Shown: one piece after another, positions 1 to 64,000 of the stretch
Layout of the letters: each line of letters starts with the position of its first letter
How positions within the stretch are numbered: the stretch's first letter is position 1
Assembly (NCBI GenBank): GCA_030374765.1
Contig: JARGXX010000002.1
Coordinates: forward strand, 372,001-436,000
Direction of reading: 5' to 3'
Source: Agarophyton chilense
Taxonomy: Eukaryota > Rhodophyta > Florideophyceae > Gracilariales > Gracilariaceae
Length of the DNA stretch: 64,000 bases
The notes under the pieces: generated by a model
What the model saw: only the letters and a program-made list of their open reading frames with translations
Told to the model about the DNA's origin: nothing
The model's database searches: none
Made by a program: the position numbers and the translations under genes

Positions 1-787
1 CACGGGTCGTTCACCAAAGCGGATCCAATGGAGGGGATCGCAGGTGAGAGCTCCACAAGCCGGACTGGAGGACTCTCGATTGCAGCTCAATGTTTCGATA
101 CGCCGATTTTGCGCCCGAAGCGCGCATTGCGCCGAATGTGGTATATCTCAATCATTTGATACGGCACCAAATTACTTAATCGAGATTGAGTACGACGTTC
201 TCAACGGTGATAGTCTCAATTCGGAATATAACGATTTCAAATGAAGCAGAACTCCACACGGAAAAGAGATATTTGGAATTAGAGAGCTGTGTAACGCACA
301 CTGCGTATACCGCGCTAATAACCTATATTTACTTCGATGAGTGTCTGGATGTACGATTATCCTTTACCGTTAGTACGGGCTTGCAGATATCTATTTTTCA
401 CTTCTGCGGGAGGATAACTGTAATAACTAACCGGGGAAGACGCTAGTATATCAGCTTGACGAATGCAGAATAGGCTCCGAAACTCGTTTTCGTAAAATAT
501 CCTGAAATCGAGTTGTCTCGAAAAGTGGTACCGATCTTCTAGTCGGTGCTGTATATGGCGTGTTCCAGAATGCCGCTGGGAATGTGTCCATCGTGTAAAT
601 ACTTTCCTATTAACGTTTTATAGCAACTGGGGCAAACACGGGCGCTTGAGCGATTAGTTTCAATGTTATCGAGAAGATCTCTTTCAGAAAAATCTGCGAA
701 ATTGGAATAACTCCACTGAGCACGACGAGACTGAGCTCGAATCACACTGCTAGAAAAAACATTAGCCGCTTTCAAAATCGAAGCCAC
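1..787 (-). pseudogene. Decayed antisense ORF (aORF) of a B-type chromovirus at the window edge
   Basis: The minus strand encodes broken pieces of the same unknown protein found antisense in elements A, B, 1 and 2. The clearest piece is near 590-612, where KYLHDGHIP matches KYVHDGHFP of element B (about 15,030) and SYVEDGLLP of element 1 (about 39,000). Bases 1-250, read in antisense, are also visibly similar to B at 15,430-15,640. Frames shift and stop several times, so this is a relic. It lies just upstream of the 3' LTR at 1,118, the position the aORF occupies in element 1. No function is known for the protein. The rest of this element lies outside the window. Confidence 0.65.
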
Positions 788-1117
788 GAATCGCTGTGGT
801 AATGGTACAAACTAGAATCTCGGGTACCGAGTGTGGAAAGAATGGCAAAGACCGAGTGTACAAGTAGCCTGCGTTGTATGACGAGCAGTGCTTTCCAAGG
901 CCCATACTTGGAAGAGTATTGGAACGGGTTAGACCTGGCGTTGGGATTCAACGCAAGGGATCGAGTAGAAAAGCGGTGATACGTAGGGTACTGTCTTAAA
1001 CCAGAAGAGTTCATTACATAACGAGGAAATTGTGGTGAACATGAATACCCGGAGAGCTGGTCCGGCCCCATTACAGTGCTTCTTGCGTCCTTTATGATTT
1101 TTGCTTTCTTAGGAGAG

Positions 1118-1831
1118 TGTAGTATCCGCCTTGGTCAGCCGAACCGATGGGATAATTTATCACAAAGTCGAGGTCAGAACTAATAAGTGAGGGGTATAGC
1201 TAAAAAGATGATATGACACGCGGACCCGCATATGGTGCCGAGAGGCTAGATATATTAGTGGAACACGTGTTAAAACATCTCGAGTGGCTTTTCACGGCGC
1301 GCACTTTTGCGACCCTTCGTAGAGAAATGCTAAATTGGAAACGGTACATTTGGTGGCGATTCACGTGTCAGGCTTTACAGCCTTTTAGAACTAGAAGACC
1401 ATTAAAGACGGTACCTATACAGTGGTTTGGTGAAGTGGCTGACCACTGGGTAACATTTGCATATTATTTAGGACCTCATCCCGATGCACAGTATATATGT
1501 ACTAGAGGTTAGCTCCGACTCTAAAAAAAAGCGGAAAACATGTGTCCCCTGACACTTCTCTTCCTCACGTAGGACTTCTTAACAGCAGATACGGAAAAGC
1601 TATAATAGAGACTCATCCAACCACTACTTCTAGAGCCACATCTTTTACCACGTCGTATCCTCATCATAAAATGTACTCTTTACCCTCCCTGGAAAGTGGT
1701 AGCCCTACAACCCACTTCAAACTCGCTGATGTTGTAGCTCTACCACCGTTTTTCCCTTAGCAGAAAGCACCGCATCGTCCGTACAAACTCTGTCGCTGGT
1801 GTCTGCCCTTTACGAAAGAGCGGACACTACA
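1118..1831 (+). repeat. 3' LTR of the left-edge chromovirus (B-type, 714 bases)
   Basis: The stretch starts TGTAGTATCC behind the purine-rich AGGAGAG (1,111-1,117) and ends CACTACA. It aligns along its length with the LTRs of element B (24,237-24,956 read on the minus strand, 720 bases; 13,780-14,496, 717 bases). Shared landmarks are GCCGAACCGATGGGATAA near the start and GGTGTCTGCC near the end. Because aORF sequence precedes it and no primer-binding site follows, I read it as the 3' LTR. Chance ORFs inside it (1,213-1,512, 1,542-1,760) recur in the B LTR because the LTRs are homologous; they are not genes. Confidence 0.75.
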
Positions 1832-3971
1832 AACATCTTCCTTTCCCTTTTGACTGCATCAGAAATCACCATTTCTTGATTACCAGCATCTGTGGGGGGA
1901 TCACTTGTAAACTTTATTGAGTTCGCACTCATCCCAATATTACCAACCATTGAATCTTACTTTTACACTAAGGCACACTCGTTCTTGCACTTCTTTACCA
2001 TTAAAACCCTTGCTCTAACAGACCGCTTTCTTTCTCCATCACCAGGAGAATAACTCTGTTTCTCTTCTCTTCGGGTAACAGGGTTTTCTCCATTCTTTAC
2101 TACATCGGACTCCGTTTCTTCTCTTGGAACGTACGCAGCAATCTTCTCCTTTATATCATGAGCAATATGTTTCGAGTGTTTTACGTCACATGGGCACGAA
2201 GATTTTCTACCTTTATTTGGCGTTTTGTTTTTCAGAGGGTCTGGGTCTCACGAAGGTCTTGATTTTTCACCCCTCCAGCCCGCAAATTGTATGGCAACTA
2301 CAGCCCAAACGTTTGACTGACTGGGTTTAACGGCCTCTACTATAGCTATAACTGCTATTCTGTCGTCTTTGTTATAGTTTAGGGCTCCAGCTCTTCATTT
2401 TGTTTCTTTTGAGGGCCTTCGGAGTTTTAGCATGCGCTGAAGCAGCATTTGAGCCTTTCAGAGTAGAACGTGCTGAGGTCTGGATGCGGGGTAAAGTAAT
2501 AGATGCATTGTTAAGAAACGAGAACACCAGCAGGTACAGAAGCTCCAGTAACAGTTGCGGTGACAGGATTAGCAGGAAGTTCTCTAGTTTCAGGTGATTG
2601 TGCAAGTGTTGGAGAATACATGGTTTCTAATGCAGGTTCTGCAGCTTGAACAACAATAAGAGATGGTATGTTGCGGAGATTGTTGGTAAAGAAGTTTCGG
2701 GAACAAAACCTGTTGCAGAACGACGTGGGTAGCCATTGGGCACAAGGATTCTTTCAAGGCTTTTGCCCCGATATGTAGAGCTTTGTGTGTCTTTCTATTG
2801 TAATATCATATTTCTGAAGAACGCCAAATATTTGGCGTTCTATCGTTCGGAGAATTGTGCATGCACCTAATGGGACGCTCCTGAAAACCCGAATAGAAAA
2901 CTGAGTACTGAAGTTCAGCGATTCATTCCGTTAGAGTGTACTCAATTTGGGCCAAGTGTTTTTGGCTCGGTTCCGACAGAGCAATTGTTCTGAGAATCTA
3001 AAGTCGCAATTTGTCCCAACGCAGCGACCACAACCCTTCTCTCAGCGATCAGAGCGCCGCATCTTTCACATAATGTTGCTTAAACACAACGATACGATTC
3101 TGATTGCTAGTTTTCGCCTAATTTTGCCGTAAATCAATCGGAAAAATTCTATTCTAATGTTGAGCCTTCGAATAATGGGCGCTGCGGGCGCCTCTTTCGA
3201 TCAAAATGGCTGTCATATACCTAGAGTTTTATCAAATACAGTTTGAAGAGGAGAAGCACTGCGGTATAAAAGAGCTGATTCCAAGGAATGCAATGATTTG
3301 GATGTTATTTTAATAAGTTTTCCGCCTATTAAAATCTTTTGGTAGATATCGTTTAGGGGCAGGATATTATATCTTTAAGTGTCTCCATGTATGACTTTCA
3401 CTCCATCTCGTGCAGTAGCCGGATTATATATCTTTGAGGGTGTTGACGCATGATGCCCACTCTCCAGGGAAGGGGAACGGGAGATCATCGGCCACAGAGC
3501 TTAAGCTGAGATTCCATTTAGGTGTTGAAAGCCACGCAGCAGTGATGACATATACCTTCTGGTTGAATAATTGTTAATATTTGTAATAATAATAATATCT
3601 TGTACTCTAGTGAAGTGGCCATCTGGCACTGTAGTCAGTGCCGCCCAGGGCTCTGAAACTAGGTCAGGAACAGTGTTTGGCTCGCACCACCCACTTGATT
3701 TGGAGAGTGCAGTGTACAGCATATTGAGAACTACACACCTACCCTAGTCTGCTAAAAACAGGCAGCACATGGGCTAAAACACACCTTTTGATCAGCTGTG
3801 TGCAAACTACTATACTTATTTTCACTGCTCATCGACGCCTATCACCGACTAGCTACATGGTATAGGGTGGTTCTTCTGCCATTTGCCCCTGCTAGTTTTC
3901 CCGGTGCCGTGCTATCATCAAGAATTCATACGCCCACCTTATATGGTTGACCTCTACCGTGCTTGCGAGAC
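1832..3971. other. Intergenic stretch with no recognisable gene
   Basis: I see only short reading frames without family resemblance. The stretch holds one notable perfect palindrome (2,818-2,841) and otherwise looks like decayed noncoding or mobile DNA between the left-edge LTR and element A. The left boundary of element A is uncertain by some tens of bases. Confidence 0.5.
2818..2841. repeat. Perfect 24-base palindrome
   Basis: The two 12-base arms are exact reverse complements with no spacer; the centre is CCAAATATTTGG. It could form a cruciform or hairpin, could be a footprint of two joined inverted-repeat ends, or could be a binding site for a dimeric protein. Nothing nearby decides between these. 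Confidence 0.9.
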
Positions 3972-4800
3972 AAGATGGCATCGGAACTCCGAGGTCATTG
4001 AACTACATAAGATCGAACACTTCGTATAAGCCACATGTTGAAAGATTGCACCATGCGCATGCAACTCTCGCCGCGTGAAGTGCAACCTTCTTGACGGTGG
4101 TTTCCTATGGTTGAAGCATTTTTATAGCTTGGGCATTGTTATGAATCTTGCCGATATTAGGGAGCATCATTGTTCGACGGATTGTTCGTGCATGCGAGTT
4201 TTATTCGTGTGAGCCCAGCATTGTTGGTTCCTTTGTATAATTTATCTCCTTTTTATCTAATAAGATAGAAAGATTACTGTATTAATCCAAACAATAAAAT
4301 GGCTCGGAGATTCCTCCTTTCCGCTCAGTAAATATTTCCCAAGTGGAATTTGTGGCTCGAAGTCTTTTTCGTTGGTTTTCGCGTGCTACTACTCTGTTCG
4401 AAGGTTGGGCCGCATTATCCACTGTAGACTTACCTACCCTGCGTCTCCAAATCAACTACTACCGTTGTTGGCGTCTGTTGTTTTTTATCGTATTCTGGCC
4501 TCTGTACAGGGTTATTTCTATTTCCGTTTCTTTGGGTCTCGTTCCCTACGCCCCGCTCGCTCCACTGGGTGACCCTTTTTTCATTTTCCTCAACTCTTAT
4601 GACTGAGTACTTCTTTCGCACCAATACCCTTGGAAATATCCCTTCTAATCTACTCTCCCTGCTTGTCGGGCCAGTTTCCCTGGGGCGTACCCCCTGAATT
4701 TGTCGTCCTTTCTCGGGTAGGGTCTGTTACTTTTTTACATTCCATAGGAAAAGATAACGAAGGCCCTCTTGTCACCTTTTCTCCTGGCCTTTGTAACACA
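3972..4800 (+). repeat. 5' LTR of element A (approximate)
   Basis: Similar along its length to 25,131-25,952. Shared landmarks are TGTGAGCCCAGCA near 4,210 and 25,358, GTTGGGCCGC near 4,405 and 25,553, and the CTACCC/CTACCAC block near the end. It ends GTAACACA and is followed by a degenerate primer-binding site. The left end is set by where similarity to the 3' copy fades. Confidence 0.6.
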
Positions 4801-4803
4801 AAC

Positions 4804-4821
4804 TGTTCTCCCGACTTAAAA
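4804..4821 (+). other. Degenerate primer-binding site of element A
   Basis: TGTTCTCCCGACTT stands a few bases after the LTR end. It matches TGGTCTCCCGACTT at the same place in elements 1 and 2 except for one base. Such sites pair with the 3' end of the tRNA that primes minus-strand DNA synthesis. Confidence 0.6.
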
Positions 4822-4979
4822 GGAGTTAAGCCGATCTCAAATTTTTGGTGTACAAAATGCTCTCCATATTCATGTCTCATTTCTCTTTTGGGTTCGTTTC
4901 AAAATCCTTGATTGCATAACCCTTCGTGAAAGTACTTGCTTCACTTGGTTTCCGGTGGGATTATTCTAATATTTGACGA

Positions 4980-7180
4980 CGGCCGTCGAATGGCGATCTC
5001 ACTCCACCGAGGATCTGTTTCGTCCACGATTGGATCCCTGCTGTATATGTCCCTTCTCCGAAGCCGTTTCTCGTTGGCCTCTCTACCTAAGACTGACCCG
5101 AATCTCAAAGGTAAGTGCCAGGACACTTCGAAGAGTCCCAATCTACCGTCGAAAGCCTCCTATGGATGACCCATTGTTAGTGATGAACTGGTTCCTGCCG
5201 TGGACACGCATGTTACCGCAGAATTTGCTACGCCCCAGTTTCGTGTTGATGATGATGCAAGCCAGCAAAAGTGGTTGGTTGAGATGCGCGAAGCCCATAA
5301 TGCCTTCGTAGAGGAGTTTGAAGTACTGCATCTCAGGTTCGATACCTCTTCTATAAAGGTTATTTTCGAAGACATTCGTTTTTCACCGGTGGATGTTACC
5401 GCACTGTCACGATGATACGGTGATGCTCCCGCTCACGTTAACTACGTTGAAACCCGATTTGGTCGTGTCAATTATCGTCTACAGATCTTTGAAAAAACCA
5501 TTTTAATCGATGATAACTTCCGAGCGAAGCCAATAGCAGTCTTGAAAAAATGTGAAGCGCCGAAAAAGGGTGACAATTGCCGAAGGCGTAAGGAGCAAGA
5601 TAATTACGATTCTGATTTGTCGTATTCCTCCGAGTCTCCACGAAACTCTCACCACTCAAATTGGTCGATCATATCATATTCAACATCTTATGACGGAGAT
5701 CGAACGCACTCGTCTCGGTTCGAGCCACCGTCTGCCACCCAAGGTGTAGGTCGTACTCACAATAACGAAAGAAAGCGAACTGGGTTAAAGATTCTTGAGT
5801 TCACCAACCCCCTGCTCAAAAAAATGGTACCCTATTGATATTATCGACTGGAGAACTTCTACTTGGATCGTACATTCTGAGGCACGGGTGATGTAATAAA
5901 ACTACGTAAAGCGTATTGAGCTTTCCCTCCGTAACCAATCTATTTCTTGAGACGACCCCATCATAATGTTGGATTTTATTGCACGCTTTGGTGCGGAAAC
6001 TGACGTATTCGGTATGAATGAGTTTCATTTTTCTATTTCGTTACAGTCCTTTCTTCGTGGTCTGGATGAAAATCATTTTAACTCTGTAAGATATTAATCC
6101 AGAGCCTCCGAAGGAGAATTCACCTGCTCCACTGAAGCTGTGCAATACTTTTTGGGGTTCTATGCCACTAATCAATAGATTCAGTCGGCATTTTTCGCTC
6201 TTTGTAACTCTCATCAGAAGCTCAGAGAAACCGAAACCGAGTTCTTGGCACGTCTGAATAAGGCTTTCGCCAGTTGTGGAAATTTTTACTCCGTTGGAGA
6301 GCGTCGTACCATGCCGATCGACGGTTTAGATCCCACAATACGTACTATGGTGGCCTGCTATCGAGAAGGTCGAAATAGAAACACGTATTTTTTTTATTAC
6401 AAACTACAAAAGCGGATGCCAATGCACTTCCAGCTCGTATCTGTCGTCAAAAGTTCCGTTTTGCGAAGATATTGGTGATGTAAACGAATTCGCCATCCTT
6501 TTCTCTGGTGACGAGTGGGCACTCTCAAAAGGATTTCGACAACTCTCAATTCGCTCCCAGCGATGTCTTTGCTGTTCGAACAAAAGAACTTTGGTCTCCT
6601 ACGGATATCTCTCATGACACAGTTCAGAAAAAATCTCTGCTTTACGTAAATCAATCCGGTGTCCAAGATCTTCGTATCCTTTCTGCCGACTGGATTATTT
6701 CACAGCGTCTTCCTATGCGGATGGATACCTACCCTGCAGGGATGTTCACGGATGCTTGTTCCTCTTTGTCGCCCACACTCCTTGGACTCATGGTCACATA
6801 TGTTACGGTCACAGTCCCATTGCCCCCACTTTATTCCCACATTGAGAGAAGACGCCCGAGTGATCAGTTTTTATGAGACGTTAGCCTATCGAGAGAATAA
6901 TATCGTCCTCATGACTTCGTATATCCGTGCGGAAAAGAACTTTCCATGGATGATTCTGAATACATACCCGCGGAATGCGTTGCTTACCAGGGTAGAACCA
7001 AATACTGTTTAACGTCCTACTCACAGAGAGAACAATCATGGCAACATCATGACAGTTTTCAAGATTTTGAGGCCCCGTCCCAGGCTGGTAAAGCCCAGAA
7101 AAATTAAATACCGTATTCTCTGTTTTGGGAGAGGCGTTCCTGACAGTGAGGTTATCCACGCCGTAGACTTCCCAGCCTCG
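4980..7180 (+). pseudogene. gag: gag relic of element A
   Basis: Several frames together align with the Gag of element 1. The Ser-rich charged stretch lies at 5,540-5,720. A PTNPLYRK-like segment reads FTNPLLKK near 5,800. The core reads LDFIARFGAETDVFGMNE near 5,970 against LDFLARFVQEADILGMSE in element 1. RLNKAFASCGNFYSVGERRT lies near 6,260 and DGLDPTIRTMVACYRE near 6,320. Stops and frameshifts are frequent. Gag would form the virus-like particle. Confidence 0.8.
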
Positions 7181-7329
7181 CTACCAAATCAAAACTAAAA
7201 CAAGTAAACAGGCCGTCTCAAACAGGGACTTTGAACAGTTTAGGGTTCTACGTCGACCGTGGAAAAGGAGAAAAATAAAAGATGATCGGATACAGTCATA
7301 GTAATGACCAAGCGCAATTAGAAGGTGTA

Positions 7330-10300
7330 TGCTGATCTTGGTTTATCAACCCAATTTGTGGTGCGAGTTCTCACTGTTTTGGGGGAAATTCTAGCTCTAA
7401 ATAGCTGGAAGAGTCGCTTTTATCCCCCTCTTTCGCTCTCAGATTCTCTTTGGCGTGATAACCGATGTAGCAGACGCGAATAACAAACCATTTTCGACGC
7501 TGAGAATCATCCACCTTATCTTCCGCTTGGGCTTCTTCATGGTGTAGACTAATTTCATCTTGTGCTGAGAACCGGAAGCCACCATAAATCAGAGATGTGA
7601 CTGTTGTAAAAGATTTGTTGAATCGATAAGGTCCCGCTGCATGCATGAGGAACTAAGAGACGGTTCCTCGGTTCGAATCGTCCGTCGTCTGTCAAGGCGT
7701 GTATCACGGAAGCTCGTTCCTTTCCCTGCGCGCAGGAGGCTCCATCCACTTTTCGGAAATCTACCAAGTTCTACTTGGCCACATCAATACGAATTCCACC
7801 TGAGTCAGAGAAGTAGGTGTGTTTCAAATCCCTTCAACGCGGATTATCGGTTACTCAACACTTTCCGGCGCTATACAATGAATATCAACTTTCCGTGGCG
7901 AATGGCGTTGCTTCGATCGAGCCGGACCAACTTTTCACGGTTTTCTTGCCAATCTGGGCGCCACACCGAAATTAACGGTGAAAAAACAACTTGCTGCGTC
8001 GGTCTTGCCTAACCCCACCGCCATGGTATCTACTAGATTGACTGCGGCTGATGTACTCAAACTTGGTCACTCTGAAGAGAGGAAGGAAATATTCTCCCAA
8101 TCACTTCGTGAGATGAACCGACTACCGGCCGATACAGAAAATGACCCCGTTCCAACGAGGTATGACAAGAAAGACCCCGTGAATGAACTCGAGGAACTCG
8201 AAACCTGCCAAGTGTTGTAATCGTACCGAGAACGTCTCCGAAACATGCTCCAAGATTTAAGAACAATGTGGTACGCCTCTCTTTGAACCACGGATAGATT
8301 TGTTGCCAAACGCGATTCCGGTTGCTCACTACCCTTACAAGTAGAGGCCCCAAGGATCGAGAAGAGAAACAGTTCCGAGAAAATAAAATTGTCACAGCTG
8401 GAGTAATTGAACCCGCTCAGTTTCCGAGGTGATCTTCAAATATAGTGGTTCCGAAACCAGATGTGTCATGGCGTTTATGTATCGACTACCGTCCCTTGAA
8501 CGACGTAAACGTCAAGGACTTGTATTCGATTCCACGCATGAATGAACCATGGGCTCGCTTGGCACTGCTACTGTTTTTCCGGGGTGGGAAGCCATATTGA
8601 GATGCAAGCAAGTTCTTGTCAAAGAAGCTGAGCAGGAGAAGATAGCTTTTGTCTGTCGTTCGATATTTAACCGTTTCCAACGATGACTTTTGGTCTTCCC
8701 AATGCCATGCTTTCACTATCTTTAAGAATGCTCTTGATATCCTACTAGCCCACTTTAATTGGCAAACATGACTTGTCCAAATGGACCATATGATTGTTTT
8801 GTGAGACAATCTGGATGACCACCATACCCAAGTCAGAGATAAAATCACTACGATACGTGAAGCTGTAATAACGCTGAATATAAGGGAATTCAACTCTCCC
8901 AGAGATAATGTGAAGCATCTGGGTCACATAATCTATCCTCTACAGGTTTTGCTCAAGGAAGCTCGATTGAAATTGTTTTGCCTATCGATAGAGCCCCTAA
9001 ATCAGAAGGAAATACGCTCCGTTCTAAGATTGATCAACGTGTACCGACTACTTCAGCCTAAGTGCAAGGGTATTGCTAAGCCCTTAAACGAATTTCTGCA
9101 AAACGTCACCCACGAAAGTTGAAACCCTTCAATTCAATTGTGACGGATACTTCTCATTCTCTTATTGAGGGCGTCACATCACCACCGATCATAACTTTAT
9201 CGAAGCCCGGATTACCGGTTAGAGTGGATACGGCCGTTAGGAACTATCGAGTAGGGTGTGCTCTCTTTCACAGAAAGCCCAAAGGAGAACGGACAACAAT
9301 TTGGAATTTGTCACATTCACAGACTTTTCACGAACGCTACCACTCCGTGTCGGAAAAAAGTGGCTTTCTCTTTTGGGGGGCCTCTCTACTCTCTGCCCCT
9401 ACTTCATGGGTGTGAACTTAACTGTCTACATAGATCGCTCCTCCTTACAATGGCTTTTTGAACCTCTCAGAACCGTCAGGCCTATTAATGAGTTGGAGAC
9501 TCCGCCTAAAAGAATATGACTTCGAATTGATCCACAACAAGGGCACGCATAACATTCAATCCAACGTTCTATAACATTTACCTTTAAATGGAGAAGCTCT
9601 GGTCGCCGGTGATGAGGATATCTCTTGCTTCGTAGTAGACCATCGTGCACCAGACGAGCCTGATTGGATACACCATACGTGGCCTGAAAACCACGAATCG
9701 GATGCTGAATAGGACACATTTCTCCTCGTTGATGAAACTGAGAAGCCTCCACCGGGTGATATAGTATCGACACCCCCTTAGGAGATGGTTAGAGAACAAA
9801 AGGCGACGTCTTCTGTACGAATACAAGCGGCAGTCTTAACGGTAGTGCCCTAATCCCTTTCTACATAAGTATATTGATTACATGGTTAGCACGCTGCAGT
9901 TATCCTCACAAGTAGGGGATCCACATACGCCACAGTCCGGAGCATTGAATCTATCGCTTTATGCGAAATGTGGTGGACAAGTAGGTGAACGAAAGCTCTA
10001 CTTCACTTCGCAAATGAAATTTGAGTGGACAGCCATGGCTGCGACACGCTTTGCAACAGTGCGCTTTTGCTCCGAATTTGCTAGGAATTACGCGAAGCTA
10101 CAAAAGCCCTCAACGAAGCTGAATCTTTTCCCGGCACGGGCTTTTCTCGAGTTTGTCGCAATTGGTATTCTCTGTCTGCTGCTCACAACCACACGTAAGC
10201 ATAAATTTGTACTCGATATTTCGGATCGTTTTTCGAAATCGGTTGGGACGATATCTTTAAAATATACATCTGCTTTACCCGTTGCAAAGCTTTTGAAATC

Positions 10301-11020
10301 CACCTGGTGTTTGTCTACGGATCTCCAGTTCACCTTCTGTCTGACAACCGGAATAAATACGTATCAAGATTCTTCGAGGACGTGTGTCGGATTCTCCACT
10401 TTAAGAATTTATTCACAACGACCTACCACCCTCAGTTTAATGTATTAACCGAGTGGTTTAACCGAACGCTATTCGCATCTCTCCGACCTTTCGTGGCCGA
10501 TTCCTCCAAACGTTGAGATCTGTGTACCGACGCTTTAAAGTTGGCGTACAACGCACAGGCACACTGTATAGCGGGTTGGACTGCCTTCGAATCGGTGTTG
10601 TCCCGTTTTCTGCCTGCCATCCGGCTGCTACCCCAGTTTATGCTGGAGAAATTCTCTCCCGGATCGATTATCACCATAAGTGGAAAGGATGGCTGACTAT
10701 GTTGATTCCAGTTAGTCCCAGTCCAATTTCTGGTACTCAAGTCGCGGACAAGAGTGATTTTCACTCTCGACTACGCGGTACGGTGCAACCAGTCAATTAA
10801 GGTGACTACGTCTTCGACCGTAAGGTATACTGGGATCCCGATACGGAGAAATTCAACAAACTCTCGTCTATCGCGGACGGACTGTATAAAATAACCTCTG
10901 TCAGAAACTGTGCCATCGTGGTGAAAATGGATGACAGCCAAAAGCACATTTCCCGCAGCCGCGTTGTTGTCGCCCAACTATTGCTATTATAAATTCCAGC
11001 TCCTGGACCATAACTCACGA
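7330..11020 (+). pseudogene. pol: pol relic of element A (protease, RT, RNase H, integrase)
   Basis: Protease region near 7,335: ADLGLSTQFVVRVLTV aligns with element 1 but the active-site DTG is lost. RT begins near 8,450 with VVPKPDVSWRLCIDYRPLND; the YLDD region near 8,780 reads VQMDHMIVL. RNase H lies at 9,120-9,520. Integrase lies at 9,950-10,520: the first catalytic Asp is replaced (VAIGIL), LLSDN is kept and the Glu region reads LTEWFNR. A GPY-like motif (DGLYKITSV) lies near 10,880. It is broken throughout and cannot be functional. Confidence 0.85.
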
Positions 11021-11759
11021 CCGTGGATATTGTTCGGCGGCATACCTCAGTGGCTTAGCCCATTTCAGTGGTTACAAGGCATTCTGTCTTGACACACCGT
11101 ACTCGGGGACTCTCTGATTTGCCTCTCTTATATAGCACTACTTATAAAATTCCCTCTATCATGTCGCCGCGTGGTGTCTAATCTTTCTGGTTAAGATTTC
11201 TTACTGCTCTATATATCGCGCTATCTGAGGAACGGCAGAAGAATTCTAAGGTAGAACCCTACAATATCGTTAAGGACAAACTGGTCACTGAAAATTCATA
11301 CACCAAATGGAGAATTAACTCGTTCCCAAGTGAAGTGGACACTTGCCAAGGAGTACGTCGCAGCGCCAATATTCTTTAGAGAGGTACAATACCCTCACTC
11401 CAGAAACGTGAGCGAAAAATATACCGAGACTTTGGAGGACAATTTTTGAAACAGTGCAGTAACTCAAAATCATTCGAAATCATCTAGAACACTGCATTGC
11501 GAGTCCATAGCTGAGAAGGTGGAACCTGCAAGGGCGCAGATCGCTCTCAGCCGTCAGTTGGATCGCGCAAATGACAGAACGATCCCCACCTCGGAAGGCG
11601 GTCAACCTTTCGGTGAACGGTACATACTGGCACAAACGACTCCGTCGTCAGCTTCATTACTGTCAGGACGTATATTACCACGAAAGATCGTAGAGGGCGA
11701 CCCAGAACCCCATGTTTTCGAGAATTCTCCGTTACACGCAAGTCCCAGCCGGAATCACC

Positions 11760-11902
11760 ACCAGCAGGAACTCGTTATCGACTATATTGAGGAACTTTCA
11801 TACCATACGGATAGCTACGTTCGTTTTCTTGACCATTGGTACGGCTTTGGTTTCAAGACTAACTGGACAAACCGAATGAACATCTCTCAAGATCAAAAAT
11901 GA
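11760..11902 (+). pseudogene. Chromodomain relic of element A
   Basis: The frame reads ELVIDYIEELSYHTDSYV then HWYGFGFKTN, aligning with EFVIDRIVRHIYTPEGEV then RWYGFSPDED in elements 1 and 2. Chromodomains at the C terminus of integrase define the chromovirus branch of Ty3/gypsy elements and are thought to steer integration to modified chromatin. Confidence 0.65.
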
Positions 11903-11978
11903 TTTCATTCTACCTCCCGACGCGGTCAGGGATCCCTGCAAAGATTGTTAAAGCCCAGGTGGTATATTTGAACAATCT

Positions 11979-12060
11979 TCATGGAAAAGAAAGAAGAGAA
12001 GAAAAAATGAAGAAGATTTTTGAGAAGATGTACTAAGAAGCAATAAGAATGCATAAGTAA
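11979..12060 (+). repeat. Purine-rich tract between pol and aORF of element A
   Basis: About 80 bases rich in GAA and AAG lie between the chromodomain relic and the 3' end of the antisense ORF. Tracts of the same composition and place occur in element B (16,432-16,540), element 1 (37,380-37,560) and element 2 (58,540-58,700). Confidence 0.6.
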
Positions 12061-12089
12061 CTTTTTGTTTATCCGAGAACATCGGTACT

Positions 12090-13680
12090 GTACCTAGAAT
12101 TCAGAAATTACCTTGCATCAGGAACCCACACCACCGTTTCGGGGTCACTACCTCCTTTTGGATTTGGATGGCTACCACCTGATTGGTTGCCTAAAACACG
12201 GGTAATCTGGACCGCGCGCATCTCGGTAACGTCACCACTGACAACGCTCTTTCCTATCCTCATCTTGCGAAGGAAGTAAGAGATCTCTTTCTTCTATCCC
12301 GCTGAGGCGTCACTGGCCTCTCCTGAAACGTAGGCACTCCACCCGGAACACCCACAAGCAAAGCTGGGTATTTAACACGACCTACATTGGTAGGAGGTGC
12401 CCTTGCAAGGATATCTCGCCGATATATGGCAGTACAGGGTTACCTGCGTTGGGTGGCTGCTCCAGAGACCGGAGTTCAACTGCCTCAGTGGACGCCACTC
12501 CATCGTTGAGTTCGTTATCTAACAACGGGTCATTACCGTTGTAGACGGTTTAATGCTCTTCCACGTTCCCAAAATTGACCAGATTTCTCTCGGATATACG
12601 CCGCAGAGCGAACCGAAGTTCGTTGGCATTTTACCAAGAGATATGCTAATCCTTCCAGGGGTTAAATATATGAAGTCACCAGCGAGCAGAATTCAACGTC
12701 CTGCTGACATGTCCTGCGCCTGGCCACCGGTTGCACATCCGCTCTGTGAAAAAAGAACTGAGGCCTAATCAACCTGGTCCATAAAATCGAGAAGTCTCGC
12801 CACTTCTTGCGCTCAGCCCATAGGCTTTGGTTTCACCACCTAATGGGATGCCCACGTCCAAGTGACAAATGCCGGCGCGAACTCTCAATCAAATTAACTA
12901 AAGTCTATAGTGGTCATAAACGTCCCAGAGGATGAAAACTGCGGTGCGGACGTCCAACTCGGTGACGACAACAAACAAAAGTCCGGAATGACAATCCTCG
13001 ACACGACAGGACCCGTAATACCTAATGACCGGAGGTAACAAAATGTAACAGACTCGAAATACCTCGAGATAATACCACCAATCAAGATGGAATGGGAACA
13101 TCCCCACTGCTTCCGTTGGCTGCGCGAAAGCGTTTGATCTCCACGTTTTGATATTGGACCATTTGACCGAACCGGGATCACGCTCGCCACTCAAAGCGTA
13201 TCATCTCCAAGAAGGTCGCTTTCCCGAGCCGTCTCATTAATAATAATTCAGCCCTAATGATCGGTCAGACCAACCAATTGGAGTCCTGGCACGCAACAGG
13301 AAGGCCTTTCCATGGCAACGTCTCCAAACCCTCTTAGCGGGCAAGATATCTAAATTCACTTTAGATGCAGAATAGCTTAACATCCGAACCCAAACCGTAT
13401 GTGATGTGATATTAAATAGGAGCACTACAAAGCCGTTGATGCCCACGGAGGACAAATTCTGCATGAGCGAAAGCTACCGATGAGCTCGCGTGACGGCTTA
13501 TCTTGTGATACAAAACCGCCACACGGTTCCGCCACACGGCTCTTCTAATCCCAAAAAGTAGTTGCAAGGACCAAAATATCTCCCGAGAGCATCTCGCTTC
13601 CATCCGTATGTGATGCAAGATTAAGAGACTAAGCGACAATAACACATTCTTTATTGTCTTCTCTGGGGGCTGGCACAGCA
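12090..13680 (-). pseudogene. aORF relic of element A
   Basis: Antisense to the element, it reads LPPVIRYYGS near 13,030 and VFILWDVYDHYRL near 12,900-12,935, against LPPCIYYIGS and HLLWDAHDHFRIW of the element 1 aORF. Further along, NDPLLDNELNDGVASTEAVE near 12,520 matches DDPALDNYMPAPSGVLPVEP. The open stretch 12,898-13,194 is the best preserved. The N-terminal part is cut off by element B at 13,780; a possible continuation lies at 24,957-25,130. Confidence 0.7.
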
Positions 13681-13779
13681 ACGGAGCCTTTCTGGGAATT
13701 CACGACGAAGTCGGGTTGAAAGCTAGAGGCAAACCAGCACGAATTTCGAGAAGAGTAGATTGGAAGGGTTAGGTCCAGG

Positions 13780-14496
13780 TGTAGTATCCACTCCTTTGGT
13801 AAGAGCAGACATCTGCAACTGACTTAAGACTGCCGCTGTGGTGTTTGCAGCCAAGAGAAAAAAGATGGTAGAGCTACAGCGACAGATAGATGGAAGTTAG
13901 TTTTAAGGATACTGCTCTCTTGCGAAGATAAACAGTACACTGCATAATGCGAATAGGACGAAGTAATCGAGGCGTCTCGAGAAGAAGTTTTGCGCGGATT
14001 CACTATTATAGCTCTTCCGGATCTCCGGTAAGGGAGTCCTAAGCAAAGAACAGAAGAGTCATGATACCCGTGTTGTGGCTTTTACTTTGCAGTTTGAGCT
14101 CGCCTCTGATTCATACGATACTGCGTACTACGGTGAGATCCCCAATAATATGTAAATAATAAGAAGTGGTCAGCCACTTCGCCAAAGCAGTGTACGGGTA
14201 TGATCCCTTATGCACTTTTATCTGTGAAGGATAGTAATTCCTGAAAGGGGGATCTCCATTGAATGTGCCATTGCCAACATGGCATTTCTCTAAGAAGGGT
14301 TCCAAATGCATGCGCCGTGGAAATCTACTGAACCTATGCCAACCCGTATTCTACTAATATATATAACATCTGGGCACCTTATACGGGACGCTAACTCATA
14401 TCATTCTATTGTCCATTATTCTGATCCAAGAGTTCCAACCGCGACTTAGCGATATATAGCCCCATCGTGTCGACCGACCAAGCCGAATACTAGACA
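13780..14496 (-). repeat. 3' LTR of element B (717 bases)
   Basis: Matches 24,237-24,956: GTAGTATCC against TGAAGTATCC at the left end, CTCTTCCGGATCTCCGGTAA against CTCGTCCGGATCTCCGCTTA in the middle, and TACTAGACA against TACTACA at the right end. It is heavily diverged from its partner, which indicates an old insertion. Confidence 0.75.
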
Positions 14497-14960
14497 ACTC
14501 ATTAGATAATCGCGAACCATGGGGATCGCAAAAAGTACTTCATAGCGGTCGAGCCAGCTCTTTGGCTTCCATCGTCACTAAAAATTCCTCTCCTTTTCAA
14601 GAACTATTCTGCTTCGCGACATTACTTTGCGCCTTATCACACATGTACTCGATCCCTTGCCATGAATCCGAGCACCGGGTCCATCCCATTCCAAGACTCC
14701 TTCTAAAATGGGCTTTCTACGGCTCCGTCCAACACTTGTGGTTACACGACCCGGGATAATGCTCTACTCGTGCCATACCCTTCCTTCAAAACACCGTACC
14801 TGGGATTCCTGTCCGTTTCGTTACCACATCCATTCGCGGCTCCGATGCGGAACGCGGCTTATGTTTCCTTTTTGGCCGTGTCATTCGAGCTCCGTCTCGT
14901 TGTTCTTAGCGAAGCTGTTGTCATTCCGCAGATATCCCTGGACAAGATCGACTCGATAAC

Positions 14961-16361
14961 ATGGAACTATTCGCTCAAATTCCCAGGTTTGTTCCAGTTG
15001 ATCCAGTTGATATTGGCGATGAAGCGTTGATGCGAAAATATGTACACGATGGGCACTTTCCCAGAAACATTCCGCAGCACTTAATGTATGGAACAGACTT
15101 GAAGATCCATATCGCTTTGTAAGAAAACGCGATTGCGCAATATTCCACGGAAACGATTTTCGAAGCCTGGACTTGGTTCGTGAAGCTGATGTGCAGGCGA
15201 CTTCACCGCTTCATATGTACGATTATCCTCCCGCAGGACTGTGAACTAGACACTTGGAAATCCCTCACTACCAATGAAGGTTAATGGTACATGAAGACAT
15301 TGATCGTCTTTGATGTAGGCGATTGGCGCGGCATAAGAAGTGTGCGTAACGCAACTGTCTGATTCCAATAATCTCTCATCCGTGCAAAGTTCCAAATCAT
15401 TCGTAATCTTGATATTCTACTTTCGATACTCACCGTTTGAAACGTCGTACTCGATCATGATTGGGTTACTTGGTGCCGTATTAAATGATTGAAATAGATC
15501 GCATTCGGTTGAATGTGCGCTTTGGGCGCAACATCAGCACATCAAAACATTTGGCTGCGATCGAGATTCCTCCAATCAGCCTTGTAGAGCTGCCACCTGC
15601 GACACCCCATTAGATCAGCTTTGGTTAACAATGAGTCGTCGAGATAGTGAACTGTGTTTCATACAGAATTTATCGCCAAATTGGCCGTGTTTTTCCTGTA
15701 GGATGCTTATGATGTCTTTAGAGATTGAAACATGTCGCCCACAGCACAAAGGCATGCGAGAGAACTCGACTATATCCTTACAATGAGATCAGCTGTAAAC
15801 CATGCAAAATTTCTCCATTTTGTGGATATGATCGAAAGCATCGAATGGTTTGGAGCGCCAGCTGAACAATACGCTCGCGAAACAGGTACAATACGCCATT
15901 ACCATTTTACTGGGGGAACAGCAAGTGCTAGAGAGTTCGTGTAGTACGGCCCCTGGACGCACCGGTTGGCTACCTCTGAGCAAGCTCGCGTTCCTCGGAA
16001 GAACCCACGTGACATGCCACCGAGCGAGATCACTGGATACCTGTACGAGGCCCCTCCATGAGATATCAGAGAGAAACCTTACGAGGAAGCATCTGGAGCG
16101 AAGGCTGAACTCAGTTTCGAGGAAGAGCCCGAACTGCTGAGTGGGACTGCTTTCGTCAATTGGTCTGCAGCGGCGGGAGATGCTCAACAATATTTCCATG
16201 GGGTTTCAAAACAATGCAGTACAGTGCCGGTCAAAAATCCTAGCTGGGATGCTCTGAGGCAATTCTTTTTAGACGCGGGCTTTCCCGTGGACCAAGTCGA
16301 AGGTGATCGCGCACAACTTTTTGCGAATGGAGGTGACTGCCCACCTTTTCAATACTTCTAG
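14961..16361 (+). pseudogene. aORF relic of element B (antisense to the element)
   Basis: The + strand reads ALMRKYVHDGHFPRNIPQH near 15,020, ISLVELPPATP near 15,570, FVDMIESIEWFGAPAEQYA near 15,820, and a long frame from 15,973 to the stop at 16,359-16,361 with only one internal stop. That frame includes SEITGYLYEAPP and NPSWDALRQFFLDAGFPVDQ. All align in order with the element 1 aORF (ELIDSYVEDGLLP, FAELPPC, ILDVIDNTQWDRVPVENQPA, GHPTGFIYTDDY, PQADGVRQGLVNAGIPIPPG). The LTRs of B and element 1 are unrelated to the eye, so the protein frame is kept better than most of the DNA. Confidence 0.75.
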
Positions 16362-16431
16362 AAACGACTTCTAGTACACATCCTTGAGTTGATGTACGTA
16401 TAACCGTAAGACTCAGGTGACTTCATGTCTT

Positions 16432-16540
16432 TACTTTTCCTTCCATTTGTCTATTATTCTCTTCTTCTCCAATTCTCGATACCTTCTTGTCTTCACGTTT
16501 CCCTATTATCTTCTAATCTTTTTCTTTTCTCAGCTTCGAG
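16432..16540 (-). repeat. Purine-rich tract of element B
   Basis: Pyrimidine-rich on the + strand (repeated CTTCT and TTTTC), hence purine-rich in the sense of the element. It lies just beyond the aORF stop and before the chromodomain, as in elements A, 1 and 2. Confidence 0.6.
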
Positions 16541-16624
16541 CTTTTACGGCCTGCATAAACCATATTTAAGACTACGATGTGGCCATCAGCCCGACTATTG
16601 AGAAGTCGATCTCCCTAAGCAGTG

Positions 16625-16800
16625 GTAAATGCACGCGACGATGATTTCGCACGACCTGCTAACGAGGGATTTGAGCTATAGGTTCCCGTGTATCCGCTTC
16701 TGGAGGAAACCCATACCAACGGAATCGATACGATTATTCTGTGGTTTCTGCATGCTGACCATTTTGACATATACGATCAAAAAGACATCCCAGGTCATTT
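16625..16800 (-). pseudogene. Chromodomain relic of element B
   Basis: The minus strand reads FDRICQNGQHAE, a stop codon, then YRFRWYGFPPEADTREPIA, matching YQVRWYGFSPDEDTVEPIE of elements 1 and 2. The usual Trp of the TWEP motif is replaced here too (TREP). Confidence 0.7.
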
Positions 16801-17299
16801 TCCAGTGTTTCCGCTGTTGGCACAGAACTTCTGTCAACAGGTTCGGCACGCAGTTGTGTTGACTTAAACATCTCTTTGATAGCAGTCTCAGCCCCGCTAA
16901 GCGTTTGCTCATCGACTAACTGTCGTTCTGCCCGCGTAGGCAGTGTACTCACTCCTTGACAACCCTTCTCAGATAAACATATACCCTGTTTTCCAGGTTA
17001 CTTAGAAGTGTACTTCTTTCTAATTCTTCATTTCATTCGTGGGTGCAATTACTTCAGTCTATCCAATTTTGACCACTGTTAAGTGAAACCGGATGCACTA
17101 CCTGGTTATGAGTGAGCACTTAGAGACGTCCCAATACAATTCAGGCGAGAGCTAGAATCGCCAGAGGATAGAAATGTACCACTTGGGACGGCTTTGTTCG
17201 AGTCGCTCTCGACTACTGTCGCCTGTTGTATCGGTTCTACAGTCCGTAGTTTCTTACAAGAGAGGTACTTTCTTCCGCTCTTGGGCGCCGTATCTTAAT

Positions 17300-20200
17300 T
17301 TGCTTTGATTAAAGGCGTTCCTGACAAACGTGCTTGCACCACAACATGAGGCGATACCTCTTCTTCCTTTTCCTGTCTGCAAGGGATGGGAGCCGATATC
17401 GGCAGAACAGCAAGTGGTGCTTCATGTGAGGGTACAGCTTAAGCTGATAAAGGCACATGGTTGCAGGCACTCGTATCCCAATCATTGAGTCTAAATTCCA
17501 AAACATTTTTCCTTCTTTCAGGTTCTATTTCGGTTGTACGGGTGTGCACGTGCCACGGGCATGTCTCGATACTTCGGAGGCTCTCCGTGATAGGCGTCCA
17601 CAACAGCTGGCGGTGAGAAATCAGAGAATTTCTCCTCCACCAGAAGCTCTGGTGGCCGTTCACTCTTTTCAGGGTCATTCAGGCCGTTGTCTTGCTAGTC
17701 CATCGCATTTGCCTCATCAGTTTCACCAGGTATCCGGAATTTTCATGCAGGTCAGGGGCGGATCCAACGCCATCGCGCTATAAAAGTTATCCGTCCTTTC
17801 TAATTTAGATTAGTACGGTTTCAAAAATAAAATCCATCACCTTGAATGGGCCTGCCGCTACCGGCATGAACTTTTAACAATATTCTTCTTTTTTTTCATG
17901 TCTTTCGACATGCACCAAAGCGTGATCTCCTGCTTGATTTGCCATTTCTTTTCCGCCTTCAGCCGTCATAATTTCGTTCATAGCATGACTGCGTTTAAAA
18001 TAACTTCTTAGCCGCTTCTTCCGCTCTGCCCATCAAGTCATTCCTCCATCTAATACGGTACTAAGCGGACGAAGTCTATTCCGTTCCTGTCGCTTCGTCG
18101 AGCACAATCTAAAAGGCCTGAGGTTCATGTGGAAGCACGAGGCCGAACGGTTCCTTCCTCGTAGATATGCACTTGAAAATTGTAGGCGTACCAAGGCAAA
18201 AACAGTTTAATGAGATAAAATAGGATTATTGTTGTGTTCTTAATGAAAATAAATCCTACAGTAATTGAACGACGACAATTCTCATTGAATTTTAAGTGAG
18301 ATGCTTTTCTACTGAAGGTTCTCTTACCTTTCGTTTTTGGAAATACTATCTTCTAGGAACGTTCCATTACATTTCAATGAAAAGGGTCCAATTCTCTTAC
18401 TACCCACTGAAAAATCAATTACAATGGTTTTTGCTATGAGTAGCACAGAGTATCTGTAAAGAAGTTCCTTTCCGTCAGTATGACAGTGATGTAGTGTCGT
18501 AGGGATGCTATTAGTGTGCGGTTGAAACGCTTCATTTCACCTGTACATTGCGGATGGTATGTAGTCGTAGACAAGTTTCGAATGTCTATATTGCGGCAAA
18601 CACTCTGAAAGAACTTCGTGTCGAAATTGCTTTTCATTATCTGATAACAGAACTTATAGTGTTCTATTTACGAAAATCCAATGTTTGATAAACACCTGTG
18701 TGTTTATGGCTGCAGTGATTTGCTGCAGAGGTACACTCTACACTAGCTTCGAGAAGAGATATGTTATTACCAACAGATAGCGATGGTCTCGAGTTGATCG
18801 GATCAATTCCTCTACGACATCAATACCGACGTATTGTAGAGGTGCTGTTGCCGGGAACAATGTCAACGGTATCATCTTCTTGTAAAGCTTCAAGCGATTA
18901 TTCGCACATGTTGTAAACCACTTCACTGTAGCATGGCAGTCCATTGCCGAGGTAGGCAAATAAAAATATCTTCTTAGAACTATGAGCAACTTCGCTCTTC
19001 CTGAATGACCAGTCAGTCTGCTGTACTGCGCCCCATGAAGTAAGCAAATCTTTAGGACGTGTAAAACCATGATTTGTTCATGCTTTTCGACATATTTTAA
19101 CGGTATTTTCGTGAGTCCAGCAAAAAAGAGATATCCCCCCACCTTCCTAAAGCAAGAACGTATCGACGCGCAAAACAGAAAGTATTCTGCTCATGAAGGG
19201 ACTCGGTGCATGATAATCGCTCGAGTTGATCTGAAGGGTCGGTATCTGCCAAAGAAAGAATCGGGTCTGCATCCGAATAATCACCAAATTTTTCTTTTTC
19301 CTGGCCTTTCGAAGATTGTGAATGGGTACCCAGGTAAAATATAGTTTTTTCAGTATCTATTCCTGATACGGGTTGGCTCCATATTTTGAATCGCGATAGA
19401 ACGTCGGCTCTGACATTAACTAGTCCCTTCTTGTACCCCACTTCGGAATCAGATTGAGAAAGGCGTAGAAGCCATCGTTTGAGACGACCAGATGGGTCTG
19501 TGATTGACAGTAACCATCGTAGAGAAGAAAGATCGGTGTTGACTGTAAAACGTTCTCCATGTATATACGGTCTCAAAGCGGTTAGTTTCTAGACAATTGG
19601 AGGGCCTTATTTTTCTGAAAATGAATACTTTTTCTCAGCTGTGTTCAGTTTTCGTGACCAGTAGCCAATGAGCTTGCGGTCGCCGTAAAAGGGTGTTTGG
19701 AGAAAAGCACACCCTAGATGTTATTATCTAGAGTCAGGTTTTACTGAATATGGTAAATTGGAGGCAGGTAGTACTAGAGCTAGGGTTGTGATAATTGTTA
19801 GCTTCAGTTTGTCAAACGTTTTCTAAATGTCCGCTTGGAATTTTTTTAGCTGTAATTGCTGTTTTTTACGCAGCATTGCGGTGATCGGTGCCACTATGTG
19901 TGATTATCGCAGCACAGATCGTCGGTAAAAGTTACACAAGCCCAGGAAAGAGCTTAGTTTTCTCTATGTTGAAGGTGGTTGAGCTCGGCGGATAGCCGCT
20001 GTTCGTGCTTACTGAATAGCAGGCTTACCCAGTTTCATAACGGGTCCCTAGTACTTGACAGTGTCAGCGATTTATTCGCAATTTTTGAACTTCGAGGTGA
20101 TACCAGAGGTCTGCAGTGCTATGAGAATCTCATCTGCATGCCTTGAATGGCTTCCCACATCTTGTGAAAGAGTATTCACGTTGTTCAAATAGACTAAACA

Positions 20201-21650
20201 AGTCTTCTACTTTTATCTTGACGGTAAGATGTCTAGAGTACGCTGGAAAATAGCTGGTGTAATGATCAAACCAGATGCCACCCTCATGAAACGATAGAGA
20301 CTGCCATGAAATGAGAACGCGGTTTTGTACCGGTCTTCTTCTGTCTCGGGCAGCTGCAAACAGCCAAAATTGGCTTCCAACGTGGTACACACGTTTGCTT
20401 CTCTTAAGCTGTCAAAAAATTTGTCCATTCCGGGCAAATGGTAAGTATCCAAAACAGTAACCGCGTTTAGTATTCGATAATCCATGCAGAACTATAAAGA
20501 ACCATCGGGGTTTTGAACCAAAACTACTAATGAGGCCAAAGAAGATTGAGCTGCTTCTATGAATACTACTTCCAACATCTTGCTGACATTTTCTTTTTAG
20601 ATTTGACGAGTTAGAGGTTCCATTGTGTTGGGTGGTTGAGAGGTGGGTTAACAACCGGGAACCAAACCGATAAGATGTTTCTTAGTGATGATCGCTCCTA
20701 TCTTTTCACTTCCCCATGGAGGCATACTCCTTAAGCATTAACTTGATCCTGGTTGTGTAGTGTTCCGACAAAAATGCCAAATATAGCTCACAAAGCAGGC
20801 TCTCTGGACCTTTCCCAACTGGTAAGTGATCTGTAGCCGCAGTTTGAAGTTCTTGGTCTGTGTCACAGACATGGGTTAGTCTCAATACCTCTTAAGTATA
20901 TATATATGAGTAAGTACTACCATTGTGAGGTGAGGCAAAGGTATTGCAACAATCTGATTTTTTGGTAATTGAAAAAGTTACTCAAAAAATTATCCACAAC
21001 GGTTCATCAGGTTCAACCTAAACGATGTCGATTGCGACCAGCGATCCCCATGATTCGTACATCCGATAATTCGGTTGGATTACCACGAGTCCGTGTCGAT
21101 CCGTTCAAACTTGAACCCAGATTTGGGTTTGAGCATTTAGAATTACAGTCTCCGTAACTCGAATCTTTTGCGGGACATGTCCTCGGGATTTTCCGAACTC
21201 CATAGATGGTGAGAGTGGAGGTGCTTCGGGGCATCGACGCGGCGGCTTGCGAACAATTGGGACCGTATATACATCATCTAGTTGCACTAGTTTTCTCCGC
21301 AGGCGAATCGCCTGGACAAATCTGTCGCAATAACCACATCTCAGCACCACTTTTGACGCTAACGTCGTAGAGAAGGTAAAGTCAACTAGGTCTACAAATT
21401 TCCTAATCGCAATAAGAGTCGAACTGTTCCCAGTGTCTTCACAGCATTTTAGTTGGCATCTCGGATTTCCAGTACCGGACCATATCAAATGCGATCTAAG
21501 TCACCAGGAGCAAGCTTCGATTCCTATAAAATGTTTGGACCAGCACCTTTACGCAGGTATTGTCAATCGACGAGTCAACCGATTCCTGTCAGAGCCTGTG
21601 TCGCCAAAGACCTTATAATTCCTTTTTTTCATTACCATGACGTAACTTTC
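17300..21650 (-). pseudogene. pol: pol relic of element B
   Basis: Protease/linker at 21,105-21,488 reads CGYCDRFVQAIR and TVPIVRKPPR, as in element 1 (CDFCDRFVEAIR, TIPIVRKPLQ). RT at 20,213-20,485 starts MDYRILNAVTVLDTYHLPGMD. RNase H at 19,300-19,576 keeps FTVNTDLSSLRWLL. Integrase at 18,738-19,142 contains LFPATAPLQYVGIDVVEE, and 18,434-18,637 reads TYHPQCTGEMKRFNRTL. Frames are interrupted many times, so it is not functional. Confidence 0.85.
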
Positions 21651-22849
21651 CCGTTTTAAAGGATAAATATATCGTCCCCAGAGATGATATAACTCACAGT
21701 TCAACTGTACACGCTTACCGACCGTTCGAATACTTACGTTGAGCCAACATTTTAGGAGGCCTCAAGAGAATCTAGGGCTTCCAAGCTTGGGACGAGGGAG
21801 GCGAACTGTACCTGGTCAGAACTACAGGATCGACTAGTGCCGATCACCTAGGGGCTTCCTCACGTAGTTTTCCGGCTGCATCAGCTGATGAACCTCCATA
21901 GAGACAGTTTGTACCTGGATTCCGGGTTACATCACTTTAGCAATCTTGGTAACAGGCTGGTCTGTCCGTGATATTGGTGTCTGATAAAATCAACTTTTGG
22001 CTTTCCAATTCATGCCGGACGGTACGTGGCTTCTTTTTTCATCCAAAAGCGCTCCATTATTCGTTTTGATACGATTCAGCTCCATGGCAGGAAGGGTGCA
22101 TTCATCCATGTATTGGTGTTTTCCATAACATGAATATCGAAGTAGACATTCAGGACGGTTGGCTGAAATAGGTTGTGAACGGTGAATCGTACGAGCATCC
22201 ACCCATCCGTGTTTCTCGTTCTTACATCCTTCTTATGGGGGTACCGTATGATTATTATACATGGGACGACCGCGGTCCAATGAAGGACGGGCTTCTTTTC
22301 TTGGTACTCCGAAATTAGTAGGTTCACTGTGGGTAAAAATGAGTCCGGGTAGGTACTCCATTACATGGGCCGTTTCCACATTCAGATTACTTCCTACTGG
22401 AGCCAATGACTAGTCTCGGAAGGCTACTATAGATTCCAAATGTAGCAGTTTCCTTCGAGGTTGGATTCGTACGGAGCTCATCTCATTACCCGTAGAGTTT
22501 ACAAAAGCTACTGAGCGACGCGGTGACCACGTGCTCTCATCGGGTCCCTCTCAGGTTGAGCAAACTGCATTGTCTCCGAAAAAAGGACTTTTCCATTCTC
22601 TTCTCGATATCGAGCCACCAACCATTTGATGCTCATGTCTAAATTGTCGATGTAAAAGGGGATCTTTTCCTCCGTCTAGAGGACGTTTCTGCATCGGAAT
22701 GAAGCTTTGGTATGCCTTGAGCTGTTCTCAGATTGGCCCTCATTAGACTTTTGGGCTACATCTCAAATGTTCAGAATCCCCTCACGTATTGCGTTTGAAA
22801 TTGCGTAGCTGTGCAGCAAACAATGCACCGTCTCTGGCCAGGAGGTGGC

Positions 22850-24051
22850 TCTGCCTTCATCGGATGTCAAAGATCCGGAAACGGAACGATATTGAGCCAA
22901 AGCAAAAAGCTTTCAGGAAGTGGAATAAAGCAAATGCCTGGGGTTCACTCATCTCCAAGGTGTCCGGTTCTGCAACGATCTGAGTAAGAAACTCGATAAC
23001 GACAATTGGAGATTCTCCATCAAAGTTGAAATAAGCAAGGCCAATCCGCAATGGCATAATATGATCCATCACCTACGCGATTTCGCGTCTTGAGCACTTC
23101 TTTCTCTTCACCTTTAGACAGTAGTACCTGTAATAAAGGAAATTCCGAGAAAGCGGATTCGTGCACGAGAGAACCGTCAATCCTCTGTAAGGTGACCCTT
23201 TATTTTGTCAGTAACCACGAAAATGTGTTTCTTTTCCGAGATCGGAATCTTTAATGATTATCGTTGCTGTCGTCTTCACCTGATGTAGCTGAATATTCAT
23301 AATCATCAGAACTAATGCTTTCATTTTCCGTAATTGACGATTCATCTTTCGAATCACGAGCGGACTGTTCCTTTTTACTTCGCGAATTAGACATATTTGA
23401 ATGACCTTCCCCAAAGAAAGCTCCATCCTCTTCCAACCCGACTGGTTGAACAGCAGTCTGCGTATGAACTGCCGCCTCCCATCGTTCCAAGCGAGGGTTC
23501 ACTCGAGTAAGGACTTCTTCCACTTTCACGGTTAAGCCGGGTAGCGCCTTTTACGTATTCCCGTACTTTTCCATTAAGTGGTCTCCATCCTCACGCAAGA
23601 TTCTGACTGATGCAGAGATCTTCTCTCCATCTTCTTGAGGAAAGAGTGCTTGTGGACCACCGCGTAACTGTTCGACATCCGCAACAAGAGCAGTAATCTG
23701 CGATTCCAACTCAGCTATGCGCACACGCGAAGTGTTTGGCTCAGAATTGAGACGACGCACATCTCTGCGCAAATTATCCTCTTCTGGAGGTCAGACGACC
23801 TAGGAGTCAACTACGGCTTCGGTGGTGGGCTTAACTGCAACTGCAGCAGGGTCGGGTACATCCAAGAGACCTCGTTCATCATTTTTCGAATGGGAGCGTG
23901 ACATCACTTGACGATACAGCGGCTCACCGGCTTCGACAGATGAAGCGAGACTCAATTTCGGACGCCCTCCTACATGACTGGGGCGAGCATTACTTGGCAG
24001 GCATCGCGTCTTGAGCACCCTAGAATATACCTGTGTGCAGGTGCGAACCAA
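22850..24051 (-). pseudogene. gag: gag relic of element B
   Basis: The core at 22,857-23,072 reads VVIEFLTQIVAEPDTLEMSEPQ, aligning with element 1 LVLDFLARFVQEADILGMSEAQ. A Ser/Glu/Asp-rich charged stretch lies at 23,251-23,430, a coiled-coil-like stretch at 23,551-23,772, and the probable N terminus near 24,051. Confidence 0.75.
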
Positions 24052-24216
24052 AATGATGTCTTTGATTTTTCGACCACATGTTCAATCTCTATGAATTCCG
24101 AGAATGCCGTAGGTGGTTCGAAAACAAATAGTAAGAGTGCGATTCCACTTATTCAAAGGAGAGAAATTGATTCCACGTTACAGTACCGAAATGTTTGTTG
24201 CAAGCGAACACAGTTG

Positions 24217-24236
24217 TTCTAAGTCAGAAGACCACT
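24217..24236 (-). other. Primer-binding site of element B
   Basis: On the minus strand, directly after the LTR end TTCA and the spacer AG, the sequence reads TGGTCTTCTGACTTAGAA. It differs from TGGTCTCCCGACTTAGAA of elements 1 and 2 at two bases, so the same primer tRNA is likely used. Confidence 0.65.
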
Positions 24237-24956
24237 TGAAGTATCCGTCCTTTCTGTAAAAACAGACACCTGCGACAGAGTTTGGATTGCCAATTTGGTG
24301 CTTGCGGATAAGTGAAAAGGGGTGTTATAGCTAAAACACCAGTGAGCTCAAAGTGGGTTGTAAGGCCACCACTCGCCAGCAAGGATGAACAGTACCCTGT
24401 ATAGGTTGGGTAGGACGTGGTAAACGAGGAGACACGCAATGTTTTTATGGGCTAGCTCTCTATTACAGCTCGTCCGGATCTCCGCTTAAGGAGTCCTAAG
24501 TAAGGAACAGAATCATCTTGATACCCATGTTGTGTCCTTTACTTTACTTTAAAGTCGGAACTCAACTTTGGTACCTCATACACAGTGTACCGGGGTGAGG
24601 TCCCAAATAATACGTAAATGTTACCAAATGTTCAGCCAAGTAGCCCAACCACTGTACGGGTGTGGTACCTAATGGACTTCTAGCTAGAAAGGGTAGTAAA
24701 GCCTGACGCGTGAATCGCCACTTAATGCGCCGTTTCCAATATGGAATTCTTCTTAAAAGGATCGCAAATGCGCGCGCCGTGGCAAGTCGCTTGATCCATG
24801 CCAACACCAGTTTCTCTAATATATCCAGCCTCTAGGCACCTAATGCGGGTCGCCGCGTTATGTCATTCTCTTGACCACAATTCCCACTTACGAGTTCCAA
24901 CCGCGACTTCGCGATGATTTATCCCATCGGTTCGGCCGACTAAGCAGATTACTACA
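24237..24956 (-). repeat. 5' LTR of element B (720 bases)
   Basis: Bounded by TGTAGTAATC (minus strand start) and ACTTCA before the primer-binding site. Similar to 13,780-14,496 and, reversed, to 1,118-1,831. Confidence 0.75.
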
Positions 24957-25130
24957 CATTCTTTGGATGAAATGTTTGCCAAACAATGGGAAGAGCTGCA
25001 CGGCGGGCCGATGGTAGGAGCCGAGGAATCGAAAAATTTGATCGCGAAGGCGGCTAGGTTATAGAAACCGGCGTTCGAGAGTGTTCGCTGCAAAAAGACT
25101 TGGGGTTTGTTGCCGCTTATTTTACACTTT
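24957..25130 (-). pseudogene. Possible N-terminal remainder of the element A aORF
   Basis: A short stretch between element B and the 3' LTR of A, where the start of the A aORF is expected if B split it. A frame on the minus strand is open here (NAGFYNLAAFAIKFF near 25,030), but I see no convincing residue match to the element 1 N terminus. The call rests on position. Confidence 0.3.
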
Positions 25131-25952
25131 TCCTAGAAAACGGAACTGAGGCCCGGATTTTCTCATGAGCGTGTTTTTCGTTGCCTTGCCCGCCATGGCC
25201 AATGTCATACTCGCAGCTGAAAAGGTGGAAATAAAGTGAAATCTTCGTGAAGGTGGCTTCCAACGACTTAGGCATTTCTAACTCTTGCGCCTTAATATGA
25301 GTCTTGCTCCTATTAGGGGGATTCATTGCCCGGCAGATTGGTCGAATGAGCGGGTCGTATATGTGTGAGCCCAGCACTCCTGGTTATTTTTATATTTTAT
25401 CTGCGTTTTTTCTATTAAGATAGGGGGTTTACTGTAGTAGTCTACACTTTCTAGTGGTTCGGCGATCTCTCCTTGCAGCTCAGCAAGTCCTCCCCAATCG
25501 GGTTTTGGGGCTATAAGTCTTTTCCGCTGTCACGTGCTACTATTCTCTTTGGAAGTTGGGCCGCTTTACCGACTGTAGATTTACCCACCCTGCGTGTTCA
25601 AAAGCTCTACTGCCGCTGTTGATATCTGTTCATTCTTACTTCACGTCTTCTCGCCCCTTCACAGGGTTGTTTCTGTTTCGTTTCCTTTGTCTCTCGTTCC
25701 GTATGCTCCACTGGCCCTACAGCGTGCCCTTTTTCGCTTTTTTTCACTCTCGGGGTTGACTACCGCCTTGGCACCAATATTATTTGACCTACTCCTTCCA
25801 CTCGACGATTTCCGCTTGTGTTGCACGTTTGCCTCCAGCTTACAACCTGGCTTCGTCATGCATTCCCTGGGAGAATGTGATTCTGTGCTACCACCCAAAG
25901 GGGAAGATATCAAACTTCTTCGAGTTGTTTAGTCTCTGGACGCTTCAACACA
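25131..25952 (+). repeat. 3' LTR of element A (approximate)
   Basis: Same orientation and sequence type as 3,972-4,800. It ends CTTCAACACA, followed by GAGAC. The left boundary is where similarity to the 5' copy starts (GGAACTGAGG against GGAACTCCGAGG). Confidence 0.6.
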
Positions 25953-26849
25953 GAGACTTAAGAGACCCCCTACTGCTAAATGCATCACCGTGATAAAGGG
26001 ATACTGAAAGATGAAATCAAAAGCGACCATAGCGCACGCTGTAAGCAGCTCGCAATCACCTGATCTCAGGTACAGTATCACCACCTTTTTGCATAAGTCC
26101 GGTATTGACGCTAGCGCGGACGATTGTTGGTACCAGAGTGGCATCGACCTTCTTTTCGTACGCCTTGAAAAGATTCTGTGGCATTCTGTGTGCATCTGAA
26201 TCGAAAAACAGAAACCACGATGAAGTCGTGATACGGCAGTCATAAGCTTTCGCTTGAGAGATACCCAACTACGGGAAGATATGAGAAAATAATTCATTAA
26301 AAGATCTGGAAATCAGAAATCTAATTTTCCAGAACTGTATTTGGTGTGTGCGTATGAGGTACCATTACCAGATATTTTATTTGGCACGCGCGGATGCAGT
26401 ACTCGTTAGTAGTTTCTTCGCCTAGTGGCTCATTGAAAAGCACAAGGCCAAAGTGAGAGCGGTGAAGGACAACAAACGAATCATCAGCTTATGGAGTTTT
26501 GAAAATTTTAAGTGGTTTATCGAAAAGAGGTACCTAGGGTACCAGTTTCTTATCCATATCGAACTCTAGCTATCATTCGGAGGAAGCTCTCAAAGGTTGG
26601 GTGTTTCCCGCCTTTTTCTGGTGTCTTCTGTTGCGTCTGTATAGTTTCTTGTTGATTTCTTTCTTCTTTTGTGTTTTTGCAAGGCGTTTCGAGCCGATCT
26701 CGTGTATATCACGTACCTCTCCACAAAGAATATCATCTCGGACGGACAAGTATCATTACCTTCATCTTGTCTCCCTTGGTCATCCGTTTCCACGCTACTT
26801 CTTCCCAAGAACCATCGCTCGCAAGACGACATCCATGCTTTTCAATTAG
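25953..26849. other. No recognisable gene
   Basis: Minus-strand reading frames at 25,929-26,297 and 26,056-26,268 have no family resemblance that I can support. Probably decayed mobile DNA. Confidence 0.4.
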
Positions 26850-27240
26850 TCATTGTGGGTAGCCATTGCTATGGTGCAAGGCCAGAAGATAAAGCGACAC
26901 GAAGACGTTCGATTTCGTTCCCTCTAGGGGGTAGCACAACTTGTTGAACAACGGAGCCTCTCCAAAAATGCAAGACGAAAACGGGGTGTACGTCGGAGGT
27001 AATTCGCCACAGCGGACGGGGAGAGTGGTTGGGGACGGATGGACGGGTCCAAGGGTCTTGGTTAAGGTGGTAGTCGGCCCCGAGAGTGGGGAAATGAAAA
27101 GGGTATCACCAAGTAAAGCGAACGAAGTGAGAGATACAAAAGCCGAACAAAGAAATGGAAACAACCCTATACAAGGGCCGTGATGTCCCCTGTAGAGGAT
27201 GAGTTCGGAGCCAATGACGGCGTCTCGGCGAGACTGGTTG
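26850..27240 (-). repeat. LTR fragment related to the element A LTR
   Basis: Read on the minus strand it has GGGTTGTTTCCATTTC, CACTCTCGGGGCCGACTACC and CTACCCCCTAGAGGG, in the same order as 25,665-25,910 (GGGTTGTTTCTGTTTC, CACTCTCGGGGTTGACTACC, CTACCACCCAAAGGGG). No internal element sequence is attached, so it is a solo or truncated LTR. Confidence 0.55.
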
Positions 27241-28506
27241 ACGTGAAAGAGTCGGAAAAGACGAAGTGGTTGATATTTATTAAAAGATGATTGTGCTCTT
27301 TTACTTAGCAAATGCTAGAACCAACAAACACTACTAAAGTACGATAAGAACCATCGATCACGCCGTCGGCCAGCAACGGCGGTAGATAACTGTCAGGCAC
27401 GGCGCTTTCCTGACAGAGTCCGGCGACACTGGCGGAAAAGTCTGCCAAGATCTCCACAATCGTCTGTATCCGAGTATAGAATGTCTACGTGAAATCAGCT
27501 CCGACATCTGGATGTAGCGCACTCGCAATACGGAGTATGTCTTACAAACTAACTTGAAGCTTGTTTTCACTCTTCATTCATTTTCTTCTTTCGTTTTTGT
27601 AGAGAGGGTTTATACGGGTGAAAATATTCTGCAAATAGAAAGCTGATGTACGAGCTACTGAAACGAGGTTGTCATCATGCCGACAGTTAGTTACCGAAAT
27701 TGCTTTGAAACGTTTTCATGTAACGATCGGAGCGTCCAGCAGGGGATCCGTTTGTTGTTCGTATATTTTTACCCTTTTTATCTTCCATACCTTTACTCGG
27801 CATCCCATCACCTCTATTCTCTCTGCTGTTTTTTAATCTTGGTTTAATTGAATGCTTGTATCAGACATATATTGTTCATCTCGAGTAAACCAATGATTAA
27901 TATTTCATGCTTCTTAAACAAGCAGTCGCTTTGTGATCCTTAACCGAATTTTTGGTAGATTGGACATTCAGCAGATCCTATCCATCGTGTTGTGCTACCA
28001 TGTATTTGAGATGCTGGTGTCGTTACAATGTATTTCTCTTTGTACAAGGTCCATTAATTCTTCAATGTAGCGCCATAATAAAAACGTTTTCGGGTTGCTC
28101 TTTCTTTGAATGGTGGGTATTATAGAAAATTATTGGTCTGGTTTGGTGTGATGACAAAGATCTAAAAAATAGCGTTTTATTGAGCGGTAATAAGCTCTTC
28201 GTTGGCCCTTGGACGATGAGTCCGAGAAGCGTGAGAAAAGCTCAAATTTGACCGTTGTCAAAGCTGTTTGCGATGGTGCCCGTGACTTATGATTCGAAGG
28301 AACCTCTCCCCAAAAAACCTAGCGCCCGTTGGCTGGGGTCAATTATGTTATTAGTGTACTACGTTCAACATTTACAGCTCTCATGTGCATAGTGACACTC
28401 ATTGCCGAATCATTAAAGGTATGAAGAATGATTTGTACATTTCGGATGTGACTAGTTTTTCTAGAAACGTACAACACGGTTAATGCGCAAAAAGCATTTT
28501 GGTTTA
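27241..28506. other. No recognisable gene
   Basis: AT-rich stretch with many stops on both strands. I see no supported coding region. Confidence 0.4.
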
Positions 28507-28523
28507 GGAGCCATCTCAAAATG
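28507..28523 (+). repeat. 17-base motif shared with 55,493-55,509
   Basis: GGAGCCATCTCAAAATG occurs identically in both places, and the bases just upstream are also similar (AGCATTTTGGTTT here, AGCACTATGGTAT there). It may be an end motif of a dispersed DNA transposon or MITE. Confidence 0.5.
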
Positions 28524-28682
28524 CACTCTCGGACGCTGCAAGTGGAATTGGAAAAAACATCCGTCGAGGCATTCCCTCTCATTCGGTCGCAAAGAGAGAC
28601 GTACTCCTCGCCCCAAATGGCATCTGCTTTCCCACCGGACCCCATGGACCTCAAGCAACTGCCCATCTCACTGACTACCTCC
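28521..28682 (+). pseudogene. Probable 5' part of a Myb/SANT-like transposon gene, cut by element 1
   Basis: An open stretch runs into the 5' LTR of element 1 (ending PMDLKQLPISLTTS). On the far side of the element a similar Pro/Ser/Thr-rich frame continues (PPTDEFQNSPTAASPAQAPT, from about 40,470) into a charged DNA-binding-like region. The five bases on either side of element 1 are CCTCC and CCACC, which fits a 5-base duplication with one later change. The joining is inference. Confidence 0.4.
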
Positions 28683-29598
28683 TGTAGAGCAACGCCCAGA
28701 TAGCGCATACTTGAAGATGCAACTCATAGAATGAGGGTTGAACCCTCCGAGGGTTATGACTATGATCCCCTCTAAGGTGTGCTGAGGTGGCACGGTTTTC
28801 TGGTTAGAGTTCGCCTATGAAGGGAAGATTCGGATGGCCCATGGTTGGATTGGCCCCGTGATACACGTGGCTTAACTCCGGCACCGATTTTCGGATATTT
28901 GTTAGAACGTTGGACTTTTGGGCCCTGACAGTGGGATCTCCACGTGTAGGGCCCTGAGAAGGTGTGCACTACTGTAGAGTTTAGTTAGTGGGCCCTACTT
29001 AGGGAGACGAGATCTGACAGTCCGAAGCTCAGAGTAAAGGGTAACCAAGGTTGGTCTTCGATACCTTTAGAGGTTCTTCGTCGCCATCGTTTCGGACTTA
29101 CAACCCGGAACGGGCTCTGGTTAGCAACGCCTGCGTAGGGACACGACTCCACTTGGAGAGTGCCCACGTTTGGGTTCCGTGCAACCACCCCCTTGGGACC
29201 GCTCAGACGACCTGCGTGCACGATACCCCGTGGGGGTTCTGCTTACTTGTTGCGTGCTTTTTGTGTTTCCTTTCGAGGACAGGTTTTCGCCCCTGTATTG
29301 GGTTTCTTTTGTTGTTTCGCCCCTTTTCTGGTTCTCGGGTCCGGTGCCTGTTAGTGCCCGACCCTCGCCCCGTTTTTCCTCTTCGCCGGATTTTCCCCCA
29401 TTCTTTGGGATACCCATACCCATTCCCGATCCAACGGTTTCTACCCCTCACCTCCGTCGGTACTGCCGGAATCCCCCGTGGGAGTTACACCCCACACTAC
29501 GGGTGGAACGGAGGGCTCTGTCTCTGAGTCTGCCTCCCCCAGGGAGCAAGGCTTCGAACACCTTGAAAGCACTTCCCGTCGCCGGGTTTTGCTCCACA
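28683..29598 (+). repeat. 5' LTR of element 1 (916 bases)
   Basis: TG...CA bounded and the same length as 39,548-40,463. It carries the promoter and polyadenylation signals of the element by family rule, but I see no certain TATA box. ORFs inside it (for example 29,051-29,527) recur in every LTR copy and are not genes. Confidence 0.95.
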
Positions 29599-29600
29599 AG

Positions 29601-29618
29601 TGGTCTCCCGACTTAGAA
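29601..29618 (+). other. Primer-binding site of element 1
   Basis: TGGTCTCCCGACTTAGAA starts two bases after the LTR. Its complement would be a tRNA 3' end (GTCGGGAGACCA). I cannot say which tRNA. The same site occurs in element 2 and, degenerate, in A and B. Confidence 0.75.
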
Positions 29619-29825
29619 TCCGTTCTCGGACTTTTGGGTTGGTCATCCACGTGTTGGAATATCTCTTGGAAGAGGAAGCACCGTCGTGAAGATTTGTTGT
29701 AGTGGTCCCCTTTGGAAATGGTGGAATTGGTTTTTATTTTTGTTTTGTGTTACGTCATCCGTTCTCCGGGAATCTCGTGATCGAATTTCATCGTTACCCC
29801 GAATCGTCGGTGTCGTGTCTGCAGC

Positions 29826-31856
29826 ATGTCGCCGCCTACCCGTGGTTCCAGGACTGGATCGAACCGTCAAGCGGATTCAGTGCCCCCGGCCCCGCCTAGG
29901 TCGAAAAGCTCAATTCCCGAAGTCCGGAACGATTCCGGTATCGATCCGGACACTCGGAGAGCACCCTCAGTGGTTTCAGGTCCTCGAGAGGTCGTGGCTG
30001 TGGGCCCAGCTCCAGTGGTGGAGACCCCCTCAGCAGCACCCCGAAGTCGGGCCGACCCTGAATTACAGCGCCTGGAGGCTCGAATCGATATCGCCAACGC
30101 GGCTCACGTCGAGCTCCTTCAGGAGGTTACTACCCTCCGCCGCAAGGTGGAGGACGCCCAGGTGCGGGTAGTCGCCGATGACCTTCGTAGCCTGAGGAGG
30201 GATGTGAACTCCTTTTTGGAAAGCTTTGGTACCCCTGAGGTCTTTATCCAGGAGTACCGGAGCGTCGTGGAGGAACACCGCGTGCAAGCGGAACGCTTCC
30301 GAGCTCGGCTGGACACCCTCGAGGCCATTATCCGTATGGACGGAGACACAGAAGCCTCGAAGGATAAACCCGACGTTGCGGAAGACGAAGAACACCGCTC
30401 CGCTAAACGGGACCGCCACAAGTCCAAGAAGAGGGTTCACCTCCAAGAGGATTTATCGGATTCCGATCCCAATCGCTTGTCATCGAGTTCGTCCTCCGAA
30501 TCTTCGGATAGTGAAGATGGACGCCGGTCATCCCGGGCGACTCGGTCGAAGGCTACTCACACCTCTCAAGGGACAATCCGTACCCGGAAGAAGGGTTGGA
30601 AACACCTTGGATTGAGGGAGCTGAAGCCGACGAATCCTCTCTATCGGAAGCTGCAATCGTACCGCTATTACCGGTTGGATAACCCTTCGGGAGATCGAAC
30701 ATCCCGCGGAACGGGTAAGGTCAAGGACTACATCAAAAGGCTGAGCATCACCCTACAGAAGAGGGAGTTCACAGGAACAGACCCAATTCTGGTGCTCGAT
30801 TTCCTTGCGAGGTTCGTCCAGGAGGCTGACATCCTCGGTATGAGTGAAGCGCAAGCGTATCTTGCATTAACCTATTTCCTAAAGGGGATGGCTGAAGACC
30901 AGTTCAACTCCGTCCGTGGATCATCCCGAGCCTCGGAAGGGGGAGTCACGTGCTGGCCCGAAGCGGTGCAGTACCTCTTGAGGTCATACGCTACTGGAAA
31001 TGCGATTCAGGAAGCAATCTTTGCATTAAGGGATACGCGGCAGAAGCCGATGGAAACCAAAACGGTGTATCCTACTCGCTTGAATAAAGCGTTTCACCGA
31101 TGCGGGAATGTATTCCCCGCCTACAAGAGATGCACCATGTTTGTGGATGGTTTGGACCCCTCGATAAGGGCATTGGTTGCCCGACATCGGGAAGAGAAGC
31201 GCAAGCTGACCTTCTTGGAACTGGTTCAGTACGCCCAGGCTGAGGGGGATACTCTCCGTGCCCGGCAGAACCGAAAGAGTCGGCCGACACGTGCACTCCT
31301 CGCCGATGGAGGTAACTCGTCTTTGTCACTCGCAAGAGGCCCTGCCCCTGTGGGGGTCAATGATAACATTCACTTCATGGGAAGTAACCCCGAATCTATG
31401 GGTACGTCTGAGTTGCCGTCGACATCCGCTCCGACTACGGATGAAGACCCTGCGCTCTATACCCAAGGACGGAGGGTGCCAGCCGCATCGCTACCTTTTG
31501 CGAATACCGCTGCTCGGTTCTCTCGCCCCGGATGGAGGGATACAGCACCACGTCGCGTGGATTCACGTCCACAACCGAACCCGGCAGAGCTGATTTGCTA
31601 TTTGTGTTACCTCCGTGGTCACAAAGCACCAGACTGCACATTTCCCCTGCTGGAGGGTTCACGAATTATCGCTCAGTACGAGGCTCTGACCCCTGAGGAG
31701 AAAGCTCGAGTCCCGAGTAGGTCCTATGAGGAACAAAGGATACTCCGAGCTCACCTTGCTGACAGGGATACAGAACTTGTACCCGCGAACGGGGAACAAC
31801 CGGTCCCCTTCGAGGCAGCTGCACCGAATTCGGTGGGGTCCGCTTCGAAAAACTAA
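29826..31856 (+). CDS. gag: Gag polyprotein of element 1 (676 aa)
   Basis: Structural protein of the virus-like particle. The start at 29,826 is chosen because element 2 has an ATG at the equivalent place and its Gag is then exactly the same length. Seen in order: a basic/Pro-rich N terminus; a probable coiled coil around residues 80-175 (Leu/Glu/Arg rich); an acidic Ser-rich run near 220-240; the capsid-like core around 295-480 (LVLDFLARFVQEADILGMSE, RLNKAFHRCGN, DGLDPSIRALVARHREE); and a CCHC zinc knuckle at 591-604 (CYLCYLRGHKAPDC, CX2CX4HX4C) that would bind RNA. The frame is fully open, so this protein may still be made. It ends at a TAA directly behind a slippery-looking site. Confidence 0.93.
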   Translation: MSPPTRGSRTGSNRQADSVPPAPPRSKSSIPEVRNDSGIDPDTRRAPSVVSGPREVVAVGPAPVVETPSAAPRSRADPELQRLEARIDIANAAHVELLQEVTTLRRKVEDAQVRVVADDLRSLRRDVNSFLESFGTPEVFIQEYRSVVEEHRVQAERFRARLDTLEAIIRMDGDTEASKDKPDVAEDEEHRSAKRDRHKSKKRVHLQEDLSDSDPNRLSSSSSSESSDSEDGRRSSRATRSKATHTSQGTIRTRKKGWKHLGLRELKPTNPLYRKLQSYRYYRLDNPSGDRTSRGTGKVKDYIKRLSITLQKREFTGTDPILVLDFLARFVQEADILGMSEAQAYLALTYFLKGMAEDQFNSVRGSSRASEGGVTCWPEAVQYLLRSYATGNAIQEAIFALRDTRQKPMETKTVYPTRLNKAFHRCGNVFPAYKRCTMFVDGLDPSIRALVARHREEKRKLTFLELVQYAQAEGDTLRARQNRKSRPTRALLADGGNSSLSLARGPAPVGVNDNIHFMGSNPESMGTSELPSTSAPTTDEDPALYTQGRRVPAASLPFANTAARFSRPGWRDTAPRRVDSRPQPNPAELICYLCYLRGHKAPDCTFPLLEGSRIIAQYEALTPEEKARVPSRSYEEQRILRAHLADRDTELVPANGEQPVPFEAAAPNSVGSASKN

Positions 31857-31912
31857 ACTTGGGAGTCTCCCCTGCGGGAGGGGCGTCTTCTAAGCCGGAG
31901 TTGAAGACGCCC
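31847..31912 (+). promoter_or_regulatory. Possible -1 ribosomal frameshift site between gag and pol
   Basis: The last sense codons of gag are AAA AAC followed by TAA, preceded by G: heptamer GAAAAAC at 31,847-31,853. The pol frame is -1 relative to gag and is open across this point. Downstream there is a short hairpin (CTCCC 31,867-31,871 with GGGAG 31,876-31,880) and a perfect 10-base-pair stem (GGGCGTCTTC 31,881-31,890 with GAAGACGCCC 31,903-31,912). The heptamer is not the canonical A AAA AAC, so efficiency is uncertain. Confidence 0.55.
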
Positions 31913-33223
31913 GAGGCGCTCCAGCTTCGCTCCCCAGCTGTGACTATCCTTTCAAGGAAAACGGCTGACACCGACGTTAAATCGGGATACTTTAGTGTCC
32001 TCCGTCGCCCGTGGATACGGTCCCGTAATCTCCGTATTCCAGATCGAGTTATGGTAATGGCCAAGCGGAATGATAAAGTATTCGCCGACTTCGGCCTGTC
32101 CAACCAGTTTATGGTTCGTCAAATATCTGTCCTGGATACAGGAGCCGCTCCCAACTTAAATCATGTTGAATTGTTACCCCCGCTGCTCCGGGTTCAAGTT
32201 CGTACCGGTCCACGTTTGGATATCGCCGATGCGAACAACAACCCGCTACGGACACTGGGTACAATTTCCCTCATGGTGAGGTTCGGCTCCTATCTCGTTC
32301 AGCTAGAGTTTATTGTATGCAAGTCACTTGCAGCACCAGTCTTACTGGGTTGTGACTTTTGTGACCGCTTCGTGGAAGCCATCCGTCCTCGGAATAGAAC
32401 TGTGGAACTGGAAGACGGGTCTACGATCCCAATCGTTCGTAAACCCTTACAGGGAGCAGCGCGAACACGCGTTCCTCTCCCTGTCGCGCAGGAATCTGTG
32501 AAGAAGGACCCGGTGTCTACACGGGTAAAGGTTGCGAAGTCAGTGGCTATCCCGCCAGAAACCCAGGTTTGGGTCACAGTTGTTACCAAGCAAATTGGTG
32601 TGCATGTGGTACAACCGAACCCGTCTCTGTATACGCGGCGTCAACTCGCCCTTGCGAATGGGGTTGTCTCCGTGGAACCGGATAAACCTTTCAAGGTTTT
32701 GGTAGCCAACTTTGGAAAGACAACGCCGCATTTGGTCAAACACCAGACCCTGGGTTCTGTTCTTCCACACCCGCATGCGGTCGTACCTACAAATATCTCT
32801 ATCGCAGAGGTCCTTGGTGTGGCGGACCCTAAGGAGGGGGAGGACACTGCCGAAATCGCGGATGACGGTGAGCATACGACTGCAGCTCCACACGCTGAAC
32901 ACTTTAAACCTCAGAAGGTTACGGCCCCTATCACAGGAGCAGACCAGACGGATCCTGTTCAGGAATTGGAGAAATGGGATCTCAACCATGTACCCGCATC
33001 TCATCGGGAGAAGCTGAGGCAGATGCTTCGTGAATTTACCCCCATGTGGGGTGGTTACCTTGGAACTATTGGGACTACAGAACACCGCATCGACTTGTTA
33101 CCGAACACTCGGCCTATTGCCCAACACCCTTACAGGGCTGGACCGAAAGCTCGGGAAGAGGAGAAATCTCAGGTGGAGAAGATGCTTAAAGCGGGCGTAA
33201 TTGAACCTGCCCAGTCCGCTTAG
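31859..33223 (+). pseudogene. pol: pol of element 1, first part: protease to the start of RT
   Basis: 454 codons in the -1 frame relative to gag, open back into the gag end. The aspartic protease active site DTGA is at 32,135-32,146 (VLDTGAAPNLNHV). Downstream are CDFCDRFVEAIR and TIPIVRKP, then the leader of RT (HRIDLLPNTRPIAQHPYR). It ends at TAG 33,221-33,223. The same frame continues directly with ASPVVLVPKPDG, a place where RT proteins of this family usually have a Trp before ASPVV, so the amber codon is most simply a TGG-to-TAG change. Without readthrough the copy makes no full RT. Confidence 0.9.
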
Positions 33224-35527
33224 GCCTCACCAGTGGTGTTAGTTCCGAAACCGGATGGATCGTGGCGTTTCTGCATCGATTACAGACGCCTGAACGAGGT
33301 AACCATTAAGGATGTGTACCCAATCCCTCGGATGGACGAATACATCGACTCCCTTGGGAGCGCTACTGTTTTCTCTACCCTCAACGCCAATTCGGGGTAC
33401 TGGCAAGTCCCTAGTAGGGAGGAAGATCGAGACAAAACGGCTTTCGTGTGTCATCAAGGACTTTTCCGATTCCGGAGGATGCCTTTTGGGTTGACAAATG
33501 CCCCCGCAACGTTTCAACGGGCGATAGACATTCTGTTGGCTCCATTCAAGTGGAGGACGTGTCTAGTGTATTTAGACGACATTATTGTCTTCTCCAACAA
33601 CCTGGATGTCCACCTCGAACACGTCAGGGACGTAATGAAGATACTCCGCGACGCGGGAATCACCTTGAAACTCAAGAATTGCGAGTTTTTCACCGATTCG
33701 GTTAAGTATCTGGGTCATATCATCCGTCTCGGACAGCTTTCAATCAATGAAGTACGAGTGAAATCCTTGAAGGAAGCAAAACACCCGAACACTGAAACGG
33801 AGTTGCGATCCTTCTTAGGTCTGTGTAACGTGTATCGCCGATTCGTCCCGAACTTTGCGGATATTTTAACCCACCTCAACAGGCTCCTGACGAATGGACA
33901 ACCAGTTGAACTGGAACCTTTTGGCGACGCGGAAGCGTCTGCCTTCACGGCACTGGTGAATGCCGTAACATCACCGCCAATCTTGGCTCTACCCAATCCT
34001 GGGCTCCCTTACGAAGTGGACACCGATGCTAGTGCAAACCAAGTAGGGTGTGCACTGTTCCAATCCTTTGAGGATGGTGAACGTCGCCCTATTGGGTACT
34101 GGTCACGTTCCCTGAATGTCCATGAAAGGAACTACTCGGTCTCCGAGAAAGAAGGTTTAGCCGTTGTGTGGGACTTAGCTACAATTCGCCCCTATCTGAT
34201 GGGTACTCGTTTCAAAGTCCATACGGAACACGCATGCTTGCGTTGGCTCCTGGAGATCTCAGAATCCTCGGGCCGCCTTATGCACTGGCGTCTCCGACTG
34301 TCGGAATTCGACTTTGAGATCCTGTACAAGAAAGGGAAGCTGAACACTCAGGCTGATGCACTATCCCGCTTGGGAACCACAGCGGAAACGGAACCCTACG
34401 AGGACGATGACATCCCATGTTTTATAGTATCGGACCTCGAGGGAGGAGCTCAACCGCTGACGGATGATGTTTGTGACGATATACTCGTCAACGAGAGTCT
34501 GGATTTGCCGACCGGCTCTTTTATACCTATCTCTCCAGAGGAGATGATACGCGAGCAACAGCTCGACCCATTCTGTACACGGATTCGGGCTCGCCTCAAC
34601 GGAGGATTTCAGTTACCTTTCGAGGACGACGATCAGGGTTACCTAATCAGGACCGTTGGACCTCGCCCGAGAATAGTGGTGCCGCACACCCTACAACAGA
34701 GGGTATTACACCTCACTCACTATGTGAAGGTTGGCACCCACCCCGGGGGAAGAAAACTGTACGTCCCGTTGAGAAGGGACTTTTACTGGCCTGCAATGGC
34801 ATTCGATTGTTACGCCGTCAGACGGGCCTGCGCCAATTGCGCCAAAAATGACGTCAAACTTCGGAAGCACTCTAAGAAGCTGACGCTGTTCCCGGCACGG
34901 GCTCCACTCGAATTCGTGGCCATAGACATCCTAGGGGAGTTTATCAGAACGCCCCGAGGTCATCGGTATCTGCTTGTCATTTCTGACAGATTTTCTAAGT
35001 TAACGAGAACTGTGCCGCTGAAGCGGATCACCGCCGCTACAGTCGCGCAAGCATTCGTGACCCATTGGGTGTTCGTATATGGACCGCCGGTGCAGTTGTT
35101 ATCCGACAACGGAGGGCAATTCGCATCCAAGTTCTTTCAGGATGTATGTCGAATCCTTGATGTAAGGAATTTATTTGTTACTCCGTATCACCCTCAGGGG
35201 AATGGCCAGGTGGAGAGGTTTAACCGCACGATACTCAACGCTTTGAGATCGTATGTTGCGGATCACCCCCAAAAATTGGGACTTGTACACAGACGCTATC
35301 ACGTATGCATACAACACCCAGGTACATCGGGTTACATCGTTATCCCCATTCGAACTGGTACTGTCGAGGACACCGCCGCCGGTCGCCATCGAGGCTCAAC
35401 CGACGCTGTCGACGTACCCGTCACCGGGATTGTACCGAGAAGCCTGGAAGGAGTGGCTTACGAAGATGGTGCCGATAGCCCGGAAAGCAATGGACAAAGC
35501 TCAACGCGCCTACAAGAAGGACTTTGA
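33224..35527 (+). pseudogene. pol: pol of element 1, second part: RT, RNase H, integrase core
   Basis: Open frame after the amber codon. RT: SWRFCIDYRRLNEVT, FRRMPFGLTNAPATFQRA, and the catalytic YLDD at 33,568-33,579. RNase H: EVDTDASANQVGCALF near 34,015, SVSEKEGLAVVW near 34,140, and VHTEHACLRWL near 34,220, where the usual catalytic Asp of TDH is Glu (relics A and B still have Asp). Integrase: HHCC finger around 34,700-34,845 (ending CANC), then catalytic AIDIL, LLSDNGG and GQVERFNR for the D,D,E triad. In the run CCCCCAAAAA at 35,266-35,275 one extra base shifts the frame, and the true continuation is the frame of 35,253-36,362. Confidence 0.92.
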
Positions 35528-36362
35528 CAATCGGGTTCGCAAACCTCTACCTCAGGTGGAGCCCGACGACTTCGTCTTCCTTCGAAAGGAATACTACAAT
35601 CCTGAAAAGGAACGTAGGCACAAGCTTTCGCCAATTGTGGACGGACCCTATCGTGTGGTTTCTGTAGACCCGGACACGGTGGTATTGGATATCGCTAACC
35701 GCCACGAACGGATCTCCACGGACCGCATCACACGAGCGCCCAACCCATATGTGGAAGTGGTGTCGGCACCAACGCCCTCCACAGAGGATGATTCAACGGA
35801 AGTTAACCCGTCAGGCGGAGATTCGAACACCCGCCCCGTTATACTTCCGCACCCGGAACGTGGTTTAACCGACCTACCGGAAACTTCGGATACTCCCGAA
35901 CTCGGGCCCGCTCCCTCAAGGGCCCAGTCAACGAACTCTTACATAGTTACTCCCCCACGGGAGGTAATCAAGCCTCCTGGCTCTCCGCCTAAGGAGGGGG
36001 AGGAGGACTTAGTTCCTTCGCAGCACGATGTTTCGGCGTCAGCCAGTCGCCCTAACAGGGAATCTAGTTCTCACAGTGAAACGGCGAGCCCGACCGAGCC
36101 GGCGACAGAGAAATCACAACCCCAGCGTATGGGTAGCGACATCACCGCCGACCCAGCTGAGCACGACGTCAGAAAAGATGACGAAACCTCGCCTAGGGAG
36201 AATCGTGTGGAGAACTCCGCACCCGGAACGCCTACAGAGCCGACGATCATCCGCCGCCGCGGACGAGACACTGAGGTGTCGCACACTCAAACCCCGCTTT
36301 CTCGGGAACGAGCTGTGTCAGCGGACCCGCACGGGGACGATCTCGACGACGAGGTTGACTAA
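35253..36362 (+). pseudogene. pol: Integrase C-terminal part and Pro/Ser-rich tail of element 1
   Basis: The overlapping frame that carries on integrase after the one-base shift: NWDLYTDAITYAYNTQVH, then the GPY/F module (SPIVDGPYRVVSVDPDTVVL) near 35,630-35,690. About 200 residues of low-complexity acidic, Pro/Ser/Thr-rich tail follow. It ends at TAA 36,360-36,362; element 2 has AAA at that codon, so the stop is a later change, although further stops follow in both copies before the chromodomain. Confidence 0.88.
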
Positions 36363-36929
36363 ATTTGGCTCTCCGTTATGGAAGGGGAATAGGAACTCCT
36401 ATGGAGACACTGGAAGCCTCAGGAATGGGAAAGAAATGAGTGAGACCCGTCGGGAACAGCTCAGGAGAGTGCTAGCGCGTGTCGAAAGCGCCACCTCACA
36501 TCCGCATATGCAGATTTTCCCGCACAAGGAACGGTCACCCCACACGGGGCGCCTGCGCATTTGTGTGGCACACGTCGAATGGCACCGAGCCAATCAAAAG
36601 GCTCTGACGACCAACCGTCGCGCAAACCGCCTCCGTCGCACGGCGCGTTGCACGGGAGCAACCTTCGTCCCCGTAGCTCGGGTTGACGTTGAAGTCTTAC
36701 CCCCCTGAGATTGGAGACGCTACCGCGTCACGGTTTCTCAACCGTCATGGAATCTAAGAACAACGTTGTTATCGGGAAGATTTCAGCTTTAAGAAGAACC
36801 GAAAAGTGGGCCGTTTTGACTACGTAGACGGAAGTTACAACGTAGCCCACAGGCCACTCGGCGCCGTTTGGACGAAGTGCTGAGACCCGCTCGAAACACG
36901 GAAAAGAACCCACCGGGGTGTGTCTAAAC

Positions 36930-37206
36930 CCTACGTTGACACCCTCAAGGGAACTAGAGCGTTCCAAGATGGAAGAGAAGCCCGAACAGGGAAAAGTGTA
37001 CCCGTAGGAATTCGTTATCGATCGCATCGTGCGTCACATCTACACCCCCGAGGGAGAAGTCCGCTACCAAGTCCGATGGTACGGATTCTCGCCTGATGAG
37101 GATACAGTGGAACCCATTGAGCACCATCCAAGGTCTAAGGTTTTCTCCTATCACCGACGCGCTCGGGTAACCTTGCCTCCAAGTCTGGATCGTGCCCAAG
37201 TCGGGT
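36930..37206 (+). pseudogene. Chromodomain of element 1
   Basis: The frame reads EFVIDRIVRHIYTPEGEV, YQVRWYGFSPDEDTVEPIE. It has the chromodomain pattern, with Phe, Trp and Phe at the usual aromatic-cage places, but Val instead of Trp in the T-W-E-P motif. A TAG at 37,005-37,007 precedes it; element 2 has CAG there and an open frame. Expected as the C terminus of integrase, where it would bind modified histone tails and bias integration. How it is joined to integrase across the broken 36,360-36,930 stretch is not clear. Confidence 0.8.
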
Positions 37207-37379
37207 AAGCCACCACGGGAACTGGTGTGGATGGGACCTCGAAGTAAGGAAGATGTTGGACCTCTGAAGAGGAATTGAGGAGAGTATCCCGAAGAACACG
37301 TATTGAGAGGGAATGTCTACTGGCCCTCGGCCTAGCGCCGTTAACCGGGGAACACAGCACCGGTTATCGGGACAGTTTA

Positions 37380-37560
37380 TGATGAAAAAAAGGAAAAGAA
37401 GACCCACGAAGTGGAGAAGAAGATTAAGAAGAAGATTGGACCCTAGGAAGGGAAGAAGATGAAGACGAAGATGATGAAGATCCTAAGAAGGAAGAAGAAA
37501 AGAAGTAGAAGTTAAGATCCTAGGAAGGAAGAAGAAAAGGAGTTATGCAAATATCAGAAG
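37380..37560 (+). repeat. Purine-rich tract between pol and aORF of element 1
   Basis: About 180 bases of almost pure A/G with repeats such as AAGAAGATTGGACCCTAGG. It lies exactly between the two converging coding regions. It could be a second polypurine primer for plus-strand synthesis, a transcription terminator for either strand, or slippage-prone filler. Confidence 0.7.
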
Positions 37561-37609
37561 TTTACTATTGTCGCCAAGCTATGGACTCCACAATTGCCCG
37601 AAGGCGGAA

Positions 37610-39466
37610 CTACGGAAAGCCCGAGGAGGGACCCGCCCCACCGTCGGGATTCTGACCCTGATGGTACGCCGAGGCGAAAGCCAACATCTGGCTCACATCC
37701 ATCATACCCGGGGGAATCGGAATGCCCGCGTTCACGAGGCCTTGTCGCACACCATCCGCTTGCGGAGTGGCAACCGGCGCCTGCGAAAGGGTGTTCACAC
37801 CCCACCCGGGGGGAGCAGATGGACCGCCACCGGATGCATTCGCCGCCGCAGCTGAAGTCGTTCCCACTGGTTGGAAGGGTGCAGATGGCTCCACAGGGAG
37901 TACTCCACTAGGAGCTGGCATGTAGTTATCCAACGCTGGATCGTCCAGGTCTACTGGAGGCTCGTATTCGTAATCGTCGGTATAAATGAACCCCGTCGGG
38001 TGTCCCACCGGCATCGGTCGAGGCGAGTCCATCAGCGCCCGTGCTTGCGCCGCGCTGATGCGAACCCCTTCGAAGGGATTGTAATAGACCCAGTTACCGG
38101 AGCCCAGATCTTACCGGCCAGGAGACTTGTCTAGCGCGGATCCTTCCCCTGCGGGCTGATTTTCCACTGGAACTCGATCCCATTGGGTGTTGTCGATCAC
38201 GTCCAAGATTGGATACAGGTCCTGCACGTTGCTGGCCGAACCCAACGCTGGGACAAGGTCGATCTGACGCATGATGGTCCGTAGCATCGGAGGAATATAC
38301 CAGATACGGAAATGGTCATGAGCATCCCAGAGGAGGTGCGCCGCTACGCGGGCTGCCCACTCGGCTGCAACGAGGGCCCAGTATCCCGAGTTCTGGTCGT
38401 GCATCAAACGAGACCCGATATAGTAGATGCATGGGGGCAGTTCAGCAAAGCACCCTCGGGGGACCTCGACCTTACTCCACCAAGCTGGAAGGGGCACGAA
38501 TCGCCCAACCTTCGCCGTGTTACGGATACGCTCCAGTTCCACGTGAGGATACGGGACAAGGAACCCGAAACGGGAGCGCGAGCGGCGCTCGAAGCGCACG
38601 CGTCGATCGAAGCCATACTGGGTAAACTGCCGTTGAAGGTACCTGAATTCAGCCCGAAGGATGGGACGACTCCATTGGGGCATATCTTCTCGGAGAGGAA
38701 AACCCGGTCCGCGGAACTCGGCTTCGGGAAAGGCTGCCAGGTTATCCCCGTAGGAGACCTCACCGAACGTGCGGTAATAGGCGACATCGAACCCGTACTC
38801 CGGGAAAACCAGATGGTCAAAGCGTGACCTCTCCAATCGCTGGTAGGCCAGAGCCGCCATCGCTGCGCGCGCCTTGTCCAGGGACTCCCCGCGACCGCGG
38901 TATAGATACTAAGGCTCTATGGCTACCCGCGCCCTCCAATCGGGAGAACGTACAACCTCGACAGGTAGGCCACCCGGCAATAAGCCGTCCTCCACGTAGG
39001 AGTCGATGAGCTCATCGTCGCGAACCGCTGTCGGATGGAACCACGGAGCGCGGGAATATATCACCGGATCGGTAAGGGGACTCCACCTTCGAAAGGATTC
39101 GTTTGAGATCCAACCTCTGGAGTTTGCTACCAAGGGCATCGCATGAGCGGAGTTCCACGCCACCGCGTTAATGTCCAAATCCTCATGAGGATGTCGGTTG
39201 CTCGCCGAGGCGGAAGGTTCGGTACCTGACGGAGCCGCATCCAAACCGGAGAAATATCCACCCTGCTGGGGAGCTTCGTTGTCCGCCGGCGCGGAGGCCG
39301 ATGGCCCCGAGAGTGGGTTGAGGACGTATGGGTTTATTCCCTTGAGAGGGCTGGTTGAGACTGCTGTTGTGAGAAGTTGCTTATCGCCGAAAGTCGGAGG
39401 AGTAGAAGAAAGTTGTACCGATGTGCCGGTTTTGTGGCGATCCTCAGAAGTGGTGAAGGACCCCAT
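37610..39466 (-). pseudogene. Antisense ORF (aORF) of element 1, unknown protein of about 618 codons
   Basis: One minus-strand frame runs from ATG 39,466 (MGSFTTSEDRHK) to the stop at 37,610 with only two internal stops: TAG 38,909-38,911 and TAA 38,111-38,113. Element 2 has TAC at the latter place. Around them are long stretches without stops. The N-terminal third is Ser/Pro/Ala-rich and polar, the middle is Arg- and aromatic-rich (FDHLVFPEYGFDVAYYRTFG, LLWDAHDHFRIWYIPP), and the C-terminal third is Pro/Gly/Ala-rich (PSAPPGWGVNT). I see no signal peptide, membrane span, zinc finger or enzyme motif. The ATG is about 80 bases from the 3' LTR, so an antisense promoter in that LTR would be needed. 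Homologues lie antisense in elements 2, A, B and at 1-787. Confidence 0.85.
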
Positions 39467-39534
39467 TGGGAGAGAAGTATATGTAGTGACCAGAAAGCGA
39501 GACACCCGCGGCTCGGAATGTTCTTCCTCGTCTT

Positions 39535-39547
39535 AAGGAGGGGGACA
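39535..39547 (+). other. Polypurine tract of element 1
   Basis: AAGGAGGGGGACA directly before the 3' LTR, the usual primer site for plus-strand synthesis. Element 2 has the same motif at 57,499-57,512 (minus strand). Confidence 0.85.
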
Positions 39548-40463
39548 TGTAGAGCAACGCCCAGTTAGGGGATACTTGAAGATGCAACTCATAGAATGAG
39601 GATTGAACCCTCCGAGGGTTATGACTATGATCCCCTCTAAGGTGTGCTGAGGTGGCACGGTTTTCTGGTTAGAGTTCGCCTATGAAGTGAAAATTCGGAT
39701 GGCCCATGGTTGGATTGGCCCCATGATACACGTGGCTTAATGTTGGCACCGATTTTCGGATATTTGTTAGAACGTTGGACTTTTGGGCCCTGACAGTGGG
39801 ATCTCCACGTGTAGGGCCCTGGGAAGGTGTGCACTACTGTAGAGTTTAGTTAGTGGGCCCTACTTAGGGAGACGAGATCTGACAGTCCGAAGCTCAGAGT
39901 AAAGGGTAACCAAGGTTGGTCTTCGATACCTTTAGAGGTTCTTCGTCGCCATCGTTTCGGACTTACAACCCGGAACGGGCTCTGGTTAGCAACGCCTGCG
40001 TAGGGACACGACTCCACTTGGAGAGTGCCCACGTTTGGGTTCCGTGCAACCACCCCCTTGGGACCGCTCAGACGACCTGCGTGCACGATACCCCGTGGGG
40101 GTTCTGCTTACTTGTTGCGTGCTTTTTGTGTTTCCTTTCGAGGACAGGTTTTCGCCCCTGTATTGGGTTTCTTTTGTTGTTTCGCCCCTTTTCTGGTTCT
40201 CGGGTCCGGTGCCTGTTAGTGCCCGACCCTCGCCCCGTTTTTCCTCTTCGCCGGATTTTCCCCCATTCTTTGGGATACCCATACCCATTCCCGACCCAAC
40301 GGTTTCTACCCCTCCCCTCCGTCGGTACTGCCGGAATCCCCCGTGGGAGTTACACCCCACACTACGGGTAGAACGGAGGGCTCTGTCTCTGAGTCTGCCT
40401 CCCCCAGGGAGCAAGGCTTCGAACACCTTGAAAGCACTTCCCGTCGCCGGGTTTTGCTCCACA
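39548..40463 (+). repeat. 3' LTR of element 1 (916 bases)
   Basis: Same length as the 5' LTR with scattered substitutions (for example ATAGCGCA against TTAGGGGA near the start). Followed by CCACC, against CCTCC before the 5' LTR. Confidence 0.95.
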
Positions 40464-41640
40464 CCACCCCCGCCCACCGATGAGTTCCAAAACTCTCCGA
40501 CTGCCGCCTCTCCCGCGCAAGCACCAACCAGCTCGGCGCCTCGCAAAAAGAGGTGCTTTCGTCATCTCTCTTGCTCCTATCCCCAGTATTATATCTCGTA
40601 TAGGCGCCGCGTCGAAAAAGAAACGAATACGCTTCTTTGCGGCTTTCGATAGCATACTATTGAAGGCTGTCATCGCCGTTCACGCCCAAATAGCTCCCAA
40701 TGGAGCAATGCAATAACGTTTTGAAAAAGTTTTGTCCATATCTTTTTCGTCGTGCCCACCAGGCGCCTTAAATACCGTCTACACAACGTCGTAGAAGACA
40801 CTCAAAGACCGTTTCAAAAAGGTTATAGGCAACCACCGTCTCGCTTTGGCACAAAATCACAGACTTTCTGGCATAGTCGAAGTGCGTGGAGAGCATGGAA
40901 TGCTTCTTGAAGACGTCATCTTCGCATTCGACGAGCACGAAGAGCAACGGAGAAATGAAAGGTATGAACGCACAGAGTTGGACAAGCGTCTTTTGGAAGC
41001 CAGGAAAGCGATACGCGAGAAGGGGATAAGGACGCACGATGCCGAAGAATTTCGCACAATTTAGGATGATGCAAGCCCGGAACGCCCAAAGAAGGATGTG
41101 AACAACGCGCATTTCAAGAATATCAAGCCCCGTGCACCTCTGGTTTTCGACTCGAACGAAGACCAAGAAGATCTTATCAGCCAGCACGTCAACACAAGGA
41201 GGGAGGCCGAGTAAAAGCGCTTGAAACTAGAAGAAGATTGTTGCGCTTTCGAGCAATGCAAAAAACAAACGGAATGTAGAGCAGCAGAAATGACTACAGG
41301 AGCACGAACCGCGCCGTATTGCTCTGGATGAGCGTCATATGGATTTGGAGGTGGAGCGCGCGGCTATGGATCGCGAAGACTGCCGTGAGTCACTTGCTGA
41401 ACGTAGACCGAGGATATCAGTGCTGGGCGCCTCAATCAAGAAGCTGCAGTAAAGACGTGTTCGCTTTCCAGCCCCTTCACACCCATCCAACTTTCGCGAG
41501 ATGGTGCGATACGAGATGGTCCAATACACGATGGTGCTCGGCGAGCTCTTCGTCTCAAGCGCCCGCAGGCGCGCCCGCAGGCGCATGAGACGGAGAGGGC
41601 GCCGCACACCATCGCTTATCGAACTATCGCGCGAAAGTTG
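40464..41640 (+). pseudogene. Decayed Myb/SANT-like gene, probably of a Harbinger-type transposon
   Basis: Three frames together read PTSSAPRKKR, then KKKRIRFFAAFDSILLKAV (about 40,610), RFKKVIGNHRLALAQNHRLSG (about 40,815-40,880), and MLLEDVIFAFDEHEEQRRNE (about 40,898). A long Arg/Glu-rich coiled-coil-like tail and HTIAYRTIARKLNG near 41,610 follow. The spacing (aromatic/D..LL, then basic R...L, then SG and LL.D.I) recalls Myb/SANT-like proteins that occur with DDE transposons in protists. At least four stops or frameshifts are present. It faces the transposase relic at 41,640-43,470. The family call is from memory of the pattern. Confidence 0.5.
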
Positions 41641-43470
41641 AATGGTTGCGGCCCGCCGAAAGGCGGGTAAGCCTTCAAGGCACATTTACGTAAAGTGCAG
41701 GTACTCACTTAAAAAAGGAAGAGAACCGTTGAATTATGAAACGGTTTGTCCGCCGTCCATCATGCACGTCTCGAAGTTCCATAGCAACTCAAATGACTTT
41801 TACGACACTGGTATTGGAGTTTGGTGCACCATTAACTGATGTTTGAAGTCTTGAGAGGACTAAAACTGCGTCACATCTTGTTAAGTTTACTCTACTGTTC
41901 TCGCACAGCGCTCATAACCGTGTTGTACGCCTGTTGCGTAAGTTGAAGGACAATGCCCCCAAGGGGGAAAACCTACGAAGACGTCCGGATCTTCCTCTCA
42001 CGAGGTAACCGGAGCGGTAGAGCCCTTCCAGGGATCGGCGCGCAATGCCGGGTGTAAGCCGGAGCCGAACCGTCGCGACGGGCGCAGGGAGCCTGAAAGA
42101 AGCCGAGAATATCCGCCGAAGCGGTGCTTGCGTATCCTCTGAGGAGGCAAAACCCACGAGAGTGGCGAGCACGACAGGTGTCAGTGCGGGCCGCAAGAGC
42201 GGGAATTGCCCAATGAAGGGGAGAAAAAAGGGAAGGAAAATGGGAACGGAGGCAAGAGGGCGAGGTTGACCACGAGTCGCAAGAGGGGACTCGGGAATGG
42301 CCGGCACTGCCGGGTGTAGCATACCGTATACACGGGCGGAACCACGAAGTGGGAATAGATACCCAACACACGAAGGCTGCTTGAACGTCCAAGGGGGTTG
42401 GGAAGCCGTGCACCACGGGACATCCCTCCGTAAGGAGTTGTATATCCACGAAGGCGGTTAGACCCAGAGCCAAGATCTGGAAGACCAAGATCACCCTTGT
42501 TGGGGAGACTTTACTGGACCGGCGGCCGCGAGGCCAGCGGCCTAAGTACTGTAGTCACCGTAGAATACAATAAATAAAGTCTATCCTAAATAGCTAAATG
42601 TCGGTCTAACAAAAGGGGCTAATCTGGCGGCCACGTGTCGCGCGGGCGCTGCGGCCACGTGTATGGCACCCGGTCCCGCCGGTGCATCACCGGCGTTCCG
42701 GGTGTCGCCGTGAAAGCGGATTACTCTTACTCATAACGAGGTTGCACGCCGGAGGCTCCGGAAAAACTTAAGTCCCCAAAAACCTCCCTGGAGGACGTTG
42801 CTCTTCATAAGTGTCGCACCCCCCCTTCTGAAGGACACCTGCAGCCAAGGCCTTAACACGTAAGAAGCGTGTCCATATAGCTGAAACTGTCTCCCGTTCG
42901 GAAGAAGAATGTTCTGCAACCATGTCTCTATTTAACTCCCTTGATACTCATGTCGTGGCGACGACCCACCTCAGGGCCATATAGGTCAAGCATGAGACCA
43001 CTTGGGGTTTAAACAGTGTGGTAGATAAGGCAGTGGAAGCGATGATTGCCAGTATAAAATGGCCATTGGTTCGCTCCAACGCCTCCGGGACGGCTCATTT
43101 GAATCTTTGTGCAGCTAATAAAGCCTACAAAGCTTTCAAGGGGCGCTCTCTTCTCATGAATAGATTGCGCATACGTAGCTGCTACTCGTTTTATCAGACT
43201 GTCACGATGGTTCTTCAACAAATGCTTGATTAAGTCTAAATAATTGTGCAATACCTTCCAAAAAACTTCACAAAGAGGAGAACGGCGCATCCCGAAAGTT
43301 TTTCTCATTCTTTTCCAACATATGGGGTAGGAGAGGCGACGTAGTATGATGAAAGTAGCTGTGAAAAGGTCTCATATATACCTGTGACGATGTTTATTCC
43401 TTACTACCGAGCGAGTTAGAGAGTATACGTTTGGAATTTCATGCGACTGGAAGTTAAGTTAACGCAAGCA
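41640..43470 (-). pseudogene. PIF/Harbinger-like DDE transposase relic, split by a solo LTR
   Basis: The minus strand reads FIILRRLSYPICWKRMRKTF (about 43,340), YAQSIHEKRAPLESFVGFIS (about 43,130-43,190), RPGG, and LMLDLYGPEVGRRHDMS (about 42,980). It continues with LYGHASYVLRPWLQVSFRRG (about 42,840). After the inserted LTR come DFKHQLMVHQTPI, NFETCMMDGGQTV and LPFLSEYL (41,840-41,690). This follows the Harbinger/DDE-4 pattern with GAPL..GFIDGT, LYGP..GRRHD, LYGDPAY.LRP and a C-terminal tail. The first catalytic Asp is lost (GFISCT for GFIDGT), and frames shift and stop. Cut-and-paste transposase by family; inactive here. Confidence 0.75.
41921..42733 (-). repeat. Solo LTR (813 bases) inside the Harbinger-like transposase relic
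   Basis: Interrupts the transposase reading between FRSLRRATSL and the C-terminal piece. Read on the minus strand it starts TGAGTAAGAG and ends GTACAACA. The flanks on the + strand are TAACCG on the left and TAACG on the right, fitting a 5-base duplication with one inserted base. Its composition (pyrimidine-rich R/U5-like half with TTTTCTCCCC) is like the chromovirus LTRs, but the sequence is a different type. ORFs within it are not genes. Confidence 0.6.
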
Positions 43471-44903
43471 TCACTCCTCGTTGAAAAAGTTGATGTTGAA
43501 GCTGGTCGAGAATAATTTTTGGGGACGCATAAAGATTCGGTAAACATTCTTTTTTGCGTGATTGTATCGGCGTCAACTGTGGAGGAGCAAGTTGTCGTAT
43601 GCATCATGAAGCTGAGCTTTGTGAATGAGGCGCTTGCGTTGCCGTTTGCACCGGATGGCTTCGCCGATGCCGTAGTCCTTTTGTCGCATGGCTCTTCGTT
43701 GCCGACGTCTACGAGGGGAGCCACTCGTAATCATGGCTGACTCATGTTGGGTTGGCGTAATTCGAGTGTGAGGGAGGGGTGTGAGTCGGTTAGTGGATTT
43801 ACACGTGTAGGTCGATGAGTCACATTCGCTTGTCGTGCGAAAAAGAAGTGCGCTTGCGGAAGCCCTCTATTGCCCCCATTCAGTCTTCGGGCATGTGACG
43901 AGGAAGCTCTAGCTCAGGTTACTCGGGACTGCGCCGACGGGCGGCTTGTCTATGTACGGTCTCGACTACAGGCATGTGGCACGTGTCGTCCGTGTGTGCG
44001 GTCTGACAGGGCAAAGCGAGTTTGTCAATTGCAACGTCCAAGTGCGCACAAATCTTAAGCTTGCAACCGCGTAGTCCAAATGCATACAACGTCGCCAAAA
44101 AACACGCGAAGTCGCAATCCATGCGCTCTGACGCCGTAATGAGCGGTTGCGCACAACAACCGCAGTAAATCTGTTTTTCGACGGAACGATGCGCGGCGTA
44201 TGACAGGCCTACGACTGTAGTGAGCACTTTTTAGCATGGAAAGACCAATATTTCAGTGCCTTTGCTTGTTTGCTTCTGTTCAAATTTGTCGAAGAGATCA
44301 TTTTTGCACGTTTCGGAGGATTTGCCTTTTTGAATTACCCTACGCAGTACCAAGAAAGCTTTCTTCTACGGAATTGAAAGACGTCAACAACTTGTGTTAA
44401 AAGAGCCACGAGGATCGAGAGCGAACCCTTGTCGGTAGTATTTTCATATTTCCTCGTTTCGAGAGCTTTTTTTTTTTTTTTTTGATCAAGGTCCGAAACT
44501 GGCTTGGCGATGCAAAACATGTGCAACGACGATGTAGATACAGGGTCGGAGTCGAAGACACCATAAGAAAGGTGTTTGCAGAGAATATTGGTTGAATGAC
44601 GAGAGCTTTTAAGATTATTACATGGATAGATGAGGTAAGTTTTACATTGTTAGCTGCAATGAATATTGCACTCTACAGTGACATTGGCTCTAACAAGGAA
44701 ATCACGGGCGCTTGGAACTGGCAGATGGACGGGGCGGCGTCAAGCTGTTGAATAAAAGTGGGGAGAGTGGGGAGGTGGGTAAACGAAATGACGGCGACTT
44801 GAGAAAAGGGCGGAAAGAGGTGCACTAGTGACGACACGATGCGCGCGCAAGCGCCATTCATAAGACCAACAAAGGTACTTGGATGTAATATATGTATGAA
44901 CGT
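43471..44903. other. No recognisable gene; 18-base T run
   Basis: Frames at 43,416-43,724 and 43,919-44,227 (minus) show no family resemblance; the latter may be a decayed exon. A pure T run lies at 44,466-44,483. The last part would be the 3' flank of the ARF gene. Confidence 0.4.
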
Positions 44904-45987
<1,084 letters not shown>

Positions 45988-47127
45988 ATGCCGCGAAAAG
46001 CCGGCGGCAGTCGCCGCAAGCGGCGCACGCACAAGCTGGACACGCCCACCGCCGACGCCATTCCGCGCAGCTTTGTGTTCCGACGCGGCCACGTCCCCGC
46101 CGCCATCCGCGATCTGGTGCCGTGTCTGCGCGCCGCGCTCATGCCGCACACAGCGCGCCGCCTCAAGGAGCGTCGCCTCAATAGCATTCGCGACTACGTG
46201 GCCGTCGCCACGCAGATTGGCGTCTCGCACTTTTGGATCCTGTCGGCCACAGCCACGTCACCGTATCTGCGACTGGCAAGCGTGCCGCAGGGCCCCACGC
46301 TGACGTTCCGCATCGTGCAATACTCGCTTTCAGCCGATGTGCGTGCCACACAGCGTCGCCCCATCGCGCTGGAGCACGCGCACTTTGAGCAGCCACCGCT
46401 TCTTGTGTTGAACAACTTCAATCACCCCAGCGCCGAAGCGAAGCTCATGGCGGAAACTTTTCGCCATTCTTTCCCCTCCATTGATGTTGGAGATGTGCGT
46501 TTATCTTGTTTGAAGCGCGTGCTGCTTGTTCATCGTGATGGGTGCAGCGGCGATGTGCACATTCGGCATTACGCGCTCAGGGTGCACCAGGCACGTCTTT
46601 CGAACGCGGTGCGCAAAATGGTGAACAAGCGACGCATTCCGAACATGACCAATCTCACTGACGTGTCCGAGCTGATGCACGGTGCGGCGGGCGTGTTCAG
46701 CTCCGACTCTGAGATGGAGGAGAATGCAAACGAGACGTTGCAGCTGGCGCAAGCTGTGCAAAACGTGAGCAAGGGAGCTAACAGCAAGATAAAGTTGGTT
46801 GAAGTGGGGCCCAGGCTGAGGCTGCAGCTTGTTAAGATTCAGGGCGGACTTTGCGACGGCGCAGTGCTGTACCACCGCTTTGTGAGCAAGAGCAAAGATG
46901 AAGCTCAGCGGGACGAGCACAGAATACAAGGCAGAAAGGACCTGAAGCGCAAGCGGCGCGAGGAACAGGAGGCCAACGTGAAGCGAAAACAACACAAGAA
47001 ACAAGCGAAAAGGGAGCGACACAGAAAAAGTGTGCAGGCGCTACACGCAGCGCAGAGCGCTGGCGACGGGGATGTGGAAGGTGGAAACGAGGCGGATGAC
47101 GAAGGGGAGGAAGGGCATGTGGGGTAA
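45988..47127 (+). CDS. SSF1: SSF1/Peter Pan ribosome biogenesis protein (Brix domain, 379 aa)
   Basis: Nucleolar factor for 60S ribosomal subunit assembly (27S pre-rRNA processing). The start MPRKAGGSRRKRRTHK is chosen because the basic R-T-H-K leader is the family N terminus. Then follow PRSFVFRRGH, LMPHTARRLKERRLNSIRDY (about residues 50-70), ISHFWIL-like GVSHFWILSATATSPYLRL, PQGPTLTFRIVQYSL, PPLLVLNNF, KRVLLVHRD, IRHYALRV (Brix domain about residues 25-290), and a late VEVGPRLRLQLVKIQGGLCDGAVLYH block. The C terminus is a Lys/Arg-rich tail ending acidic. The length is slightly shorter than the yeast protein. Convergent with the CCDC6-like gene, 227 bases apart. Confidence 0.96.
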   Translation: MPRKAGGSRRKRRTHKLDTPTADAIPRSFVFRRGHVPAAIRDLVPCLRAALMPHTARRLKERRLNSIRDYVAVATQIGVSHFWILSATATSPYLRLASVPQGPTLTFRIVQYSLSADVRATQRRPIALEHAHFEQPPLLVLNNFNHPSAEAKLMAETFRHSFPSIDVGDVRLSCLKRVLLVHRDGCSGDVHIRHYALRVHQARLSNAVRKMVNKRRIPNMTNLTDVSELMHGAAGVFSSDSEMEENANETLQLAQAVQNVSKGANSKIKLVEVGPRLRLQLVKIQGGLCDGAVLYHRFVSKSKDEAQRDEHRIQGRKDLKRKRREEQEANVKRKQHKKQAKRERHRKSVQALHAAQSAGDGDVEGGNEADDEGEEGHVG

Positions 47128-47354
47128 AGTGGGTAGTGTTTTGTTAAGGAGACAAGGGGTTTATTGTTATTAGCAGCACTGCAAATTGTAGTAGAGACAT
47201 GACGTGTAAACGCCTAAAGCAGACAGTGTAACCTGTACATGCTGCGCGTCATTGTACGTCATTGTGGCTTGTGGTGGGTGTGCGAGACAAGCGGGAATCG
47301 AAGACACAAAACGGTTTGACGACGAGGACAAGCATATAAGGGGGTATGTGTGTG
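47128..47354. terminator. Convergent 3' region between SSF1 and the CCDC6-like gene
   Basis: 227 bases holding the 3' ends of both genes. No clear AATAAA is seen. The stretch is AT-richer than its neighbours, as expected for 3' flanks. Confidence 0.35.
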
Positions 47355-47966
47355 CTATTGCGATTGTGATGGGTTGGAAGAAGGTTGGTGCAGGGCGGAT
47401 TGCGATAGGGTGGCCGGCGCAGATAGTCTGTACGAACCGTTCCTGGAGAGGGTGCCATCGGCAGAACGCAAACTGAGCGCCGGTGATGACGTGGGGGTGA
47501 GAGCACCGGGGGTGGTGGAGCGAGACAAACGCTGAACCTTCCTCTCCAATTCTTGTTTCTCATTTCGCAGCGCTTCCAGTTGCTTGTTGAGTCGGTTGAC
47601 AATGTACTCATTCTCTTCTTCTGCAGCGGCAATGATTCGGTGTTTCTGACGCTGCAACTCTTCCAGACGTTGGCTGAGGGAGTTGGTGACCCACTCGGAA
47701 TCGGACTCTGAGGCGCGTGCAATCTGTTCCTTTTCCTGTTTGAGCTCGGACAAGCGCTTCATGAGTTTGTTCGAAATCATCTCCTCCTCCTCCTCGATGC
47801 GGATCTGGTTGAGCGTGGACTCGCGACGCAGCTCGCGACAGTGCTCCTCGGCGGCCTGGCGGCGGTGTTTCTCCCTGGCCAGGTCGAGCTTGAGGGAGGA
47901 GAGTTGGCGGCGCAACTGTCGGATCTGCAGCTCCGGGGCGGGGTCGGCGGCGCCGTCCTCACTCAT
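47355..47966 (-). CDS. CCDC6-like coiled-coil protein (203 aa)
   Basis: Predicted cytoplasmic coiled-coil protein. Start MSEDGAADP at 47,966; a further in-frame Met 14 codons upstream gives a non-family extension. Residues 12-150 are coiled coil. Inside are three imperfect repeats typical of the CCDC6 (DUF2046) family: EEEEMISNKLMKRLSELKQE (59-78), SDSEWVTNSLSQRLEELQRQ (88-107) and EENEYIVNRLNKQLEALRNE (117-136). Each has an acidic run, an aromatic or hydrophobic pair, N, then L..(K/R)(L/Q)..L. The C-terminal 50 residues are Ser/Thr/Pro-rich and probably disordered. Human CCDC6 is more than twice as long and has a fourth block. The molecular role in protists is not known to me. Confidence 0.85.
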   Translation of the reverse strand: MSEDGAADPAPELQIRQLRRQLSSLKLDLAREKHRRQAAEEHCRELRRESTLNQIRIEEEEEMISNKLMKRLSELKQEKEQIARASESDSEWVTNSLSQRLEELQRQKHRIIAAAEEENEYIVNRLNKQLEALRNEKQELERKVQRLSRSTTPGALTPTSSPALSLRSADGTLSRNGSYRLSAPATLSQSALHQPSSNPSQSQ

Positions 47967-48700
47967 GTGAGCAGCGAGCGGTGAACGGCAGCAGGGCGCG
48001 GGCAGCAAACAAGGCGCGGCAGGCAGGCAGGCAGGCAGGGCGGGGGCGACGACGACAGAAGGGGGAAGGGGTTACGGGGAGAGTGGTATGGCCTCTGGGC
48101 GGAAACACACAGAGATATACGCAAGTCGGAAGAGGGCGCACAGACAGTGTGTCACACAAGCGAAAAGGCACGTAGATGGAAGTGAGCGCAGCGCAGCAGT
48201 ATGTATACTTTTTTTTTGTGTCGGAAACGGACGCGCGCAGCTTTGGCGACCAGCAGAGCATGTTTTTGGGTGCTGTGGCGCGCGGCGACAACTGGCCACG
48301 GGTGCGGCGGTGGCCACGGGTGCGGCGGTGGCCACGGATGGGGACGTGTGTGGCACGGGCACGGGAGGGAGCGCACGGCGGGCGCGAGCGAATACAGTGG
48401 CATTTTTGGTTGGCTGCCGACGGCGTGCCTTTTTTTTCGGGTCTGCGGCGAGCCGCAACGGGCGGCGGGTTTGGCGCGCGAGTGCGCGCGCGCGCGCCCC
48501 CGCGGCGGCTGTCGGCTGTCGGCGCTGTCGGCTGTCGGACAGCACACGCCACACGCGCACGCGCGCGTCGCTCACGCGCTCACCCCCCCCGCCCCGCGTC
48601 GCCGCCCATCCCCCCCCCCCCCCGTCGCCCGCCGCCCCTCCTCTCCTCCTCCGCCCTCCCTCCTCCTCCTCCTCCTCCCCCCGCCGCCACCACCAATCGC
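47967..48700. promoter_or_regulatory. Divergent promoter region of the CCDC6-like and ADSL genes
   Basis: GC-rich. Holds a short CAGG tandem repeat (48,020-48,042), three near-identical 18-base units based on GTGCGGCGGTGGCCACGG (48,301-48,345), a CG-dinucleotide run (48,476-48,500) and long C-rich runs near 48,585-48,680. The ORFs crossing it come from the GC bias. Confidence 0.5.
48301..48345 (+). repeat. Short GC-rich tandem repeat
   Basis: The unit GTGCGGCGGTGGCCACGG recurs in tandem upstream of ADSL. Possibly variable in length between strains. Confidence 0.7.
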
Positions 48701-48829
48701 ATGATCGTCGCCTTTGTCGCGTCCCCCGCCGCCGTCGCCGCCGCCGCGTCGCCGCTCCGCGTCGCACCACTCGCGCCCCGCCATCCCCGACCCGCGTCTC
48801 TCAAGTGCGCCCCGCGCCGCGCGTTCATC

Positions 48830-48865
48830 ATGTCGGCCCCCAACGACCATGCCGCCAACGGCGAT

Positions 48866-48915
<50 letters not shown>

Positions 48916-50365
48916 GCCGCCGCCCAGCTATGAGTCGCCCTTCTCCACGCGATACGCGTCGGCGCCCATGCGCGACAACTTTTCGGACGTGGCGCGCTTC
49001 CGACTGTGGCGCCAGCTGTGGGTGGCGCTGGCCGACGCCGAGTGCCGACTGGGCGCCCCCGTCACGCAGAAGCAGGTAGACGCGCTGCGCGCCGCCCCCG
49101 ACGTGGACTTGGCACTGGCGCGTCGCTACGAGGCTGAGTTGCGCCATGACGTGATGGCGCACGTACACGCGCTCGCCGACCAGGTACCCGACGCGCGAGC
49201 TATCATTCACCTCGGCGCCACGTCGTGCTTCGTCACCGACAACTCGGAGATTGTGCAGATGAGTCGCGCGCTGGAGCTGCTCATCGCCGCGACGTGGCGC
49301 GTGGTGGCCAATCTGGCGCGCTTTGCGCGCGAACATCGCCATGTACCCACGCTGGCCTTCACGCACCTGCAGCCGGCGCAGCCCACGACGGTGGGCAAGC
49401 GCGCGGCGCTGTGGTTGCAGGACTTTTTGTTCGACGCGCTCAACCTGGAGCACGTGCGTGCATCGCTCAAGTTTCGCGGCGCCAAGGGCACCACCGGCAC
49501 ACAGGCTTCATTTCTACAGTTGTTTAATGGCGACCACCACAAGGTGAAGCAGTTGGACCGCATGGTCGCGCGTGCCATGGGCTTTGAGAACTCGTGGCCA
49601 CTCACCGGTCAGACGTACACGCGCAAGCAGGACTTTTTCGTGCTGTCAGCGGTGGCCGGACTGGGACAGAGCGCCGCCAAGATGGCCAACGACATGCGGC
49701 TGCTGCAGCACATGAAGGAGGTGGAGGAGCCGTTTGGCGCTCAGCAGATCGGCTCGAGCGCCATGGCGTACAAGCGAAACCCCATGCGCTGCGAGCGCAT
49801 CAACGCGCTGAGCCGCTTTCTGCAGACGTTGATACTCAACCCGGCCGAGACGGCGTGCACGCAGTGGTTGGAGCGCAGCTTGGACGACTCGGCCAACCGA
49901 CGTCTGTCGACGGCGGAGGCGTTCCTGGCGGCGGACTCCATTCTACAACTGGCGCTCAACGTGTCGGACGGGCTGGTGGTGTATCACAAGATGATCGCGC
50001 GACACCTGGCAGAGGAACTGCCATTCATGGCGACGGAGACGGTGCTGATGGCGGCGGTGCAGGCAGGCGGTGATCGACAGCAAGTGCACGAAGCCATCCG
50101 GGCGCACTCGATGGCTGCGGCGCAACGCGTCAAGCACGAGGCGCTACCCAACGATCTGATGGCGCGACTCGAGGCGGACCCGCTGTTTGCGGCGGTGGCC
50201 GAGCAATTGCCGCAGTTGTGCGACGCGCGCGCGTTTGTGGGTCGCGCGGCGGAGCAGGTGGAGGAGTTTGTGGAGGAGCATGTGGAGCCGGCGCTGCGCA
50301 GTCGGCGCCACTTGCTGCTGCAGAGCGGGGGCAGTGGCAGTGGCAGTGGCGACGTGCGCGTGTGA
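48830..50365 (+). CDS. ADSL: Adenylosuccinate lyase, eukaryotic type (511 aa, optional N-terminal extension)
   Basis: Splits fumarate from SAICAR and from adenylosuccinate in purine synthesis; a homotetramer of the fumarase/aspartase superfamily. The family match starts at SPFSTRYASAPMRDNFSD and runs to the end. Seen: RHDVMAHVH, IHLGATSCFVTDNSE, AFTHLQPAQPTTVGKR, FRGAKGTTGTQASFLQLF, the superfamily signature GSSAMAYKRNPM at residues 308-319 (Ala where the vertebrate enzyme has Pro), WLERSLDDSANRR and LPFMATE. The N terminus has 17 Ala (48,866-48,916). The ATG at 48,830 is the conservative start. An upstream in-frame ATG at 48,701 adds 43 residues with no Asp or Glu and many Arg, Ala and Ser, which could be an organelle targeting peptide. 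The C terminus ends in Gly-Ser repeats. Confidence 0.96.
48866..48916 (+). repeat. (GCC)n trinucleotide tract in ADSL
   Basis: Seventeen Ala codons, sixteen GCC and one GCG. The near purity suggests recent slippage. Confidence 0.95.
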
Positions 50366-50637
50366 TTGGCGAGGGTGGGGTGGGGATCGGCAAGGCGAGC
50401 GAGGGAGAGAAGCAAGTATAAGTTACTACGTATGGGGTAGTGAAGAAGGAGGAGGAGGAGGAGGCGTTGATGCATCTCGATCACGAGATGACGATCTCAA
50501 AGCACAACAAAAAGGCACTTGGGGTGTGTGTGTGTGTTTTTGGGAAACAAAAAAGGGCAACTCACAAAAAAAGAAAGAAGAAGAAAAACAAAAAACAAAA
50601 AAAAAGTAGTCACAAGAACTCACTCACTCACTCAAAC
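50366..50637. terminator. Convergent 3' region between ADSL and the Myb gene
   Basis: 272 bases, AT-richer than the genes, with GGAGGA repeats (50,446-50,464) and A-rich runs (50,545-50,605) that would serve the 3' ends of both transcripts. Confidence 0.35.
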
Positions 50638-50787
50638 TTAGTCGTCCATGTCCGAGAAGGAGGCCAGCGCCATGTCGCCGTCGTCCAGACGGCGTAGATC
50701 CTCGAGCTCGTGCTCGTCGGCGCCGCAGCTGCGGCCGTCGCCGTCGCTGCGGCAGCTGCTGCTGCCGCCGGTGGCCACGGCCACGGC

Positions 50788-50836
<49 letters not shown>

Positions 50837-51812
50837 GGGCTCGCGCGCTCGTCCGACGACCCGCGCTCCGACACCACAAAGTGGCCGTCCACAGCGACCG
50901 CGTCCTTGCTGTCGCCCAGCGTGCTACTTAGCTCAGCCGCAAACGGGTGTTCCATGGTCATGTGCATGTGCATGGGCATGGGCATGTGCATATCGTCGTC
51001 GTCCTTTGCATCAGTGGCCGTGCCAATGTAGTCCAGATAGGGATCGCAACTAGTAGTAGTGGCGGTGGGTCGCGGCGCCCCATGGCGCGCGTCGTCTGCA
51101 GAGTGCGTGCCCTCCGAGCTACACGCGCTGGAGCGCTTGAGCAGCAGAGCGTCGTGATGGTGGTGGTGGTCGTGTGTGACGGCGGCGGCGGCGGCGGCGG
51201 CGGCCGGGGCGACAGCAGAGTGCTCGCGCTCGCGCGCGGCGCGTAGAGCGGCGCGGCGGCGCAGCTCACACTGATACTGCGTCTGCGAGGCTGAGAGGGC
51301 GCTCACAATGGTGGCATCGATGTTGGATATGTCGGTGACAGACTTGCTGGCGAGCTTGATGGTCTGGTCGGCAGTAATGGTGACGATGGTGGACTTGTTT
51401 CCCACGGCGAGCTCGATGACGGGGCGCATGCCGGGCGGCATCTGAATGGGCTGTCCGGCCTCCATGTTCTGGCGCGCGAGACGAGCCATCTTCATCTGGA
51501 ACTTTTGGGCGTGCGTGCGCACCTGCTTGGGCGTGCGCGTCTCCACGTAGTTGGAGATGGCCACGTAGGCCTTTTCGCCATACTCGGCGACGGCGTCCAG
51601 GAAGCGCTGGTGCTCGTGCTCGGTCCAGTAGCGCGTCTGGCCGGGGCGCGGCTCGGTGCACTTGGCGACGATTTGGTGCTTTTCCTTCTTGGTGCAGGCG
51701 GTTTTGAGCAGCGGCAACGGGGTGGGGCGGCGGCGGTGGGGGTGGTGCTGCTGCAGCGAGGAGGGCTTTTTGGGGGTGGTGCTGTGGGAGCTGTTGTGTG
51801 TGCTGCTGCTGC

Positions 51813-51857
<45 letters not shown>

Positions 51858-52152
51858 GGTTGGTGTGGGTGTGGGTATGGGTGTGGGTGTGGGTGTGGAT
51901 GTGGTTGTGGTTGTTATAATTATTGGTGTGACTGTTCGCGCAGGGAGGTGGCGACTTGACGCACAGGGAGGTTTGACTGGTTTCTCGCTTGGAGGGGGGT
52001 GAGGCGGCGGAGAGAACAGATTTGGTTTCGAGTGTTTGGGAGGCGGCGGCGGGGCGGTGAGCAGCGGCGGGGGCGGCCAATTCGGCGAATTGGGCCACGG
52101 TGGACGGCGAGGGCGGGGACGTGGCGGGGGGTGGAATGGCCGGCGGCGGCGA

Positions 52153-52191
<39 letters not shown>

Positions 52192-52488
52192 TGCGGGCGA
52201 GGGCGAGGGCGAGGGCGAGGGCGGGGAGGTGGTGGTGGAGGGCGGGGCGGCGGCGGCGGAGGAGGAGGAGGTGGCGGGGGCGGGGGCGGCGGTGGCAGCG
52301 GCAGCGGCAGCGGCGGCGGCGGCGGCGGCGGCGGCCGAGGCGCGTCGGGTCATGATTGTGGGGCGGGGGGGCTTGGGCAGCGGGGGGGTGGGAGAGGCGT
52401 CGCGGAGCAATTGCAACTCGCGCTCAAGTGCGGCGATGCGCTGGTGAGCGTCGAGGAGCTGCTGTTCGGTGTGCGACGGGCGGAGCAT
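50638..52488 (-). CDS. SHAQKYF-class single-repeat Myb transcription factor (616 aa)
   Basis: Probable nuclear DNA-binding regulator. One Myb repeat at about residues 286-340: RYWTEHEHQRFLDAVAEYG, then YVETRTPKQ, then VRTHAQKF (323-330), the variant of the SHAQKYF signature; only the first of the three Trp is kept, as usual in this class. The start MLRPSHTEQQ at 52,488 is chosen because a coiled-coil-like stretch (HQRIAALERELQLLRD) follows; an upstream Met at 52,860 would add 124 Pro/Arg-rich residues from GC-biased leader. The rest is low complexity: Ala runs, Pro-Ala and Ser-Pro repeats, Thr-His repeats, about 14 Asn, His-Asp and Met-His stretches, and an acidic C terminus (LEDLRRLDDGD). 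Targets unknown. In tandem behind the kinase gene, 506 bases apart. Confidence 0.88.
50790..50832 (+). repeat. (GGC)n tract, poly-Ala in the Myb protein
   Basis: Pure GGC triplets on the + strand code an Ala run in the C-terminal part of the Myb protein. Confidence 0.9.
51806..51902 (+). repeat. (GTT)n and (GTGTGG)n tracts in the Myb gene
   Basis: Code about 14 Asn (AAC) and a Thr-His repeat on the minus strand, with Ser codons from CTG triplets alongside. Confidence 0.9.
52149..52222 (+). repeat. GGGCGC hexanucleotide tract in the Myb gene
   Basis: Hexamers GGGCGC and GGGCGA code Pro-Ala and Pro-Ser dipeptide repeats on the minus strand. G-rich and possibly able to form quadruplex structure. 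Confidence 0.85.
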
Positions 52489-52994
52489 GGAAAAGCGGGG
52501 GGATCGAAGGCGGGAGCGAAAGGCGGAAGCGAAGGGCGGAAGCAAGCAAGCGGGGGGGGGGGGGTTGGTTGGTTGCGAGAGAGAAAGGGGAGGGAAGGGG
52601 GGGAGGAGGGAAGAGCGAGCGCGGCGAGACTTTGGAGGTTGGGGGGGGGGGGGGAGAGACAGAGACTGGCGCCCAAGTGCGGCGCGAGGTGGCGCGGGGG
52701 GTGTGTTACTGGTGCGTGTGTGCGCAACGCAAAAAGAGCAGCAGCACAGTGGCGGCGGTTCGCGCGGCGCAACTGGCGGGGGGGGGGGCCGCGGCGGCAC
52801 ACGCGACGACACGCGCGCGCGCACGCACGCGCGTTTAAACAGCGCCGCCGCGCCGCTCAAAACCCTGTTTAAGGCGCTTGCGCGCGCTGCGTGTGTGTGT
52901 CTTTACGCACTTGCTCTGCTCTGCGGAGGCGTTGCGCAGGCGTTGCGCAGGCGTTGGTGGGGCGGGGGGGGGGGGGGGGTGGCGAGCGGGAGAC
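52489..52994. promoter_or_regulatory. Region between the kinase gene and the Myb gene
   Basis: GC-rich 506 bases with G runs (52,550-52,565, 52,639-52,652, 52,779-52,788, 52,964-52,979) and a GTTTAAAC-containing stretch near 52,832. Must hold the Myb promoter and the kinase 3' end. A long + strand ORF here is a composition artefact. Confidence 0.4.
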
Positions 52995-53014
52995 TCACCG
53001 CACGTCTCGCTCTT

Positions 53015-53049
<35 letters not shown>

Positions 53050-53127
53050 TCCTTGTCGCACGCGCACGCGCACGCGCACGCGCCGCGCGTGGCGGCGTCG
53101 TTCGGTGCGACAGCGACAGCAACAGTT

Positions 53128-53158
<31 letters not shown>

Positions 53159-54162
53159 TGGCCGTGGCGTCCGCGTCGAACGCAGCGCACGAGGGCGACC
53201 TGTCGCGCGGGCGCGCGTCGCACACAATCTGTTTGAGCGCCGCAATAAGATAATCAAGCCCCTTAAGATATCCGTCGTCTCGACGTCCCGCCGATCGCAC
53301 CGTGTGCGCAAAGTCTATCATGCGCGCGTCCACGCGTGAAACGCGCGTGTTTTCAACCACACGCGCGCCCTCGTACACGAGAAGGAGCGACGACGAGTAG
53401 AAGAAAAAGTTGACCTGTTGTGATACATGACGACGTAGTGCCACTAGATGTTGCAACAAAAGTGCCACGCAATCGAGGCGCACGCGCCAGTTGTCATGGA
53501 AGAACCAACGAAGTTGCGGAACAAGGTCGCGTTCGCGAAGGGAACGACCGTGGTATTTGTCGCGACTCTCAAACACACCGCAGTCACAGCCGGTGTCGGC
53601 GGCGTGTTTGAACGATTGCATACCAATGAGACGCACGCCGCATTTGGCCGACGTAGTGGCGTTTGCCTTGTGTATGTGGCGCAAACGCTTCTCCTCGGAC
53701 GCGTCGTCGTCGTAGTGACGCGTACCAATCTTGCAATCCAGCACGCAGGGGATGATAAAACGGGCGTTAATATCCTCCAGCTCAATGGCGTCGTGCAGTG
53801 TAGCGCCGCCGGCAACACTCATGTGCGCGGCCCACGGCGAGAGCGCCGTGAGTAGCTCGCCGTCAGAAGCGCGCCAGCGCAGCGGCACAGCGGCGGGCAC
53901 GACGGGCGACGACGCAGACGACGACGCAGACGACGACGCAGACGACGACGCAGACGCAAGGGGGGGGGAGGACACACGACCGTAGAAGCGCGGCGTGTAG
54001 CGACGCAACCAACGTAGGGCGGGCGGCAGCGCGGCGTCGTTGACGTAGCAGTAAAACGCAAACTCCTTTGCGAGCAGCGGTTTGAGCACCCGTCCGGGAC
54101 GCGCCACGCGCAGCTGCCCGTGCCCGCCCACCTGGTGCGGGTACGCCGCGCCCTCTCGCTGC

Positions 54163-54214
<52 letters not shown>

Positions 54215-54302
54215 GCTGCCGCTGCTGTGTCGCCGCGTCGTCCATCGTGGCGCGTCGCGCCCGCTGCCGCGCGCCACTGTTGCGCTTCGCGCTGCTGGCC
54301 AA
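52995..54302 (-). CDS. Inositol polyphosphate kinase, IPMK/IP6K family (435 aa)
   Basis: ATP-dependent kinase of soluble inositol phosphates. Family motifs in order: HQVGGH at 56-61; the inositol-binding PCVLDCKIG at 185-193 (P-x-x-x-D-x-K-x-G); VRLIGMQSF at 223-231; SSLLLVYEG at 304-312; metal-binding IDFAHT at 329-334; and DDGYLKGLDYLI at 342-353. Odd features: a 20-residue Gln run (29-48, mostly CAA), an Ala-Ser repeat insert (116-132), and a low-complexity C terminus with Pro-Ala, Ala-Cys and ten Ser. A second Met at residue 20 (54,245) is an equally good start. I cannot tell IPMK, IP6K and IP3K apart securely; no calmodulin-binding region is evident. Confidence 0.9.
53020..53050 (+). repeat. 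(ACG)n tract, poly-Ser in the kinase C terminus
   Basis: Repeated ACG triplets on the + strand are read as TCG on the minus strand and code about ten Ser. Confidence 0.9.
54164..54223 (+). repeat. (TTG)n tract, poly-Gln in the kinase N terminus
   Basis: Twenty codons, mostly CAA on the coding strand with CAG at the ends. Confidence 0.95.
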
Positions 54303-54584
54303 GTGCGTGCGCGCGTGTGCGGGCTGTTGCGCGTCGCAATTGCGCCCCCCGCCCTAATTGCGCCCTGTCCTTTGTAATTCGCCGTGTGCATTACACCCAG
54401 TATTTTGTGTGTCCATTTTTGTTTTTAAGCACCACAAAAATATCTCCCGCAACTGCGCCGCTGTATGAGCTCAATCAAACTCCCCAACACTCATCATTTT
54501 CAAATCACGCCCAACGTACTTGTCCACATCTTGAGGAGGCGCAAACGAGATATCATCATTGCCAACCTCTTTTCTGCTTCTTGA

Positions 54585-54996
54585 GTAATAAATAATGTCT
54601 GCAACCAACACCCAAAACGACAAAACGTGACAATAATGTTCCCCATTTCTGCCAACGGAAGAGCATGGTACCCCCCTTCTGGTGCTTCCGGGAACGCAAG
54701 CAAAGTACCGAAAAAGAACACACGGCACCATTCAGACTCCTTCATTTTTCCTACCTACAAACCCATCCTCCGTGTAAACAGAGAACATACGAGAGCACGT
54801 GAACATATTCTACTCTTTGGATCTGACATTTGTCGACGAGACTGCTTCTCTTCTACAAAAGCACAACACTATTCTTCTCTCGTTCGATGGCTATGGCGCG
54901 CATGTGTTCTTCAAAGTTCTGCAGCTTTTAAAAAACAACAAGATAGTAATAAGCGCATTTTTGGTATTCAACTTCACATTGTTGCATAATCCATAG
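54585..54996 (+). pseudogene. Tigger/pogo-like DDE transposase fragment (+ strand)
   Basis: One frame reads VTIMFPISANGRAWYPP near 54,627, the usual segment after the first catalytic Asp in DDE_1 transposases. Another reads ILLSFDGYGAHVFFKVLQLL near 54,870, the second catalytic Asp block, parallel to ILLTLDGYGTHCSLRSLQLL of the minus-strand copy at 56,500. The frame shifts in between and the C-terminal part is lost. Confidence 0.65.
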
Positions 54997-55824
54997 CAAA
55001 TTTGAATCCACAGGAAACACCGCGGGAAGCCGGCATGGACTTGCAAGCGACTGTCTTTGAAAAATTGTGAGTGAAAACACATGATCAGGAGTGCCTCATC
55101 ACAGCAACGACACGTGTAAACAAAATACACTACTACAGGTACGACGGCACGTAAAACACACAAAATCGGCTCGATAACCTTTATACACTCACAATACCAT
55201 AACAAAACAAACAATAGAGAAGCTGTAAACAGCTCAAAGGAGACGATATTCTCAGAACAACATCTAAAGCTCAATTGCGGTTAGTACAAAGTCTATAGCT
55301 GCTTTTTTGACGATAAACACTGTAACATTCCTGGAGAATCCCAACAGGGTGGTACGTCTATCGTTCCAGGAGGCAAAAAAGCTACTTTAATGTAATGTAT
55401 ACACTGTGGTGTGCCACAAGATAATTATTCTACAATTGGCGAACGAAATCCATGGTGGTTACACCATAAAAATTTAGAGCACTATGGTATCGGGAGCCAT
55501 CTCAAAATGAGACACTTTTGTCGTTTTTAAAAACAAAATACCTTACAGGCATCATATTTGTTTGCAACTTAAAAGATTGCTTGGTATTTCTTGTCGCTTT
55601 AGCAATACCAGCACTGAACGTTTGAAACATGTGTGGCTACCTGTGCTAATTAAAACGAATCATTCGAGTATAACCTTTCACACTCATCATTCTAAATCAA
55701 AATGAGACAATTGTGAAAGGAGACATTTGCTTTCCATGCGATATATGGGATTCTCTTCAACTAACTTCTCGCAACGTGGCTGCTCGTAATCGCGCTTTTG
55801 CCTGACGACTGGACCGAGAAGAAT
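54997..55824. other. AT-rich stretch without a recognisable gene
   Basis: Holds two direct copies of TCAAAATGAGACA (55,502-55,514 and 55,697-55,709), the first inside the motif shared with 28,507. Possibly ends of DNA transposons. Confidence 0.45.
55493..55509 (+). repeat. 17-base motif shared with 28,507-28,523
   Basis: GGAGCCATCTCAAAATG, identical to the other copy. Here it is followed by AGACACTTTTGTC. Confidence 0.5.
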
Positions 55825-56584
55825 TTAGCCTCTCACACCGAGATCCACGCTGTCAAATCCAAAGATTGTGCTGTTCCTTATCCTGCTGGGCTTGCAGCTT
55901 CTTCGTTTGGCTTCGAGAAGCCTTTTGCTTTTTTTCTTCCGTCCTTCTTCAAATAGAAGAGACTGTACTGCTAGCAGACTTTTAGCGGCTTTATACACCC
56001 TATTAAGACGCTCTAAGGCGTCTTCTTTAGCTTTGTGCGAAGTCATAAGTGCTCCAGGTCGTCGTGTTTAATGTTCCATTTTGAATCACCTCCCCATCTG
56101 TTCTCAAAAGATTTTTACACTTTTTAAAATCGTTGACAAGCTTCATGTATGAAATATAAGCTTCGCATTGAGAGCTATGACTCTCAATATTTGTTTTATT
56201 TGTCCGCTTAATCATGCGATGGTTACAGGTCTTCCGATGCGAATTCCACAGCTCACAAGCCTCGAAACCATTCACATTGTTCGTGTATCTAACAGCGTCC
56301 GTGAACGATTGCGTTAGAATCTTGCCAAGCGTTTATATATCGTTTCTCTGTTCCCGTCCAACTGCCAATGTTCGTTCACTAAGAAGGTGGCCATACGTTT
56401 TCCTGAACGGAGAGAAAACGGTATAGTCAAGAGCCTGTGTGCGGTGCGATGTGTGTACCGGAAGACTGATAGTCGCAATATTGTTTTCCCTCAACAACTG
56501 TAATGATCTCAAGGAACAGTGAGTGCCGTACCCGTCTAAAGTCAACAATATGTTCCGATATGTTTCACGCAGGGTCCTTGTCTC
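55825..56584 (-). pseudogene. Tigger/pogo-like transposase, C-terminal part (split by element 2)
   Basis: From the insertion point it reads RTLRETYRNILLTLDGYGTH, ENNIATISLPVHTSHRTQAL then DYTVFSPFRKTY. Both the second catalytic Asp (LDGYG) and the third (ALDYTVF) are kept. Further pieces (NGFEACELWNSHRK at 56,230-56,275 and KAKEDALERLNRVYKAA near 56,000) make the C terminus, with stops between. It joins in frame to the part at 63,337-63,974 once element 2 and one GTCTC copy are left out. Confidence 0.8.
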
Positions 56585-57498
56585 TGTGGAGCAAAACCCG
56601 GCGACGGGTAGTGCTCTCAAGGTGTTCGAAGCCTTGCTCCCTGGGGGAGGTAGACTCAGAGACAGAGCCCTCTGTTCCACCCGTAGTGTGGGGTGTAACT
56701 CCCACGGGGGATTCCGGCAGTACCGACGGAGGTGAGGGGTAGAAACCGTTGGGTCGGGAATGGGTATGGGTACCCCAAAGAATGGGGGAAAATCCGGCGA
56801 AGAGGAAAAACGGGGCGAGGGTCGGGCACTAACAGGCACCGGACCCGAGAACCAGAAAAGGGGCAAAACAACAAAAGAAACCCAATACAGGGGCGAAAAC
56901 CTGTCCTCGAAAGGAAACACAAAAAGCACGCAACAAGTAAGCAGAACCCCCACGGGGTATCGTGCACGCAGGTCGTCTGAGCGGTCCCAAGGGGGTGGTT
57001 GCACGGAACCCAAACGTGGGCACTCTCCAAGTGGAGTCGTGTCCCTACGCAGGCGTTGCTAACCAGAGCCCGTTCCGGGTTGTACGGCTGAAACGATGGC
57101 GACGAAGAACCTCTAAAGGTATCGAAGACCAACCTTGGTTCCCATTTACCCTGAGCTCGGACTGGCAGATCTCGCCTCCCTAAGTAGGGCCCACTAACTA
57201 AACTCTACAGTAGTGCACACCTGCTCAGGGCCATACACGTGGAGATCCCACTGCCAGGGCCCAAAAATCCAACGTTCTAACAAATATCCGAAATTTGGTG
57301 CCAAAATTAAGCCACGTGTATCACGGGGCCAATCCAACCATGGGCCATCCGAATTTTCCCTTATAGGCGAAATATAACCAGAAAACAGTGCCACCTCAGT
57401 ACACCTTAGAGGGGATCATAATCATAACCCTCGGAGGGTTCAATCCTCATTCTATGAGTTGCATCTTCAAGTATCCCCTGACTGGGCGTTGCTCTACA
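56585..57498 (-). repeat. 3' LTR of element 2 (914 bases)
   Basis: Same length and ends as 62,423-63,336. The polypurine tract (AAGGAGGGGGAGA, minus strand) lies at 57,499-57,512. Confidence 0.95.
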
Positions 57499-57577
57499 TC
57501 TCCCCCTCCTTAAGACGAGGAAGAACATTCCGAGCCGCGGGTGTCTAACTTTCCGATCACTATACATACTTCTCCCA

Positions 57578-58475
57578 ATGGGGTCCTTCACCACTTCTGA
57601 GGATCGCCACAAAACCGGCACATCAGTACAACTTTCTTCTACTCCTCCGAATTTCGGCGATACGCAACTTCTCGCAGCAGCGGTTTCGACTAGCCCTCTC
57701 AAGGGAGTGAACCCGTACGTCATCAACCCACTCTCGGGGCCATCGGCCTCCGCGCCGGCGGACAACGAAGCTCCCCAGCAGGGTGGAGATTTCTCCGATG
57801 CTACGGACCATCATGCGTCAGATCGACCTTGTACAGGCGTTGGGTTCGGCCAGCAACGTGCAGGATCTGTATCCAATCTTGGACGTGATCGACAACACCC
57901 AATGGGATCGAGTTCCAGTGGCAAATCAACCCGCAGGGGAAGGATCCGCGCGAGACAAGTCTCCTGGCCGGTACGATCCGGGCTCCGGTAACTGGGTCTA
58001 TTACAATCCCTTCGAAGGGGTTCGCATCAGCGCGGCGCAAGCACGGGCGCTGATTGACTCGCCTCGACCGATGCCGGTGGGACACCCGACGGGGTTCATT
58101 TATACCGACGATTACGAGTACGAGCCTCCAGTAGACCTGGACGATCCAGCGTTGGATAACGACGTGCCAACTCCTAGTGGAGTACTCCCTGTGGAGCCAT
58201 CTGCACCCTTCCAACCAGTGGGAACGACCTCAGCTGCGGCGGCGAATGCATCCGGTGGCGGTCCATCTGCTCCCCCCGGGTGGGGTGTGAACACCCTTGC
58301 GCAGGCGCCGGTTGCCACTCCGCAAGCGGATAGTGTGCGACAAGGCCTCGTGAACGCAGGCATTCCGATTCCCCCGGGTATGACGGATGTGAGCCAGATG
58401 TTGGCTTTCGCCTCGGCGTACCATCAGGGTCAGAATCCCAACGGTGGGGCGGGTCCCTCCTCGGGCTTTCCGTAG
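57578..58475 (+). pseudogene. aORF of element 2, shortened and frameshifted
   Basis: Starts like element 1 (MGSFTTSEDRHKTG) up to APADNEAPQQGG. There 959 bases are missing, with CTCCG at both former ends; the frame changes, so translation from the ATG runs into unrelated residues. The second half (PPMLRTIMRQIDLVQALGSA to GAGPSSGFP) is open in another frame, without the stop that element 1 has in this part. Differences from element 1 here include several silent or conservative ones. Confidence 0.8.
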
Positions 58476-58539
58476 TTCCGCCTTCGGGAAATTGTAGAGT
58501 CCATAGCTTGGCGACAATAGTAAACTTCTGATATTTGCA

Positions 58540-58700
58540 TAACTTCTGTTCTTCTTCCTTCCTAGGATCTTAACTTCTAATTCATCTTCTTCATTCCTTC
58601 TTAGGATCTTCTTCATCTTCTGCCCTTCCTAGGGTCCAATCTTTTTCTTAATCTTCTTCTCCACTTTGTGGGTCTTCTTTTCCTTTTTTCATCATAAACT
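58540..58700 (-). repeat. Purine-rich tract of element 2
   Basis: CTTCTT-rich on the + strand, equivalent to 37,380-37,560 of element 1 but shorter and rearranged. Confidence 0.65.
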
Positions 58701-58865
58701 GTCCCGATAACCGGTGTTGTGTTCCCCGGTTAACGGCGCTAGGCCGAGGGCCAGTAGACCTTCCCTCTCAATACGTGTTCTTCGCGATACTCTCCTCAAT
58801 TCCTCTTCAGAGGTCCAACATCTTCCTCACTTCGAGGTCGCATCCACACCAGTTCCCGTGGTGGC

Positions 58866-59210
58866 TTACCCGACTTGGGCACGATCCAGACTTGGAGGCA
58901 AGGTTACCCGAGCGCGTCGGTGATAGGATAAAACCTTAGACCTCGGATGGTGCTCAATGGGTTCCACTGTATCCTCATCAGGCGAGAATCCGTACCATCG
59001 GACTTGGTAGCGAACTTCTCCCTCGGGGGTGTAGATGTGACGCACGATGCGATCGATAACGAATTCCTGCGGGTACACTTTTCCCTGTTCGAGCTTCTCT
59101 TTCATCTTGGAACGCTCTAGTTCCCTTGAGGGTGTCAACGTAGGGTCTAGACACACCCCGGTGGGTTCTTTTCCGTTTTGCGAGCGGGTCTCAGCACTTC
59201 GTCCAAACAA
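58866..59210 (-). CDS. Chromodomain-containing pol tail of element 2 (114-codon open piece)
   Basis: Open frame with GKVYPQEFVIDRIVRHIY and YQVRWYGFSPDEDTVEPIEH, ending PPSLDRAQVG. In contrast to element 1 the chromodomain is not preceded by a stop. It is cut off from any integrase here, and whether it is translated is unknown. The Val in TVEP is shared with element 1, so it is a family trait. Confidence 0.7.
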   Translation of the reverse strand: MFGRSAETRSQNGKEPTGVCLDPTLTPSRELERSKMKEKLEQGKVYPQEFVIDRIVRHIYTPEGEVRYQVRWYGFSPDEDTVEPIEHHPRSKVLSYHRRARVTLPPSLDRAQVG

Positions 59211-59689
59211 CGCCGAGTGGCCTGTGGGCTACGTTGTAACTTCCGTCTACGGAGTCAGGACGGCCCAGTTTTGGGTTCTTCTTAAAGCTGAGATCTTTCC
59301 AATAACAATGGTGTTCTTAGATTCCGTGACGGTTGAGAAACCGCGACGCGGTAGCGTCTCCAATCTTAGGGGGGTAAGACTTCAACGTCAACCCGAGCTA
59401 CGGGGACGAAGGTTGCTCTTGTGAAATGCGCCGTGCGACAGAGGCGGTTTGCGCGACGGTTGGTCGTCAGAGCCTTTTGATTGGCTCGGTGCCATTCGAC
59501 GTGGGCCACATAAATGCGCGGGCGCCGGTTGCCACTCCGCAAGCGGATATGAGGTGGCGCTTTAGGCACGCGCTAGCACTCTCCTGAGCTGTCCCCGACG
59601 GGTCTCACTTATTTCTTTCCCATTCCTGAGGGTTCCAGTGTCTCCATAAGAGTTCCTATTCCCATTCCATAACGGAGAGCCAAATTTTG

Positions 59690-60165
59690 TCAACCTCGTC
59701 GTCGAGATCTTCCCCGTGCGGGTCCGCTGACACAGCTCGTTCCCGAAAAAGCGGGGTTTAAGTGTGCGACACCTCGGTGTCTCGTCCGCGGCGGCGGGTG
59801 ATCGTCGGCTCTGTAGGCGTTCCGGGTGCGGAGTTCTCCACACGACTCTCCCTAGGCGGGTTTTCGTCATCTTTTCTGACGTCGTGCTCGGCTGGGTCGG
59901 CGGTGATGTCGCTACCCATACGCTGGGGTTGTGACTTCTCTGTCGCCGGCTCGGTCGGGCTCTTCATCTCACTGTGAGAACTAGATTCCCTGTTAGGACG
60001 ACTGGCTGACGCCGAAACATCGTGCTGCGAAGGAACTAAGTCCTCCTCCCCCTCCTTAGGCGGAGAGCCAGGAGGCTTGATTACCTCCGGTGGGGGAGTA
60101 ACTCTGTAAGAGTTCGTTGACTGGGCCCTTGAGGGAGCGGGCCCAGGTTCAGGAGTATCCGAAGT
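59690..60165 (-). pseudogene. pol: Left-over Pro/Ser-rich pol tail of element 2
   Basis: Matches the end of the 35,253-36,362 frame of element 1 (EPATEKSQPQRMGSDITADP). Directly behind the gag stop the sequence jumps from the gag end to the equivalent of 35,887 of element 1. Confidence 0.8.
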
Positions 60166-62196
60166 TTAGTTTTTCGAAGCGGACCCCACCGAATTCGGTG
60201 CAGCTGCCTCGAAGGGGACCGGTTGTTCCCCGTTCGCGGGTACAAGTTCTGTATCCCTGTTAGCAAGGTGAGCTCGGAGTATTCTTTGTTCCTCATAGGA
60301 CCTACTCGGGACTCGAGATTTCTCCTCAGGGGTCAGAGCCTCGTACTGAGCGATAATTCGTGAACCCTCCCGCAGGGGAAATGTGCAGTCTGGTGCTTTG
60401 TGACCACGGAGGGAACACAAATAGCAAATCAGCTCTGCCGAGTTCGGTTGTGGACGTGAATCCACGCGACGTGGTGCTGTATCCCTCCATCCGGGGCGAG
60501 AGAACCGAGCAGCGGTATTCGCAAAAGGTAGCGATGCGGCTGGCACCCTCCGTCCTTGGGTATAGAGCGCAGGGTCTTCATCCGTAGTCGGAGCGGATGT
60601 CGACGGCAACTCAGACGTACCCATAGATTCGGGGTTACTTCCCATGAAGTGAATGTTATCGTTGACCCCCACAGGGGCAGGGCCTCCTGCGAGTGACAAA
60701 GACGAGTTACCTCCATCGGCGAGGAGTGCACGTGTCGGCCGACTCTTTCGGTTCTGCCGGGCACGGAGAGTATCCCCCTCAGCCTGGGCGTACTGAACCA
60801 GTTCCAAGTAGGTCAGCTTGCGCTTCTCTTCCCGATGTCGGGCAACCAATGCCCTTATCGAGGGGTCCAAACCATCCACAAACATGGAGCATCTCTCGTA
60901 GGCGGGGAATACATTCCCGCATCGGTGAAACGCTTTATTCAAGCGAGTTGAATACACCGTTTCGGTTTCCATCGGCTTCTGCCGCGTATCCCTTAATGCA
61001 AGGATTGCTTCCTGAATCGCATTTCCAGTAGCGTATGACCTCAAGAGGTACTGCACCACTTCGGGCCAGCACGTGACTCCCCCTTCCGAGGCTCGGGATG
61101 ATCCACGGATGGAGTTGAACTGGTCTTCAGCCATCCCCTTTAAGAAATAGGGTAATGCAAGATACGCTTGCGCTTCACTCATACCGAGGATGTCAGCCTC
61201 CTGGACGAACCTTGCAAGGAAATCGAGCACCAGAATTGGGTCTGTTCCTGTGAACTCCCTCTTCTGTAGGGTGATGCTCAGCCTTTTGATGTAATCCTTG
61301 ACCTTACCCGTTCCGCAGGATGTTCGATCTCCCGAAGGGTTATCCAACCGGTAATAGCGGTACGATAGCAGCTTCCGATAGAGAGGATTCGTCGGCTTCA
61401 GCTCCCTTAATCCAAGGTGTTTCCTACCCTTCTTCCGGGTACGGATTGCCCCTTGAGAGGTGTAAGTAGCCTTCGACCGAGTCGCCCGGGATGACCGGCG
61501 TTCATCTTCACTATCCGAAGATTCGGAGGACGAACTTGATGACGAGCGATTGGGATCAGAATCCGATAAATCCTCTTGGAGGTGAACGCTCTTCTTTGAC
61601 TTGCGGCGGTCCCGTTTAGCGGAGCGGTGTTCTTCGTCTTCCGAAACGTCGGGTTTATCCTTCGAGGCTTCTGTGTCTCCGTCCATACGGATAATGGCCT
61701 CGAGGGTGTCCAGCCGAGCTCGGAAGCGTTCCGCTTGCACGCGGTGTTCCTCCACGAGGCTCCGGTACTCCTGGATAAAGACCCCAGGGGTACCAAAGCT
61801 TTCCAAAAGGGAGTTCACATCCCTCCTCGGGGTACGAAGGTCATCGGCGACTCCCCGCACCTGGGCGTCCTCCACCCTGAGGCGGAGGGTAGTAACCTCC
61901 TGAAGGAGCTCGACGTGAGCCGCGTTGGCGATATCGATTCGAGTCTCCAGGCGCTGTAATTCAGGGTCGGCCCGACTTCGGGGTGCTGCTGAGGGGGTCT
62001 CCACCACTGGAGCTAGGCCCACAGCCACGACCTCTCGAGGACCTGAAACCACTGAGGGTGCTCTCCGAGTGTCCGGATCGATACCGGAATCGTTCCGGAC
62101 TTCGGGAATTGAGCTCCTCGACCTAGGCAGGGCCGGGGGCACTGAATCCGCTTGACGGTTCGATCCAGTCCTGGAACCACGGGTAGGCGGCGTCAT
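60166..62196 (-). CDS. gag: Gag polyprotein of element 2 (676 aa, intact)
   Basis: Same length as the Gag of element 1 and open throughout, starting MTPPTRGSRTGSNRQ. It has the same coiled coil, Ser-rich acidic run, core (LVLDFLARFVQEADILGMSE, DGLDPSIRALVARHREE) and zinc knuckle (CYLCSLRGHKAPDC). The frame is open further upstream to 62,319, but the ATG at 62,196 corresponds to that of element 1. The last codons AAA AAC TAA are also the same, but the pol frame behind them is gone, so only Gag can be made. Confidence 0.92.
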   Translation of the reverse strand: MTPPTRGSRTGSNRQADSVPPALPRSRSSIPEVRNDSGIDPDTRRAPSVVSGPREVVAVGLAPVVETPSAAPRSRADPELQRLETRIDIANAAHVELLQEVTTLRLRVEDAQVRGVADDLRTPRRDVNSLLESFGTPGVFIQEYRSLVEEHRVQAERFRARLDTLEAIIRMDGDTEASKDKPDVSEDEEHRSAKRDRRKSKKSVHLQEDLSDSDPNRSSSSSSSESSDSEDERRSSRATRSKATYTSQGAIRTRKKGRKHLGLRELKPTNPLYRKLLSYRYYRLDNPSGDRTSCGTGKVKDYIKRLSITLQKREFTGTDPILVLDFLARFVQEADILGMSEAQAYLALPYFLKGMAEDQFNSIRGSSRASEGGVTCWPEVVQYLLRSYATGNAIQEAILALRDTRQKPMETETVYSTRLNKAFHRCGNVFPAYERCSMFVDGLDPSIRALVARHREEKRKLTYLELVQYAQAEGDTLRARQNRKSRPTRALLADGGNSSLSLAGGPAPVGVNDNIHFMGSNPESMGTSELPSTSAPTTDEDPALYTQGRRVPAASLPFANTAARFSRPGWRDTAPRRVDSRPQPNSAELICYLCSLRGHKAPDCTFPLREGSRIIAQYEALTPEEKSRVPSRSYEEQRILRAHLANRDTELVPANGEQPVPFEAAAPNSVGSASKN

Positions 62197-62402
62197 GCTG
62201 CAGACACGACACCGACGATTCGGGGTAACATGAAATTCGATCACGAGATTCCCGGAGAACGGATGACGTAACACAAAACAAAAATAAAAACCAATTCCAC
62301 CCTTTCCAAAGGGGACCACTACAACAAATCTTCACGACGGTGCTTCCTCTTCCAAGAGATATTCCAACTCGTGGATGACCAACCCAAAAGTCCGAGAACG
62401 AA

Positions 62403-62420
62403 TTCTAAGTCGGGAGACCA
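62403..62420 (-). other. Primer-binding site of element 2
   Basis: On the minus strand TGGTCTCCCGACTTAGAA follows the LTR end and AG, identical to element 1. Confidence 0.75.
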
Positions 62421-62422
62421 CT

Positions 62423-63336
62423 TGTGGAACAAAACCCGGCGACGGGAAGTGCTCTCAAGGTGTTTGAAGCCTTGCTCCCTGGGGGAGGTAGACTCAGAGA
62501 CAGAGCCCTCTGTTCCACCCGTAGTGTGGGGTGTAACTCCCACGGGGGATTCCGGCAGTACCAACGGAGGTGAGGGGTGGAAACCGTTGGATCGGGAATG
62601 GGTATGGGTATCCCAAAGAATGGGGGAAAATCCGGCGAAGAGGAAAAACGGGGCGAGGGTCGGGCACTAACAGGCACCGGACCCGAGAACCAGAAAAGGG
62701 GCAAAACAACAAAAGAAACCCAATACAGGGGCGAAAACCTGTCCTCGAAAGGAAACACAAAAAGCACGCAACAAGTAAGCAGAACCCCCACGGGGTATCG
62801 TGCACGCAGGTAGTCTGAGCGGTCCCAAGGGGGTGGTTGCACGGAACCCAAACGTGGGCACTCTCCAAGTGGAGTCGTGTCCCTACGCAGGCGTTGCTAA
62901 CCAGAGCCCGTTCCGGGTTGTACGGCTGAAACGATGGCGACGAAGAACCTCTAAAGGTATCGAAGACCAACCTTGGTTCCCATTTACTCTGAGCTCGGAC
63001 TGGCAGATCTCGCCTCCCTAAGTAGGGCCCACTAACTAAACTCTACAGTAGTGCACACCTGCTCAGGGCCATACACGTGGAGATCCCACTGCCAGGGCCC
63101 AAAAATCCAACGTTCTAACAAATATCCGAAATTCGGTGCCACAATTAAGCCACGTGTATCACGGGGCCAATCCAACCATGGGCCATCCGAATTTTCCCTT
63201 ATAGGCGAAATATAACCAGAAAACAGTGCCACCACAGCACACCTTGGAGGGGATCATAATCATAACCCTCGGAGGGTTCAATCCTCATTCTATGAGTTGC
63301 ATCTTCAAGTATCCCCTGACTGGGCGTTGCTCTACA
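62423..63336 (-). repeat. 5' LTR of element 2 (914 bases)
   Basis: Begins TGTAGAGCAACGCCCAG (minus strand) and ends TTCCACA. Flanked by GTCTC on the outside. Confidence 0.95.
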
Positions 63337-64000
63337 GTCTCCTCGACTAAATGTTTGACCTATTCGTAGCAAATGTTTTTGTCAACTCCGGCAGGATCTC
63401 AATACGCAATCTTTGCATTGAAAGGAAGAAAAGATACTGGATTTTCTCTTTTTCCATCTTTCCGAATCCTGTATTTCGAACCCGAGCCAAGCAACACAAC
63501 GAGCGGAGTCCAAGACTTTCTATCACCCGAAACGACGGGCATTACGGTAACATGGTGCGCGTTTGCTGCCTATTTCAACTCCATCGAGTTACTTCTTCCA
63601 CTGGTGTCAAACATTGCCTTCGATTTGGCCCTTGTAGCGGTACGGACTGAATACCCACTCTCGCCTATGTTTAATATTTGTTACGGAGAGTGGATTTTGT
63701 ATTCCTTGTAAGTTTTGGATAGTTGGGCAAAGTAAGAAGCCAGGTTGGTCGGGGACATGGCGTAAGCACATAAAATTTCCAAATTGATTCGCCACTTTAG
63801 CGACAAGTCCTTGTGACGGTTTAGGAAGTTGCAGACGAATAAATCACCAAGCTGACCATTTGTGAATGAGATTTTCTGTTGGCGATACTGAGGAAGTGCT
63901 TTGACAAAGAATTGCACAAGGTCTTTGACGCATTCCCGGGAGAGAGGCGTGCTGTTGTTGGAAAAGTGCAGCACTGTGTTGCATATAACTTCCTCTTCTG
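63337..64000 (-). pseudogene. Tigger/pogo-like transposase, N-terminal part (split by element 2)
   Basis: The minus strand reads QKISFTNGQLGDLFVCNFLN, RHKDLSLKWRINLEIL and LASYFAQLSKTYKEYKIHSP (CENP-B-like DNA-binding and linker region). A stop is followed in the same frame by QILNIGESGYSVRTATRAKS and HHVTVMPVVSGDRKSW. The first catalytic Asp of the usual N-x-D-E-S/T-G is Gly (NIGESG). Three further stops follow before the insertion point. The gene start lies beyond the window or near its end. Confidence 0.75.

What the first reader, a model, noticed from the sequence alone, without database searches (positions are those of the whole stretch)
37610..39466. Long antisense ORF between chromodomain and 3' LTR in a chromovirus
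Element 1 has a minus-strand frame of about 618 codons with only two internal stops, one of which element 2 lacks, exactly filling the space between the purine tract and the 3' LTR. The predicted protein shows no domain I know. Antisense ORFs between pol and the 3' LTR are known in some plant Ty3/gypsy elements of the Tat group; in a chromodomain element of a protist I do not know of one. If expressed it would need an antisense promoter in the 3' LTR.
Basis: partly seen in the sequence, partly recalled or inferred. Interest (0 to 1): 0.87.

Follow-up and report, generated by a model that had tools for sequence, protein, structure and literature searches.

The report
Antisense gene in red-algal retrotransposons
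Jumping genes in a red alga carry a large extra protein gene written backwards between their polymerase gene and their right-hand end; the protein is conserved across several distantly related families, resembles nothing I could find, and is probably a helper gene rather than a chance reading frame.

Summary
The minus-strand frame 37610-39466 (618 codons, two stops) lies between a chromodomain stretch and the 3' LTR of a Ty3/gypsy element. It is uninterrupted in many genomic copies: 12 of 20 fetched copies, 56 of 144 scored hits. The host is a red alga: phycobilisome-linker and LHC genes lie on large contigs. Homologues at 32-50% amino-acid identity occur in three further families. Antisense position is shown for two of these and for three decayed elements in the window; the fourth family's locus was too short. 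Between families, codon position 2 is most and position 3 least conserved in all 6 pairs; dN/dS is 0.27-0.42 in 4 pairs, with synonymous sites near saturation. Pfam, PDB, PHROGs and fold searches gave nothing significant; the models were poor. Antisense ORFs at this place are known in plant Tat/Retand elements and fungal Boty, so the arrangement is known; the protein family and its red-algal, chromodomain-bearing setting appear new within my searches. Transcription and function are untested.

The parts
28683..29598 (+). 5' LTR of element 1 (916 bp)
   Evidence: Direct repeat with 39548-40463, 98.4% identical, TG...CA ends
29781..31856 (+). gag frame of element 1
   Evidence: 691-aa open frame; by eye a Ty3-type gag with a CCHC-like knuckle (recalled motif); no Pfam hit over cut-off
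31763..35527 (+). pol frames of element 1 (protease region, RT, RNase H, integrase); interrupted in this copy
   Evidence: RVT_1, RT_RNaseH, Integrase_H2C2 and rve over cut-off in the 33224-35527 frame; other copies have longer uninterrupted frames
36996..37160 (+). chromodomain stretch downstream of the long pol frame
   Evidence: 54.5% identical to the family-2 chromodomain; the homologous stretch in element 2 matches PF00385 over its cut-off
37380..37545 (+). purine-rich tract with a 37-nt repeat, between the two convergent genes
   Evidence: Up to 83% purine per 100 nt; TRF 37442-37543
37610..39466 (-). antisense ORF (aORF), 618 codons, with stops at 38111-38113 and 38909-38911 in this copy
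   Evidence: uninterrupted in 12 of 20 fetched copies
39467..39547 (-). 81-bp leader between the aORF ATG and the 3' LTR
   Evidence: Read directly
39548..40463 (+). 3' LTR; would have to hold, or lie next to, the antisense promoter (inferred)
   Evidence: no expression data
57578..58472 (+). aORF remnant of element 2 (residues 1-73 and 391-618; the middle is deleted)
   Evidence: tblastn
12814..13534 (-). decayed aORF relative in older element A (+ strand), antisense; chromodomain stretch of A at 11759-11913 (+)
   Evidence: tblastn E 3e-12 and 4e-7, 29-36% identity; chromodomain
15012..16325 (+). decayed aORF relative in older element B (- strand), antisense; chromodomain stretch of B at 16718-16635 (-)
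   Evidence: tblastn E 6e-15, 22% identity over 459 columns; chromodomain
3..206 (-). aORF fragment of older element C (+ strand), antisense
   Evidence: tblastn E 1e-8, 41% over 68 residues; strand of C from its alignment to B

Best explanation
The frame is a genuine accessory protein gene of chromodomain-bearing Ty3/gypsy elements in a red alga. It is encoded on the strand opposite gag-pol, between the chromodomain stretch and the 3' LTR, tail-to-tail with pol. Shown: the protein is alignable over nearly its whole length in four families that differ at 50-68% of residues, and conservation follows its minus-strand codons; antisense position is shown for three of the four and for three decayed elements. 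Inferred: it is transcribed from an antisense promoter in the 3' LTR or the 81-bp leader, as a transcript separate from the genomic RNA. Its product, a conserved core of about 380 residues with a basic motif between low-complexity tails, would act in trans on the element's own expression, RNA or chromatin, like nuclear antisense products such as Grande gene23 or HTLV HBZ. The two copies of this family in the window are broken (two stops in element 1, a large deletion in element 2).
For: Uninterrupted copies: 56 of 144 scored hits have a frame of at least 618 codons with no stop in the matched segment; 12 of 20 fetched copies have no stop inside, 18 of 20 show the same ATG (the other two were trimmed at that end) and 20 of 20 the same TAG. 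Antisense place: 76 of 78 aORF-RT pairs within 9 kb are on opposite strands, 3.3-5.4 kb apart; the two same-strand pairs have the RT on the wrong side. In 12 of 12 loci of families 2 and 3 (2 and 10 loci) the chromodomain stretch lies on the opposite strand. Further families: 149 of 150 scored hits at 42-66% identity to the element A fragment (the other is that fragment itself), many with frames of 560-681 aa, and a family with a 611-aa frame. Coding signature: identity at codon positions 1/2/3 is 0.63/0.68/0.38 (families 2-3) and 0.50/0.58/0.34 (1-3), with the same order in 6 of 6 family pairs; dN/dS 0.27-0.42 in 4 pairs. Indels outside the search stretch: 2 distinct in 21.2 kb of aORF, against 13 in 18.0 kb of LTR and 6 in 42.5 kb of pol. 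HK(S/T) motif soon after the first Met in families 1-3 (that Met is present in 5 of 6 family-3 rows).
Against: No RNA or protein evidence. Within family 1 the N/S ratio is 0.93-0.97 outside the stretch used to choose copies and 0.47-0.52 inside it; in families 2 and 3 it is 0.83-1.07 outside, and 0.55 and 0.90-1.00 inside. So the within-family deficit of replacements may be ascertainment. dS between families is near saturation (pS 0.67-0.69). The indel contrast is not clean: 36363-37160, with the chromodomain stretch, has 11 distinct indels in 14.5 kb. Antisense place of the fourth family is not shown. No domain or fold gives a function: Pfam, PDB, PHROGs and Foldseek have nothing significant, and the models are poor (mean pLDDT 34 and 48). 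The regulatory role is analogy only.
Confidence: 0.7

Rival explanations
1. The product is a structural or particle protein (an Env-like or second coat protein) rather than a regulator.
For: High copy number and rapid evolution like gag: aORF-to-A/B identities of 22-39% are not far from gag-to-A/B identities of 28-49%.
Against: No transmembrane stretch in one protein of each of four families (highest 19-residue hydropathy 0.93-1.44); no profile similarity to the element's own gag. No fold match to capsids, but from a poor model, so this weighs little.
Confidence: 0.15
2. What matters is the antisense RNA (for instance dsRNA-mediated self-limitation), and the frame is a by-product.
For: Antisense RNAs without coding capacity exist in other retroelements (PMC7264820, passages); any antisense transcript would overlap the sense RNA.
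Against: Protein-level conservation between four families with the codon-position order 2>1>3 is not explained by selection on RNA alone.
Confidence: 0.08
3. It is a host gene captured recently by one element and amplified with it.
For: The protein shows no similarity to gag.
Against: It sits antisense at the same place in three families and in three decayed elements of the window, so any capture is older than the families. A host copy outside elements could not be searched for properly because element copies fill the scored lists.
Confidence: 0.05
4. It is a chance open frame produced by base composition or by the coding constraint of an overlapping sense gene.
For: The stretch is G+C-rich, 0.55-0.62 in four families, which lengthens frames.
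Against: Shuffles reach 382 codons at most in 500; the other five frames of the stretch in L002 hold 9-22 stops, so no overlapping sense frame runs through it; conservation follows the minus-strand codons.
Confidence: 0.02

Closest known systems
Antisense additional ORFs between pol and 3' LTR (aORF-3R) of plant Tat/Retand-type Ty3/gypsy elements: Grande gene23, RIRE2, Retand (PMC7264820 sections 3 and 5 read, other passages seen; PMC11963269 passages seen)
   Same: Same place (pol to 3' LTR), same antisense orientation, present in many copies of a family and in several families, function unknown; in Grande a promoter upstream of gene23 and nuclear localisation are reported (passages).
   Different: Retand is a non-chromovirus lineage of flowering plants, and nearly all its clusters carry the TRP28 domain (PF04195) in the antisense ORFs. 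Here the elements carry a chromodomain stretch, the host is a red alga, and none of 17 aORF proteins matched PF04195 or any other Pfam family convincingly (best E 0.061).
Fungal Boty / BcGypsy1 antisense gene brtn (Zhao et al. 2011, Virology; known to me only from its title in the reference list of PMC8365987, and its mention in PMC7264820)
   Same: An antisense gene in a Ty3/gypsy element outside plants.
   Different: Sequence relationship not tested: I had no brtn sequence and no fungal collection. Whether Boty bears a chromodomain I did not check.
Antisense genes of deltaretroviruses (HTLV-1 HBZ, APH-2; as described in passages of PMC11963269, and PMC7264820)
   Same: Antisense gene with a promoter in the 3' LTR; nuclear product. 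Used here as an analogy for mechanism.
   Different: No sequence relationship claimed or tested; a different class of element.

Membership tests
aORF-3R organisation class (antisense additional ORF between pol and 3' LTR) | ORF lies between the end of pol and the 3' LTR | tested here: met
   Element 1: chromodomain stretch ends 37160, ORF 37610-39466, LTR from 39548
aORF-3R organisation class (antisense additional ORF between pol and 3' LTR) | Antisense to gag-pol | tested here: met
   76 of 78 aORF-RT pairs opposite; 12 of 12 chromodomain loci opposite; not shown for family 4
aORF-3R organisation class (antisense additional ORF between pol and 3' LTR) | Kept in most copies of a family and conserved | tested here: inconclusive
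   12 of 20 fetched copies without a stop; conserved between four families. But copies were found by the aORF itself, and 74 of 150 RT hits were not paired with one, so the share of elements that carry it was not measured
Retand / Tat lineage | TRP28 domain (PF04195) in the antisense product | tested here: not met
   17 of 17 proteins scanned without a PF04195 match at E up to 1
Retand / Tat lineage | Non-chromovirus element, no chromodomain | tested here: not met
   Chromodomain stretch present
Retand / Tat lineage | RT in the Tat clade | not tested
   No RT tree made
Chromoviruses | Ty3/gypsy pol with a chromodomain behind the integrase | tested here: met
   RVT_1, RNase H and rve over cut-off; PF00385 32.0 against 25.1 bits in element 2. 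The family-2 frame scanned gave no Pfam match at E 0.01, though its chromodomain stretch is 53-58% identical to family 1 in full-length matches
Chromoviruses | Chromodomain in one reading frame with the integrase | tested here: inconclusive
   In the family-1 copies the long pol frame ends upstream of the chromodomain stretch, except in L015, which has a deletion; joining by frameshift or splicing was not examined
Chromoviruses | RT phylogeny inside the chromovirus clade | not testable with these tools
   No collection of eukaryotic RTs here; Ectocarpus and oomycete chromodomain Gypsy elements are reported outside the clade (PMC12477816, passage), so the chromodomain alone does not settle it
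Envelope-like ORFs | Sense orientation and transmembrane segment | tested here: not met
   Antisense; highest 19-residue hydropathy 0.93-1.44 in one protein of each of four families
HBZ-like antisense regulators | Antisense transcript from the 3' LTR, nuclear product | not testable with these tools
   No RNA or localisation data

The most novel reading that the evidence does not exclude
Chromodomain Ty3/gypsy elements of red algae share an ancient protein family of their own, gained once before these families split and kept ever since as an independent antisense transcription unit fired from the 3' LTR. It would be a trans-acting regulator or anti-silencing factor, evolved independently of the plant Tat antisense genes and the deltaretroviral ones, that helps these elements reach very high copy number.
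Probability: 0.35. Interest if true: 0.75.

Novelty: new variant of a known kind. Interest (0 to 1): 0.56.

Why it matters
In the papers I saw, antisense genes between pol and the 3' LTR are described mainly from plant elements such as Grande and Retand, fungal Boty and deltaretroviruses, and their function in retrotransposons is open. A large, conserved antisense protein in several families of chromodomain elements of a red alga suggests that the arrangement arose again in a distant lineage. It also offers a compact host genome (80 Mb) with many natural copies in which antisense transcription, localisation and effect on silencing can be tested.

Tried and rejected
Structure: full length mean pLDDT 34, core 48 with a better first 95 residues; Foldseek best E 2.7 (PDB) and 0.79 (viral), not meaningful; profile against PDB best E 2; comparison with gag nothing. 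Within-family N/S first looked like purifying selection in the aORF (0.75), but the mirror frame on the plus strand looked alike (0.70), and the signal sits in the stretch by whose score the copies were ranked (0.49 inside, 0.95 outside). It was repeated with three real copies as reference and in families 2 and 3: I do not use it as evidence for selection. Pairwise dN/dS among open copies was 0.42-0.83 in family 1 (28 pairs), 0.42-1.04 in family 2 (10) and 0.40-1.22 in family 3 (36), open to the same objection. The scans are capped (144 of 1605 and 150 of 1240 candidates scored), so copy numbers are lower bounds; 74 of 150 RT hits were not paired with a hit and I do not know what lies beside them. 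In one search the pol alignment left out 3 of 20 copies. Host identity: fungal Zn_clus search empty, but no control rang, so it carries little weight; 9 LHC matches and phycobilisome linkers on six contigs besides the plastid-like C39 point to a red alga. In the listings and passages I saw, no paper reports such a gene in red algae (searches; open-access PMC only; few of these targeted red algae).

Full report
Observation. The minus-strand frame at 37610-39466 is real: 618 codons from ATG to TAG with two internal stops in this copy. In 500 dinucleotide-preserving shuffles of the same stretch of copy L002 the longest frame in six was 382 codons. It lies in a Ty3/gypsy element with 916-bp LTRs at 28683-29598 and 39548-40463 (15 mismatches), gag and pol frames and a chromodomain stretch at 36996-37160. 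Element 2 (56585-63337, minus) lacks the middle of pol and about 950 bp of the frame.

Host. The 79.8-Mb genome has 9 light-harvesting-protein matches and 13 phycobilisome-linker matches, 7 on a plastid-like contig (C39) and one on each of six other contigs. From established biology (recalled) this combination marks a red alga. The neighbouring host genes (ARF, Brix, adenylosuccinate lyase, Myb, inositol polyphosphate kinase) have long uninterrupted frames.

Copies. A search of the own genome with a stop-free 265-residue piece gave 144 scored hits of 1605 candidates, 94-97% identical apart from the piece itself. 56 of the 144 have a frame of at least 618 codons and no stop in the matched piece. 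I fetched 20 of them (alternate ranks of the best 40) as 7.3-kb stretches. 12 of 20 have no stop inside the frame; the same TAG is in 20 of 20; the same ATG is in 18 of 20, the other two being trimmed by the alignment. Of 78 aORF-RT hit pairs within 9 kb, 76 are on opposite strands at 3.3-5.4 kb; the two same-strand pairs have the RT on the wrong side, so they look like neighbours.

Other families. tblastn of the intact protein (copy L002) against the window found three older decayed elements, A, B and C, each with a relative antisense to the element. Element A appears interrupted by B. A search with a 100-residue piece of A gave 150 scored hits of 1240 candidates; the query's own place apart they are 42-66% identical, many with frames of 560-681 codons. 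Twelve diverse loci were fetched (2 of family 2, 10 of family 3): in 12 of 12 the chromodomain stretch is on the opposite strand. A piece of B led to a fourth family with a 611-residue frame; its locus is too short to show its pol or chromodomain, so its antisense place is not shown. The four families share 32-50% amino-acid identity.

Selection. Between families identity by codon position is second > first >> third in 6 of 6 pairs, for example 0.63/0.68/0.38 for families 2 and 3. Nei-Gojobori dN/dS is 0.42, 0.39, 0.27 and 0.27 in the four pairs computed, with pS 0.67-0.69 and so near saturation. The integrase between families 1 and 3 is more constrained (pN 0.21-0.23 in 18 pairs, pS saturated). 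Outside the search stretch the aORF has 2 distinct indels in 21.2 kb, against 6 in 42.5 kb of the pol frame, 2 in 17.7 kb of 35247-36362 and 13 in 18.0 kb of LTR; 36363-37609, which includes the chromodomain stretch and the repeat-bearing purine tract, has 27 in 22.4 kb, 11 of them in 14.5 kb before 37160. So the aORF is as free of indels as pol, but the chromodomain side is not, and the contrast is not a clean coding/noncoding one. Against selection, within family 1 the ratio of replacement to silent changes, corrected for sequence context, is 0.93-0.97 outside the stretch used to rank copies and 0.47-0.52 inside it; in families 2 and 3 it is 0.83-1.07 outside, and 0.55 and 0.90-1.00 inside. 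Pol, a certain coding region, gives 0.99 for changes seen once and 0.83 for shared ones.

Protein. About 110 low-complexity residues, a conserved core of about 380 residues (largely invariant ERR.RSRFG and invariant ELPP...Y.GS in the 11 rows of families 1-3), then an acidic low-complexity tail. No transmembrane stretch. No convincing match in Pfam (17 proteins), PHROGs (4 proteins) or the PDB by profile. The AlphaFold2 models are too poor to use as a whole and Foldseek gave nothing significant. It is not similar to the element's gag. The first Met is supported by an HK(S/T) motif shortly after it in families 1-3; 5 of 6 family-3 rows have that Met.

Mechanism. The gene is tail-to-tail with pol, so its mRNA cannot be the genomic RNA; a promoter in the 3' LTR or in the 81 bp beside it is required (inferred). 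Since LTRs are near-identical, the same promoter in the 5' LTR would fire outwards into host DNA. By analogy with Grande gene23 (own promoter, nuclear product; PMC7264820, passages) and the antisense proteins of deltaretroviruses (passages), a regulator of element expression or silencing is the most likely role. This step is analogy, not evidence.

Comparison. The arrangement is known: aORF-3R in plant elements and in fungal Boty (PMC7264820 sections 3 and 5). A remembered survey of plant Ty3/gypsy extra ORFs (Steinbauerova and colleagues; abstract recalled, not read here) found chromoviruses to have extra ORFs only in the 5' region of grass elements. The product here lacks the TRP28 domain that characterises Retand. 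I therefore call it a new variant of a known kind: chromodomain-bearing elements, a red-algal host and a protein family for which I found no relative. Whether these are chromoviruses by RT phylogeny was not tested, and chromodomain elements outside that clade are reported (PMC12477816, passage).

Noticed in passing
window 4078-25909 and 13780-24958: Nested old elements: A (+, LTR-like repeats at 4078-4756 and 25234-25909) appears interrupted by B (-, LTRs 13780-14496 and 24237-24958); C ends at 1832 with an LTR related to B's.
   Followed up: partly
window 36363-37160; L009-L028: In the family-1 copies the long pol frame ends several hundred bases before the chromodomain stretch (except L015, which has a deletion), and the stretch between is rich in indels: the chromodomain may be joined by frameshifting or splicing, or be a separate frame.
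   Followed up: no
window 37380-37545: Purine-rich tract with a 37-nt repeat between the convergent pol and aORF; a similar tract (78-80% purine per 100 nt) lies at the same place in 9 family-3 loci, weaker in 2 of family 2 (65-66%). Possible terminator, or an E/K-rich tail of a sense frame.
   Followed up: partly
G000 contig C39: Plastid-like contig in the assembly: phycobilisome-linker frames, with an 892-aa frame present twice in the same orientation (near 39.2 kb and 224.9 kb), perhaps a contig longer than one circle.
   Followed up: no
window 44904-54353: Cluster of host genes with long uninterrupted frames (ARF, Brix, adenylosuccinate lyase, Myb, inositol polyphosphate kinase), some with runs of one amino acid (Ala, Gln, Asn).
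   Followed up: no
window 56585-63337: Element 2 has lost the middle of pol and the middle of the antisense frame, yet keeps both LTRs: a deleted, non-autonomous-looking copy.
   Followed up: no
window 39546-39548 (-): An ATG formed at the edge of the 3' LTR, upstream of the aORF ATG and, by my reading, in another frame; could be an upstream ORF in an antisense mRNA.
   Followed up: no
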